Below, piece by piece: positions 1-64,000 of a DNA stretch of 64,000 nt. Position 1 is the first letter of the stretch, and each line of letters opens with the position of its first letter. Below the pieces are notes generated by a model. That model was not told where the DNA came from. It saw nothing but the letters and a program-made list of their open reading frames with translations, and did not search any database. Made by a program: the position numbers and the translations under genes. Origin of the DNA: Meghimatium bilineatum (Eukaryota; Mollusca; Gastropoda; Stylommatophora; Philomycidae); the NCBI GenBank assembly GCA_034231615.1, contig CM067317.1, positions 21,247,477 through 21,311,476 on the forward strand, in the 5' to 3' direction.

Positions 1-575
1 TTTCATATTGGTTCTACTAGCAGTACTACCTTCTAATTCTACTGATTATTATTATTGATTATAATTAAGAGTACAGTTGACAACAGATTGATTATCATTG
101 AAATTATATGCCACCAGCAGGAACTTTAAAATTTTAAGAATTAACAAAAAAATTAATTTATTCAGCAAACCTCCACTGGCGCTGTGTGACATAAGGTACA
201 AATGGTAGGCCTCTATATGCTCTTGGACTCCACTATTGATGGTTTCTGTATTCAATTAAATCAAATTCAATGAGTTTAGGAGTTTAACTTTGTCATTACT
301 AATTACTGTATTACTTCATTACTCTACTGCTGGCTCTCCACTCTTCAGACTCACTCTAACTGAACTAAAGTTTACTCTTAAATTCACAATGACAAACATT
401 TTATTATAGTGCACATTAGATCATCGAGGATATACTTAACTATTATTAAAATAATACGAAATATTACCATATACGCTGACATAAAGAAAGTGTGTAACAG
501 ACAAGATATCTGGGGTTGAATAGAACTATTGAATATGTTATATCTAGAACGTGGCACCGTATCCACAGAACACAA
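1..575. other. Upstream flank of CHCHD4, no gene seen
   Basis: This AT-rich DNA has only short open frames with no recognisable domain. I cannot place a divergent gene or a repeat boundary here. Confidence 0.5.
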
Positions 576-630
576 CTTCCTACTTCCTGTTTGAACTTGC
601 ATGCGTACAAGTGCACTACCGGTCGGAAGA
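576..630 (+). promoter_or_regulatory. Candidate ETS-type sites upstream of CHCHD4
   Basis: Two close CTTCC cores (576-580, 583-587) and a CGGAAG (about 624-629) lie 110-160 bases before the ATG. ETS/GABP sites are frequent in promoters of nuclear genes for mitochondrial proteins. The assignment is by motif only; no TATA box is evident. Confidence 0.3.
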
Positions 631-737
631 GACCGATGAAACGAAGTACAAAATAATTAAAACTCATGATATTATATTTCAAGTACATATCGCAAGCTCC
701 AGAAAGAGGGGGAAAATAACCATCTCGCTTTTCAGCC

Positions 738-759
738 ATGTCTTATTGTAAAAAAGAAG
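738..759 (+). CDS. CHCHD4: CHCHD4 exon 1 (start codon, residues 1-7)
   Basis: This 22-base coding exon encodes MSYCKKE plus the first base of Gly8. A GTATGAGT donor follows at 760. It was placed because this exact N-terminus is conserved in metazoan MIA40 and because its phase (one base left over) matches exon 2. Confidence 0.93.
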
Positions 760-3700
760 GTATGAGTGGGGTTTTATAGATATATTGTATTGCTAAATAA
801 ATTGCTAAAATAGGGTTTCAAGGAAATATGTTGGTGGTAAACTGTCGTCAAAGTCAAACTTCAAACTATGTGTGACAAATGCATGCTTCACTAAGAATAT
901 GACGCAAGTCAAACTCAAACTGTGTCACTATGTTATTGTTTGTCAATGTGTAGGCCTGGTAATATTACTAATGATACTAATTACCCTAATTTATCATATA
1001 AACTTTAATTCAACGTTTAAATATTCATTTAGTGTTTTTGTTTGTGAAAATCTATAGAAATTGATAATGATCATAAACTACTGTGAATGTGAATTTTGAT
1101 TGTAAAAATGATAGGCCTAATCCTAATGATCAATCATTCTATAGTATGTATATAAAGGGTGGGCATAATCACCCCTGTTTTTACAACAATATATTTATCT
1201 ACAGCGGAACATGTTTTTGATCCATTTAAGTTAAATTTAATTTGAAACAACACAATTTTTACAGTTACAAATTAATTTGTACACTTAACTCAAATATATT
1301 TTGAAGTAATTATTAAATTATATTAACATGATACCCATAAAATTAAATAAATACAATGTGAAATTGGGCAATAAGGACCTAGTCATGGGGCATTAAACTC
1401 TGTGCATTGTTACCATAAGATTACTGCCCTCAAAATGACATTGTGGCGCTTATGTGTTGCTTCAGAGGTTTGTGTATGTATTGTACTTGCGCTCTGCCTA
1501 TGTGTGGAAAAGTCTATGGTTAATACCCAAAGAGCAATGCTGATGGTCTTATTCAAACTCAACTGTGCTGCATACAGCACTCACAAATCCAGTCATGTTT
1601 TTCCACAACTTGAATACTCGAAACAATATCCTGGATTATCCAGATACTCAAAGGAAATATTAATCACACTGGACTTAATCGGTGTCAATCATCATCATGT
1701 TGTTCTTATCTGTGGCATTCCTTAACATATCATCCTCATCTTGAGATATAGCAACGTGACTGCCTTCTTTGTCGATTCCTGACACTTCTTCACCAATTCT
1801 TACTGTAAACTCCTGAGTGGCTACATCTCTCAGGTATGTCTTTAACCTCAACCAGCAGTAAATCCTGAACCCGAGAAGGTAGTTTAATACATTCAACTAG
1901 CTCAGCCTAGTGTCGCAAGTGAATATAAAGTCAGTCTTCTTATAGTCAGCACATTTGTCAGCATTACTGATTTCTTCTTTTGTTCACTTTAAACATGTCT
2001 ATATCTGTAATTATGTCTCCTGAATAAAACTCACTGTCTTTTGTAGTTCATACAGTGGCCCATAGAGCTTTGATTCCAGTGTTGTTTCCTCTGGCCAATA
2101 TGTCTGCCTCAGCGTTTCATACTCAGAACAATCTTGAAGTATATGCTTGGCACTCAGAGCTGCCTGTACATGTGACTGCAGAGTTGGTTGTGTCCCGTTC
2201 TGATGCGTAGAATTACAACTTGTTCTGATCTATTCATAATGTGATAGTCACCTGAATTCTGTACTGACATATCTGTGTATACTTTGACCCATATATCTTG
2301 TGGATATTACTCATTCTGGAAACTGAAGGTGACTGTCCTTCGCTGTACTGTTCTGTTCATCCTCGCTTAGTATTCCTTTTATGTGGGTCTGAATGTATAT
2401 TGGTATTCCATGCCTTTCACTCCAAGGGGTTTGTTCTGGTACATACCTTATGGGACTGTCAACTTCAGGTAGGTCTGTAAGTTGTCTGCGGAGTCATTTG
2501 GCTTGGTGGATAAAGCTGCTTCTTTTCCGTTGCCCCATTGCTAGATTGTGGGTGTTTTGTCACCCCATTGCATGATTTCTGGGGCACTGATCCTCTATGG
2601 GATCAACTTCACACCTCCTCTTCCTTGCCCACCCATCACCTTATGACATGCATGGTAAGTCACAGTATTGCTATTATTTGCTTCCTTTTGGGCTCTTGTA
2701 ACACACTTGTCAAGTACAAGAGTCTATATGATATGTTGATATATGATCAGTACAGAACTTTTTTACTCAATGTATGAACAACTCAAAGTAGACATAATTT
2801 ACCTAGGTCCAATCAACTGATTTAACTCCTTATAAGACATAGAAGGGTGGTAGCAAGTTTCAATACGGGCATCATCTGAAATGTCCCACTAATGCAGAAT
2901 GTTGGTTTTTCGCTACTTAAAGTATGTTTTTAGAGGCAATATTTCAGTTTTTGCTTTATAACTTTCATAATCTAATGGTGTACAGCCTATTTCCTCTACC
3001 TTGTAAAGAGATTTGATTTAAATACCAAAAAGATATAACGTACAGTCAAAAATAAACATGGTGGTTGTTTTTTTTTTTATTTGCAGGGAAGGATGAGATA
3101 ATTTTTGCCACTAAAGAAGATCTAGATGTACCCAGCACAGCTATCATTAACTTTGTTGAAGACGAAGCAGATCAACAACCTGGTAAATGTTTTTTCATTA
3201 TTCTTTTTACATTTTATTCAGTGAGCATCCAAAGAAGGGTAGTACTACAGTGGATACCATCCCACTGTGGCATACCAGGAAATGAAGAGGCAGACAGACT
3301 GGCAAAGGATGGAGCCACACGGGAACAAAAAGACCAAGAAATCACCTACCAAGAAAAGAAGACCCTCATCAAAGCCATTAGGAAAGTCGACCACCCAAAA
3401 GACAATTACCACTATCTTGACAGAGCAGAGCAGGTTATTATCTTCCACCTCAGAACAGGACACAACAGATTAAACAGCCACTTAAATAGACTAAGATTGG
3501 TCCCATCACCACTGTGCCTTTGTGGGCAGGCAGCACAGACAGCTGAACATATCCTGCAAGACTGCAATACACTAAACCAGTTACGGGAAGAACACTGGCC
3601 CACAGAGATGGATATCCACAGAAAGATGTATGGAAGCACTGAGGAGCTTTAAAATACAGCAGCATTTATTAAGAAAACAGGACTTGCTGTGTAGACATGT

Positions 3701-5231
3701 CAAACTCCGAACGAGAAGAAGAAGATATTTTATTCCTTTGATATTGTCACATGACATGCTCAATTGATTTTGTATTGAAGACACCTCGTAACCGACACAA
3801 GTGACTGGCTGTGTTCTTCTACTGAGCAGTGGATGTCTGTAACCATATCACTAGTATGCCAGCTGTATGAGAGAACTGGTTCCCTTACTACACGCTGGTC
3901 ACCACCAACCTCAAAGCTAACTACGATCAAATTTGCTTTATCTTTTTGCAGCTGTCTGTTTTGCTATCAGTGCTATGTCGTCTACTACGTCTTTTCAGAC
4001 TGCCCTGTTGTTGTTTGCTATCCATGATCAACTTGGCAAAATATTAGCCAGTTTAATAACCTGGCACAGCAGGGAAACAACAATGATCTTCATACATAAT
4101 ACTGGAGATAGAGAGCTGTGGAGAACCATGATCGCCTATGCCAGCCGGCATGGCACCTAATGATGATGAAATGTGAAACAGAAGTTAAAAGGAGAATAGG
4201 AGTGGCTAAAAGTTCTTTCAATGACATAAGGAAAATATTAACATCTAAATAAATTACAAACAGGCTAAAAATAAGAAATTAGAAGACAGCATTGATGCCT
4301 TTGAGATGTCGATAGGGAGAATATCATGGAAAGAAGAAAACAAAGAAGAGGTTCTCTAACACCACTTAATATGAAGAAAGAATTATTAAAGGAAATAAAG
4401 ATCAAACAAAATATTTTGGACACATTAAAAGACAAGACACCATGCTGAAAAATTTACTTCGGGGTAAAGTCGAAGTGAGGCAAGCAAGAGGTAGACAGAT
4501 ACAAGTGGGAGAGTGACATCACAATATGGACAGGTTGCAGTCTAGCAGAGTGCATCACCAAAACAGGAGACGGGATGTTGGAGGTCTGTTGCAGCCAACC
4601 TTCGTTACTGAGGCGGCATTTGATAATGATGATAATCATTTGTTGTTGAGGAACAATTCTTCTTCAGCGTTCATTCTCAAACTCCCACTGGATCTCTCTT
4701 GTAGCAGTACAATGCTCCTACTAGATATCCAGCAGGGTATAGTCTAGAGAATGGAAATGCGTTGCGTCACCGTTTTATTTGCCCCCAATGGCCTGACACA
4801 TCCATCTTCTGCTGTAATGTTTGTTTTTAAAGTTATTAAAAATTTGCTTTAGTTGTAAATAGAAGATTGTTAATTCATTTATATGTATTGTGTCTTTCAC
4901 AGGCCTTATTCTTCCAAATGGAAACATCAACTGGGAATGTCCCTGTTTGGGTGGAATGGCTAGTGGACCTTGTGGTGTAGAATTTCGCAATGCTTTTACC
5001 TGTTTCCATCATAGCAAAGCAGATCCAAAGGGTTCAGATTGTTTTGAAGCATTTCTCTGCATGCAGGAATGTATGGGCAACTTTCCAGAACTGTACCCAG
5101 CATCAAAAGCCTCAATGTCAGATGAACTTGGTCAACTGTCTTCAGGCCAGGAAGGCATGGGTTTGGAGGAGGTTGGGGGTGAAGATGCAAAAAGTGTGCC
5201 AGAACCTTTGAAAACAAAACGAACATCCTGA
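738..5231 (+). CDS. CHCHD4: CHCHD4 / MIA40, mitochondrial intermembrane-space import oxidoreductase
   Basis: Three exons (738-759, 3087-3182, 4903-5231) join in frame through GT-AG introns to give 447 coding bases, 148 residues. The protein starts [14 protein letters not shown], close to the vertebrate start MSYCRQEGKDRIIF, and continues [11 protein letters not shown]. The redox CPC motif is at residues 52-54. The twin CX9C pairs are C63-C73 and C86-C96, with an extra Cys at 92. MIA40 uses the CPC cysteines to oxidise incoming small Cys-rich proteins in the mitochondrial intermembrane space and passes electrons to ALR/Erv1. The human protein has 142 residues, so the length is normal. The C-terminal tail (about 105-148) is acidic and poorly conserved, as in the family. 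The start has G at -3. Neighbours show no functional link. Identity is very secure, since all motif cysteines are present. Confidence 0.97.
760..1900. other. First part of CHCHD4 intron 1, no feature seen
   Basis: The stretch is AT-rich intron. Short open frames at 1402-1725 (+) and 1675-1896 (-) show no domain or exon-like borders, so I treat them as chance. Confidence 0.5.
1960..2245 (-). mobile_element. LINE 3' end, RNase H/knuckle type, subgroup II
   Basis: Read on the minus strand this carries the C-terminal coding remnant and 3' UTR of a LINE. It contains the phrases for [14 protein letters not shown] and ends in ACATG...GTGAAC followed by AAAGAAGAA. A sister copy in the other orientation is at 55000-55270. 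It is 5'-truncated and degenerate. Confidence 0.7.
2560..2715 (+). mobile_element. SINE I fragment (distal part)
   Basis: The segment reads like the distal half of the SINE I family: ...CTATGGGAT..., TTATGACATGCATGG, then CACAGTATTGCTATT and a TTTTGGGCTCTTG end. Compare the full copies at 22961-23245 and 47427-47700. Confidence 0.6.
3087..3182 (+). CDS. CHCHD4: CHCHD4 exon 2 (residues 8-39)
   Basis: A long T-run and TTTGCAG acceptor precede the exon, and GTAAATG follows it. It encodes the N-terminal segment [17 protein letters not shown], typical of animal MIA40. A LINE has inserted only 28 bases beyond the donor, on the same strand, and leaves the reading frame open into the intron. Confidence 0.95.
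3220..3726 (+). mobile_element. 5'-truncated LINE I insertion with TSD and (GAA)n tail
   Basis: About 507 bases are flanked by the 9-base direct repeat ATTTTATTC (3211-3219 and 3727-3735). The insert encodes the end of an RNase H domain ([19 protein letters not shown]) and a C-terminal Cys/His knuckle ([17 protein letters not shown]). It ends GAACGA(GAA)3. RNase H plus a terminal knuckle is typical of I-group non-LTR elements. It sits in CHCHD4 intron 2 on the sense strand and is relatively intact, with an open frame to 3652. Confidence 0.9.
3790..4035 (-). repeat. Dispersed repeat related to the 41.2 kb minisatellite founder
   Basis: The reverse complement matches 41140-41290: a GGTGACCAGC segment, CCAGTTCTCTC, then CATACTAGTGATATGGTTACAG. 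The same motif became the 31-base repeat unit at 41261. The family is not recognised. Confidence 0.6.
4040..4640 (+). mobile_element. Two adjoining RTE/CR1-like LINE 3' ends
   Basis: The first ends with a [13 protein letters not shown]-like tail and a TGATGATGA run (to about 4170). A second, more decayed 3' region follows, with [14 protein letters not shown] (about 4510-4560) and an ending in AATGATGATAATC. Phrases of this kind are the usual last residues of RTE/CR1-like LINEs in invertebrates. Another copy of the second type lies at 55925-56060 (-). Confidence 0.65.
4657..4815 (+). mobile_element. SINE II copy
   Basis: As written on this strand it begins CTTCTTCAGCGTTCATTC, has the quasi-palindrome CTGGATCTCTC...TCCTACTAGATATCCAGCAGG, and ends CCAATGGCCTGACACATCC. 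The true 3' end, the (GAA)n tail, is on the left, so the element lies in minus orientation. It sits in CHCHD4 intron 2. Confidence 0.75.
4903..5231 (+). CDS. CHCHD4: CHCHD4 exon 3 (CPC and twin CX9C core, stop)
   Basis: The acceptor TTTCACAG precedes GC-CTT, which completes Gly40. The exon carries the entire catalytic CPC and both CX9C helices, an acidic Gly/Glu-rich tail, and a TGA stop at 5229-5231. Confidence 0.97.
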
Positions 5232-5462
5232 TGAGTGTGGATATATTTTTAAGTGTGGATGTCATATTTTCTGCTGTCTGTTATATCCTTCATTATCACG
5301 GTTCATGGTCAATGTTAATATCTCTAGTTTTACAGATTTTATTTTTGAATTTTGTTTTCAAGATGATTAAAAAAAAGTTTGAACCTATCGTTGTATTTAG
5401 TTTCATTACACTGGAACATCTGCGATTTACTTACCATCAGATAATTAGCCTTGAATTTAGTA

Positions 5463-5629
5463 CAGTGGAATCCCTGTATAGCTTATTCTGTTGTAACAAA
5501 TTTCCCTATATAACACTTCAAAATTCCCAATTATATTTATTCTATATTGTTTGTACTGTATGCAGTGATTTTCTGTTATTACATACGTTATGTCGGTCCG
5601 GATCAAGTTCTTATAACAAGATTCCACTG
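5463..5629 (-). mobile_element. pogo/Tigger-like MITE in CHCHD4 3' UTR
   Basis: The ends are inverted: CAGTGGAATC on the left and GATTCCACTG on the right, with TATA just inside both. The left flank is TA and the right flank has decayed to TT. Internal sequence read on the minus strand matches copies at 40260-40420 and 45648-45790 (ATAACA..., GTCCGGAC, GGGAATTTTG). At 167 bases it has no coding capacity. Confidence 0.7.
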
Positions 5630-5776
5630 TTCATTGTTAGGAAGCTGTACCAAAAAAAGAACACCACATAATCACAAGGAAACTGGTAAATGCGATTGAA
5701 AAGCGGAGCGAGATCAATTTGTTAAAAACATCTGTTGTCTTTAGTGCTGAACCTATAGGTTATTTCATTGCTAAGT

Positions 5777-5782
5777 AATAAA
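5777..5782 (+). terminator. Candidate CHCHD4 poly(A) signal AATAAA
   Basis: An AATAAA hexamer lies about 545 bases after the stop, with more A-rich hexamers shortly downstream (about 5799). The implied 3' UTR contains a pogo-like MITE (5463-5629). Confidence 0.45.
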
Positions 5783-6240
5783 GTGTTTAAAAAGTAAAAT
5801 AAATAATAGTACTACAAGAAATTATAAATTGTCAACGTTGATTTATATGTTTATTAATAAGATTGGTGCTGTTTAATTACTTTTTTTTATAAAGTTGATC
5901 TTTTTGGATATCCACAAGATTTCCCCAGAGTGATGTGATTCAGCAATGCTTCTTCATTAAGAGGGGTGGAGTACATCTGGGATAACCCAAGTACATTGAA
6001 GTCACTTCTCTACACCTTTTCAATTAGTTTATATAAACAATTTTTAAAATATTCTGAAGTGATGTGATACAGTGTGTGAAAGGGGAAAATGCACTGTTAT
6101 TTCTCATTTGTCCTTCTTTTATCAGCCATTAGATAATAGCATGTGTAGATTACATTACATGTGTGATTCATAAATGCAGAAGAAGAAATGTATGATTCAT
6201 TTCAGGATATTCTTCGTGTCCATCAGTTTCTCACCTGTAT
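5783..6240. other. Intergenic, no feature seen
   Basis: AT-rich sequence follows the CHCHD4 poly(A) signal. No exon, repeat border or RNA gene is recognised. Confidence 0.5.
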
Positions 6241-6244
6241 GTTG

Positions 6245-6490
6245 CCAGGACCTAAAAGGGGAGGAAATAATAGCAACATTGTTTATCTTCCATGCATGGC
6301 ATAAGAGGCAGCTAAGGAGGTTATAGAGTACTGTTAGCTGTCCCATCTCATATAGTGTAAAAGTGTAGATGCGTCAGGCTGAAATGCACAGATATTGCAG
6401 CAGGCTGTAAACCATGACACAGCACATTGCATTCTCCAGATTGCATCCTGGTAATTTGCAGGAGTTTGAGAAGAAATGCAGAGGAAGGAG
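6245..6490 (-). mobile_element. SINE I copy, opposite reading to 9018
   Basis: From left to right it has AAAAGGGGAGG..ATAGCAACA, CATGGCATAAGAGGC, TGTAAACCATGACACA, ATTCTCCAGATTGCATCC and GGAGTTTGAGAAG, ending in GAA-type repeats. This is the inverse of the copies at 9018 and 47427. It is diverged. Confidence 0.7.
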
Positions 6491-6728
6491 AGTCCATCAG
6501 TTTCTGAAGTTACAAATGTTACTGGGCATGTACTAGAATCATCTACACTGAGTAGGCTACTTCTCATACGATTGCACACCGCTGAGAGTAGAGACCGTCA
6601 GGGTTTGAAGGAAAACTGGTCACGTCTCCCCATTGCACAAAAGGATGCAAGAGCTAAATTATTCATAATTCCTGTTGATGAAAATCAAACTGGAATCATG
6701 TACTCATGTTTTTTTTAATTTTTGTGCA

Positions 6729-6870
6729 TGTGTTTTCAAACTCCCACCAGATCTCTTGTAGCAGGACAATGGTCCTACAAGATTTCCACAGGATGTGGAA
6801 CAGAGAACAGAAATGTGTTGTGTAATTGTTTTATTTGCACCAATGGTCTGGCACATCTGTCTTCTTCATT
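6729..6870 (+). mobile_element. SINE II copy
   Basis: It carries the SINE II marks TTTTCAAACTCCCACCAGAT, TAGCAGGACAATGGTCCTAC, TATTTGCACCAATGG and TGGCACATCTGTCTTC. The left tail has mostly decayed. Confidence 0.65.
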
Positions 6871-7224
6871 AATTCCTAGTTATCAACTTTCAATAATGTC
6901 TTGTTGGATAAAATTGTATCCTTTGGTATAATGCGTTTGTCTTACTTTTGGGTAAGTATGTTTTTTTCCTGAACAATTAGCCATATGAGGATTATTTACA
7001 AATTACAGGCTATGTGGTCATCTTAAGTAGTTTATTGTTATTTCAACATGATCTTCATGAATTCAGATATATCAATGGATTATAATGTGTGCAGATATGG
7101 TTAACAGTGAAGTGACAAAGTCACTAAAGTGTATTTCCTGGGCCATGAAAAGGGATTGACTGCTTTACTTAGTAGGAGTCAATGTAACACAAAAATGCCA
7201 TGCTAAAATTGGATCTGTCAACCC

Positions 7225-7310
7225 TAAAGGCATGTATTGCAGTAAACCATGGTGCAACAAATATGTTCTCTGGACTGCAACCTGCTGACCTACAGAAGTT
7301 TGACACTGAT
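7225..7310 (-). mobile_element. Partial SINE (I/II head region)
   Basis: The fragment has GTAAACCATGG, TTCTCTGGACTGCAACCTGC and ACAGAAGTTTGA, corresponding to the 3' third of SINE I read on the minus strand. Confidence 0.45.
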
Positions 7311-7854
7311 TTAAGTAGTTTAAATATGATGCATATTTACATATTTGATTCAGAAAATATAATGATGATAAAGTTCAGGAATTGCCTAACAAGATAAACT
7401 CTTTGGTCCCTGGCATATATAACTTCCATAGAACATGCCAAAATTATGCGTGAACATCAGGGTATATTCACACATAATATACTAATATAACACAATACAT
7501 TGATATGGATTTCTTCAATGAACTGTACTGTGGTCAAAAGCCCCCAAGACTGGGATGTAGAGCTTTTCCATCAGAATATTTACCGGGTGGCAAGTTTTAT
7601 TCTTGGGGTATGATACAGTGGGCAGTTCTGTAAAATATGCTGATTTCTGCAATTTTCCGCAAGGGCATACATTTGTGTCCCAATTTCAAACTTTCAATAT
7701 ATTTAAATTACTTAGAACTGATGTCATTGCACTCTGGGCAGTCTCTTTTAGTGGAAAATGGAGAGTATGTATGCATATCTTTTTATGCTGATTTCATTCC
7801 ACACCTGGTTCTGTCAAAATTCCAGCATTCTCTGTATTACTGATTCATCCAGTC

Positions 7855-8820
7855 TTCTTCTCATTTGCAGTTTAACATGTCCATGCAGCAAGTCTGGTTT
7901 TCTTGATAAATACTGCTGTGTTTGAAATCTCAAGGCTCCTGTACAGTTTGATGTGGATATCTGTCTCTGTGAGCTTCTCCCTTAACTGGTTTAGTGTAAT
8001 GCAATCTTGCAGGATATGTTCCACAGTCTGTGCTGCTTGACCACATGGGTGCAGAGGTAATGTAAAATGGAACCAGTCTTTTATGTCTGTTCTAATGCGG
8101 AAGATAACTTGCTCAGCTCTATCAAGATGCATGGGTCTCACAGGAGGGGGGGGGGTAATTTGAATAAGTTGTAAATTAGACTTCATTTAAGTAATAATTC
8201 ACTTTTATGGTGATAGTTGTCTTTTGGGAGGTTGACTTTTTTTTTTTTAGTGTCTTTGATGAGGGACCTCTTTTCCCGGTAGATGACTTCCTTGTCTTTT
8301 TGTTTCTATGTTGCTCCATCTTTTGCTAGCATATCTGCCCTTTAATTTCCTGGTATGTCACAGTGGGATGTTATCCACTATAGTACTACCCTATTTTGGA
8401 TGCTCACTTCTCTTATGGCTTCCTTCAGACCTGGCAATTTATCGCTGTCAAGCACTTGTAGGACATTGCATCAGTAAGAAACACCAACTGTTGATATTAG
8501 TTTGTGTTTTTAATTATTTCTGCAACAATATTTACAGCCTGTACTTCCGCAGAGTATTCACTGTGCTGTCCGGCTCTGTGGCTAGGGTACAGAGCGCAAT
8601 CCCCAACACAGGCAATTGTGCAGATGGACCGTTATTTATACTGCCTAGAAAATCAACATAGCCAACAAATGCTGAGTTGATAGCTGTCAATTTTTTTTCA
8701 ATTTCCGTAGAGTAGTTTGAGCAGAAGATTACAAGTTTGTGAATGTGGACTCGTTTTCTTCTCAATATTTTATGTATGCTCCAGCTTCTCCTTTCTTCAC
8801 TGCTCTTGTTGTTAATCCAT
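7855..8820 (-). mobile_element. LINE I copy, RNase H and knuckle region
   Basis: This is the minus-strand relative of 3220-3726. It begins (left) CTTCTTCTC with an ACATGTCCATG segment, includes the knuckle remnant (CGQAAQTVEHILQDC), and extends further 5' into RNase H (to about 8820). It includes a G10 tract at 8146-8155. It is heavily decayed. Confidence 0.75.
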
Positions 8821-9017
8821 CATTATATACTTGTATCCACTCTGAAGTATATATCTTCAATCACGTTACATACTATTGTTTTATTTTGGAGAATATTCGC
8901 TCTCATTGTGTAAAAGGTAACGGTAGATCACATGTACCCTACTGTCCTCGCTATGCAGGGGTCAGGAACAACGAAAGAGCTGTCAAAATTGAAGGGTAAA
9001 TCTATAGTAGATTTTTT

Positions 9018-9275
9018 TTCTGTGTTTGCTCTCAAACTCTTGCAGATTATTAGAATGTAGTCCAGAGAACGGAATGTGTTGTGTCATGGTTTACAGCATT
9101 GCTGTGCTATCTACACCTTTTAACCTGACACATCCAACTTCAGCATGATTTTGAATCACTTTGACCCTATATGGGATGGGGCAACAAACTCCACCCTATA
9201 ACCTCCTTTGTCACCTCTTACGACATAAATGGAAGGTAAACAGTTGTTATTCTTTCCTCCCATCTCGGAGACCAG
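9018..9275 (+). mobile_element. SINE I copy
   Basis: It shows CTCAAACTCTTGCAGATTA, GTAGTCCAGAGAACGGAATG, CATGGTTTACAGCATTGCTG, GACACATCCAACTTCAGCAT, GACCCTATATGGGATGG and CTCTTACGACATAAATGGAA. It is nearly full length. Confidence 0.75.
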
Positions 9276-9519
9276 GCTGAATTCTTACGAGAGCAGTCAT
9301 GAATGCACTACAAAATGAGGAAGAGGATGCCAAAACGATAATCTACATGTTCAAAGAATGAGAGTGACTAGGGGAGAAAGTGCGACCACACTGGAAAGAC
9401 CAGAAGACCTCACAGCTAACAATTGAGTGGGATGTTGAGCTTATATACTTTTAGATTGCTGACGAAATGGCAAGCTTGTGCACTGATTCTTCTGAGTTCA
9501 GCATCTGCGGTCATGTTAT

Positions 9520-10420
9520 ATTGTCAGGGTAAAGTAAACTGTCTTCTTCAGGTCAGAGTGGCTGCCCCATAGCTTTTGCCTCAAATCTGTATCCTCTGGC
9601 CAGGTCTGCTGTCTGCTATTTTTATGATGGGCAATCCTGAAGTATGTGTTCATGAGTTTTGGATACAGATCCACATGGACATTCATCTGTCTATGGGATC
9701 CTCAATCGGTAAGTCTGCAGTTCCTGTTCTAACTCGAAATAGTGTGGTCTGGTGATATCTTTAAAGGTGATGTATTGCATTATATTTGTCTTCCACTTCC
9801 ATGTGTTTCTTCCACTTTGATGTGTTCTGGATTATTGTTTTTGCTTCTCCGTAGGACAGTGGGTGTCTATGTTGTTCCATTTCGCTATCTGTTCTTGACA
9901 GAGCAGCCGCTTTCTTATTTCCCATGATTCCACAGTGTGATGGTGGTATCTATTGAAGGGCAATAACTGATGTTTTTTGGATATGTCTTAACTGATGTTG
10001 TGCAGAAGGCTTTTATTTCTGGTGCTCTAGATTGATTCCAATGGGGACCTGTGAATATAGCTATCTGCTGTGGTCTTGGCAGTCCAAGTTCTGTGAAGAA
10101 TTTCAGTGCTTGATAGAGAGCAACTGCTTCTGTTATAAAGTTGGAGGAGTATTTCCCTGTTGGAAAAGCTTTAGATATTGCTTTTCTGTCTTTTAATCAC
10201 AAGAATTCCACCTCCTCCATTCATTACTGCTCCCTCTGCCGATCCATCTGTGTAGACGTGTCCATTCCTTTGGATTGTATTTTCTTTCTGTCATCTCTAG
10301 TGTTAAAGTTTTTAATTGAGGTGAAGTCTTGTATTCCTTTTTATTTATTCCAGGAACCTCTGTTTTATGGAGACGTTTTAGAGACTATTGTCTGGCTCTT
10401 GAAAATTAGATAGTGTTTCA
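9520..10420 (-). mobile_element. RNase H-bearing LINE remnant
   Basis: On the minus strand near 10250 the RNase H start HVYTDGSAEGAV is legible, with the metal-binding Asp and TDGS motif. The left part (9540-9720) matches the Cys-knuckle and 3' end layout of the I-group LINEs with CTTCTTC. It is strongly decayed. It may be a third subgroup related to LINE I. Confidence 0.65.
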
Positions 10421-10639
10421 GTTGGGAGGTTTGTGAGGATAACGTTGTGTTGCTGGTGGAGATGGTTGAAGATGTGACAGAAGCTGGTTCTCTTCAGTCT
10501 GCTTGTGGTTGATCTAGAAATTTGTGTATGGGTTGGCATGCGCATTTTATTTTTCACCTTTGCACAAGGACTTTTTCTTCTCTTCTGTCATCCAGTGGGC
10601 GGATGTTTACCTGGTTTTCCATTGCATGGATTGGAGTGG

Positions 10640-11315
10640 TCATCATCCCTCCTGAGACCAGTCTTTCTTGTATACCATGGCGACACATCTGGCCTGTGAA
10701 CAAGATCAACCATCATTCGCCTGGGGACAGACAATAGATCAATCGTGTCATTCCTAATGGCGTAGGCGATCATTTTTCTCCACGACTCCGCCTCTTGTGT
10801 TGTCAATAAGCTCAGTTGGTGAACTTCTACCATTCCATAATACTACTCCATCTAGCAGCTTCTCTCTTTGTCGTCCCTTATCTCTTCTCCCCTTGATCTT
10901 TCCAGTGGTTATTAAGTGTTCAAGCTGTGTTCTTCTCAGCACATGCCATAGACATATTGACTGTCTGCCCATAATGTTTGATATGATTGATCTTTTTACA
11001 TCAGCATCAATGAGAACATCTGCATTATTTTTCTTAGCTGCCCATTGTATTTTTATCAGAAACATCTCTGTAGCCTCTAGTTCGTTTTGAATTTTTTTGT
11101 TTACAGTCCATGCTTCACATCCATAAAAAAAATTTGCTTTAATATAACATCTCAGCACTCGAATTAGAGTCTGCATTGATAGTGTTTCATTGCACAAAAT
11201 GGTTCTAATTTTTTGCAATGCTGATTTGGCTTGTGCTGTATGGCACTTGATCTCACTTGAGAATCTACCTTCCGATGTTAACAGAGTGCCAAGATATTTC
11301 ACTTTTGCAACTTGT
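10640..11315 (-). mobile_element. LINE B, reverse-transcriptase C-terminal region
   Basis: An open frame at 10754-11302 (-) reads KYLGTLLTSEGRF, then LRCYIKANFFYGCEAWT and ending GRQREKLLDGVV. This is the thumb and connection part of an RTE/CR1-like LINE. Upstream sequence continues at 11570-11625 beyond a nested short element (11330-11559). The left boundary of the tandem triplication cuts this LINE at 11316. Confidence 0.8.
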
Positions 11316-11329
11316 GTTCAATTTTGTGT

Positions 11330-11559
11330 CTATGTGTCATAGCCATTTGTGGCATATTATCTGTCGGTAATCTGGAAGCGCGTTAAAACCACTTGATCTG
11401 CTGTCTTTTGATAAAGCCAGAGGCAGACCATGTAAAAGATGAATCATATAAGCTACAGGAACACGCTTACAAACAGCGCACAAGGCCATCTTCAGAGAAC
11501 TCTTCCACCCCTGACGCCGCAAGGCAAACACGGGCCACATCGTATAGATAGATAGATAG
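11330..11559 (-). mobile_element. Short element with (TAGA)n end and 10-base TSD
   Basis: About 230 bases lie between direct repeats AATTTTGTGT (11320-11329 and 11560-11569), with a TAGATAGATAGATAGA run at the right edge. It interrupts LINE B. Its core (CGTCAGG, GGAAGAGTTCTCTGAAGATG on the minus strand) recurs at 12962-13015 (+) and 56392-56450 (+). It is a SINE-like non-autonomous element of unknown source. Copies also lie in units 2 and 3. Confidence 0.75.
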
Positions 11560-11634
11560 AATTTTGTGTTATTAATCATTAGGTTGCATCTTTTGCCAGC
11601 TATTCTCCTAGCTGGGGTTAACATAACCAGATAC

Positions 11635-12860
11635 AGCCATGTGACGTATTCCTTCCAGTATGATGTTTTCCCAATGAACTCTCAGAACTCATATCTGTCT
11701 TGGGCGATGTGGCTTTCATTTTCCAGCGATGTATTCATGTTATCTTTAATGACGTTAGTCCATCGTCTTCTTGGTTTGCCCTTTCTCCTATTCCCAGGCA
11801 TTCTTCCTTCCATTATTTGTCTTTCTAAATAGTTGTGTCTCTTTATATGACCAAACAGGCGTAGTTTTTTTTATGTTGTTATTTTTGTTTAATAACCAAC
11901 ACTCTGGCATCTACAATGTGTTTATAATATCTGAGTTTCTCTTTTTGTCCATCCATGATATTCTAATTATCTTTCTGTAGCATTTCATCTCGAAGGCGTT
12001 AATCTTCTTTGAAGCTGTTTTACTTAGGGTCCATGTTTCACAGCCGTATGTTGTAACCGGAAAAATAAAAGTTCGTAACATTAGCAATTTCGTCTCTATT
12101 TTGTTGTTTTTCCATAAGTTTTTCAACCGTGTTATTTTGCAATATGCCATTGCCAATTTCTCCTGCACCGTTGATGTTTGCTCCTACGTATTCAAATTTA
12201 TCCACACATTCTATCTCTGTATTGTCTATTCTGATTTGTTGGTTGTTGTGTTATTATATCTGTTGACATGATTTATTTTTTTGCGTGTTTAAATACAAGT
12301 GTTGGGATTCGCTATATTTCTTTGTGTTCTTGATTAGTTATTCCAATACCTTTATATCATTTGAAAGAAGCACTGTCGTCTGCATAGTGTAGTTCAGGGA
12401 ATTTCGAATATACGGATGTTGTCAGCGTTGTGTATGTCTTCTCTCACATTCCTCATTATACTTTCTGCGTAGAGTGTTCATCCCTGCCTTACTTCACTCT
12501 GTACCTCAAACCACTCTGAGATATCGCCCTCTATCTTCACTGCAGCCTTTTGATCTTGGTAATGTTCTTCTATTAGATAAATCAGATATCTTGGGAAACC
12601 CATGCTGTTCATTATCTCACATAGTTTCTGGTATTGGACGCAGTCGAACGCTTTTGTGTAATCTATGAAGCACATGTGCAGGTCAGGTGAAAATTCCCTA
12701 CATTTTTCTATGATCAATCTCATGATAAGGATGTGATCTCTTGTTCCTATGCCCGATCTGAAGCCGGCCTTGTTTCGTTTATCTCCATCTCAAATTTACC
12801 AGATACAGTACAAAGAGGAAGCAGTTTACCATTTCCTGATGTATCTCTTCTCATCAGCAA
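11635..12860 (-). mobile_element. LINE A, reverse-transcriptase fragment
   Basis: Minus-strand frames carry the RT finger/palm phrase CFIDYTKAFDCVQ (12478-12723) and the C-terminal phrase TTYGCETWTLSKTASKKINA (11911-12168). The 3' end near 11635 reads ...GGAATACGTCACATGG. Sister copies: 32185-33265 (+) and 63661-64000 (-). RTE/CR1-like, broken by several frame changes. Confidence 0.85.
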
Positions 12861-12899
12861 ACTTGATGTCCCACCGACATTCTACTCATGACCTTAGTG

Positions 12900-13528
12900 T
12901 GTTTATGTGATGTTTTCTGTTCTTTTATTTTGAATTATATCTATTTATACACTATCTCCTGCAGCGTCAGGTGTAGAGGAGTTTTCTGGAGATGGCCTTC
13001 CTGTGTGTAGTTTGCAATCTTGTTCATATGGATAATTTTAATTATTTTATTAAATTCTTGTTTTGAATTAAGTGAATTCACACCAAAAATACTTTAAATC
13101 TAAATTCGATCTTTAAAAGAAAAGTGCATATAATGCTTAAAATTTAAGGTTCATCACAAGCTTTAGTGAAAGGTGTATAGTGAATAGTTATATAATATAC
13201 TAAAGTAGAAAGTATACAATTTAGTTGCAGTAAAGGTGTATACAGAAAATATGAAGATACATTTCGATCTAAATGTAATGAAATAATTATAATATGTATT
13301 CTGAAGCATACATTTCTACATATATGTATTTTAGATGTTTCAATAGCGGTGAAACTTTACGTCAATGAGTTCTTTATTTAGTTAGGATTTATTTCCTTTT
13401 AATAATTTATTGAAGATTCTTGCTATTATAAATTAGGTATGAGGGAAGAAAAATCGCTGCCGAAATCACACTCTAAATATGTGAAGAATGTACACAATTA
13501 TCTTAAAATACGAAAAATCAAGAAAGCA
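12900..13528. other. AT-rich spacer in the tandem unit
   Basis: Apart from the short repeat echo at 12962-13015 (see the TAGA element), I see no coding or repeat structure. The sequence is very AT-rich with no long frames. It is identical in the other two units. Confidence 0.5.
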
Positions 13529-13541
13529 GAAAGGGCACCCT

Positions 13542-13740
13542 TCTTCTTCTTCAGCGTTCGCTCTCAAATAAACACAACGAATATTTCGTGTGATTTCCGC
13601 CAGGGAGCGTGACGTACGTTGTGCTGCAAGTTCCACAGTAAAACTGTGATTATTTGCACCCCGGTTGGCCACTTGTGGTCAGGACGTCCGAGGTCCAGCT
13701 CATACGTTTTCGTCATTCCTTTATTTTGGGTTTTGTCCCT
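13542..13740 (-). mobile_element. SINE III copy with 13-base TSD
   Basis: 199 bases lie between direct repeats GAAAGGGCACCCT (13529-13541 and 13741-13753). On the minus strand the body contains GCTGGACCTCGGACGTCC, GTGGCCAACCGGGGTG, CTTGCAGCACAACGTACG, and the end GAGCGAACGCTGAAGAAGAA. A second, diverged copy is at 28308-28490 (+). The perfect TSD indicates a recent insertion that predates the triplication. Confidence 0.85.
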
Positions 13741-13947
13741 GAAAGGGCACCCTCTAAACAAATAATTTCAAGAAACAATAACAGACTTCTAAGTCCAAAC
13801 CACATATTTATAGCAAGAGAACCATGTACGTAATATGCTTTAGAACATAGAATCATTAGAACATAATATTAATATCTGGGCGATTTATCTCCTGAACCAA
13901 GGACACTCAACCAAAAACCTACACAAATATTCCCTGAAATATCAAAC

Positions 13948-14331
13948 ATGAACTCCAAGATCACTCACACAGTAACAGAACAAAGATATTTAGTACTTCA
14001 AAAGTTACACGCTCAATGTCGCAAAAATATCTGGACGCATGTGTACACAGAATTATATGTAACAAAAGCAACAACCAGTGACGGCACTCAAATATGCATC
14101 ATGTTTCTAGACGACACCACATACAAAAAACCACAGGAGTACAATTTTCACATGTCAGGACAGAAGCAAGTGTCATACTCACAACTGTTCAAACACTTTA
14201 CAACCGAGAGTTTAGGCACACCGTGGATGGGGCACGCTGAGGATACTGTTCGACAAATAGGCCTATGTGCACCAGAAAGCATGAATCCAGATGAGGAATG
14301 GGTATGGATGTTTGTCCCAAAGGTTTTATAA
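13948..14331 (+). CDS. Unidentified open frame (127 aa) in tandem unit
   Basis: A 127-residue frame, MNSKITHTVTEQ to WVWMFVPKVL, repeats unchanged at 17863-18246 and 21779-22162. It is mixed in composition, with GQKQVSYSQLFKHF and PESMNPDEEW segments, and has no signal peptide, membrane span or motif I recognise. Other open frames with protein-like composition follow on the same strand (14291-14593, 14686-14913). Composition differs from the AT-rich spacer before it. It may be a relic of a larger mobile or foreign gene, or an exon of an unknown host gene. I cannot name the family and do not claim it is expressed. Confidence 0.35.
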   Translation: MNSKITHTVTEQRYLVLQKLHAQCRKNIWTHVYTELYVTKATTSDGTQICIMFLDDTTYKKPQEYNFHMSGQKQVSYSQLFKHFTTESLGTPWMGHAEDTVRQIGLCAPESMNPDEEWVWMFVPKVL

Positions 14332-15127
14332 AAGACATTTATGGCTGCCATTACACTCCATTTTTTTTGTTGGGGGAGGGGGGGGGTTCAGCAGGGAGCA
14401 TACCACTGTGATTGTTGACACAGAGGTCAAGGTACTCATCTCCGAATATGTTGATGACACAGATGTTGTGATTTACACACGTGTCGATCATCCGCTCCCA
14501 ACGGTGCGCATAGACATTTACCGCCATGTCACATGGAAAAATAACTTACACAATTACAAAATCAAGTTGGGCTTTCGCCGCAATAACAAGTAGTCTAACG
14601 ATTGAGGTGTTTACCGTAACAACGTCCCAAACTGGCTGGAATCACAAACATATCATAACCTCATGCAGGCCTGCATATTGAGTGTATGATCTATACAGTC
14701 AAAGCAAGTAAGTGCGTAAGTTATCATTGGAGAGGGTATCACTGCGCAAACTCATTTTTATCTTCGTTCCCGTACACGAGGGTTTGGAGGAAAATGAGCG
14801 AGCCATGTTGGCTGATTATATTTCTAAATTCTGCTTGGTCAATCTATGACCAGAGCAGACATGCTCAACACCCTAGGAGAGTCTGCGTGATTGAAGAATA
14901 TTGTGGTCAATGAACATGAGTCAGTATCAAGAATGCGTTAATTGGGAGCGAGGATCTGCGTAGCACAGAGAACAACTCATGATAATTTCAAAAAGAACAC
15001 TCAACCAATACAGAGCAAGAATCATCAACCGCTTTACCCTGAGAGATTTACTAAAACGGAGATCTGAGAACCTATGAAAATTTCCAATGTGGGAAGAAGA
15101 TAATCACCGTACCTAAACCTAATACAT

Positions 15128-15231
15128 TCTCTTCTTCTGCGTTCGTTCTCAAACTCCTGCAGATTAGCAGGATGTAGTCCGGAGAACGGAATGCGTTGTG
15201 TCATGGTTTACAGCATTGCTGCGATATCTGC
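15128..15231 (+). mobile_element. Truncated SINE I at the tandem junction
   Basis: CTTCTTCTGCGTTCG, GCAGATTAGCAGGATGTAGT and CATGGTTTACAGCATTGCTG are followed by GATATCTGCG, where SINE identity stops and LINE B sequence begins. The same cut recurs at 19043-19146. Confidence 0.9.
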
Positions 15232-18200
15232 GTTCAATTTTGTGTCTATGTGTCATAGCCATTTGTGGCATATTATCTGTCGGTAATCTGGAAGCGCGTT
15301 AAAACCACTTGATCTGCTGTCTTTTGATAAAGCCAGAGGCAGACCATGTAAAAGATGAATCATATAAGCTACAGGAACACGCTTACAAACAGCGCACAAG
15401 GCCATCTTCAGAGAACTCTTCCACCCCTGACGCCGCAAGGCAAACACGGGCCACATCGTATAGATAGATAGATAGAATTTTGTGTTATTAATCATTAGGT
15501 TGCATCTTTTGCCAGCTATTCTCCTAGCTGGGGTTAACATAACCAGATACAGCCATGTGACGTATTCCTTCCAGTATGATGTTTTCCCAATGAACTCTCA
15601 GAACTCATATCTGTCTTGGGCGATGTGGCTTTCATTTTCCAGCGATGTATTCATGTTATCTTTAATGACGTTAGTCCATCGTCTTCTTGGTTTGCCCTTT
15701 CTCCTATTCCCAGGCATTCTTCCTTCCATTATTTGTCTTTCTAAATAGTTGTGTCTCTTTATATGACCAAACAGGCGTAGTTTTTTTTATGTTGTTATTT
15801 TTGTTTAATAACCAACACTCTGGCATCTACAATGTGTTTATAATATCTGAGTTTCTCTTTTTGTCCATCCATGATATTCTAATTATCTTTCTGTAGCATT
15901 TCATCTCGAAGGCGTTAATCTTCTTTGAAGCTGTTTTACTTAGGGTCCATGTTTCACAGCCGTATGTTGTACCGGAAAAATAAAAGTTCGTAACATTAGC
16001 AATTTCGTCTCTATTTTGTTGTTTTTCCATAAGTTTTTCAACCGTGTTATTTTGCAATATGCCATTGCCAATTTCTCCTGCACCGTTGATGTTTGCTCCT
16101 ACGTATTCAAATTTATCCACACATTCTATCTCTGTATTGTCTATTCTGATTTGTTGGTTGTTGTGTTATTATATCTGTTGACATGATTTATTTTTTTGCG
16201 TGTTTAAATACAAGTGTTGGGATTCGCTATATTTCTTTGTGTTCTTGATTAGTTATTCCAATACCTTTATATCATTTGAAAGAAGCACTGTCGTCTGCAT
16301 AGTGTAGTTCAGGGAATTTCGAATATACGGATGTTGTCAGCGTTGTGTATGTCTTCTCTCACATTCCTCATTATACTTTCTGCGTAGAGTGTTCATCCCT
16401 GCCTTACTTCACTCTGTACCTCAAACCACTCTGAGATATCGCCCTCTATCTTCACTGCAGCCTTTTGATCTTGGTAATGTTCTTCTATTAGATAAATCAG
16501 ATATCTTGGGAAACCCATGCTGTTCATTATCTCACATAGTTTCTGGTATTGGACGCAGTCGAACGCTTTTGTGTAATCTATGAAGCACATGTGCAGGTCA
16601 GGTGAAAATTCCCTACATTTTTCTATGATCAATCTCATGATAAGGATGTGATCTCTTGTTCCTATGCCCGATCTGAAGCCGGCCTTGTTTCGTTTATCTC
16701 CATCTCAAATTTACCAGATACAGTACAAAGAGGAAGCAGTTTACCATTTCCTGATGTATCTCTTCTCATCAGCAAACTTGATGTCCCACCGACATTCTAC
16801 TCATGACCTTAGTGTGTTTATGTGATGTTTTCTGTTCTTTTATTTTGAATTATATCTATTTATACACTATCTCCTGCAGCGTCAGGTGTAGAGGAGTTTT
16901 CTGGAGATGGCCTTCCTGTGTGTAGTTTGCAATCTTGTTCATATGGATAATTTTAATTATTTTATTAAATTCTTGTTTTGAATTAAGTGAATTCACACCA
17001 AAAATACTTTAAATCTAAATTCGATCTTTAAAAGAAAAGTGCATATAATGCTTAAAATTTAAGGTTCATCACAAGCTTTAGTGAAAGGTGTATAGTGAAT
17101 AGTTATATAATATACTAAAGTAGAAAGTATACAATTTAGTTGCAGTAAAGGTGTATACAGAAAATATGAAGATACATTTCGATCTAAATGTAATGAAATA
17201 ATTATAATATGTATTCTGAAGCATACATTTCTACATATATGTATTTTAGATGTTTCAATAGCGGTGAAACTTTACGTCAATGAGTTCTTTATTTAGTTAG
17301 GATTTATTTCCTTTTAATAATTTATTGAAGATTCTTGCTATTATAAATTAGGTATGAGGGAAGAAAAATCGCTGCCGAAATCACACTCTAAATATGTGAA
17401 GAATGTACACAATTATCTTAAAATACGAAAAATCAAGAAAGCAGAAAGGGCACCCTTCTTCTTCTTCAGCGTTCGCTCTCAAATAAACACAACGAATATT
17501 TCGTGTGATTTCCGCCAGGGAGCGTGACGTACGTTGTGCTGCAAGTTCCACAGTAAAACTGTGATTATTTGCACCCCGGTTGGCCACTTGTGGTCAGGAC
17601 GTCCGAGGTCCAGCTCATACGTTTTCGTCATTCCTTTATTTTGGGTTTTGTCCCTGAAAGGGCACCCTCTAAACAAATAATTTCAAGAAACAATAACAGA
17701 CTTCTAAGTCCAAACCACATATTTATAGCAAGAGAACCATGTACGTAATATGCTTTAGAACATAGAATCATTAGAACATAATATTAATATCTGGGCGATT
17801 TATCTCCTGAACCAAGGACACTCAACCAAAAACCTACACAAATATTCCCTGAAATATCAAACATGAACTCCAAGATCACTCACACAGTAACAGAACAAAG
17901 ATATTTAGTACTTCAAAAGTTACACGCTCAATGTCGCAAAAATATCTGGACGCATGTGTACACAGAATTATATGTAACAAAAGCAACAACCAGTGACGGC
18001 ACTCAAATATGCATCATGTTTCTAGACGACACCACATACAAAAAACCACAGGAGTACAATTTTCACATGTCAGGACAGAAGCAAGTGTCATACTCACAAC
18101 TGTTCAAACACTTTACAACCGAGAGTTTAGGCACACCGTGGATGGGGCACGCTGAGGATACTGTTCGACAAATAGGCCTATGTGCACCAGAAAGCATGAA

Positions 18201-19146
18201 TCCAGATGAGGAATGGGTATGGATGTTTGTCCCAAAGGTTTTATAAAAGACATTTATGGCTGCCATTACACTCCATTTTTTTTGTTGGGGGAGGGGGGGG
18301 GTTCAGCAGGGAGCATACCACTGTGATTGTTGACACAGAGGTCAAGGTACTCATCTCCGAATATGTTGATGACACAGATGTTGTGATTTACACACGTGTC
18401 GATCATCCGCTCCCAACGGTGCGCATAGACATTTACCGCCATGTCACATGGAAAAATAACTTACACAATTACAAAATCAAGTTGGGCTTTCGCCGCAATA
18501 ACAAGTAGTCTAACGATTGAGGTGTTTACCGTAACAACGTCCCAAACTGGCTGGAATCACAAACATATCATAACCTCATGCAGGCCTGCATATTGAGTGT
18601 ATGATCTATACAGTCAAAGCAAGTAAGTGCGTAAGTTATCATTGGAGAGGGTATCACTGCGCAAACTCATTTTTATCTTCGTTCCCGTACACGAGGGTTT
18701 GGAGGAAAATGAGCGAGCCATGTTGGCTGATTATATTTCTAAATTCTGCTTGGTCAATCTATGACCAGAGCAGACATGCTCAACACCCTAGGAGAGTCTG
18801 CGTGATTGAAGAATATTGTGGTCAATGAACATGAGTCAGTATCAAGAATGCGTTAATTGGGAGCGAGGATCTGCGTAGCACAGAGAACAACTCATGATAA
18901 TTTCAAAAAGAACACTCAACCAATACAGAGCAAGAATCATCAACCGCTTTACCCTGAGAGATTTACTAAAACGGAGATCTGAGAACCTATGAAAATTTCC
19001 AATGTGGGAAGAAGATAATCACCGTACCTAAACCTAATACATTCTCTTCTTCTGCGTTCGTTCTCAAACTCCTGCAGATTAGCAGGATGTAGTCCGGAGA
19101 ACGGAATGCGTTGTGTCATGGTTTACAGCATTGCTGCGATATCTGC
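15232..19146. repeat. Tandem unit, copy 2
   Basis: Same contents as copy 1: TAGA element 15246-15475, LINE A 15551-16775 (-), SINE III 17457-17655 (-), open frame 17863-18246 (+), truncated SINE I 19043-19146. One base shorter than copy 1. Confidence 0.95.
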
Positions 19147-22100
19147 GTTCAATTTTGTGTCTATGTGTCATAGCCATTTGTGGCATATTATCTGTCGGTA
19201 ATCTGGAAGCGCGTTAAAACCACTTGATCTGCTGTCTTTTGATAAAGCCAGAGGCAGACCATGTAAAAGATGAATCATATAAGCTACAGGAACACGCTTA
19301 CAAACAGCGCACAAGGCCATCTTCAGAGAACTCTTCCACCCCTGACGCCGCAAGGCAAACACGGGCCACATCGTATAGATAGATAGATAGAATTTTGTGT
19401 TATTAATCATTAGGTTGCATCTTTTGCCAGCTATTCTCCTAGCTGGGGTTAACATAACCAGATACAGCCATGTGACGTATTCCTTCCAGTATGATGTTTT
19501 CCCAATGAACTCTCAGAACTCATATCTGTCTTGGGCGATGTGGCTTTCATTTTCCAGCGATGTATTCATGTTATCTTTAATGACGTTAGTCCATCGTCTT
19601 CTTGGTTTGCCCTTTCTCCTATTCCCAGGCATTCTTCCTTCCATTATTTGTCTTTCTAAATAGTTGTGTCTCTTTATATGACCAAACAGGCGTAGTTTTT
19701 TTTATGTTGTTATTTTTGTTTAATAACCAACACTCTGGCATCTACAATGTGTTTATAATATCTGAGTTTCTCTTTTTGTCCATCCATGATATTCTAATTA
19801 TCTTTCTGTAGCATTTCATCTCGAAGGCGTTAATCTTCTTTGAAGCTGTTTTACTTAGGGTCCATGTTTCACAGCCGTATGTTGTAACCGGAAAAATAAA
19901 AGTTCGTAACATTAGCAATTTCGTCTCTATTTTGTTGTTTTTCCATAAGTTTTTCAACCGTGTTATTTTGCAATATGCCATTGCCAATTTCTCCTGCACC
20001 GTTGATGTTTGCTCCTACGTATTCAAATTTATCCACACATTCTATCTCTGTATTGTCTATTCTGATTTGTTGGTTGTTGTGTTATTATATCTGTTGACAT
20101 GATTTATTTTTTTGCGTGTTTAAATACAAGTGTTGGGATTCGCTATATTTCTTTGTGTTCTTGATTAGTTATTCCAATACCTTTATATCATTTGAAAGAA
20201 GCACTGTCGTCTGCATAGTGTAGTTCAGGGAATTTCGAATATACGGATGTTGTCAGCGTTGTGTATGTCTTCTCTCACATTCCTCATTATACTTTCTGCG
20301 TAGAGTGTTCATCCCTGCCTTACTTCACTCTGTACCTCAAACCACTCTGAGATATCGCCCTCTATCTTCACTGCAGCCTTTTGATCTTGGTAATGTTCTT
20401 CTATTAGATAAATCAGATATCTTGGGAAACCCATGCTGTTCATTATCTCACATAGTTTCTGGTATTGGACGCAGTCGAACGCTTTTGTGTAATCTATGAA
20501 GCACATGTGCAGGTCAGGTGAAAATTCCCTACATTTTTCTATGATCAATCTCATGATAAGGATGTGATCTCTTGTTCCTATGCCCGATCTGAAGCCGGCC
20601 TTGTTTCGTTTATCTCCATCTCAAATTTACCAGATACAGTACAAAGAGGAAGCAGTTTACCATTTCCTGATGTATCTCTTCTCATCAGCAAACTTGATGT
20701 CCCACCGACATTCTACTCATGACCTTAGTGTGTTTATGTGATGTTTTCTGTTCTTTTATTTTGAATTATATCTATTTATACACTATCTCCTGCAGCGTCA
20801 GGTGTAGAGGAGTTTTCTGGAGATGGCCTTCCTGTGTGTAGTTTGCAATCTTGTTCATATGGATAATTTTAATTATTTTATTAAATTCTTGTTTTGAATT
20901 AAGTGAATTCACACCAAAAATACTTTAAATCTAAATTCGATCTTTAAAAGAAAAGTGCATATAATGCTTAAAATTTAAGGTTCATCACAAGCTTTAGTGA
21001 AAGGTGTATAGTGAATAGTTATATAATATACTAAAGTAGAAAGTATACAATTTAGTTGCAGTAAAGGTGTATACAGAAAATATGAAGATACATTTCGATC
21101 TAAATGTAATGAAATAATTATAATATGTATTCTGAAGCATACATTTCTACATATATGTATTTTAGATGTTTCAATAGCGGTGAAACTTTACGTCAATGAG
21201 TTCTTTATTTAGTTAGGATTTATTTCCTTTTAATAATTTATTGAAGATTCTTGCTATTATAAATTAGGTATGAGGGAAGAAAAATCGCTGCCGAAATCAC
21301 ACTCTAAATATGTGAAGAATGTACACAATTATCTTAAAATACGAAAAATCAAGAAAGCAGAAAGGGCACCCTTCTTCTTCTTCAGCGTTCGCTCTCAAAT
21401 AAACACAACGAATATTTCGTGTGATTTCCGCCAGGGAGCGTGACGTACGTTGTGCTGCAAGTTCCACAGTAAAACTGTGATTATTTGCACCCCGGTTGGC
21501 CACTTGTGGTCAGGACGTCCGAGGTCCAGCTCATACGTTTTCGTCATTCCTTTATTTTGGGTTTTGTCCCTGAAAGGGCACCCTCTAAACAAATAATTTC
21601 AAGAAACAATAACAGACTTCTAAGTCCAAACCACATATTTATAGCAAGAGAACCATGTACGTAATATGCTTTAGAACATAGAATCATTAGAACATAATAT
21701 TAATATCTGGGCGATTTATCTCCTGAACCAAGGACACTCAACCAAAAACCTACACAAATATTCCCTGAAATATCAAACATGAACTCCAAGATCACTCACA
21801 CAGTAACAGAACAAAGATATTTAGTACTTCAAAAGTTACACGCTCAATGTCGCAAAAATATCTGGACGCATGTGTACACAGAATTATATGTAACAAAAGC
21901 AACAACCAGTGACGGCACTCAAATATGCATCATGTTTCTAGACGACACCACATACAAAAAACCACAGGAGTACAATTTTCACATGTCAGGACAGAAGCAA
22001 GTGTCATACTCACAACTGTTCAAACACTTTACAACCGAGAGTTTAGGCACACCGTGGATGGGGCACGCTGAGGATACTGTTCGACAAATAGGCCTATGTG

Positions 22101-23064
22101 CACCAGAAAGCATGAATCCAGATGAGGAATGGGTATGGATGTTTGTCCCAAAGGTTTTATAAAAGACATTTATGGCTGCCATTACACTCCATTTTTTTTG
22201 TTGGGGGAGGGGGGGGGGGTTCAGCAGGGAGCATACCACTGTGATTGTTGACACAGAGGTCAAGGTACTCATCTCCGAATATGTTGATGACACAGATGTT
22301 GTGATTTACACACGTGTCGATCATCCGCTCCCAACGGTGCGCATAGACATTTACCGCCATGTCACATGGAAAAATAACTTACACAATTACAAAATCAAGT
22401 TGGGCTTTCGCCGCAATAACAAGTAGTCTAACGATTGAGGTGTTTACCGTAACAACGTCCCAAACTGGCTGGAATCACAAACATATCATAACCTCATGCA
22501 GGCCTGCATATTGAGTGTATGATCTATACAGTCAAAGCAAGTAAGTGCGTAAGTTATCATTGGAGAGGGTATCACTGCGCAAACTCATTTTTATCTTCGT
22601 TCCCGTACACGAGGGTTTGGAGGAAAATGAGCGAGCCATGTTGGCTGATTATATTTCTAAATTCTGCTTGGTCAATCTATGACCAGAGCAGACATGCTCA
22701 ACACCCTAGGAGAGTCTGCGTGATTGAAGAATATTGTGGTCAATGAACATGAGTCAGTATCAAGAATGCGTTAATTGGGAGCGAGGATCTGCGTAGCACA
22801 GAGAACAACTCATGATAATTTCAAAAAGAACACTCAACCAATACAGAGCAAGAATCATCAACCGCTTTACCCTGAGAGATTTACTAAAACGGAGATCTGA
22901 GAACCTATGAAAATTTCCAATGTGGGAAGAAGATAATCACCGTACCTAAACCTAATACATTCTCTTCTTCTGCGTTCGTTCTCAAACTCCTGCAGATTAG
23001 CAGGATGTAGTCCGGAGAACGGAATGCGTTGTGTCATGGTTTACAGCATTGCTGCGATATCTGC
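19147..23064. repeat. Tandem unit, copy 3
   Basis: Same contents again: TAGA element 19161-19390, LINE A 19466-20691 (-), SINE III 21373-21571 (-), open frame 21779-22162 (+). The SINE I at its right end continues intact past 23064. A longer G-run at about 22209-22219 adds two bases. Confidence 0.95.
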
Positions 23065-23245
23065 GCCTTTCGGTCTGACACATCCGACTTCAGCATAGCT
23101 TTGTGTCACTGACCCTATATGGGATGAGACAGCCAACTACATCCCATAGCATCCTTAGTCGCCTTTTACGACATGTGTGGAAGGTAAACAGTGTTGCTAT
23201 TCTTTGCTCCCCTTTCGGACCCCCGGCAACACAAGGGCGATACAT
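22961..23245 (+). mobile_element. Full-length SINE I at the right end of the array
   Basis: It has the same head as the truncated junction copies but continues past 23064: CTTTCGGTCTGACACATCC, GACCCTATATGGGATGAGAC, CGCCTTTTACGACATGTGTG, GCTATTCTTTGCTCCCCTTT and GGCAACACAAGGGC. It proves where the duplication breakpoint lies inside the SINE. Confidence 0.9.
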
Positions 23246-23310
23246 TCTCTGATGTACCCTGCGATCAGCTGACTCACTTGTCCATTCACTTCTAGTAAAA
23301 ATTCCTTGGG

Positions 23311-23537
23311 ATTGGTCAATCTGAAATCTACCGAATCTGAAATATAGTGGTCCAACAGATGGAGATATGCTTATTCTTAAACTTATGGGTGTACTATTTC
23401 ACAGGGAACACATTCAATATACCAGCGCATTCTACATTCGCTTGCCTCTGGCTAAATATAGCACATTCGTTTCTGCTCTGGAACCGAAGGTAATAATTCA
23501 AGTTGGACTATCTCGTCTACCTTGGGAAGGGGCGGGG
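23311..23537 (+). promoter_or_regulatory. Candidate proximal promoter of the secreted-protein gene
   Basis: An inverted CCAAT box lies in GGGATTGGTCAATC (about 23309-23322), and a GC box GGGGCGGGG (23529-23537) ends 48 bases before the ATG. No TATA box is seen. The full-length SINE I ends about 340 bases upstream of the ATG. Confidence 0.4.
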
Positions 23538-23584
23538 AAATTAGACACCCGCAAACTCCAGGAATCCAACATATCTTAGACAAG

Positions 23585-23639
23585 ATGGCGAACTTTTGTG
23601 AAGCTGGTGCTTTGGTTATTTTAATATTATTTTCTATTG
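23585..23639 (+). CDS. Secreted protein exon 1 (signal peptide)
   Basis: It encodes MANFCEAGALVILILFSI plus the first base of a Gly codon; the donor GTGAGT is at 23640. The long hydrophobic run fits a signal peptide ending near the exon border. Confidence 0.8.
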
Positions 23640-26600
23640 GTGAGTACTGTGAGTTATTTAGACATATTAGAGCGATGTATTTATAATTGTGGCACATTTT
23701 AATTGTATGTAACACCAACAATTTTATTACCATGTGTACTACGATGAGTAGCATAAAATCAAAGTAAGTATGGAAATTGTTAACAATAGGATATAGTAAT
23801 TTACTACTTTTGGAAATTAGGATCATGCATGCGTGTAGTAGGCCACTATACTTTATACAGTTGCAATGTTATTATATATTTATATATTAAATATTACCAC
23901 TTATTGTAATAAACCTTTGAAATAAAAAGTTTATAACAAGTTACCTACGTTTCTTCATTAAAATAAAAGTTATAAATAATTAATCTTTTGTGATTATAAA
24001 ATAAATAACGTTTTCTGTATGCAGCATGTAACATGACCTAATTATGCAAGCACGTGCTGATGCTCTGTGCGCATTAGATACTGCGCATTGTTTTTGATTT
24101 AGAGGTCATACCAATCTAAATTTTTGTTCGTGGATAAAAATATAGTTTTATGACGTATCAACATTTGTCTTTATCGAATAATGAAATATTAAATAATGCA
24201 TGCGTCATTATTCCATTTTTCGAAAATTGCATGAAGGAGGATTGGCCTATATGTATTTCAATGTTCTTTGAAATTTAATTTAAGTTTATTGAAAATCGTT
24301 AAAAAAAATAATCGAATTCCCACAAATATCACACGTGGGCCATGAATAGAAGCATGAAAACGAATAAAGAAGGTATACAGAAGTGGACTGAACAATCGGG
24401 CATCCAGAAAAAATATATTTAAATAGGGTCGTTTCTACATTACAATAATATGTGTGATAAGTAAGGGGGATTAAAGTTTATACATTACACTTATATGTGT
24501 GTTAAGTAGGGGATTAAAGCCTCTTTGAGCTGGGATACGCATTTTTCACCATTACTCTGCAGTCTTATGGTTATGTAATTGGCTGTTGACATTTTAAAGT
24601 ATCTGGATATTATTGCCTGCTACTATAAAGTTAGAATTCTTATAGTTATAATTAGAGCTCACATAGTGGATGCGGTCAGTGATACACGCTGAGAAACATC
24701 TCTTTTCGTCCGCCTTATGGCCAATTCCTAGTACATGTGCTAAACGTTATTTTCCGATTGGGTGGGGGGGGGGGGTGTCTTGGCCTTGCTATGCGCAACA
24801 GGGATTCTGTTTGCGACTGTTAGATATATATTTTTCTTGTATGCTACTCGGGGTCTCATGGGCACTCTAGCTCACTAATAAAATAATATAAACGAGCATA
24901 TACCTACATGAGGGACATACCTGCAATAACAGCCAACAAACAATAATAGGCCCCTACATAGTACATAGATAGGACTGTGGATAATACGCACGCCTTGGGT
25001 CATCACGTGATTGTAGAGAAAGCCATAGGGCCTACTGTTTCATTGTGGTAGAAGTAGAATCGTTACATTTGGGGAGGGGGGGGGGTTGTCATTCTTTTTA
25101 CTAGCTTATGTGTTTTCCGTAGAGCTAAATCTAATGTTTTCCATAGAGTTCAATCTGATGTTCCGTTTCCCTTAATAAAGGGAGGAGGCTTTCAACCCCT
25201 ACCTGCATGCAGCTTTGCCACTCGTGCACATGAATTAAGTATAGGGGCCAACTTCAAGAAACTATATGAGTCAAAGCTGACATGTATGCTATTAACTTAA
25301 TGAAAGTAGAAATATCTATAAGATTCATGATCTCTACTCGGGAATAAAAAGGGCATTTAACATGATACAAAATTAACGGTCACGATCAGGGCCGTAGATA
25401 TATTTTCACTTCTTCTCGTTCACAGTTCGACATGTCTACACGGCAAATCCGGTTTTCTTAATACATGTTGCTGTATTTGAAAGCTGTGGATATCCGTCTC
25501 TGTGGGCCAGTGTTCTTCTCTTAACTGGTTTAGTGTATTGCAGTCTTGTAGGATATGTTCAGCGGCATGTGCTGTCTGCCCAGATGGACATCAGGGGAGA
25601 TATAACCAGTTTTAGTCTATTTAAGTGACTGTTTAGTCTGTTGTGTCCTTTTCTGAGGCGTAAGATAATAAACTTTCTCAGCTCTGTTGAGATAGTGATC
25701 TTTTGGATGGCCGACTTTCACATGTTTTCACTAAGGATGGGGTTTTATCTATATAAAAAAAGAGGACAACAGTTTGGTTTCGTATTTCCCACTTTTTGCC
25801 CCGAAATTTGATGGTCCTTTTGTGAAAAATCGTTAATTGCGCGATTTTACTTACCACCTCTTAGCTGAATTCCTAGTTTTTAAAGTCTTGTTCTGATTAG
25901 TTAAGGGAAGGGTTTGAACCCTCCACCAAACTCACTCCTTATCTATGGGACTGGTCACGAAATTTATCAACAAAAAACAATTACAAAAGATGACGATTTC
26001 CACCCCCCCCCCCTTTGCGACTAAGGTGCTGGAATGGAAATTAGGTACTTTCTCCTAAAAACGATCGTTTAAGAAATGGAACAACTTTCATTTGTAAAAA
26101 GAACACCTTCCTGAGCAGTCGTATCTATGGTCTTGTTTGTTGCCTATGCAGAAGGTGTAGTTTATTGGGTCTGATCTCTTATATAGGCCTATATTGATCT
26201 CTTCCGCCGGAACAAGTCTCGATTATTTAATAAGCACAGTAAGCGACTATCATAAATATCGCCAGGTTTTTCCCAATATTTTATCCTCATCCCCCACTCA
26301 CCGGTCAAGAATTAAAGGACCATCCACCAACTGTCAAAAACGACATTATTTATTTCACATTATAAAAGGAAAAAATGTGTCAAATTGAAACAATTATTTG
26401 GTGTTAAAAACATTAGGGCCTATTGGTGACGTCGATTTTTGGTAAACCCCCTCCCCAATGTCAACATTTTCAGACCCCCCCCCCGCCTCCATAACTGCTA
26501 ATTTATGGACAGCCCCTAAGAACTTGTTTGTTGTTTGAAGCATCAATTGGTATTAATCCAGTTGTGAACTGGAATGTATAGCATGCATTCACATTTTTCT

Positions 26601-29600
26601 TATGGTTGTTTCCAAATTTCATCGGATCTCTCTTGTTGTAGATCCATATTCTTACTGGATCTCTCTTGTTCTAGGACAATATTCCTACTGGATCTCTCTT
26701 GTTCTAGGACAATATTCCTACTGGGTCTCTCTTGTAGTAGGACAATGTTCCTTATAGATTTTTAGCAAGATGTACGAGTAGTTCAGATAATAGCGTTGTG
26801 TCGCTTTTTTCTTACATACGTGATCCAACACATCCAACTTCGGATAATATGCCTACATTAAATTACTGTGAATTAGCATAAAATGTCATTATTTAGGAGC
26901 TGGTATGTTGGAACTATAGGTGTCAATGCTTAAGCCCTTTACCTTATCTTCACGAGCTCATGAGTTTAATGCAAGCCCATGATCTGACAACTATGGAGGT
27001 TATTACTGGAAGCTACAGAGTTACCGTATGTGCTTCTTCTTCTTCGATTGTTATGAAACTCGTGCAGATCAGTAGGATATAATCAAGAGAACAGAAGGCC
27101 TAACACATTTGATTTCGGCATGACTTCGGGGTCACTTTGACCCTATATGGGATGGGACAACCAACTCCACCCCAAAACCTTCTTTGTCACCTCTTACGCC
27201 ATGCTTGACAAGTAATAGTGTTGCTATTAATTACTCCTCTTTCGGGGTGCAAAGGGAACACATTGCTCTCGGCGGACCCAGGGTAAACAGATAACCAAGA
27301 TATCAAATGTACCTCCTCCCGGTGCACCCTGGAAACAGAAATATAGCGGCTCGTGCTGATTCTGGCCAAGTCATTTGGGGATCGTGTCCGAGAATGTGGA
27401 GGTAGCAGATGGAAAGAGATTTGAATGCATAAGAGACATACAATATCTCTGACAGCACCAACACATGCAGCTTTGTCGACACAGTGACGCTAGTCAGTCC
27501 AGTCCGAATATTGGAGGGGCGGCCAATGAAAAAGGCACGTAAAGGTAGATGCATGGTGAGAGAAGAATAAATTTCATACTGAATACAATAAAAGGGCAGA
27601 ACAGCACCAGAGGGCAGCGCCAACTGCATAAAGAAAGTGACAACTTTCCACGGAAATTGGAACTACAAGCTATGTTAGCTCGAGACGAGCTTCTAGTTAC
27701 CTGTGATCCTTGTGGGTAGAGACCCAGACCCAATCATAGGTGCCCGGCAAAGCAAGAAGACCTTGCCTAACTCTAATGTCGAGCCTTCCTATACCGGAAA
27801 CGTGTTCGCGAAGAGAAAGGGTTCCATACCCAATGGGCTCATGCACAAAAGGGACAACGATTTTAGCCCTGGCCCAACTCTACTGTCAAGCTTTCCTATA
27901 ACGGAAATACACTTGCAGAGAGAAAGGGTTCATTACCCGATGGGCGCAGGCGCTATTGGGGCAAGGTCGATCAGCTTGAGAACGCATGGTGTGAGATTCG
28001 AACTTGGGCGAGGGGTTCACGATGTCGGTGAACGATACCTCGGCTAAGAAGGCGAAAGAGCCAGGGTCCAACTCTTCTGTTGAGTTCTTCCTCATACGGA
28101 ACCAGGCTCGCGGATGATAAACGATTCACTACCCAACGGGCACAGGCACAGTACCTCCAATTACACGAGGCAAGTTCATAGACGGTGGAACACCTCGTGC
28201 GAGATAGACGCGAACGAAAATCGTCTCGGCGAAGAGTCACCACACATCCGCGTGCCCGACGACAGATAGGCAGACTGTCACTGACTAGGGAAGCCTACTA
28301 CCCGAATTAAAGGCACGACGAAAGCGGATGTGCTGGACCTCGGACGTCCAGAGCACAGAGTGGCCAACCGAGGTGTCAATAACATAGTTTTACTGTTGAT
28401 CTTGCAGCACAACGTACTTTATGCTCCCCGACGGAAATCACACAATATATTCGTTGTAGTTATATGAGAGCGAACGCAGAAGAAGACTTCTTTCGAGCTC
28501 CAGAAACAGACGGGTTAGCTACATGTTATGAGTGGTACTCTCAGAAGCTGGCATGCCGAGATGTTGACACGGACGGAGTACATACGGGGAATACCAAAAA
28601 ATATTGAATCTTCAACACCATTTTAGTATTTCAAATGAAATTGTACCTCCTCTTATTCTTCTGCATGCAGAAGGTCTGAAGATCTCACAATTGACGTATC
28701 AGACTATCATTATGCAACAGTAAACTCTCAGTAGTTGATATGCCAATATTTTTGTGTACTCTTATGGAAGCCCCATAACATTTCATCTGTAGATTATATT
28801 TCTTTTTACTGCAAGCGGTAGTGCCTTGACTGTGGTCCTGTTGCCAACGTGTACAGGGTTCCCTGGTTATGAATAGGTGGCACACGAGGTGCAGTGAAAA
28901 ACAATTTCAGTGAATTGATGTGATACATTTCTGAGAGAGCCCTGTATGTTGCCAAAAATTTTGCCTGCATAATTAGAGATCACCCTTGGAGGGTGAGGAA
29001 TACATAGTTGGCTGCCCCATCCATATCTGGTGACCATGGCTCAGAACTGAGTTGTTATGGGCACTTTAAAGAGGAAAGGATGCTTGGTGTAAGCTGGCAA
29101 TCCCATCTCTGCATGTTACGATAAGGTAATAATGTCACAAAACTCATATAATTTGAGGAGACTTATTCTTATAACTTTGCACACCACTTCTTCTTCTTTG
29201 TTTGTTTTCAAACTCCTGCAGATGAGCAGGATATAGTCCTCAGAACGGAAAGCAGTGTGTCATGGTTTACAGCTTAGCTGTTACATCTGTATTTTTAGGC
29301 CTGACACATCCGACTTCAGCACGGATTCTGTGTCATTTTGAGATGGTACAGCCAACTCTATCACAAAACCTCCTTAATTGCCTCTTACAACATGCTTGGC
29401 ATGTGACAGTGTTGCTATTCTTCGTTCTCCTTTCAGGCTTTTGCAACACACGGACTATCACACTGCTGATAGTTGGAGTCTTCTGTGTACAAAAAATAAA
29501 GCTCTGGAAAAACTACTTTACTACACATAGGACGTAAGATATAATTTCTCATAATCCCTGGATTGAAACAACAATAACCCTCCTATTATTGATTTTGACC

Positions 29601-32600
29601 ACTTTCATGGTCAATCATTAACTTAATATCTGTCTCCTGTTTTTAAGACTCTTTTGGTCTTACTAGCTCTTCAGGCCAATCGCCACTACGAAACTATCAG
29701 TCTCTCCAGGTCAGAGCAGCCACTCTAAAATCACCTGATTTTTGCCAAAACCAAATAGGCTATCACCCTTGAACTGCTGGAGTTCCACATCACACTAACT
29801 TTCATCAACAATCAATGTCGAACTGAGTCTAGAAATGGCTGCCAGAACACACAGCGCTATCGAATGGTCATAAATTTGTAAACATTAATGTCTAATGTTT
29901 TATGGGATCCACTTCATTGGGGAACAAACTGGATCCACTTGCAATTTTAGAAGCTGAAAATCTGGCCTACATAGTGCCAATGAGTAATATAGACTAGAAT
30001 TTAAATGTCACTGTCATAAAAGTGGGGGGGGGGGGGGGGTGTTTGATTCAAGGAAAATAAAAGAATGCTATACTTGTATTACTATATAAAATATTTATAT
30101 GTATGTATATTGATAAAATAATGCTCTACTTGTATTACTATATAAAATATTTATATGTATGTATATTGTTTTATTTGTAGATGTCCATGATTGTTCAGCA
30201 AAATGTCCAGAAGACTACCGTTATAGAGTTGAAATGTGTGTCATGGAAGCACAAGTGGCACCCCAAGCTGGTGGGGGGTTACCACTCATTACCGACAGCA
30301 ACAAACTGGAGGAACTTTGTGTGTAAGTTTTAGTAGAAAAAGTTGTTCCTTAGCATATCATGATGTAGTATTCTGAGATATATTCTACGTCATGGCACAT
30401 CCATACTAGTCTGAGATATATTCTACGTCATGGCACATCCATACTAGTCTGAGATATATTCTATGTCATGGCACATCCATACTAGTCTGAGATATATTCT
30501 ACCTCATGGCACATCCATACTAGTCTGAGATATATTCTACCTCATGGCACATCCATACTAGTCTGAGATATATTCTACCTCATGGCACATCCATACTAGT
30601 CTGAGATATATTCTACCTCATGGCACATCCATACTAGTCTGAGATATATTCTACGTCATGGCACATCCATACTAGTCTGAGATATATTCTACCTCATGGC
30701 ACATCCATACTAGTCTGAGATATATTCTACCTCATAGCACATCCATACTAGTCTGAGATATATTCTAACTCACATCATTTCTTCTTCAGTGTTTATTCTC
30801 AGACTTCTGTTGTTCAACATAATGCAATCCATTGAATGGATTGCGCTGTCATGGTTTAGTTTAGTTGTGTTATCTGCACACATCCACTTTCAACATACCT
30901 TTAGACTCAAATTGACCTACTATGGGACAACCATCCCCACACCTCTTTAGTTATCTCTAGTAAATTTCATGGCAGGTTACAGTATTGCTACTCTTTACTG
31001 CTTTTTGAAGTCCAAACAATTCACAAGCAATCAGTAATATTATTCCTATGTCAATCTTGTTATTCCTACAGGAGAGGAATTCTTCAGAAATCTATAGACT
31101 GTCTTCGAGACATTTACGACAGATGTTCAAATAACATTACACAGAAACAGGAGTTGGATATGTTGTTCAGTGTTGAAGAGTGGAAACATGGACAAGCACT
31201 CTTGTGTGAAGATCTTAACCGTAAGTTAGGTAAAGGAAGTCATCACGACTTTCATATACCACAATCATTTGGTGTTTTTACTGACATGGAGCACTCTAAT
31301 ATACATCTTTTGCTTACAGTATGTGCTTTTCTTTGCCAATTTTGTTTGATGGTAATAATAAAATTGATGATTTTGTTGATGTTTACAGTATCACTTTGAA
31401 ATATAGAACATTTATTAGTTTGTATCACATTACCCACAGCTAATTAGTGGGTGGTGGGTATTGTCTACCAGCGAGCCACAGTGTGGTTACAAGGGTTGAA
31501 CTGCACACCGGACATACTTGGATAGCAGATGGTTCTGGTGGTGGAAGTCTAGAATACTCTAGCCCAGTAAGACAATTCATCAATGGGTAATACATCCAAA
31601 CAGAAAGCAATCCACGTTCAAAGAAGTTGGAGCATTACAGGTCCTTGTGGCGTGGAGTACCCTCTTAAACAGAGGAACACAGAAAGAAAAGTAATGTGTA
31701 TGCAGTTGCAGTCTTCTTCTTTTCCCTTTCAATTCCCTTTGAAACATAGAGTTGCAACTGTTGCTCTCCAACAATTTCTATGTTGTTCTGTCCTCTTCAT
31801 CTGAGCCCACAAGGTCCCAATTGATGTGTTCCTCAGTTTTCCAACTCACTTCTCTGTTATTAAGGGTGAAGCCAAAGTCTAATTATGTTGTCAGGTTTAT
31901 TTCTAAAGTGGGAAATGCTAAATGAGGTAGAACTGTAAAATACCTAACTATCAATAGTAAAAAATGAAAAACTAACAATAAAACATAGAATAAGGACAAT
32001 TTTCTATGTTGCAGTCCAACCGGGACCTTTTTCAAGCTACAAATAACAATAAAAAACACAAAACCATACAAATATTGACAACTAGAATGACTTTAACCTG
32101 TTTCTAAAAAAACAATTGAATACTAGAAAGCAAAATGGCAGAGGAAGTATATCTCGATTTTGTTTTACAAATAATTCAGTACTATCATCTGACCTGCACA
32201 TGTGCTTCATAGACTACTCAAAAGCATTAGACTGTGAACAATTCCAGAACTATGGGAGATAATGAACAAAATGGGTTGATGACTCATCTTATAGCAGAGT
32301 TTTACCAAGATAAAAAGCTGCAGTGAAGTTAGAGGGTGATCTCTCAGAGTGGTTTGAGACACAGAGAGGAGTAAGGCAGAGATGCACACTCTCCCCATAC
32401 CTGCTCAACATCTACGCTGAAAGTATAATGAGGAATGTGAGAGAAGACAAACAATACGGACTACCACATTTTAAACATCGGTGGTTTTGAAATCCCCAAC
32501 CTACGCTAAGCAGACAACACTGTGCTTCTTTCAAATGATATAAAGGGATTGGAATAACTAATCAAGGACACAAAGAAATACAGTGAATCACAAAATTTAT

Positions 32601-35600
32601 ATTTAAATGCACATAAAACAAAAAAATCTTGTCAACAGATATAACACAACAACCAAAAATCATAATAGATAATACAGAGATAGATCGTGTGGATAAATTC
32701 AAATACTTAGGAGCAATCATCAGCGTTGCAGAAGACAACATGGAACATATAAAAAAGAGACTGTCATGGCATATTGTAAAATAACATGATTGAAAAAGAT
32801 ATGGAAAAACAACAAAAATAGAAATGAAACTGCCAATGCTAAGAACTTTTATTTGTCCAGTTGTAACATACAGCTGTTAAACATGGAAGCTATGTAAAAC
32901 AGAGGCAAAGAGATGCCTTTGAGATGAAATGTTACAGAAAAATACTTAGAACCTCAAGGAAGGAAAAAAGAAGAAACTCAGATATTATAAATATATTGAA
33001 GGTGGCAGAGTGTTGGTTACTAAACAATAGCAAACAAAAATACACCTGTTTAGACATTTAAAGATACATGACTGTTTAGAAAGACAAATTATAGAGAGCA
33101 AAGAACCTGGCAAAAGGAGAAAGGGCAGACCAAGAAGATAGACTGACAACATAAAGATAACATAAATTTGTCGTTAGAAAATGCAAGCAGTGTGGCTCAA
33201 AAAACAGAGAGGTTCAGGGAGTTCATTGGGAAGACAACATTCTTTAGAGAAACATCACATGACACTAAATTTGTGTTTCTCAACTTTTTCAGTCAGTGGC
33301 TCACCTTTTAACAAAAATTTTCCTCCAATGCCACCTGATTCATAAAATAAAATAAGGGTCATATTCATTACTTTGACTATTTTTTTGTATGCTTTACCTA
33401 AATAAGTCTTCTTGTTTATAATGTAAACTTCAGTCTCAAGTATTTTCATTTAGTGATACACAGTTAATTTCTTCAGTATTTTCACATTGTGTATTGTCAC
33501 AGTGTAGTGTCAAATACAATGAAAACATGGTGTTGGTATACAGATTTTGCCACCTTTTGTTTTTCATTGAGACTGATATTTATAGATTGGAGTAAGTTGA
33601 TAATTGTTAAATTGTATCCGTAAAAAATCTAATTGCCACTGTGGGTCATGCTCCTCACGATGGGAAACATGGATCTAAATCTTATCAAAATCCTTCCTGT
33701 ACATGTTACGGCATCTGCTATGGCAAAGTGGCCTTTATTTCCACAGCCCAAAGAAAACCTCCCTGCACTCCTTCACGGGAAAACATGCAGTAACGAAAGT
33801 CTTTTATGCCTTACATTGTCAGGAGTGTCTAGGGTATTTAAATACTGAGGGCAAATTAATGTAGAAGAAATGATAATGAAGTGGGTTGATAATTGATGTC
33901 TAATACTGGCACCAATTTCATACATTTTTCAAATACATTGTGAACAAAATATGTCCAGTAAACAAACATACTACAAGATAAAACATTTTTATGTATTAAA
34001 GTATTTCAGAGATACACAGGTTCCCATAGCAACAGCAAATAGAATGAATTTTGATCTTCTGCATAATTTTACTTTATGGTTCTGCATAAGCTTATTGTGC
34101 TACTAGTTACAGTAAAAATATATTTGTACTTTTTGGTCACGTTCATTTGTTTTCAGAAATTTGTGTATTATTTTCTATAGGATGGGTAGTAGGCCTAATA
34201 GTTATTTCTTCTTTGGCCAGAAATTTGTTTCTTCATTTTCTATAGGATGGGTAGTAATAGTTATTTCTTCTTTGGCATGTATTCTTCTTGTTCACATGTT
34301 TAATTATGTCTATACAATAAGTCTGGTTTTCTTGATGAATGTTGCTCTATTTGAAAGTTATTTATCTCCCATACAGCTTTCTTTTAATGCTGTCAATGTG
34401 GGCCAGTGTTCAGTTCACAACTGGTTAAGTATAGGTCATGTTCCTGTCTGTCCACATGAGTACATAAGTGATGGAAAAAGTCTCAGTCTAAATAAGTGAC
34501 TCTTTAGTCTATTATGTCCTGTTATGGTACAGAACATTATCACCTGTAGTTGTCTTTTGGATGGTTTAAAATCCGTAGAAGATTGACTTCACTGTACTTG
34601 GTTTCCCATATGTACTCCGTCCCTCTCAACGGAGCGGCACACCGCCTGCCGAGAGTACCACTCATAGCACGTAACTCTGTAGCTTCAAGTGATAATCCAC
34701 AGGGATGGTTGACTTTTATAATAGCTTTGAGCAGGACCCTCTTTTCTTGATAAGTGATATCTTGGTATTTTTGTTCTGGTGTTGCTCTCTCTTTTACTAG
34801 TATATCTGCTTATAGCATGTATAATGAATTGCCAATAAAAGAAGAATGGAGTCACTGATGACACCAAGGCACACTGACAATGGAGTCATTGATGACATCA
34901 AGGCACATTGACAATGGAGTCATTGGTGACATCAAGGCACACTTTGACAATGTTATAGTTACTCTCTTGACAGAAAATGTAAAGATGGATACAGGGGATG
35001 AATAAAGGTTGGTTAGCTGCAGACAGCTGGACATGGACACAATGATTGATGAATAATTTACACTGCGATTTGATAAATGCGATATTAAATGTGACATGGG
35101 TAGGTTTTGTCACCTGCAGAACAAAGTGAGGAACATCTTTAACCAGTGTGTCATAGAAACCATCAGCTTGCATATAACTTGATAACTCATGGGAAGACTG
35201 AGCACATATGGTGTGCAATCTGCAATGAAATTGGTACATAACCAATAACTAACTAAGGAACGATTTAGTGAAACCATTTCTTATCTATGGTATGATGCTA
35301 TCTTATTGATAGCTCTTATATTTCCTATTATCTGAGTAATATATACATAGTTCTTAGAATGCCAGGCTCTTGAGATCAGACATACGTAACCAAGAAATTG
35401 TTTGTTTCAATTACAAATGCAATTGGTTGTTTTTGATGGACGTATGTGATGCATTCCAGAAAAATCTACTTTGTATAAGATATTATTCAATGAGTGGGTA
35501 AGTTATATATATAAATATAGATACATAGACATTTTATATTTGAGCCCAAAATACCCATAAAATTATGTAATTTTACCCAAAATTCAGTTGAGATTCTGTA

Positions 35601-38600
35601 TAAAGAGTACTTCAATAAAGAAAATTGTAAATATCAATATGGTCACATTGCATAGAAACTGAGAATTTTCTGTCATAGATATAGAAAATATGTACTAGTT
35701 GATACAATTAATTCTAAACTGAACAGTAATTGAATTTCATATTACCAAATTATACACTAGCAAAGAATGAATGTTGGTAACAATAAAGAAGCATTAACCT
35801 TTTAGCTGCTATGGACGAGTTTACTCATTCCTCTATCTGAGGAGTATGGTAGCATAGTTGATAGCGAACTTGCTTACTATCATCGGGTTACAGCGTGCCA
35901 GGTTTGAAATTACATCTGGACAACAAAATTGTCCAGGTCATTATTTGATACCTGACACTACCGCTCCTCCAGTTGACCCAGCTGTAAATGAGTACCTGAT
36001 GCATCAGTTAAGGGAGGTAAAGACAGCAAGGAAGGGAACTGGCCACTCCACCTATTAGTTGCTGCGCCTTAGTTCATGAAGAGTTATCTTCATCCCCGAC
36101 AGCAGGTTGCTGCTATGGGGCCTACCTTTACCTTTTTACCTATCTAACTGCTATGGATGAGTTAACTTGTCTATTGTTTTCTACCTTCTCATTACTAAAA
36201 TTAATTTTACTCTGAAATTGCCAAGTGCCAGTACACATCAACCAGCCCATTATTGAGGTATACATTTTATAGTGACAATAAAAAGCAAGTGCCATGGTAA
36301 ATCTCTTATTTTTTTAACTCAAGAAAAGGAATCAGCACAGGGAAAACGAATTTAGCACTTTGGGGATTTGTCACTGAAAACAATGTTGCAGTTAATGTAG
36401 CAAAAATGTAAACTCTTAAAATCATTTCCCAAATCAATGTTAGATAAGTTGTTTTATAATTGCATGACAATAGAAAATTATTTTGTTGGGAAGAATCACC
36501 TTTCTAATCTGATGTTATGGTTTTCTTTCACACATACAAATTTATGATTCTATAGTAGTAGTATAACTTAGTAGATGCTTTACTTAAATAAAATATGAGG
36601 GTGTACAGATATGAAGCTCACTCTGCAATATTATACTATTGGTTTGTACACTTGATTTTATGATTACATAAATGGTTCTTTGTGGACAGCACAATCTGGA
36701 CAACAAGTTCAATCCGGTAAGCTAGTTAATGGTGAAAATTAACCTATTTACATTCAATGATCAAGTTAAAAAGGTATTGAGAAAATGTGAAAGATTGAGA
36801 CAGGCTATAGATTCTCTTCTGAAGCATAGTTGATCCAAGTTCAACCTGATGCCACATCATTTTGGGAAGACCCACATGGGCTCAATCTTTTCCAGCAGAT
36901 ATCAAATGACATGATTGCAGATTGCTCCCATAGCCCATTAATTAATCATGCTTCATGCTAGAGTGTTGCTGAGTCTGAAAGGTCAGCAAATAATATTGAC
37001 ACTACTTCTTGCCAAGCATGTCATAAGAGGTGACTAAGGTGATTTTGGGAAATGGAGATGGTGGTCCCATCCCATAGAGGATCAGTGGCCATGCTGAAGT
37101 CTGATGTCTCAGGTGAAAAAGGCACAGATATCACAGTTTAAGCTGTGAACTGTAACACAATGCATTCCATTCTCTGGATTACATTCTATTAACCTGTAGC
37201 AACCTAGATTAAAAATAGCCTACTTCCTCTGGCACACCACCAATTTTTATGACATCTAGTTTTTCTGAATGTGCCATTTGTTTTGTTTTTTTGCATAAAT
37301 ATTTTATTTATTGAGTTACCGGTATTGATTTTTAATTTGGTAATAGAGATAAGTGGATGTATGCTGGAAATGGTTGTGTTGTTTGTTTGTTTGTGTGTGT
37401 CAGTAGACTACAAACATAGACAATAACAAAAACACACAGACATAATTACTTACAAATTCCTGACAGGCCTAGACTAGACCTAGTCACTCACAGAGCCAAA
37501 GATGATGTTAGCCAGAAAACTCGGACTACTGACAGCAATTACATCACTAATATTATCAATATCTCCCTCATACCTTTATCTACAGTAACTACTTCACCAA
37601 AGCCTTCAAAATCATTATCAGAATCTGCATTCATGATGACATCTCAAACAATATCAGTTCCATACATGTTGAAAAGTAGACCTAGAAATAACAAACTTTG
37701 ATCTCAACATCATAGTTTATAAATGTGATAAGATCTGATAAATATTATACTGGGTCTTATATTTCCATTGCAAAAATCAGAGAGGGCCAAAATAGCAACC
37801 AATTATTACAAAACTATGATCAGAAAAGATCATGTTAGACTGTTTAACATGACAACAAATGGCTACCGGTAATTGGAATGTGTAATACACCACTCTTGGG
37901 TTTCTATCAGGAAAGGAAATATGTGACATATGCCGGCCGGTGGGTGGCTGCAGGTTAATATTCAGAAGTTTCAGAATGAATGCACAAGAAGAATTATACT
38001 TCTCAGTCTATCCCACAGTTGATCAATCTTACTCCTGTCATCTGGGACACACATTATTTTTTGTACATATCCGAGGGTTAGGCAATAACCAAGATCCTGA
38101 AAGCACTTCTAAGCATTGTATCTCTATAATATTCAAAGCTCATGCAAGTATTTATCTAACATTGCACTGATTTAACAAGGGCAGCTGTGGATGCAGATAG
38201 TATGTGAAGTTTACTGCAAGAAGACCAACATCTCCAATCACTTGCTCTCAGCTAATACAACCATCAAAATATTCATAGCACAATGTTGCAATATTCATGG
38301 CTTGGAATGCTGGGTTGTTAATACTCAAATAGTAAAGCAAAATGAATTAAACAGGTTATTATTCGGTTACTGCGGCACCCTCCACTTTGTCGGACACCCT
38401 CCGACCATTTGGTTATTTATAGTTGTTAATACTCACAGGTCATGATAGTGAGGTCAATGTTGCAGTCCCTGACATTTTGTGAGTACAAATAAGAACAAGT
38501 AGGCAGCACTTACTTTTGAGCCTGACACACATGGCTTCAGCACAGAGTTTTTGCATCACTTTGACCTATGGGGTGATACACTATCAATGGATGGACCAAT

Positions 38601-41600
38601 TCTACCATCAAACCTCTTTAGTCACTCTTATGACGCATGGCACATTATTGTGTTACTATTCTTTGGTCTCCATTTGAGCCCTGACAACATAGAAGCAAAT
38701 TTGTCAGCTTATTAATTTTCCTCATCTACATGTCCAGCAGCATAAATAAAAGTGATTTTGCATTGCAAAGCCAATTTCTTAGTTCTCTGTAGTGACTACG
38801 GGAGGAGTGCAGTATCTTAGTCGATAATGAGCTTGCTTGCTATCACCGGGTTACAGCCTGCCAGGTTTGAAACCACATCCGGACCCAAAAAAAATCAATC
38901 TGGGCCATGGTTTCTCACTTGACATGACCACTCTTCCAGTTGACTCAGCTGTAAATGAGTATGTAACGCATGAGTTAGTGGAGGTAAAGACAGCAAGGAA
39001 GGGAACTGTCCACCACACCTAATAGTTGCTGTGGCTTAGTACATGAAGAGTTGTCTTCATCCTCAACTGAAGATTGCCGCCATGGAACTTACCTTTATCT
39101 TTACTGACTCCACAGGATTTGATTGATCATAACAAATGGAATCACTCAGTATACTTGCATGAGGTCATGCGTGTTTGTAATTCCACTCAGATTAACGCAT
39201 ACAGGAAACACCTGCATCATTAGATAGTTTGTAGTTAGTTGGCACCTTTCCATATGATAGTATTATTGTTGTGCTATAAGAAATATTTTGTATCCATAGC
39301 GATGATGGATGTGACTCCTATGGCCAATCTAAGCCACAATTTATAGTTATAGTTAATTTTATAAATACCCGTAGTAATAATTGAAACATATATTGTGTAT
39401 GACAACACCAATAATACATCCAGTCATATCCCCAGTACAATGTGGACAGTCGGGTTTCAAACCATGAGCAGTTCTGACAGAGTTGTGTTTGTGAGATGGG
39501 CTCACTAAGTACTCTACCATCCAGCTGATGGTTAAGCGCCAGTTGTAAATTAAAAAAATACTTCTTTAAAAATTAGTTAAAAAAAAACAATTTTAAGTAC
39601 AAGTGTTTGAAATGAACAATACACACAGAAGAATATGGTGTACCAGCATTTCATGGAAACAATATTAAACAAGTTTTGAAAATTATGAACAAATAGGTTG
39701 ACTGTGATCAATTCGATAGTCATCTAGATATTGCCAAGAAGGTTAAGCAATGATAACCATGGATACAATTTGGATGTGTGACTAAAAGGGTTAGCTTGAT
39801 GGGCTAGCAACCCTGATATACAGGTTGTGAAGTACAGGCTGGCCTACCAGTGATATGGCTACATATGTTTACTGTTCTCACTGTTTTAATGGTATTGGTC
39901 TATTGTCTATCACCAGGTGGTGTTGTCGTAGCTTCCACACTTGCCATTGAGGGTAGGGGTTTGTGAAACGAGATGTAGTCTGCATTCCAGAGCCAAGTGT
40001 GTTGCTCTGGTTGAAGTGTAGTCAGGGTATTGGTAAAACACTGAAAGTATTTATTTATACCAACTTCAAAAATTTGATTTGTTGAACCACTGGCAGAAAT
40101 AAAACTATGACATAACAAATCTTTATTATCTGGACTACAACATGCTGGAAATCTTGTAGGATCATTGTACTGCAAGAGAGATTCAATTGAAGTTTAAGAA
40201 TGAACACTTTAAAAAGCAATAAACAGATACTGTACATTGAAAAATATGAAAAATTATACAGTGGAATCCCCATATAACAAATTGATTTAAACAGAAAACT
40301 ATTTATGCAATAACAGAAGTTTTATATTAAAGAATCTGGATCAGCAACCGTATTAAAGAATAACTAATTGGGGATTTTGAAATAAAATAATGTTGTTAAA
40401 TAGGGAATTTTGTTTTCAATTATTTCTAGGAATAAAATTAGCAGATAAGATATGTGATCATTAGAAAAGAATGGTTAATGTTCAATTTCAGTATATGAAG
40501 TTTTTGTGTGTTAAAATGTAGTCATATCTTTTACATCTATTGGATGTTCAGTTATTTTTAACTCAAACATTTTAATTATTACATATCCTTCAGGCATAAA
40601 ATTTGTTTTTTTTTGTTTCTCTCACAGTTTGTTAACACTGAACACTTTAAATTTATTTCAGTGTTTAAAAAACATTTTGACTGTGTGTCCAAGTTTGGAC
40701 CAAGAATTTCCAGTTGTATCCTTGTGAGAACTCAATTATTCAAGAAGGCTGTAACTGACGCTGGCATTGCACACTTCAGGACATTGCATGACATAACGTG
40801 CAAGTAAGTTTGCTAGATGTTCCTAACTATACTGTTGAACTTTCAACTCTCTATAGTCCATCTACTTCCATATCTTCTGAAACCACTGATATCTGTTTTC
40901 ACCTCTTGTCTGCAGGCCGTCTTCTTCAGCGTTCATTTTCAAACTCCTGTTGGATTTCTCTTGTAGCAGGATAATGGTTCTACTAGATTTCCAGCAGGAT
41001 TAGTCCATAGAATGGAAATATGCTGTGTTGCCAATTTATTTGCATCAATGGTCCAACACATCCATCTTCAGCAGGTTGCCTGCAGGAATATCTTAGTCTT
41101 CACATTTTTCTGCAGATTCTGGAATAATGTTTATCTTTTGGGTGTCTGTGACTGTCAACAACGATGCAAGACAGTGGCAAAAAAGTCAAGAATGAGTGAC
41201 CATTATTAGTTTTGAGCTTGGTGACCAGCTTGTAAGTACAAGAGCCAGTTCTCTCGTAGGGATGACTTACTATACTAGTGATATGATTACAGATGACTTA
41301 CTATACTAGTGATATGATTACAGATGACTTACTATACTAGTGATATGATTACAGATGGCTTACTATACTAGTGATATGATTACAGATGGCTTACTATACT
41401 AGTGATATGATTACAGATGGCTTACTATACTAGTGATATGATTACAGATGACTTACTATACTAGTGATATGATTACAGATGACTTACTATACTAGTGATA
41501 TGATTACAGATGACTTACTATACTAGTGATATGATTACAGATGACTTACTACACTAGCGATTTGGTTACAGATCACAGAAGTAATAAAAACATTTTAAAA

Positions 41601-44600
41601 TATTAGTTATCAATGCCAAAGTTGGATTGGTGCAAATAAATCAGCGACACAACAAATTTCTGTTCTCTGGACTACATCATGCTGAATATCTTGTAGGACC
41701 ATTGTTCTGCTATAAGAGAGATCCAGTGGGAGTTTGAGAACAGAAAAAAAAATATTTGTCTATATTTTGCAATGATGCCTACTTGTTTTCTCCACCATTT
41801 TTTTAAAGATTCTTCACTGGTGTCTATTTAGTTCTTTCTATGTGTTCTTTATTCATAGTCTATTTCAAACCTTTTATGATAAAAGTTTCCAGTAATTTAA
41901 TATTCTCTATGTTTATGGTTGGTTATGTCCAGCAGTTCATTGACTCATGTCCTGTGACCCAATATTATTGTGTGATATATGCCACACATTATGTTCCATT
42001 TATGTGGCCTTGGAGGAAGAAGCATCTTTATATTTATAAAAAAACTTTCGTTACTGCATGTTTTCCTGTGAAGGAAATAAAGGCCACTTTGACATAGCAG
42101 ATGCCGCAACATGTAAAGGAAGGATTTTGATTGTACCCCCAAAAGAAAAAACTCTGTTGCAACTGTGGATTGAATTCATGACCTCAAGAGTCTGAGAACG
42201 GCGTTCTAACCACATGGCCATGCACTCCACTGTTTATAAAGTCATACAAAAGCACATCTATGTTTATGTCATACATAAGCACCTCTATATACAAATAGTC
42301 ATACAAAAACACCCATTTATGTGATCTTGGAGGGAGAAGCATCTCTATGTTTATAAGTCATACAAAAGAACCCATTTATGTGATCTTGAAGAGAAGCATC
42401 TCTATGTTTATAAGTCATACAAAAGAACCCATTTATGTGATCTTGAAGAGAAGCATCTCTATGTTTATAAGTCATACAAAAGAACCCATTTATGTGATCT
42501 TGGAGGAGAAGCATCTCTATGTTTATAAGTCATACAAAAGAACCCATTTATGTGATCTTGGAGGGAGAAGCATCTCTATGTTTATAAGTCATACAAAAGA
42601 ACCCATTTATGTGATCTTGGAGGAGAAGCATCTCTATGTTTATAAGTCATACAAAAGAACCCATTTATGTGATCTTGGAGGGAGAAGCATCTCTATGTTT
42701 ATAAGTCATACAAAAGAACCCATTTATGTGATCTTGAAGAGAAGCATCTCTATGTTTATAAGTCATACAAAAGCACTCATTTAGCATCCGAGTTAAATAT
42801 TCTTAGCTTTATATTGAAATTTCTTTGATTCCCTACTTCAACAAAGTTTCCTCTTACCCCGGTATATTTGATATTCTTATTTTTACAACCTTTTGTTTCT
42901 CCCATCTGCCTATGTTCATACTTCTAGGTATGTGTATAATTCTACTTTCTATACTGTTGTTTCAAATAAATGGTGCAATATGTTTTTAATTATTTCTCTT
43001 ATTTTCATAATCTTTGTCTTTTACGTATATTCAAGCTATGTAAAAGTAAAGGTTGATCCCATTGCAGCAACCTGTTATCAGGGATGAAGATAACTCTTCA
43101 TGTACTAAGCCACAACAACTATTAGGTTTCCCTTCCTTGCTGTCTTAACCTCCCCTAACTCATGTGTCAGGTACTCATTTACAGCTGAGTCGACTGGAGG
43201 AGTGGTTGTATCAAGTGAGAAATCACAACCAAATTTTTTTATTAACAATTCAAGCTATACTTGTCACAATAAATAGGATTGTATATTTGTTAGTTCGTTA
43301 TTGGACCATCACCATTACACTCATATTACATATATAGATGCTACAATCTCTACTTGAGTGTATCCACAATGACTGACAGTTCCAGCTTTGTTTGTTGACA
43401 AACATTCTCCTACGCCCACAGTAACCTGCTGGCAACATCACATTTCAAGCTGAGTTTCTTTATTCTGTACATAGAAAAGAAATCACACCCTCATTAATTT
43501 CATTTGCCCATGTTGTTTCTTGTAAGGAGTTCAAAATGTTTACATGATTCATTGTTATACCACTGGACACATTAGCAGTGCAAGCCAGCTGCTCTGCTCT
43601 CTTGTTGCCCTGACCACCTACATGACCAGGCAGGAAAATGAATATGCCATAATCTAACTCCAACCTCTCGACTGCCTCAAACCACTGTTCTTAAAAGCAA
43701 CCCATTTGTACTTTTCTGATCATGCTCACCATGTCATTCAGGACATGAGTTGTCCTCTGTGTACTCATCCAGTTCAAAGCCTTGGTCACTGCCGCAGTGT
43801 TATTAGTTAGAAACAATATTGTTGAGAGTTAATCCTGGTTTTATTAATAGTGATTCAAGTTGTGAGAAGAATTGGTGTCAATTGAGAGGACCAGGAATTG
43901 TATCTCATCATCCATCCATCTAATTTTGTTAATAATTTCTGGAAATATCTAATCAATTCTGGAACCTATTTGTTGTTATTTAGAATATTTTTTAAATTTC
44001 ATTTATGTGCAGCTGTAGGAAAGCAATGCAGGGTCATTTGCAAAATCTAGATTGCCTGGTTGTTTTGTCAGGAATTAAGGAATTTGTAAGGAATAGATGA
44101 AACATCTAGACTGATATTTATAAACCTTAGTGGTCTCATATAACATTGGTAGCTGTGCTGTTATTTTCTACTTCCCATTCAGGCCCCTGCATCATACATG
44201 CGAGTTCAATCTCTAAGTGATGATACAAATGTATTGTTATGACTGAGTTAAATCTTTAAGAAATGATACAAACTACAAAATGACCATGCACGATTGTCGC
44301 ACAGGGTGATGATGCAATAGATTGAGCTGATTTTTTGAACTCCATAAGAGATATTGCACGCGAGAGTGAGACTAGCGTGGATGATGATTCTTTTTTGATA
44401 GCCAGGATTAAAGAACAGGGTTTGAAATGCAGAGTTGCTACATGTGAATTTTTTAGGGCACAGAAGAATGATGGTCAACCAGCAGAGGACTGGTACTGTC
44501 AGCAGAAGTGTAATGGCGGATACACTCAGGGAGAGATTGGAGCAACTATGGACGTGACCAGTTTGCAGTGATGATGATCCAATGACTAAATAACTAACAA

Positions 44601-45435
44601 AGTACTGTCAAGACTGACTGATGATACAAAAGTACTATCATGTCTGACAATTTAATCACTAAAAGATGATACTAAGTACTGTGATGCCTGATAGTTAACA
44701 CACAATCATATCATGCAATTCCTGAGGATCAAAACAAACATGTGAACTTAGATTGATGAAATAGTCACTTTTGATAGCTCATAACCTTACTGGTAAAAGC
44801 ACAAGTTCATCTCATTTGGGTAAATGAGGCAAACCCAGACTCAATATAAGGTTGTCTCAAAGGCATGGTTGTGATAGGGAAGTTTATGGATGCATGTTTA
44901 GTCGCTCAAGGTAAACATTCCAGTGTGCCAGACAGTATCCCAGGATTGCAACATCCTGCCAGGAGCATAGTATACACTTCTGGGTCAACTATCTCATTAT
45001 TCTTCTGCCAGATTTGTTGACCCATCTGCAATGATGGTACATCTAATATTTCCCATTGCCCAGAAGTCAGCCGCCAAAGGACAAATGTGCTATGTCTGCT
45101 GCCTGCATCCCTTTGTCTTAAAACTGAAGTCAAACATAATTTGTAGGTGTTATATCAGTGTAAAATATTCTTTTTTTTTCAATTCCAGTTTTGCACAAAA
45201 CATTGTAAACTGCCTTGAACGTCCACTGGCTCGTTCATGCTCTCTGGAAGTTGTTGACACAATGGTAAGCGCACTCCATAGATTTCTACCTCCGGCTTGT
45301 GCCCCTGTACCTGCAGTGTATGAGGCAGAAGATGATCAGACAGAGAAAATTGGAAGCAGTGCAAACCATGATGAACTAGATGAACCGATGATATATGAGA
45401 CTGTTATTGTGGAAGGTGGGGATGGAGGTAACTGA
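23585..45435 (+). CDS. Secreted cysteine-module protein (five exons, 244 aa)
   Basis: Five exons (23585-23639, 30181-30322, 31072-31220, 40662-40803, 45189-45435) splice in phase through GT-AG introns to 735 bases, 244 residues. The start has A at -3 and G at +4. Residues 1-19 (ALVILILFSI core) look like a signal peptide. After a short Cys-containing N-region come three chained modules of pattern C-x(8-11)-C-x(7-10)-C-x(19-27)-C, where the last Cys of one is the first of the next. One N-glycosylation sequon (NIT) is in module 1. The tail after the last Cys is acidic. The Cys spacing of the last module resembles insect 27-kDa haemolymph glycoproteins (DUF1397) and, more loosely, nematode DUF19 proteins. 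That link is inference; function is unknown. Existence of the gene is supported by consistent phases and splice signals. Confidence 0.85.
23640..25390. other. Intron 1 of secreted gene, mostly featureless
   Basis: AT-rich intron sequence. It contains a 43-base near-duplicate (about 24437-24520, motif TATGTGTG-TAAG-GGGATTAAAG) and two long G-runs (24764-24775 and 25076-25085). No exon is recognised. Confidence 0.5.
25395..25740 (-). mobile_element. LINE I 3' end
   Basis: It begins CTTCTTCTCGTTCACAGTTC, then ACATGTCTACACGGCAAATC; on the minus strand the knuckle region (remnant of TAEHILQDC and LNQLREEH) follows. Same family as 3220-3726, reversed. Confidence 0.75.
25760..26585. other. Intron sequence with C-runs, no gene seen
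   Basis: C11 at 26003-26013 and C10 at 26475-26484 break otherwise plain AT-rich sequence. No repeat family is recognised. Confidence 0.45.
26590..26850 (+). mobile_element. SINE II copy with internal 33-base expansion
   Basis: The SINE II quasi-palindromic segment (CTGGATCTCTCTTGTTCTAG, GACAATATTCCTA) is repeated four times in a row (about 26624-26756), where other copies have it once. The rest of the SINE follows to CCAACACATCCAACTTCGGA. Confidence 0.75.
27030..27255 (+). mobile_element. SINE I copy
   Basis: It starts CTTCTTCTTCG, then GACCCTATATGGGATGGGAC, CACCTCTTACGCCATGCTTG and TTGCTATTAATTACTCC. It is missing a short middle piece relative to the full-length copy. Confidence 0.7.
27490..28300 (+). 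repeat. GC-rich, CpG-rich island with imperfect tandem repeats
   Basis: Base composition is clearly richer in G+C and CpG than the surrounding intron. A segment with AACTCTA-TGTC, TTCCTATA-CGGAAA, AGAAAGGGTTC and ATGGGC recurs at about 27768, 27876 and, more diverged, 28072. A second alternating segment (GCAAGGTCGATCAGC...) recurs near 28168. A GTTCGAATC string on the minus strand (near 28000) resembles a tRNA B box. It leads straight into SINE III at 28308, so it may be the body of a larger parent element. Confidence 0.5.
28308..28490 (+). mobile_element. SINE III copy (diverged)
   Basis: GCTGGACCTCGGACGTCC, GTGGCCAACCGAGGTG, CTTGCAGCACAACGTAC and the end GAGCGAACGCAGAAGAAGA match the minus-strand element at 13542-13740. 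It lacks the clean TSD of that copy. Confidence 0.75.
28500..28590 (+). repeat. Short dispersed repeat shared with 34.6 kb
   Basis: GAGTGGTACTCTC, the following Gly/Cys-like run and GACGGAGTACAT recur in inverse orientation at about 34610-34690. The family is unknown. Confidence 0.55.
28600..29185. other. Intron sequence, no feature seen
   Basis: No exon, RNA gene or clear repeat border. The part near 28980-29100 may be a very old SINE I relic but is too diverged to call. Confidence 0.4.
29188..29460 (+). mobile_element. SINE I copy, near full length
   Basis: CTTCTTCTTCTTTG tail, CAAACTCCTGCAGATGAGCA, CATGGTTTACAGC, GACACATCCGACTTCAGCAC, CTTACAACATGCTTGGCATG, GTTGCTATTCTTCG and TTTGCAACACACG. 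Only the CCCTATATGGGAT block is decayed. Confidence 0.8.
30064..30175 (+). repeat. 56-base tandem duplication at exon 2 acceptor
   Basis: AATGCT-TACTTGTATTACT through TATGTATGTATATTG occurs twice, starting at 30064 and 30120. The second copy runs into the TTTATTTGTAG acceptor. Confidence 0.9.
30181..30322 (+). CDS. Secreted protein exon 2 (N-terminal Cys region)
   Basis: It begins DVHDCSAKCPEDY and ends LEELC plus two bases of a Val codon; the donor is GTAAGT at 30323. It holds four cysteines and a Gly-rich turn. A 56-base tandem duplication abuts its acceptor and a 38-base minisatellite starts 50 bases after its donor. Confidence 0.88.
30373..30770 (+). repeat. 38-base minisatellite, about 10.5 copies
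   Basis: Units start every 38 bases from 30373 to 30753 and read CTGAGATATATTCTAC, then (G/C)TCATGGCACATCC and ATACTAGT. Variants are at one or two positions only (ACGTCAT, ATGTCAT, ACCTCAT), so expansion is recent. Confidence 0.97.
30778..31030 (+). mobile_element. SINE I copy, diverged
   Basis: It directly follows the minisatellite: TTCTTCTTCAGTGTTTATTC, CATGGTTTAG, CACATCCACTTTCAACATAC, CTATGGGACAACC, then ATTGCTACTCTTTACT. It ends about 40 bases before exon 3. Confidence 0.7.
31072..31220 (+). CDS. Secreted protein exon 3 (Cys module 1)
   Basis: It reads RGILQKSIDCLRDIYDRC, the sequon NNIT, then WKHGQALLCEDLN. The acceptor is TTCCTACAG and the donor GTAAGT. The helical look and Cys spacing match exons 4 and 5. 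Confidence 0.88.
31221..32180. other. Intron 3 beginning, no feature assigned
   Basis: Short open frames (31154-31399, which is exon 3 read into the intron, and 31583-31804) show no domain. The inverted pair CATAGAGTTGCAAC / GTTGCAGTCC near 31746 and 32005 hints at an unidentified element. Nothing firm. Confidence 0.4.
32185..33265 (+). mobile_element. LINE A copy, plus strand
   Basis: The RT phrase LHMCFIDYSKALDC appears at about 32193, then VKLEGDLSEWFETQ and LLNIYAESIMRNVRED. The 3' end is ...ACATCACATGACAC. Same family as the LINE in the triplicated unit but more decayed, so older. Confidence 0.85.
33690..33830 (+). repeat. Dispersed repeat shared with 42.04-42.14 kb
   Basis: ATCAAAATCCTTCCTGTACA, GGCATCTGCTATGGCAAAGT, GGCCTTTATTTCC and AAAACATGCAGTAACGAAAG recur in inverse order at 42044-42135. 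The family is not recognised. Confidence 0.6.
34155..34275 (+). repeat. Local ~60-base tandem duplication
   Basis: CAGAAATTTGT, TTTTCTATAGGATGGGTAGT and AATAGTTATTTCTTCTTTGG occur twice in succession, about 64 bases apart. Confidence 0.85.
34270..34830 (-). mobile_element. LINE I 3' end with a nested insertion
   Basis: CTTCTTGTTCACATG, AGTCTGGTTTTCTTGATGAA and the knuckle region match 7855-8300. About 140 bases (34565-34708) interrupt it between two GGATGG strings. The inserted part is the inverse of the repeat at 28500-28590. Confidence 0.7.
34848..34950 (+). repeat. 34-base tandem repeat, 3 copies
   Basis: GGAGTCATTGATGACA, TCAAGGCACA and TTGACAAT repeat at 34848, 34882 and 34916. Confidence 0.93.
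34960..35790. other. Intron sequence, no feature seen
   Basis: Short minus-strand frames (34898-35245) read through the 34-base repeat and have no domain. The remainder is plain AT-rich. Confidence 0.45.
35798..36391 (+). mobile_element. piggyBac-type MITE carrying a nested tRNA-SINE
   Basis: TTAA (35794-35797) is followed by CCTTTTAGCTGCTATGGA. The right end CACTGAAAACAATGTTGCAG meets TTAA at 36392-36395. Sequence outside the SINE matches 62445-62908, whose right end is complete (GCAGCTAAAGGG then TTAA). The body is about 290 bases without the SINE. Non-coding. Confidence 0.75.
35840..36145 (+). mobile_element. tRNA-derived SINE
   Basis: The left part resembles a tRNA gene: an A-box-like TAGCATAGTTGATAGCG and a B-box-like CAGGTTTGAAATTAC. 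The conserved central domain reads CCAGTTGACCCAGCTGTAAA, TGAGTACCTG and GGCAAGGAAGGGAACTG-like text. The end is TTACCTTTACC repeats. It lies inside a piggyBac-type MITE. Confidence 0.8.
36400..36990. other. Intron sequence, no feature seen
   Basis: AT-rich, no long frames and no recognised repeat family. Confidence 0.5.
37000..37215 (-). mobile_element. SINE I copy
   Basis: GCATGTCATAAGAGGTGACTA, TCCCATCCCATAGAGGATCA, GCTGAAGTCTGATGT, CTGTGAACTGTAACACAATG and ATTCTCTGGATTACATTC follow the inverse SINE I order. Confidence 0.75.
37220..38500. other. Intron sequence, (TG)n stretch, no gene seen
   Basis: A GTTTGTTTGTTTGTGTGTGT run lies near 37382. Short frames at 37940-38170 and 38191-38445 show no domain or splice context. 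Confidence 0.45.
38510..38700 (+). mobile_element. SINE I distal fragment
   Basis: GACACACATGGCTTCAGCAC, TTGCATCACTTTGACC, TCACTCTTATGACGCATGG and GTTACTATTCTTTGG match the distal half of SINE I. Confidence 0.65.
38810..39110 (+). mobile_element. tRNA-derived SINE, second copy
   Basis: CAGTATCTTAGTCGATAATG (A-box area), CCAGGTTTGAAACCAC (a near-perfect B box), CCAGTTGACTCAGCTGTAAA, and TTACCTTTATCTTTAC tail. Same family as 35840-36145. Confidence 0.85.
39115..40045. other. Intron sequence, no feature assigned
   Basis: Plain AT-rich sequence. A short minus-strand frame at 39900-40175 is without domains. GTCTATTGTCTATCACCAGG (39900) resembles a piece near 10715 inverted, perhaps an old LINE end. 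Confidence 0.4.
40050..40215 (-). mobile_element. SINE II copy, inverse
   Basis: ATCTGGACTACAACATGCTG, GAAATCTTGTAGGATCATTG, TGCAAGAGAGATTCAATTGA and TTAAGAATGAACAC give the SINE II order on the opposite strand. Confidence 0.7.
40260..40420 (+). mobile_element. pogo/Tigger-like MITE
   Basis: The left end ACAGTGGAATCCCCATATAAC matches the 5463 element's terminus. The body has TTTATGCAATAACAGAAGT and TTGGGGATTTTGAAAT...GGGAATTTTG. The right terminus is eroded. Confidence 0.6.
40662..40803 (+). CDS. Secreted protein exon 4 (Cys module 2)
   Basis: It reads LFKKHFDCVSKFGPRISSC and ends HDITC. The acceptor is TTATTTCAG; the earlier CTCTCACAG at 40627 would bring a stop in the required frame and is rejected. 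The donor is GTAAGT. Confidence 0.85.
40919..41077 (+). mobile_element. SINE II copy
   Basis: CGTCTTCTTCAGCGTTCATT, GTAGCAGGATAATGGTTCTA, CTAGATTTCCAGCAGGA, ATTTGCATCAATGGTCC and ACACATCCATCTTCAGCAGG. It lies 115 bases after exon 4. Confidence 0.85.
41140..41260 (+). repeat. Dispersed repeat, founder of the adjacent minisatellite
   Basis: GTGACCAGCTTGTAAG and CCAGTTCTCTCGTA are shared with 3790-4035 (-). The next stretch of that repeat, ACTAGTGATATGGTTACAG, is what has been amplified from 41261. Confidence 0.6.
41261..41570 (+). repeat. 31-base minisatellite, 10 copies
   Basis: Units start every 31 bases from 41261 to 41540: GATGACTTACTATACTAGTG then ATATGATTACA. Three or four units have GATGGC instead of GATGAC. 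The last unit is diverged (CTACACTAGCGATTTGG). Confidence 0.97.
41612..41750 (-). mobile_element. SINE II copy, inverse
   Basis: TTGGTGCAAATAAATCAGCG, TCTCTGGACTACATCATGCT, AGAGATCCAGTGGGAGTTTG and GAACAGAA tail. It forms an inverted pair with 40919-41077 around the minisatellite. Confidence 0.8.
42044..42140 (-). repeat. Dispersed repeat, inverse of 33.69-33.83 kb
   Basis: AACTTTCGTTACTGCATGTT, GGAAATAAAGGCCACTTTG, ATAGCAGATGCCGCAACATG and AAGGAAGGATTTTGAT are the reverse of the 33690-33830 text. Confidence 0.6.
42336..42785 (+). repeat. 57-59-base minisatellite, about 8 copies
   Basis: GAAGCATCTCTATGTTTATA, AGTCATACAAAAGAACCC, ATTTATGTGATCTTG and a variable GAAGA/GGAGGA/GGAGGGA joint. Spacings are 57, 57, 58, 59, 58, 59, 57. 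Partial units precede it (from about 42240). Because most steps are near multiples of three it yields long open frames on both strands (42347-42784 +, 42317-42514 -) that are artefacts of the repeat. Confidence 0.95.
43040..43245 (-). mobile_element. tRNA-derived SINE, third copy (inverse, truncated)
   Basis: AGTAAAGGTTG (tail), GATGAAGATAACTCTTCATG, TAACCTCCCCTAACTCATG, and CATTTACAGCTGAGTCGACTGG match the inverse of 38810-39110. The tRNA head is missing. Confidence 0.75.
43455..43700 (-). mobile_element. LINE RNase H C-terminal fragment
   Basis: The minus strand reads ELDYGIFIFLPGHVGGQGNKRAEQLA: the PGHVG..GN..AE.LA signature near the end of LINE RNase H domains. It is 5'-truncated; related text at 59160-59240 (-). 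Confidence 0.7.
44290..44578 (+). repeat. Unassigned repeat-like segment ending TGATGATGAT
   Basis: An open frame (44335-44571) ends ...TMDVTSLQ and two stops within a TGATGATGAT run, a LINE-style finish. I do not recognise the residues before it. It could be the tail of an RTE/CR1-like LINE. Confidence 0.35.
44870..45135 (-). repeat. Dispersed repeat V with coding look, copy 1
   Basis: It shares with 50930-51180 the blocks TTTATGGATGCATGTT, TTGACC(C/T)ATCTGCA-TGATG and AAAGGACAAA. On the minus strand both copies give related peptides (DPEVYTMLLAGC...; [15 protein letters not shown]). It abuts the exon 5 acceptor. Family unknown. Confidence 0.55.
45189..45435 (+). CDS. Secreted protein exon 5 (Cys module 3, acidic tail, stop)
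   Basis: It reads FAQNIVNCLERPLARSC, then VDTMVSALHRFLPPAC and an acidic tail ending EGGDGGN and TGA. A T-rich tract and AATTCCAG acceptor precede it. Confidence 0.87.
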
Positions 45436-45531
45436 AGTCTGCAAGAAATGGTAAAAAAAACATTTTCAGCAAACAAGACAAACCACATTAATGGACCAAT
45501 AGTAAAAACTAACAATGAGTATCTCTGTGCA

Positions 45532-45537
45532 AATAAA
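45532..45537 (+). terminator. Candidate poly(A) signal of the secreted-protein gene
   Basis: AATAAA lies 97 bases after the stop codon, implying a short 3' UTR. Confidence 0.5.
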
Positions 45538-45647
45538 GATAATACACATATTTATGCTATTCTCATAGTTAATACTGTTATTACATTAACATATACGTTA
45601 GTTTCTGAGAAATACAGAATTCAAATCAGTCTTGTTTGCACATAATG

Positions 45648-45790
45648 TTAAAGAAGAATTCCTTTATAACAAATTAGTCCGGACAGACAAAATATTTATG
45701 CAATAACCAAAATGTACAACAAACAGTTAACAATAAACTAATTGTGATTTTGAAAAGTGTTATTAATGAGGAAATTTTGTATAAAACCAA
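45648..45790 (+). mobile_element. pogo/Tigger-like MITE, third copy
   Basis: GAATTCCTTTATAACAAATT, AGTCCGGACAGACA, TTTATGCAATAACC, CTAATTGTGATTTTGAAAAG and GAGGAAATTTTG match 5463-5629 (inverted) and 40260-40420. The terminal CAGTGG is lost. Confidence 0.6.
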
Positions 45791-45845
45791 AGTAATATAA
45801 AAGTGTACTATTTAATGAATTCTTGTGAGGTTTACTGTACTTTAT

Positions 45846-46135
45846 CTTCTACGTCTTCTACATGCTTTTTCAAATTCCCACTGGATATCTCTTGTAACAG
45901 GGCAATAGTCCTACTAGATTTCCAGCAGGATATAGTCCAGAGAATGGAAATGAAATGATAAAAGAATGAATTGTGTTATGGTTTGCAGCATGGCTGTGAT
46001 ATCTTTATCTCTCTGCCTTACACATCGGGTGTTTGAGTCAATTTGTGAACAGCCAACATCTTTAGTGTCTCTTATGCCATGTATTGAAGGTCACAGTGTT
46101 ATTATCCTTTCTTCCCCTTGTGGGTCTAGGTAACA
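45846..46135 (+). mobile_element. SINE II/SINE I hybrid
   Basis: The left 110 bases are SINE II (CCCACTGGATATCTCTTG, CTAGATTTCCAGCAGGATA). From GTTATGGTTTGCAGCATGG on it is SINE I (ACACATCGGG, GTCTCTTATGCCATGTATTG, AGGTAACACACC). Confidence 0.75.
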
Positions 46136-46285
46136 CACCAGCATGTAGGTACATTGACAGAATAGTAAAAGGGTATCAAATCCTAAACAGAAAATTAATA
46201 GCTTATGAATAGTTTTAAAAAAAATAATACAGTATATATGACTGACTTTATTAATTAACCATGTAAACATACATTAATAATCTAA

Positions 46286-46460
46286 TTTACTAGGGCAGCC
46301 GGTCAGAGTGCCAGTTCATACTAGTCCCCCATTTACTCTGGCAGCGTACCTGAGTCTCACTTCATACTTAATCCCCCATTTACTCTGGCAGCCTGTACAA
46401 GTGTCAGTTCACACTAGCCCCCATTTACTAGAGCAATTAGTCTGTCTTAGTTTATACTAA
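46286..46460 (+). repeat. 46-base imperfect tandem repeat, about 3.5 copies
   Basis: TTTACT-GGCAGCC and CAGTTCA-ACTAGTCCCCC recur with starts at 46286, 46332, 46379 and 46424. Confidence 0.85.
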
Positions 46461-46714
46461 CAAGACATCCAACAAACTCATATGATCACTACACATGAGG
46501 ACATGTTTTCAGTTATCTGCAAGAGTATCTGTAAATAATGATTGAACTGTTCACATAATTTCACATTTTTACTGTAGCACATTTGTAAATACATATATTT
46601 ACAAACATTAGTTTTTGTAAAAAGATTATCGTTAACTGCAATACAATATGAAAAGTTTACAGTAAGTACAAAAACTATATTGCGAAGTTCAGTTTGACAC
46701 CATTAATGTATGAA

Positions 46715-46900
46715 GAATACTGTGTTATATCTGTATTTCAGTGTAATACCATTGATGAGGAGGAATACTGTGTTATATCTGTATTTCATTGTGACACCAT
46801 TGATGAGGAGGAATACTGTGTTATATCTGTATTTCAGTGTGACACCATTGATAAGGAGGAGGAATACTGTGTTATATCTATATTTTTGTGATGATACTTG
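46715..46900 (+). repeat. 48-base tandem repeat, about 4 copies
   Basis: GAATACTGTGTTATATCTGT, ATTTCAGTGTGACACC and ATTGATGAGGAG repeat at 46715, 46763, 46811 and 46862 (last gap 51). The period is divisible by three, so two overlapping open frames (46694-46891, 46710-46901) are artefacts. Confidence 0.93.
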
Positions 46901-47139
46901 AAAGTGATGTGGTCATAAAAATCTCCATCAGCTAGAAATAGTTCCTGCACCACCAAGTTAGGAAGTCAGTGCCTAACCACTACACTACTGAAGCCAACTA
47001 CCTGACAAGCACCACATTGTGTACTAATTAGTTTTAAGGTCATTGACTTCAAAAGAGTTTTCAAGAATATTGTGTCCATCATAGTCATTATTGCTCAGAT
47101 TAAGCAGGTCAAATCAGTGGGAAAGGATACCCTATCCTC

Positions 47140-47340
47140 ACTAATCTTTTAGATGGTTTGTCCATGTAATAGGAATGTCAAATGTCTGCATATCCAAAGA
47201 TACTCTTTGGTCAACTCTGATCTGGTGGATGGCAAAGAAGCAGACCAAAAAGTGAGATATAAGGTCATCTGCAAAACAGCCTTGAATTATTTATGATCAA
47301 TACAAATTCTTGAGAAGAATTGGTTGATAATTGCACTGCA
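47140..47340 (+). mobile_element. RTE/CR1-like LINE 3' coding fragment
   Basis: Plus-strand text translates in pieces to WFVHVIGMSN, IWWMAKKQTKK and RSSAKQP, the decayed form of the common LINE end G-HV-RM...G-RP-GRPK...R..K. Confidence 0.5.
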
Positions 47341-47426
47341 TGGAGTACAGTTTTAGGTTGAGGCATTCAATTGTCCAGTTGGGACCTGAAGGAGAAGTTT
47401 GAAGACAACTGCTGAAGACAAACTAC

Positions 47427-47700
47427 TTCTTCTTCTGCGTTCCTTCTTAAAGTCCTGCAGATTAGTAGGATGTAGTCCGGAGAACGGAATGCTATGTATC
47501 ATGGTTTACAGCATTGCTGATATCTGCGCCTTTTGGCCTGACACATCCAACTTCAGCATGGCTTTGGGTCACTGACCCTATATGGGATGGGACTGCCAAC
47601 TCCATCCCATAACCTCCTTAGTCGCCTTTTACGACATGCGTGGAAGGTAAACAGTGTTGCTATTCTTTGCTCCCCTTTCGGGCCCTGGCAACACAAGGGC
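47427..47700 (+). mobile_element. SINE I copy, full length
   Basis: CTTCTTCTTCTGCGTTCC, GCAGATTAGTAGGATGTAGT, CGGAGAACGGAATG, GACCCTATATGGGATGGGAC, CGCCTTTTACGACATGCGTG, TTTGCTCCCCTTTCGGGCCC and GGCAACACAAGGGC. It is close to the copy at 22961. Confidence 0.9.
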
Positions 47701-47939
47701 ATGAAGACAAACAACATAGATAAAAGGCACATGCACCCTTCAGATAAGATTTTTATGTATATGCTACTCTCATTCCTGCAGATAAAATTTTGGCCTGATC
47801 AGTCATGAAAGAGAGTGAAATCTAAGGGCCTTCTAATCCATACAGAACTGTTTCACTGGTCTGCTTCTGATCGCCTGTAAAGACATCAAAGACCATCATC
47901 ATAGTTCTTATACTTTGTGAAGTTCACTTCAAATAGCTA

Positions 47940-48113
47940 TCATGGATTGGCTGTAACCTGTTTCTTTACAAACTTGGCAATAAAGAAACCAATAGTGTCT
48001 ATATTGTAGGCCTCTTTTAAGTCTTGACTTGTGGGATCAAATCTCTGCACCTTTGACCTTTGCTCCTCAGTGAGGTCACATCCTGGTAGCCCATCTCCAC
48101 CGAGCTTGAAAGG
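47940..48113 (-). CDS. NSUN6: NSUN6 last exon (C-terminus, stop)
   Basis: It encodes [27 protein letters not shown] and [20 protein letters not shown], then TGA. The human counterpart ends [16 protein letters not shown]. The acceptor is AATCAG. Confidence 0.93.
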   Translation of the reverse strand, partial: PFKLGGDGLPGCDLTEEQRSKVQRFDPTSQDLKEAYNIDTIGFFIAKFVKKQVTANP

Positions 48114-51100
48114 CTGATTTGGACAATAAAAAGTATTATAAATTTTTAACATAAAATTGTGTATTGATACAGGATAGTTTTTAATACATTCCACACATTT
48201 ACTGTCTGTAAATACTTTTCAAAGACTAAACACCTTTGAAAATAAATGTCTTAGAAGGCTACTGAACATACATTGGTCAGACTTCAAATCAAACACAGTT
48301 GTCAGACAATAATCAAAACAAGAATATGTATCCACTTATATTAGAAAGTGTTGCTGGAATTACATCGGACGAATGGATACCGAAAGACTCCCCTGTCAAG
48401 CTTTGATGTGGTCACCAAAGAGCAAGAGAAAACGAAGAAGACCAAAAGAAATTTTGCGTAGAACTATTAAAAGAGAACATTTCACCATCGGTATCAGTAT
48501 CAGAAACAATGAAGATCTAAAGCAAATTTAAAATGAGGACAATTTAAAAATTCTTGAGTCCTCTGGCTTCCTACTTAAATTTACTTGTATAAACAATTAT
48601 TTGAAGCAAAATTGTATTGTCTATATATGTTATCCATGTTTAAAAGAAGACCTATCAGCCCTTGTATAACTAATACGGATATTATGTTATATGTTTGTTG
48701 TTACTGAGGATATTTCAATACCTGTACGGGATGTTTGTTGTTGTTGTAATAGTCCTTGTCTCAATTGGTACGTTCTGGTGACTTTGAGTGCACGGTTTGA
48801 ATATCTTGACAAAATTGCATCTTTTATTGGAGATGCGGTTAGTCAAGTACGGTGTGCAATAGTTGCTAGGCGATTTGGTGCCACTGAACGGACTGGTTCA
48901 ATTCCCGTTAGTCTCAAGAATTTTTAAATTGTCCTCTGGCTTCCTACTTAACCTTTAGGGCCCTGAATTAAATTGAGAAATTTCTCCCCAGGGCCTGGAT
49001 TCTTTTTGGAAAATTTTCGTTGTTGATGGTGAATGTTTTGAAAACGCAATAACTTTTTTGTTTTAGAAGATATTTAAATAATTTTTGCATATATAAATAA
49101 AGGAATGAATAGTGAATATAATCGTGTTTTTGTTGTTGTTGTATGTGTGATATGACAGTTGTGAGCAAGTTGTGAAGTTGAAAATTCGGGGGGAAAACGG
49201 AAAACGTCATTTTCAAAATCGCAAATATATCTTCTTGACGCCCCTAATACATGAGCAATGTGTGGCAACATTGATAAAATCCTCATAAATACCTATACTT
49301 ATTGTATATGTATTGTTTTATATCCAAACTAATATAATATGAACTAAAAAAACTAATAAAACATGAAGAAATCGCATATAATGTCCGTCCGGTCAACACT
49401 AGGTCTATGCCGACACGCAACGTAATTATTGTCCATGCACACATGTGGCACCCCTGATACATATTATTTTTGTGTTTTTGAATGAATACACATACATTCT
49501 TATCAAATAACAACATATTAAACACAAAAAACAACAATTAGAACATGTAGTGTATAAGAAATCGCATATAACGTCTGTCCGGTAAACACTAGGTCTAGCC
49601 CGACACGCAGCGTAATTATTGTCTATGCACACACGTGTCACCCTTGATACATATTATTTTTGTGTTTTTGAATGAATACACAAACATTCTTATCAAATAA
49701 CAACATATTAAACACAAAAAACAACAATTAGAACATGTAGTCACGATCACTTACCCATGCCACGCGGTACTCAATTTGATAGTAAAATACGGCCGAAAAT
49801 GGCTAAAGTCGCTCTAGAAATGCGTTGACAAATTCAACCGGCTTTCTCTCTCTTACAATCGTAATGAGTAAAGGAATTTGACCTTTAAACTGTGACGTAA
49901 TCCTAGCTTCGTTTGGCGGGCTTTATACGGCATCTGTTCATTACTTCGTGAAGTTCCGTACTCGGGAATCAGGCGATATCGTATGGTGAGTGACCTCGCC
50001 CGCAGGCACAAGGGGGCGTGTCCTACGGGTGCGTGACCTCGCCCGCAGAGTCGTAAAGGTTAAATTTACTTGGAAATCTAGCAGGACCATTGTCCTGGTA
50101 CAAGAGAGATCTTTGGATTACACCCTGCTGGAAATCTAGTAGCACCATTGTCCTGGTACAAGAGATATCCAGTGGGAATTTGAAAAAGAATGTAGAAGAA
50201 GTAGAAGATAGAAGTAGAGATTCAATGGGAATCATCTTCTTCATCATTCATTTTCAAACTCCTGCTGGATCTTTTGCAGCAGCACAATAGTCTTACTAGA
50301 TTTTCAGCAGGATGCAGTTCAGAGAATGGAAATGTGTTGTGTCGTGGTTATAGTTGTGCCAATTGTCTGACACATCCGTCTGGCGGACAGCAGGAATCTG
50401 TGAACAAATGCTTCAAAAATATGAGAAAATGGTCTGATTTTGTCTTCAAGTGACTTTTACAATTGCAAACAATAAATCTAAAATAAAAACCATCATTAAA
50501 ATATTCTATTAACATTGAAACAGTATAACTGCTGTTGTGTTTACTTACAGTAGAGACAAGTTCAATAGAAGGGCACTTGACTAGAAGCCTGGATACTTGG
50601 TCCTCATTTTCTTCTCTTGTTATGGTACATGTACTATAGACAAGTATCCCCCCTGGTTTTAACAGCTGCACTGCCTGAATCAGAGAACAAATCAAACAAG
50701 AACACTCAGCACTTGTTACTTGATTTATGTCTCCAAAGTACAGCATAAAATACATTATTAACAAAAAATAAGCTGTAAATGATGACAATGAAATAATCCC
50801 TTCAGCTGTGACCGGTAGCAGCTCTTAACAGCTCCTATGACAAATGAACAGGTCCTCCTATGCTGAGTAACCGAGGTGACACTCAAACGCAAATGGTTTG
50901 CTGTCTCAAATTGTTGTGTTATGGTTGTGTTAAGGTAGTTTATGGATGCATGTTGAGTACTTGAAGGTATACATTCTAGTGTGGCAGGATCATCACATTC
51001 TGTCAGTACTGCAGCATATACATCAGGGCACACTAGTTTAATCATTTTTCGATCAGATCTGTTGACCTATCTGCAGTGATGTCACACCTAGCATTCCCTG

Positions 51101-54100
51101 CCAGGAGTCAGCTACAAAAGGACAAAGGTGCAATGTTCACAGGCCTGCATCTCTCTTTCACTCATGGGGACCATTTGACAGCAGACAAAACTAAGAAATC
51201 AAGGCAAGACTTAGTGACAATGAGTTTTCCAGAGGTGACAGATTGTCAGAGCATCCCCAAGCTTTCCTTAGTTGCCTTCTATGACATGCCTGGAAAGAAG
51301 ACAGTGGCCCTATTCTTTGCACTCTGAACTAGAAATCCATGCCTGTTGCCACATGGACTTGGGCAGTAAATAAAATACAGTTGCAGTGAATTGGGTTTCA
51401 ACAACAATATAGTGTTCAGTTCCTGGTACAATGTAACTTGTCACCATTATTCCATAATCTACACATTTTCAGATGATTACTAAGACTTTCTGGCTCAAAT
51501 AATACTCTGCATTGTCACTAAAAATTTGTATACGTTTTCTCTCATGCAAACTTTGAGCTAGTTGAATGGGACAGCACATATTCAACTTAGTTTTTCCAAT
51601 TCTACTCATTTTTCTAGTTTAATTAAAGTTAATTGAAAATTTTGCCATACAGTAAGTCCATGCATCAAAAAGTAAAAATCGAATCACATTAAATTATATC
51701 AAAACAACTTAAAACCTCAAGTGTCTCATGTTCTAAACACCCAAAACTTTGTAATCTCATTGTTTTTATCAAAAACTACTGTACCACACTTTGAAGTTTT
51801 ATTTTTGCAGTAATAGCTACTTTGTGACTAGAATTCAGTACATGTTAATGTTATGAAGCTATGAATTGGTTTTATATTTAAGCCATAAACCATCTCACTC
51901 TCAACATGGCTGTAAATGGCAGATGTAGACATGGTGATTTAAATTATTTTTCTTCACTGTTTACATGTGATAAGCCATGCTAAATTTAACCCTCATGTGA
52001 CCAGCAGTAATGGCAGCTATAATAGCAGTCTTCTGATCATTTGTAACAGATGTAGTTTCCAAGCTGTAAATTGATTATTATGGTCTTCCACTTTCTTAAA
52101 AAATGTGGTCAGAATGGATCTACTTATGATTCAGATGAGGCTGATAAGAAATTTTTTAATGGGATTTTAGAGAACAAGAATAAATCACATTGATGAAGAG
52201 TTACTTCAGGATTTGGGAGTTGAAAGTAGCGACTATCTGTGGTGTAGCCAAAATTGATAACGTATGCCCCCTCTCCATCACGCCTTAGATCTACTAATGA
52301 TAGAATGTAGTGAAAACAGCAAAGTTATTTCACTATTGATCGTATTCTAACCAAGTCCAGATTTCTAATGAAGCAGAAGCAAGATATTAGCACTGATGAA
52401 GCTATGATAACTTTTACAGGTAGAATGCAATTATAAAAATATGAAAAACAAACCCAGAGGAATACAAATTTGGTTTGCTGTGAATTCTCATTTTGGAAAG
52501 CTCTATAACTTTAAGTTATATATTGGATAATAAGACAAACAGATAAAAGATGGATTATGTTATCATGTTGTCATGCTGTGTAAGGGGAGACTACTTTGCA
52601 GATTTCCATTTGAACATTTATCAGCAAACAAACTGACACAAGTAAATGACCCTGACTGGTGCTCATTTTGTTTTTCCTCACTTGTTACATGACAAGTAAA
52701 ATGTCATCTTACATGAATTCATAAAGACATGTTCACGGGTCAGTATATTTTCCATTTATCTGTAAACTGGAGTTTACATCTCAAAAATTGATAACAAATC
52801 TTATTTTTTATTATTATTTTTTTTTGCACAATCACTTCTCATTTTTCCCCTTGCTCTGGGAATTATGAGTTTTTCCTGATCAGCTGGGACTGGAAGGGTT
52901 AATAAAACATTATGCATACAGAATCAGATTAACTGTACATAATTATTTTTAATATCAGTACAAAATGGTCACACACACATATAATACTTACAGTTAACAA
53001 TAACTTGTGTTGAACAACAGGAAATGATTTCAGTTGATTGACAGATATCTTGTTTATATAACTAGGTCTCTGACCCAGAGCACTACATGGGGCATCCACA
53101 AGTATTCTATCAAATGTTGCAGGAGGGAATGGAGGTTCACAATTTGAATCTGAGAATACATTCAATCTGATATTAACATATCAATAATGAAACATTTATG
53201 AGGAGATATCAATATTTATGACTAGAACAATTCAAAGAAACATGCAAGGCTTCTTTGTACTTGCAGATCTCTAAACTGAATAGATAGTTTAAAGGATCTC
53301 CATAATTTATGTGTTTGCTGTAAAATTTTTATATATCTTGAGCCATTTACATGAGTTTATTCATGTACATGCTCTCTATGTGAGTTTTATCTGCCGTAAT
53401 ATCTCACTAATTTTTTTCCTTAGTGAATCTTCTTCAGTGTTCATTCTTAAACTCCCGCTGGATCTCTCTTGTAGCAGGGTCATGGACCTACTAGATTTCC
53501 AGCAGGATGTAGTCTAGAGAATGGAAATGCATTGTGTTGCCATTTTATTTGTGAAAAATGGCCCAACTCATCTGTCTTCAGTGGAGCTTAGTGAATAGTA
53601 CAAAAATGAATTACAATAAAGTACAACTGCTTATTGAAGCTAAAGATGTGTGTGTAAAATTTCAGGAACATATCTTTTGTCTTTCTAGTGCAGTTGACAA
53701 TTCGGTGGGATTGGTCATCAGGTAGGTAAATGTTTTATGATTCCTGTACCAGACAGAGCAACTGCAACTTTACTATCTATTATAAAAGAACAAATTCATT
53801 CAGCAAGTACAGTCATATCAGATAAATGGTGTGCATACGATCAGAACACTAAATGACATAAAACACGAAACTGTAAATTATTCATTCCACTTCGTGGAAC
53901 AAGAGATTTGAGCACATACATAGTCCTTGAAAGATTTCCCCATTCTACGAAAGAATGTAGCCGCTTGCAGTGTTGTATCAATCCTGTAATAAGTTATGTA
54001 AAACATACCCGGTTAACTAACCCTAAAAAATGGATGTTTAAATTAATTACTGATTAATTATTAATATAATATTTGCCATACTATTACGCATATTAACCAT

Positions 54101-57100
54101 AAAATGCATAGGTAGGCACTAATTGCAAACAAGAACCAAGAATTATATATATTAATACAATATTTAATATATGAGAAAATGTAGTGCACTGACACAAGTA
54201 ATAAGATTCTATGTAAGAATGTGCAATATAATAACAGTGTTTCTGTTGAAACAAATATGAACATGGTGTCACTGTACGCATATGTTTCCCCCTAGGCTTA
54301 GCGGCAAGTGTGGATGCTACTAACTAGCTTCCACCCGAGGAAAGACAATAGACAATAGTACGTCTATGACCGCTCCACCAATATTTTCTATGGAGATCAG
54401 TTTGGAACACAGCTCCACTTTATAGAATGTCTTGAAATAAAGTACCAAACTGAAATTGTCAGAATTGAAGCATATCCTGTATAGAAAATTGCTATTCAAA
54501 TGTTGTTGAGAATTTTTAAGCACCACTAATGATCTCTTCATATCAGCAGTACACTGTGGACTATCAATGTTTTGTGTGCACATTTGTTAGTGTCTTATTA
54601 GCAGTAACTAAAAAAAAGGTGGTTAATAAAATTAAAAGCAGCAACTATTAATAAAATGTATTTAAATTTCAGCCACCAACTCTCTATGAAAAATATTGGC
54701 ATTTTAATTAATTTGGAATAATTTAGTTTTATTCTGGAAAATAGTTTACTTCTAATTAACTATAACATTATACAAACATACCTGCATGATCCATTACAGA
54801 ATTTATGGAATCAAATGTATAAACCTCAATGCACTTAGATTTCAAATGTTCCATTTTCTTGGCTCGTTCTTTGCTTTTCTCTAACGCTACTACACGTCCC
54901 TAAGGATAAAAATGTTAATCAACAGAAATATATCTGAATATAAATATTTCTAATAGTCATATTATCAAAACATTAAGTTGTAATTCTACATCTCAGAACA
55001 GGACACAATTGACTACGCAGTCACAAGTACACAAAATTAATGATTGGCAACACTGCCATGCGTACATGTGGACAGGCAGCACAGAGTGCTAACATATACT
55101 TCAAAAGTGTTCTGAGTATGAAATGCTAAGGCAGACATATTGGCCAGAGGAAACAACACTGGAATCAAAGCTCTATGAGACACTGTGTGAACTACAAAAG
55201 ATAGTGAGTTTTATTCAGGAGACAGAATTACAGATATAGACATGTTTCAAGTGAACGAAAGAAGAAGAAATAGTCATAACAAAAGTAATAATCTGATACA
55301 AACATACTGTCAAACACAAAACAAGTGTTACTGGCCTGAATGGGGTCAAAGAATAGTGATACTGTAACATGCCATACAAGTCAGGGGACTAAGGAGTTTT
55401 TTAGGGTGGGGTTGGGAGTTCCATCACATAGAGGGTCAAAGTGATCCAGATATCATTCTGAAATCTGATACTTTGGGCTGAAAGACGCATTTATTGCAGC
55501 CAAGCTGTAAATCATGACACAGTGCATTCTGTACTCCAGACAACATCCTGCAAATCTGTAGCTGGTTGAGAACAAATGCAGAACAAGAAGAAGACAGTTT
55601 TGAAGACATGATGAAAACTAGTGCCAGTTGACATCTCTGCAGTCAGAGTATTTTCATATTGTAAATTTATGACCCTCAACACAGACAGTTATAATAGCTT
55701 TAGTCACTGAATACAAATTTTATTCTCAGTCAGAAAGTTTGATACCTCATTTAGCTGGACATAATAGGGAATTGATAATATCAGATAAAAACCTAAATAC
55801 ATTACTAATTGTTGGTTGAGTGGTTAGTTGGCTTGATTAACAAACAACTCGCTCAAACTTGCTCATGGTTCAAAAACCTGATCATCCATATTGTACTGGC
55901 AATGTGACTATTTATTTATTAATTCATTAAGTGCTGTCTCCGCATTGAAGGTTGGCTGCAACAGACCTCCAGCATCCCCTGTCTCTTGCCTTGGTGGTGC
56001 ACTCTGTTAGACTGTAACCTATCCATCTCATGATGTTACTCTCCCACTTGCAAAATAATTTGACTGTTAATGATGGTGCTTAAAAATTCCACTATTGTTG
56101 AAAAAACAATTTCCTAAACAAGGTATGCTTTTATTATTTCTTCTGCATTCATTCTCAAACTCCTATAGATTATCAGGATATATCTCAGAGAATGGAATGT
56201 TTATGCCATGGTTTACAGTTTTGCTGAAATATCTGTTCATTTACATTAATTATTGAATCTAATGTAATGTTATTGAGCAAAGTTAACTTCTTTAACAGGG
56301 AAGCAGGCTGATACAAGTTGGCAAAAAGTACAAGGGAATATCAGAAGAGTGAACAAATAACGTTTTTTTTTCTTTTCACTTTATACCCCTTTATGCCTTG
56401 CAGCATCAGGGATAGAAGAGTTCTCTTGAGATGGCTTTTTTGTGTGCTTCATACATGTTTGTTTTTATTGACTCTTCTTCTTCTTTCTGTCCTCATGTAC
56501 CTTTTGGTGTTGAGGGGAGAGTGAGTGTACAGTATTGACTCTTTTATTTCTGTAATCCATCGTTTGCAAGGTCTGCCCCTGGATTTGTATCCATCATGTC
56601 TGTATAGTAATCCTTATTGAGAGGCACTATCTGATGGTAGTCTGGAAGCATGAGAAAACCACTTCTGATGTAATCCAGGATTGGCATTGTCTTTGTTAGT
56701 CTTTCTGATGCTTTCATTCTTGATTCTGTCTCTTATTGTTACTCTGAGGATTCTACATATACAAGTAATTTCTGCTGTAACAAGTTGTCTTTTGGATTCT
56801 GTTGTTAGTGTCCACGTTTGACATTGGTAGCATAGTGATGGTATGATGATAATTTTATATAGTGCAGTTTTGGTGGTCTTGCTCACATTTGTTTTTGAAA
56901 ATAGAAGACATCTGCCACATGATCCAGTATGCTATGTTGCATCTATGTTGGATTTCTATGGTGTTTTCCCCATGTGATGATATGATTCTTTCAAGTGAAT
57001 TCTTTCACCTGTTTAAGTTAGTTGTTGATCATCAATTAGAATAGTGGTGTTTCTTTCTTTTTTTGCAATTGGCATTACCTCATGTGAGTTTTCCATGTTT

Positions 57101-60100
57101 CCTACAAGCATTTTAGTTCTGCACTGTCAGTTTGCTAAACCTATCACAATGTTGTTTCAGTGTCTCCAAACATGCTGTAAATAAATTACACCAACAATAA
57201 TAATTGTTCATATGGGCTGCTATGAATTACATCAACAATTTTGTGCCAATTTTTGACCCCACTCCACCATATCAACAAGTCAAGACTTCAGGGAATTCCT
57301 TGCTTAATTATGTCCAAATTTTACTACATTCTTTGTTTACTTTGTCTGCACTCATGACTATGAATGTACCGTATTGAGAACCTCAGTCTGTAAGTAAGAT
57401 GTAGGCTGGAGACAGTGGTTTACTAGATCTTATAGCAGGACAGTGGCCTTATTAAATCTCTCTTATAGCAGGACACTACGAATTTCCTATAGGGAACATA
57501 AGACCAATGTGTACGTAAGAAATAAAGTAGAGATGTGTGCAGGTGTCCAGGAGCCATTGCTTTCAATAGTGAAACGACGAAAACTAGCATGGTTCGGACA
57601 TGTATGCAGGCACGATTCCTTGTCCAAAACAATACTGCAGAGAACTGTCGAGGGTGGAAGAAGCAGAGGAGGACAAATAAAGACATGGACAGACAACATC
57701 AAGAAATGGACAGGGCAAGATATTTCCACACTAATCCGCATCGCTGAGGATAGAATTCGCTGGAGGACTCTGTGTGCTGAAGCATCCAATGTGGTACCCC
57801 TACGACCCTGAAGGGTTATGGGTTTATTGATTGATTTGATAGCAGGACAAAAGTCTTACCAAATCTCTCTTATAGCACGAAAGTGGTCTTACTAGATCTC
57901 TTTTATAGAAAGACAGTGGTTTACTAGATTTCTCTTATAGCAGGATAGTGTCTTACTAAATCTCTCTCTTATAGCATGATAATAGTCTTACTAGATCTCT
58001 CTTATAGTAAGAGAATGGTTTTACTAGATCTCTCTTATAAATCCTATGAATATCATGAAAAGAGAAAGGTGGCTTCTACAGTGTTTTGGACAATTAAAGC
58101 GACATGATGGTATCGAACGGCAGATTCTAGAGGGCAGAGTTTCAGGTAAGTGAAGAAGAGGAAGACCAAGAAAATGATGGACCAGCGACATCGAAGAATG
58201 TATGCACATGTCTCTGGCCAATGCAGGTCTGCCCGACACAGAGAGGCGTTCAGAGTATTCACGACAAAGACAATGTTCTGGAAAGAATATTTCACTTGAT
58301 ATAGATCTCTCTTATAGCAGTACAATGGTCATACTAGATCTCTTTTATAGCAGGACAATGGTCTTACTAGATCTCTCAAATAGCATAAACAATGTTTACA
58401 ATTTGTGTGAAAAGTAACTGACCTGATTATTCATAACAGCAGCTATATGTGCTGTTTTTCCACCTGGAGCAGCACACATGTCTAAAATGAGCTCCCCTTT
58501 TTGAGGATCTAAAACATGAACACAGGTGATGGATGGTAGATTTTGGGCATACACCCAAGTAAGTGACATCTCTGCCAGGGATGGGGCTTCATACACAGGA
58601 TGAGACATCATAATGCCTAACCCACTGCTGTTGATAAGTATATAACATTTAATAATGATTAAATATGTAAGATGTTTTGAAAATAATACCATTATCAAAA
58701 TAATGGTAATAAAGAATAAGGGCAATACAAATTGATGTTTGGGTATAATACCTTTGTCAGAAACAATAATGATACAATATTAGATGGAAAAAAACTTAAA
58801 TATCGATTAAAATGTTAATGAGAATACTCATACATATAATAATCTTGATTAGAAACTAGCATCACAGCACATGGGGCACTCCCATAAGTGCTCCACTCTC
58901 CGTTCCAGCAGCCATCCCAGTGTATATAGACTCAGAGAGTCCCAGTCAGATGCTGATTTTGTGATCTTCGGGACTTTCCAAAAAATTATATTTCCTTCCC
59001 TCCCCTCTAGACACTCCCATTTCTGACATTCTCTATATGTGTACATTCTCAGCCTCATTTAAATCATCTTCATCTTTAAATGTATTTATTAATGCCTTGT
59101 TCACGTCTGCTTTATCTCTGCTCAGCATTGTGCTATTGCTGCATTGCCTGTCAATAAATTGACTCTCTCATTTCCTTTGACCCCAGCATGACCAGGGCAG
59201 TATATCTATGTAATGCTCTGGACAATTGAGTTATTCAATAAATTCCACATTCCCTTCTCAGCATGAACTTTTCTATCTTGCGCAGCATACTTTGAGAGTC
59301 TGTGAGTATTACCGAGTGTGTTGATGTATCAGTTATCAACCAATTAAGTGCTGCTGTAACTCCCTTTATCTCCATCCTCATGCTCAATATGACAATGGAG
59401 TATGCAGAAGAATTCTCAATCAACTTCATGCCGTTTCTGTAGGTTACAACACCCCAACTGCTTCTATTTGTATTTCTGCTAACTGAGCCATCTGTGTATA
59501 TAATTATGTCTTGTGGTTTCGAGTGTAGCTGGGCAAGTTCATGCACTGTAACCTGAGCCCTGACACTTGTCTATTTCCAACACATTTTATCTAGTTGTAT
59601 TATTACTTTAGTCAGTGATTTTTTTCTCAATCTCCCACAGGACAGAAGTATACTAGTGTTGGGAGAATCAGATAAAAATAATAATAATATATAGTATAAT
59701 ATATATTGATAAACCTACTAAGCACAAACAAAGTGGACAATTAAAACAATAGATAGCAGTCAAAGTAATTGGTAACTGGTCAAAGTAATTACGGGAATCG
59801 TTGGCCACATTTTAATGGAACAAATCATATATTATTTAATGAAACAAACTTTTGATAAAGACGCATAAACCATCACATCCATTGTTCTACGTAAAATGTA
59901 CAGAGATGTAAAATGTACCTTGGATGACCCTGGGAATGGTGGGGGACTCTTAGTGCATTGTACACAGATTGATTCATTGGCAGCAGAAGCTGCATCCTTT
60001 TAATCACAGAAACTGTATGAAATTATGCATAATATTAAAAATGTGGAATGTGGACACGTGATGTGGCCACTGATTCCCATAATGAACTAGTAATTATATA

Positions 60101-61673
60101 TAAAATTTACTCCACAGGCATATATGATAGTAATAATTGCATATAATTCTCACACATGAAGGATTAGATTGCTTAAACTCATTGACCACTTAGTTTTTAG
60201 TGGGGGGGGGGGGGGGGTTCTAACGGAATTATTGTTTTTAGATTTTGTTGTTGTTGCATATGCAACATGGGAACAAGAAATATTTCTTGTGAAGATATTT
60301 AAAATGTACTGTAATATAGGCCTATATAACAAAAACTGACTGAGAGTGAGGTTATCACAAATGTATTTTTATGTATCTGAATATTAATTTCTGACATGAA
60401 TTGTGAACTTACTAAACTTGCGAATCAATATTGCCACTCAAATTGTATCAATTTTGTAAATAATATAATTACAAACACAAACATTTATAGTATCTAGCAA
60501 GCCCGCATATAAATTGGGGGGGGGGGGGTGCGGTGGAGGAAAGAAGAAGTTTTTTAAGAACTCTCCTCGAAATCAGAACATTACTTTTAGTATAAGAAAT
60601 TTAGCCAAAATGTGCCTAAACATCACTCCCTTCTTAATGATTTTTCCAAAAAAGTCACAGATTTTCACATGAGAAAGAGGCAATTGCAAACAAAAATGGG
60701 CGAATGACCTGTTCTTTAGGTAAACCAATCAGCAAAATGTCTGGATCTATTCAGTGAAATTAACGTGTTAAGAATATTTTCTTTGAAAACAACTGTAACT
60801 CCTCCCAAAAAATTATCATCAGAACAGAATCCAAAAGCATTGCATGAAATATGGTGTCAAAATTCAACAGAATTCATTCCAGCGAACCAGCAGTCAAATA
60901 TTAAACATAACTTCTCTGTTTTACAGTGAAATCAGTAAATAAATGAACATGGAGGATGTGACATAGTCCTAGCTTAGAAAAGCACAAATAATTCATCATC
61001 TGGAAGCCAGAAAAGAACTATGGAAGCTAGAAAAAGAGACAAGCAATATGTCATGAATATGCCACAATTAATGAACTAAATGTAGAACTAGTAGTATTAA
61101 AACTTAGGAAATCACCTGGCCTGGATGACATACCAAATGAACTGCTAACTCACGTCGGACCATCAACAAAAAAGAAATTAATAAAAATTTTCAACATTCA
61201 CGAAATGCCTAGTTAACTCATTATGGTAGAACTCTGGCTATTGTTATGTTTTGATTAGGGACATAACTCAGGCTGTTTCTGAGTTTTTATAAGTGTTATT
61301 TTTTGTGTTTTGAGCCCATATTACTCACAAGTACCAAACATAATATTTCATCAGGGACACGTCAGTGCTATGGCATTTGTGTTCCGCCACTTTCTCTTGT
61401 GTCAGAAAGAGATTGAAGCACAAATCGCTATAGACTGAAGTGCCCTGATGTTCTTAACAAATCTAAACATAGAATAAGTAAATATAAAAACAACAAGAAC
61501 ATAATGCAGTTCCTACCTTCCAATGCTGTTTACATTAAAAAGATCTGATCTTGCAACCTGAGCTATTCCATTTCCAACAAATAGTTTCATACCCCCATAA
61601 GTTGTTGTCAAACCCTTGAGACATTTGCCATCCAAATCAGCATACACAGAAACAATGTCATCAGCTCTAAGAC
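47940..61673 (-). CDS. NSUN6: NSUN6, tRNA cytosine-C5 methyltransferase (C-terminal two thirds)
   Basis: Six minus-strand exons splice in phase: 61517-61673, 58423-58627, 54782-54899, 52992-53149, 50549-50674, 47940-48113, giving about 311 residues to the stop. The first exon here is the second half of the PUA RNA-binding domain ([24 protein letters not shown]). Then come the NSUN6 linker [14 protein letters not shown] motif [11 protein letters not shown], the motif IV segment [18 protein letters not shown], the motif VI segment [11 protein letters not shown] with the catalytic Cys, and the C-terminal QRFDP and TIGFFIAKF. Both active-site cysteines (APCS and STCT) are present. NSUN6 methylates C72 at the 3' end of specific tRNAs (Thr, Cys) in the human system. 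The N-terminal exons lie right of the window. It is convergent with the secreted-protein gene. Introns are full of SINEs, LINEs and piggyBac relics. Confidence 0.95.
48330..48535 (+). mobile_element. RTE/CR1-like LINE 3' coding fragment
   Basis: Plus-strand text reads [39 protein letters not shown] and [10 protein letters not shown], the usual C-terminal LINE region (GHV-RM...RRRGRP...W). It is in an NSUN6 intron. Confidence 0.7.
48538..48934. repeat. Perfect 22-base inverted repeat with adjoining direct repeat
   Basis: The text at 48538-48559 (GGACAATTTAAAAATTC...) is the exact reverse complement of 48913-48934. Next to it, TCCTCTGGCTTCCTACTTAA occurs both at 48560-48579 and at 48932-48951. 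The enclosed segment has a B-box-like GGTTCAATTCC near 48896. Confidence 0.8.
48952..50059. mobile_element. Non-autonomous piggyBac-type element (1.1 kb)
   Basis: TTAA duplications lie at 48948-48951 and 50060-50063. The left end is CCTTTAGGGCCCTGAA and the right end, read inward, CCTTTACGACTCTGCG, 11 of 14 terminal bases alike. No long frame is present. It contains a 190-base internal tandem duplication (from 49368 and 49558) and a repeated GTGACCTCGCCCGCAG near its right end. An empty-site-like sequence exists nearby at 48560-48590. Confidence 0.75.
50070..50205 (-). mobile_element. SINE II copies, inverse (left arm of inverted pair)
   Basis: CTGGAAATCTAGTAGCACCA, TTGTCCTGGTACAAGAGATA, CCAGTGGGAATTTGAAAAAG and GTAGAAGAAG. 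A partial extra unit (50079-50112) precedes it. Confidence 0.75.
50236..50400 (+). mobile_element. SINE II copy (right arm of inverted pair)
   Basis: CTTCTTCATCATTCATTTTC, CTCCTGCTGGATC, GTCTTACTAGATTTTCAGCA, TTGTGCCAATTGTCTGACAC. It pairs with the left arm across a loop of about 34 bases. Confidence 0.78.
50549..50674 (-). CDS. NSUN6: NSUN6 exon: motif VI with catalytic Cys
   Basis: It encodes [20 protein letters not shown] to CPSIELVST, 42 codons in phase 0. The Cys of STCT is the expected nucleophile. Acceptor GATTCAG, donor GTAAGTAA. Confidence 0.94.
50930..51180 (-). repeat. Dispersed repeat V, copy 2
   Basis: Matches 44870-45135 in blocks. The minus frame reads [20 protein letters not shown]. 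It lies between NSUN6 exons and is not in the NSUN6 protein. Confidence 0.55.
51235..51330 (+). mobile_element. SINE I distal fragment
   Basis: CCTTAGTTGCCTTCTATGAC, ATGCCTGGAAAGAAGACAGT and CTATTCTTTGCACTC follow the SINE I distal order. Confidence 0.6.
51335..51985. other. NSUN6 intron, no feature seen
   Basis: AT-rich, no long frame and no repeat border recognised. Confidence 0.5.
51991..52898 (+). mobile_element. piggyBac relic with transposase fragment
   Basis: TTAA duplications lie at 51987-51990 and 52899-52902. The ends are CCCTCATGTGACCAGC and, inward from the right, CCCTTCCAGTCCCAGC. Inside, at about 52390-52530, plus-strand frames read [15 protein letters not shown] and then [29 protein letters not shown]: the family's DE-M-F-GR, K-KP-G-K-W and Y-F-YTG signatures. 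At 908 bases it is well short of a full element (about 2-2.5 kb). There is at least one frame change and stops, so it is inactive. Confidence 0.82.
52992..53149 (-). CDS. NSUN6: NSUN6 exon: motif IV (DAPCS)
   Basis: It starts by completing an Asp codon, then [29 protein letters not shown] and ends HKLLLT. The acceptor TTCTCAG (exon from 53149) is chosen because the alternative at 53166 is out of phase with the preceding exon. Confidence 0.92.
53428..53587 (+). mobile_element. SINE II copy
   Basis: CTTCTTCAGTGTTCATTCTT, CTCCCGCTGGATCTCTCTTG, CTACTAGATTTCCAGCAGGA, GTGTTGCCATTTTATTTG and AACTCATCTGTCTTCAGTGG. Confidence 0.85.
53590..54775. other. NSUN6 intron, no feature seen
   Basis: AT-rich; small hairpins only (for example CCACTTCGTGG near 53887). 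Short frames have no domain. Confidence 0.5.
54782..54899 (-). CDS. NSUN6: NSUN6 exon: after motif I
   Basis: It encodes [18 protein letters not shown] to SINSVMDHA; it follows NNQ of the previous exon, as in human DQGEVIALDK. Acceptor CCTTAG, donor GTATGT, leaving one base. Confidence 0.9.
55000..55270 (+). mobile_element. LINE 3' end, subgroup II
   Basis: Plus-strand copy of the 1960-2245 element: CATGTGGACAGGCAGCACAG, ATATTGGCCAGAGGAAACAA, CACTGGAATCAAAGCTCTAT, and the end CAAGTGAACGAAAGAAGAAG. Confidence 0.75.
55335..55592 (-). mobile_element. SINE I copy, inverse
   Basis: GCCATACAAGTCAGGGGACT, CCATCACATAGAGGGTCAAA, AGCTGTAAATCATGACACAG, GTACTCCAGACAACATCCTG and GAACAAATGCAGAACAAGAA. 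Confidence 0.78.
55925..56060 (-). mobile_element. RTE/CR1-like LINE 3' end
   Basis: The inverse matches the right part of 4040-4640: GAAGGTTGGCTGCAACAGAC, CTCTTGCC, GGTGCACTCTGTTAGACTG and ATGTTACTCTCCCACTTG. Confidence 0.65.
56138..56245 (+). mobile_element. SINE I partial (head only)
   Basis: TTCTTCTGCATTCATTCTCA, ATTATCAGGATATATCTCAG, GAATGGAATG and CATGGTTTACAGTTTTGCTG; it stops near the same place as the junction copies in the tandem array. Confidence 0.65.
56560..56890 (-). mobile_element. LINE RT C-terminal fragment
   Basis: The minus frame reads [40 protein letters not shown] and [10 protein letters not shown], the ...YG-E-WT... region of RTE/CR1-like LINEs. Confidence 0.7.
57484..57830 (+). 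mobile_element. RTE/CR1-like LINE 3' end inside the minisatellite
   Basis: The plus frame reads [40 protein letters not shown] and [18 protein letters not shown], ending NVVPLRP and stop, then TTTATTGATTGATTTGAT. This is the best preserved LINE C-terminus of its type here. Confidence 0.88.
58050..58290 (+). mobile_element. LINE 3' coding fragment
   Basis: Plus text GTGGCTTCTACAGTGTTTTG, ATTCTAGAGGGCAG and CTCTGGCCAATGCAGGTCTG reads as the FGHV..., [28 protein letters not shown] type LINE end. Confidence 0.7.
58423..58627 (-). CDS. NSUN6: NSUN6 exon: SAM-binding motif I
   Basis: It encodes [36 protein letters not shown] and HIAAVMNNQ. The acceptor is a tandem CAGCAG, so one Ser may be included or skipped. 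The donor is GTCAGT. Confidence 0.94.
58850..59640 (-). mobile_element. RNase H LINE, degenerate
   Basis: The minus strand at 59235-59546 reads [20 protein letters not shown], with ILTDSQSML further on: RNase H Asp/Glu/Asp motifs. Then [14 protein letters not shown] (about 59190) and a Cys-rich end HLWECPMCC (about 58870). The order fits I-group LINEs. Confidence 0.82.
59650..60950. other. NSUN6 intron, two long G-runs, no gene seen
   Basis: G16 at 60202-60217 and G13 at 60516-60528 are the only outstanding marks. The rest is AT-rich without frames or repeat families I recognise. Confidence 0.5.
60960..61220 (+). mobile_element. LINE reverse-transcriptase N-terminal fragment
   Basis: The plus frame reads [34 protein letters not shown] and KKLIKIFN: the KSPG-D-I-NELLK start of a non-LTR RT domain. 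It ends at a stop near 61215. Confidence 0.75.
61517..61673 (-). CDS. NSUN6: NSUN6 exon: second half of the PUA domain
   Basis: It encodes [20 protein letters not shown] to [12 protein letters not shown], entering with two bases and leaving AG. The acceptor is TCATCAG and the donor GTAGGA. It is the first NSUN6 exon visible in the window. Confidence 0.92.
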
Positions 61674-62440
61674 CTGATGATAAAATACATTTTTCACATT
61701 TACTTTAATAATAAAAGTCACCAAACTGAGACAATTGTAAACTATTAGATGAGAACAGTTATCTTTGCATCAAGTATAAGTTGCAATAATTCTCCAATAT
61801 TTTTTATAACACTGACTCCTGACCCCAAATGGGGTCATGAAGGGTTCTGTGGTATTCTCCAGCTAAAATAGTAACCTATAAAATCAAATGCCATAATATT
61901 ATTGCATATCAAATGTGCCAAGGCCAGAAAACCGATCGTCATTGAATCCTGTGAAGCCTTACAACAAAAGCAAAGAAAAGACAATAGACAGATAGAGGTT
62001 TTGTTTGATTGAGAACCCCAGAAATTGCAAGCAATTGGCTTATGCTTCCTATGTTCTGGGGGTGGTTTTTCTGAGCTTTCTTTCATACCCAGGAGACTGC
62101 GGCTTTTGACTTAGTGAAATGCCAATTGAAGCAGCTTTCTACTCAGAGGAGGTCTATAATTGTATAGATGACATGCTACAAAGCTTCCATAAGAGAGCCT
62201 CAATATAACGGCATGTCATCTACTAAGGTTTTCTGCTAGATAGGTGGTTTGTCTAGTGGACATTTGGTGAGACCCACAGACGCAACCACATTCGTAGACA
62301 GATAGATAAAATCATTGATTTTAAGGAAATCTGCATTCACGTTTTACTCTTCCTTGTTTCTGCACATCTCTGTAAGATTATATTTTCAATACTTCTTTAT
62401 TTGAAAAACATTAAATGTTGAAAATGACATGAGGTTGCCT
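61674..62440. other. Probable NSUN6 intron, no gene seen
   Basis: A minus-strand frame at 61835-62086 has no NSUN6 or other recognised similarity. The mirrored GACAGATAGAT strings near 61987 and 62297 suggest an unidentified short element. Confidence 0.4.
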
Positions 62441-62444
62441 TTAA

Positions 62445-62908
62445 CTCTGTATCTGCTACATATGACTTTATTCATTCCTTGATCTGACTGCTAATGATGA
62501 GTTACTCATTTTTTTTGTTTTCTATCCCCTCATTGCTAAAAATGATTTCATTATTCTTCTTCAGCGTTCATTTTCAAACTCCCACTGGATCTCTCTTTTA
62601 GCAGGATCATTGTCCTACTAGATTTCCAGCAGGATGTAATCCAGAGAATGGAAATACACGCAATCAATTTTATTTGCACCAATGGCCCGCCTCATCCATC
62701 TTCTACGGATTCATTCTGAAATCGGCAAGTGTCAAACATCCCACAATACAGTAAATATTTTCTTATGTCAATAAACAAACCCATACCATGAAAGTTCTCC
62801 TATTTCTGTGTTGAGCAAGAAAAGGATTCAGCACAGGGGGATATTCATTGAGGAAAGAATTTAGCACAGCTGGTATTGGTTACTGAAAACAATGTAGCAG
62901 CTAAAGGG
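62445..62908 (+). mobile_element. piggyBac-type MITE carrying a nested SINE II
   Basis: TTAA lies at 62441-62444 and 62909-62912, the right end is GCAGCTAAAGGG. Outside the SINE it matches 35798-36391: CTGCTAATGATGAGTTACTC, GTTTTCTATCCCCTCATTGC, TCTGAAATCGGCAAGTGTCA, GAAAAGGATTCAGCACAGGG and ACTGAAAACAATGTAGCAGC. Confidence 0.78.
62554..62712 (+). mobile_element. SINE II copy nested in the MITE
   Basis: TTCTTCTTCAGCGTTCATTT, CCCACTGGATCTCTCTTTTA, CTACTAGATTTCCAGCAGGA, TTTGCACCAATGGCCC and CTCATCCATCTTCTACGG. The 35.8 kb copy of the MITE lacks it. Confidence 0.88.
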
Positions 62909-63089
62909 TTAACGAAAACTCAACTGCAAATTTGGAATTTAATTAATGAGTCACAATTTAAATGATTGTATTAAATGTCATAAGTTCAAGTTAGATTGAA
63001 TTATATTATACTAAAAAATCTATTTTCATTGTGTTTTCATTTACCCTATTAAAAGGCCTTTTTAAATGTATGGTTACATTGCTTATATA

Positions 63090-63165
63090 AAATAGGGTTG
63101 TGGGTCACTTCACTTTTATAAAATGGAGTCATGATTCCATAAAGGTTGGGAACCTGTACTTTATC
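63090..63165 (-). mobile_element. Possible hAT-type element end
   Basis: Read on the minus strand: CAGGTTCCCAACCTTTATGG then GACTCCATTTTATAAAAGTG and GTGACCCACAACCC, the style of hAT termini. The other end is not found. Confidence 0.3.
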
Positions 63166-63660
63166 TCATGTCCTGGTTGTACACTATGACACACTGTTAC
63201 CTGTCTAATTCTTGACTTAATATTCCTTTCCTACTTCTTATCTTTTCATCCTCCTCCTGTAGCAATCTTCTTCAAAATATCATGCATTAAGTGTCAAAAT
63301 TTTTTAACTGCCTTATTTTGTATATTCTGCATTGGTTTTTTTCTTACTCATTCTTTTTTTCTAGGCTTCTCTTATTTTTAGTTTGGAATTTTATCTTGCT
63401 ACAATCTTTCATTAGAAAAAGAAAACAGAGAGAGACAAAGAGTATAAAAAAATGACTTACAGTTGCTTATTTTCCTTTTAGCAATATTTCACTATTAATA
63501 TGTTCTTGCATTCTTATAATAATGGGATTCCATGTTATTATTATCGGTATTATTTTGTATACTTCAGTCTATACACAGGTTTCCAATTTTTGTCAAATTT
63601 TGGACATTAAAGTTACATTCTGTGTGTATATAAAGATTGGCTCATATTCGGAAACATACA

Positions 63661-64000
63661 GTGTGTCATGTGACGTATTCCTTCCAGAACGTTGTTTTCC
63701 TAATGAACTCTCTGAACCTCTCTGTCTTGGGCGATGTGGCTTGCATTTTCTAGCGATGTATTCATGTTATCTTTAATGTCGTCAGTCCATCGTCTTCTTG
63801 GTCTGCCCCTTCTCCTCTCCCAGGTACTCTTCCCTCCATTATTTGTCTTTCTAAACAGTTATGTCTCTTTATATGACCAAACAGGCGTAGTTTTCTTTTT
63901 GTTATTGTGTTTAGTAACCAACACTCTGGAATATTCAGTGTGTTTATAATATCTGAGTGTCTGATTTTATCCTTCCATGATATTCTAAGTATCTTCCTGT
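63661..64000 (-). mobile_element. LINE A copy running off the window
   Basis: Closely parallels 11635-11980: TGTGACGTATTCCTTCCAG, GGGCGATGTGGCTTGCATTT, GTCCATCGTCTTCTTGG, TTATATGACCAAACAGGCGT and ACCAACACTCTGGAAT. Less decayed than 32185-33265. Confidence 0.85.

Follow-up and report, generated by a model that had tools for sequence, protein, structure and literature searches.

The 64,000-nucleotide window of Meghimatium bilineatum DNA analysed here contains a tandem array of three head-to-tail units of 3916, 3915 and 3918 bases (Table 1). On balance, we favour a real and recent duplication, formed in place by low-homology joining and followed by unequal exchange. A duplication is supported by the head-to-tail order, two identical junctions, an uncut parent at the right edge and zero substitutions among the units.

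Units of the array and their content

The three-unit arrangement given in the original prediction was recovered with exact order and lengths. BLASTN self-comparison of the window aligned 11313-19147 with 15229-23065 at 99.94% identity over 7838 columns (1 mismatch and 3 gap openings), and MAFFT alignment of the three units left three variable columns, all of them gaps, and no substitution. Two sites account for these columns, one reading AA in units 1 and 3 and A in unit 2, the other a tract of nine G that is extended to eleven by two G unique to unit 3. The claim that the copies differ only at an A-run and a G-run therefore held as far as the gap columns are concerned, but the 'A-run' turned out to be just AA versus A. 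No run in unit 1 is longer than G9, and the window contains other G tracts reaching 16 bases; at 24764, 30024, 60202 and 60516, where runs of 12-16 G were seen, the consensus may be unreliable. As the window is free of any N, the unit joins are not scaffold gaps.

Table 1. Features of the array and of its edges, with positions in the window
Feature	Position	Strand	Remarks
LINE A, C-terminal part of reading frame, outside array	10757-11317	-	reaches left border; plausible uncut parent
Unit 1	11317-15232	+	3916 bases
SINE-like insertion with GATA tail	11320-11569	.	between AATTTTGTGT copies 11320-11329 and 11560-11569; SINE is a label by sequence
LINE B fragment, reverse transcriptase remnant	11638-12723	-	aligned 11638-12690
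Second SINE-like insertion	13529-13753	.	between two GAAAGGGCACCCT copies; relative at 28300-28486 (85%)
152-codon open frame	13873-14331	+	ATG at 13948; repeated at 17788-18246 and 21704-22162
First unit-unit junction	15218-15246	+	cut SINE I joined to LINE A edge
Unit 2	15233-19147	+	3915 bases; one A fewer at about 15970
Second unit-unit junction	19133-19161	+	identical to first junction
Unit 3	19148-23065	+	3918 bases; extra GG at 22209-22210
SINE I	22963-23238	+	uncut parent at right edge; unit ends at base 103 of 276 aligned

The unit is largely transposon debris, consisting of LINE fragments, two SINE-like insertions and one open frame, together with an A+T-rich stretch and the initial 103 bases of the SINE I alignment. 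The ten-base duplication around the first SINE-like insertion starts three bases inside the array, and the second insertion is bounded by a 13-base duplication (13529-13541 and 13741-13753). Within the LINE B fragment, 12478-12723 matched RVT_1 in Pfam with an E-value of 0.0019, under the curated cut-off, and two further LINE B matches, at 32185-33261 and 63667-64000, end at the same 3' end. No recognised gene was found among the frames scanned, which cover part of the unit.

Amplification of a gene was considered and rejected, since the 152-codon frame is without recognised relatives and its length is little, and not clearly, above chance. This frame is the longest in the unit, counted from stop to stop; shuffling produced one of at least this length in 12 of 300 cases for the whole unit and in 6 of 300 for 13767-15130. 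Pfam had nothing for it up to E 1, PHROGs and the PDB each returned one weak match (E 0.091 and E 0.45, respectively), and a search of viral contigs led to one pattern-matching stretch and no confirmed relative. A single-sequence structure model of the frame was poor (mean pLDDT 37.9) and is uninformative either way. By eye, the stretch 3' of the frame recalls a decayed LINE reverse transcriptase with RNase H, which we do not claim: three pieces of this region searched in Pfam yielded no match to either domain and one chance-level match to another family (E 0.094). A phage or plasmid origin was likewise rejected, as searches of phages in distant mode and of plasmids in near mode only found no match, and neither a tRNA nor a known RNA at Rfam gathering scores was detected in the window.

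Several features were noted outside the array. About 520 bases to its right, at 23585-23641, a start codon is followed by MANFCEAGALVILILFSIG and a splice-donor-like GTGAGT, and a promoter may lie between the array and this start codon. Three minisatellites with units of 38, 31 and 57 bases (30372-30772, 41261-41573 and 42297-42783) comprise about 8 to 11 copies each with 96-98% matches, and a 190-base tandem repeat of two copies with 94% matches at 49366-49741 may have arisen like the array, only earlier and on a smaller scale. In Pfam, a frame at 4863-5228 matched a CHCH domain (E 0.0004, under the curated cut-off), and frames at 58399-58779 and 50351-50824 matched, above the cut-off, two parts of an RsmB/F-type methyltransferase. 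An open frame at 3056-3652 has an RNase H match (E 3.7e-06), and its other part, judged by eye, presumably resembles the start of a CHCHD4-type protein. Frames in several pieces, like the LINE and SINE copies, indicate a eukaryotic genome.

Junctions and outer edges

The join of GATATCTGCG to TTCAATTTTG is present in identical copies at both unit-unit borders. Allowing up to three mismatches, the junction 29-mer occurred twice in the window and in none of 100 shuffles, and the junction sequence found no match in viral contigs. A single base, G, is common to both breakpoints, in agreement with the predicted low-homology junction of at most one shared base, and the borders 11316-23064 and 11317-23065 are for this reason equivalent. 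When up to 20,000 random breakpoint pairs were drawn in the window, dropping those that start in the array, 54% shared no base and 28% shared one (82% with 0 or 1). The one-base overlap is thus what random breakpoints give, with no sign of a homology-driven origin. NAHR between flanking dispersed repeats was accordingly rejected for the first step, as long homology is missing at breakpoints with only one common base; their contexts also differ, the left one lying at a LINE edge and the right one in a SINE.

At the right outer edge the parental SINE I is uncut. It aligns unbroken through 23065 to a copy at 47428-47700 with 91.7% identity over 276 bases, and after masking of the array and the stretch up to 23700, eight of the 23 matches elsewhere in the window extended across the right border with 14 bases or more on either side, while the other 15 did not. 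A further SINE I copy at 56138-56235 ends no more than two bases from the right breakpoint, with ATATCTG followed by TTCATTT where the junction has ATATCTGCG followed by TTCAATTT. The DNA beyond this copy is unlike the remainder of SINE I, scoring 14 where 200 shuffles reached up to 23. Given the many truncated copies, one such stop near the breakpoint is unsurprising and we attribute it to chance, although SINE I may have a natural end here or be prone to breakage at this site.

The left edge is less clear-cut. The LINE A frame that reaches the border from outside aligns with LINE B (local score 99, maximum of 59 in 300 shuffles), the alignment beginning at the third LINE A residue from the border; LINE B was represented in this comparison by its unit 2 frame, in which loss of the A fuses two frames into one. 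Inside the unit, the frame beside the SINE-like insertion ends in CNLMINNTK, and to the eye this looks like the LINE B sequence immediately preceding that point. However, this putative continuation of LINE A is a chance-level match, as its score of 18 against LINE B over 40 residues was reached in 456 of 500 shuffles. The left border may therefore fall within LINE A, which is what a plain tandem duplication would predict, or it may coincide with an older LINE A edge, in which case the left edge could be an older join. Of the uncut parents expected on both flanks, the right one is thus shown, and LINE A is a plausible left one. Similarly, the proposed join of a cut SINE I to a cut LINE B was correct for SINE I, but the left breakpoint is at the end of the LINE A frame, 3 bases outside the target-site duplication of the SINE-like insertion, and LINE B starts about 320 bases further inside; the LINE labels of the original prediction may differ from ours. 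A search for LINE A relatives in bacterial and archaeal genomes gave 57 pattern-matching stretches and no confirmed one.

The edges also bear on transposition of a composite element or its insertion by rolling circle, which we regard as highly improbable. The transposon debris in the unit and a left edge whose ancestral state is only plausible would fit such an event, but parental sequence continues without a break across the right edge, and the unit stops within an older SINE. A target-site duplication around the array was not seen: its edges have one base in common, and the right side is continuous with SINE I.

Origin, age and copy number

For the favoured in-place duplication, we propose two steps. 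Breaks at the LINE A edge (11316/11317) and in SINE I, 3.9 kb apart, would have been end-joined between sister chromatids or homologues with at most one common base, resulting in two copies; alternatively, template switching or a low-homology restart of replication might have bridged the breaks. Unequal exchange through 3.9 kb of perfect homology would then have copied the junction and created the third unit, a step invoked because two independent end joinings would hardly repeat one junction. A single step might have sufficed if the locus was re-replicated, or if a circle reinserted where it had come from.

The zero substitutions agree with the earlier suggestion of very young or homogenised copies, although identity alone does not separate a recent origin from homogenisation. 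With substitution rates of 2.1e-9 to 7e-9, they translate into an upper bound of about 36,000 to 182,000 generations if the copies evolved without homogenisation, which would undo the bound as it assumes that the copies evolved apart. Tandem units of 3.9 kb are good substrates for homogenisation, and an older origin, with uniformity maintained through gene conversion or recurrent unequal exchange, is compatible with the identity as such. We nevertheless hold this to be quite unlikely, since a recent origin is the simpler explanation for zero substitutions with only three copies and the other tandem repeats listed in the window have at most 98% matches. There is a small chance that the array represents a newborn satellite of three units, open to expansion and polymorphic in copy number in the population: end joining would have turned transposon debris into a tandem repeat, which unequal exchange could expand.

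The doubt about copy number already raised in the original prediction is justified, and its attribution of the unit differences to sequencing noise is plausible. Both length changes in the array (two of two differences) contrast with four dispersed repeat pairs, in which gap openings made up nine of 95 differences. Pairs were retained at 85% identity or more, a length of 150 bases or more and a spacing of 3 kb or more (all others were dropped), and the gap share is rough and alignment-dependent, one pair having 4 or 7 gap openings according to the settings. Based on this rough share, a uniform mutation spectrum would yield two length changes out of two with a probability of about 1%, which favours consensus error; against this, a G9 tract also mutates by slippage in life. 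An assembly miscount, in which the genome carries one, two or more than three units and the assembler passed three times through a repeat loop, is therefore a serious if lesser possibility. Separate consensus polishing of each pass could leave zero substitutions and only length differences over three units, and many single reads are no longer than the 11.7 kb of the array. However, the exact and gapless junction, found twice, suggests that junction reads exist. Reads are the most likely source of so precise a join, which makes a real second copy, or else a circle, likely. If two haplotypes had been falsely duplicated, their copies would presumably differ in bases and in their joins. The count of three remains uncertain in both directions.

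The circle just mentioned would be an extrachromosomal, end-joined molecule of 3.9 kb, whose reads form a loop in the assembly graph that was unrolled into the chromosome. The same junction and intact chromosomal parents would be expected from it, compatible with the sequence, but it would have to be abundant enough to affect the assembly, and we consider it very unlikely.

Comparison with known systems

Ordinary segmental tandem duplications and copy-number variants arise in place and are arranged head to tail, with a low-homology junction and high identity. The array is like them in all of these traits, but has three units instead of two. If real, it offers a clean young tandem array with a readable junction and at least one readable parent, useful for studying how tandem repeats begin; if miscounted, it usefully illustrates the caution that long identical units call for in assemblies. 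Specialists would be surprised by neither outcome.

A parallel is provided by the CUP1 arrays of yeast, for which the published account describes tandem units of about 1.2 to 2 kb, junctions with at most 3 common bases, an origin by unequal non-homologous joining from a single-copy parent and changes in unit number by unequal crossovers (PMC4232551). Kilobase tandem units and one common base at the junction are shared by the array described here, whereas the CUP1 arrays contain a copper-resistance gene and were compared across 101 isolates (PMC4232551), and we are dealing with one assembly and no recognised gene. Near-perfect identity and an uncertain copy number also make the array similar to false or miscounted assembly duplications, a kind described in one account as contigs from divergent alleles that appear as duplicates (PMC11259980). 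Unlike such divergent-allele duplicates, the array is without base differences and contains the same join twice. Taken with these systems, the array looks like an ordinary kind of event and not like a new kind of element.
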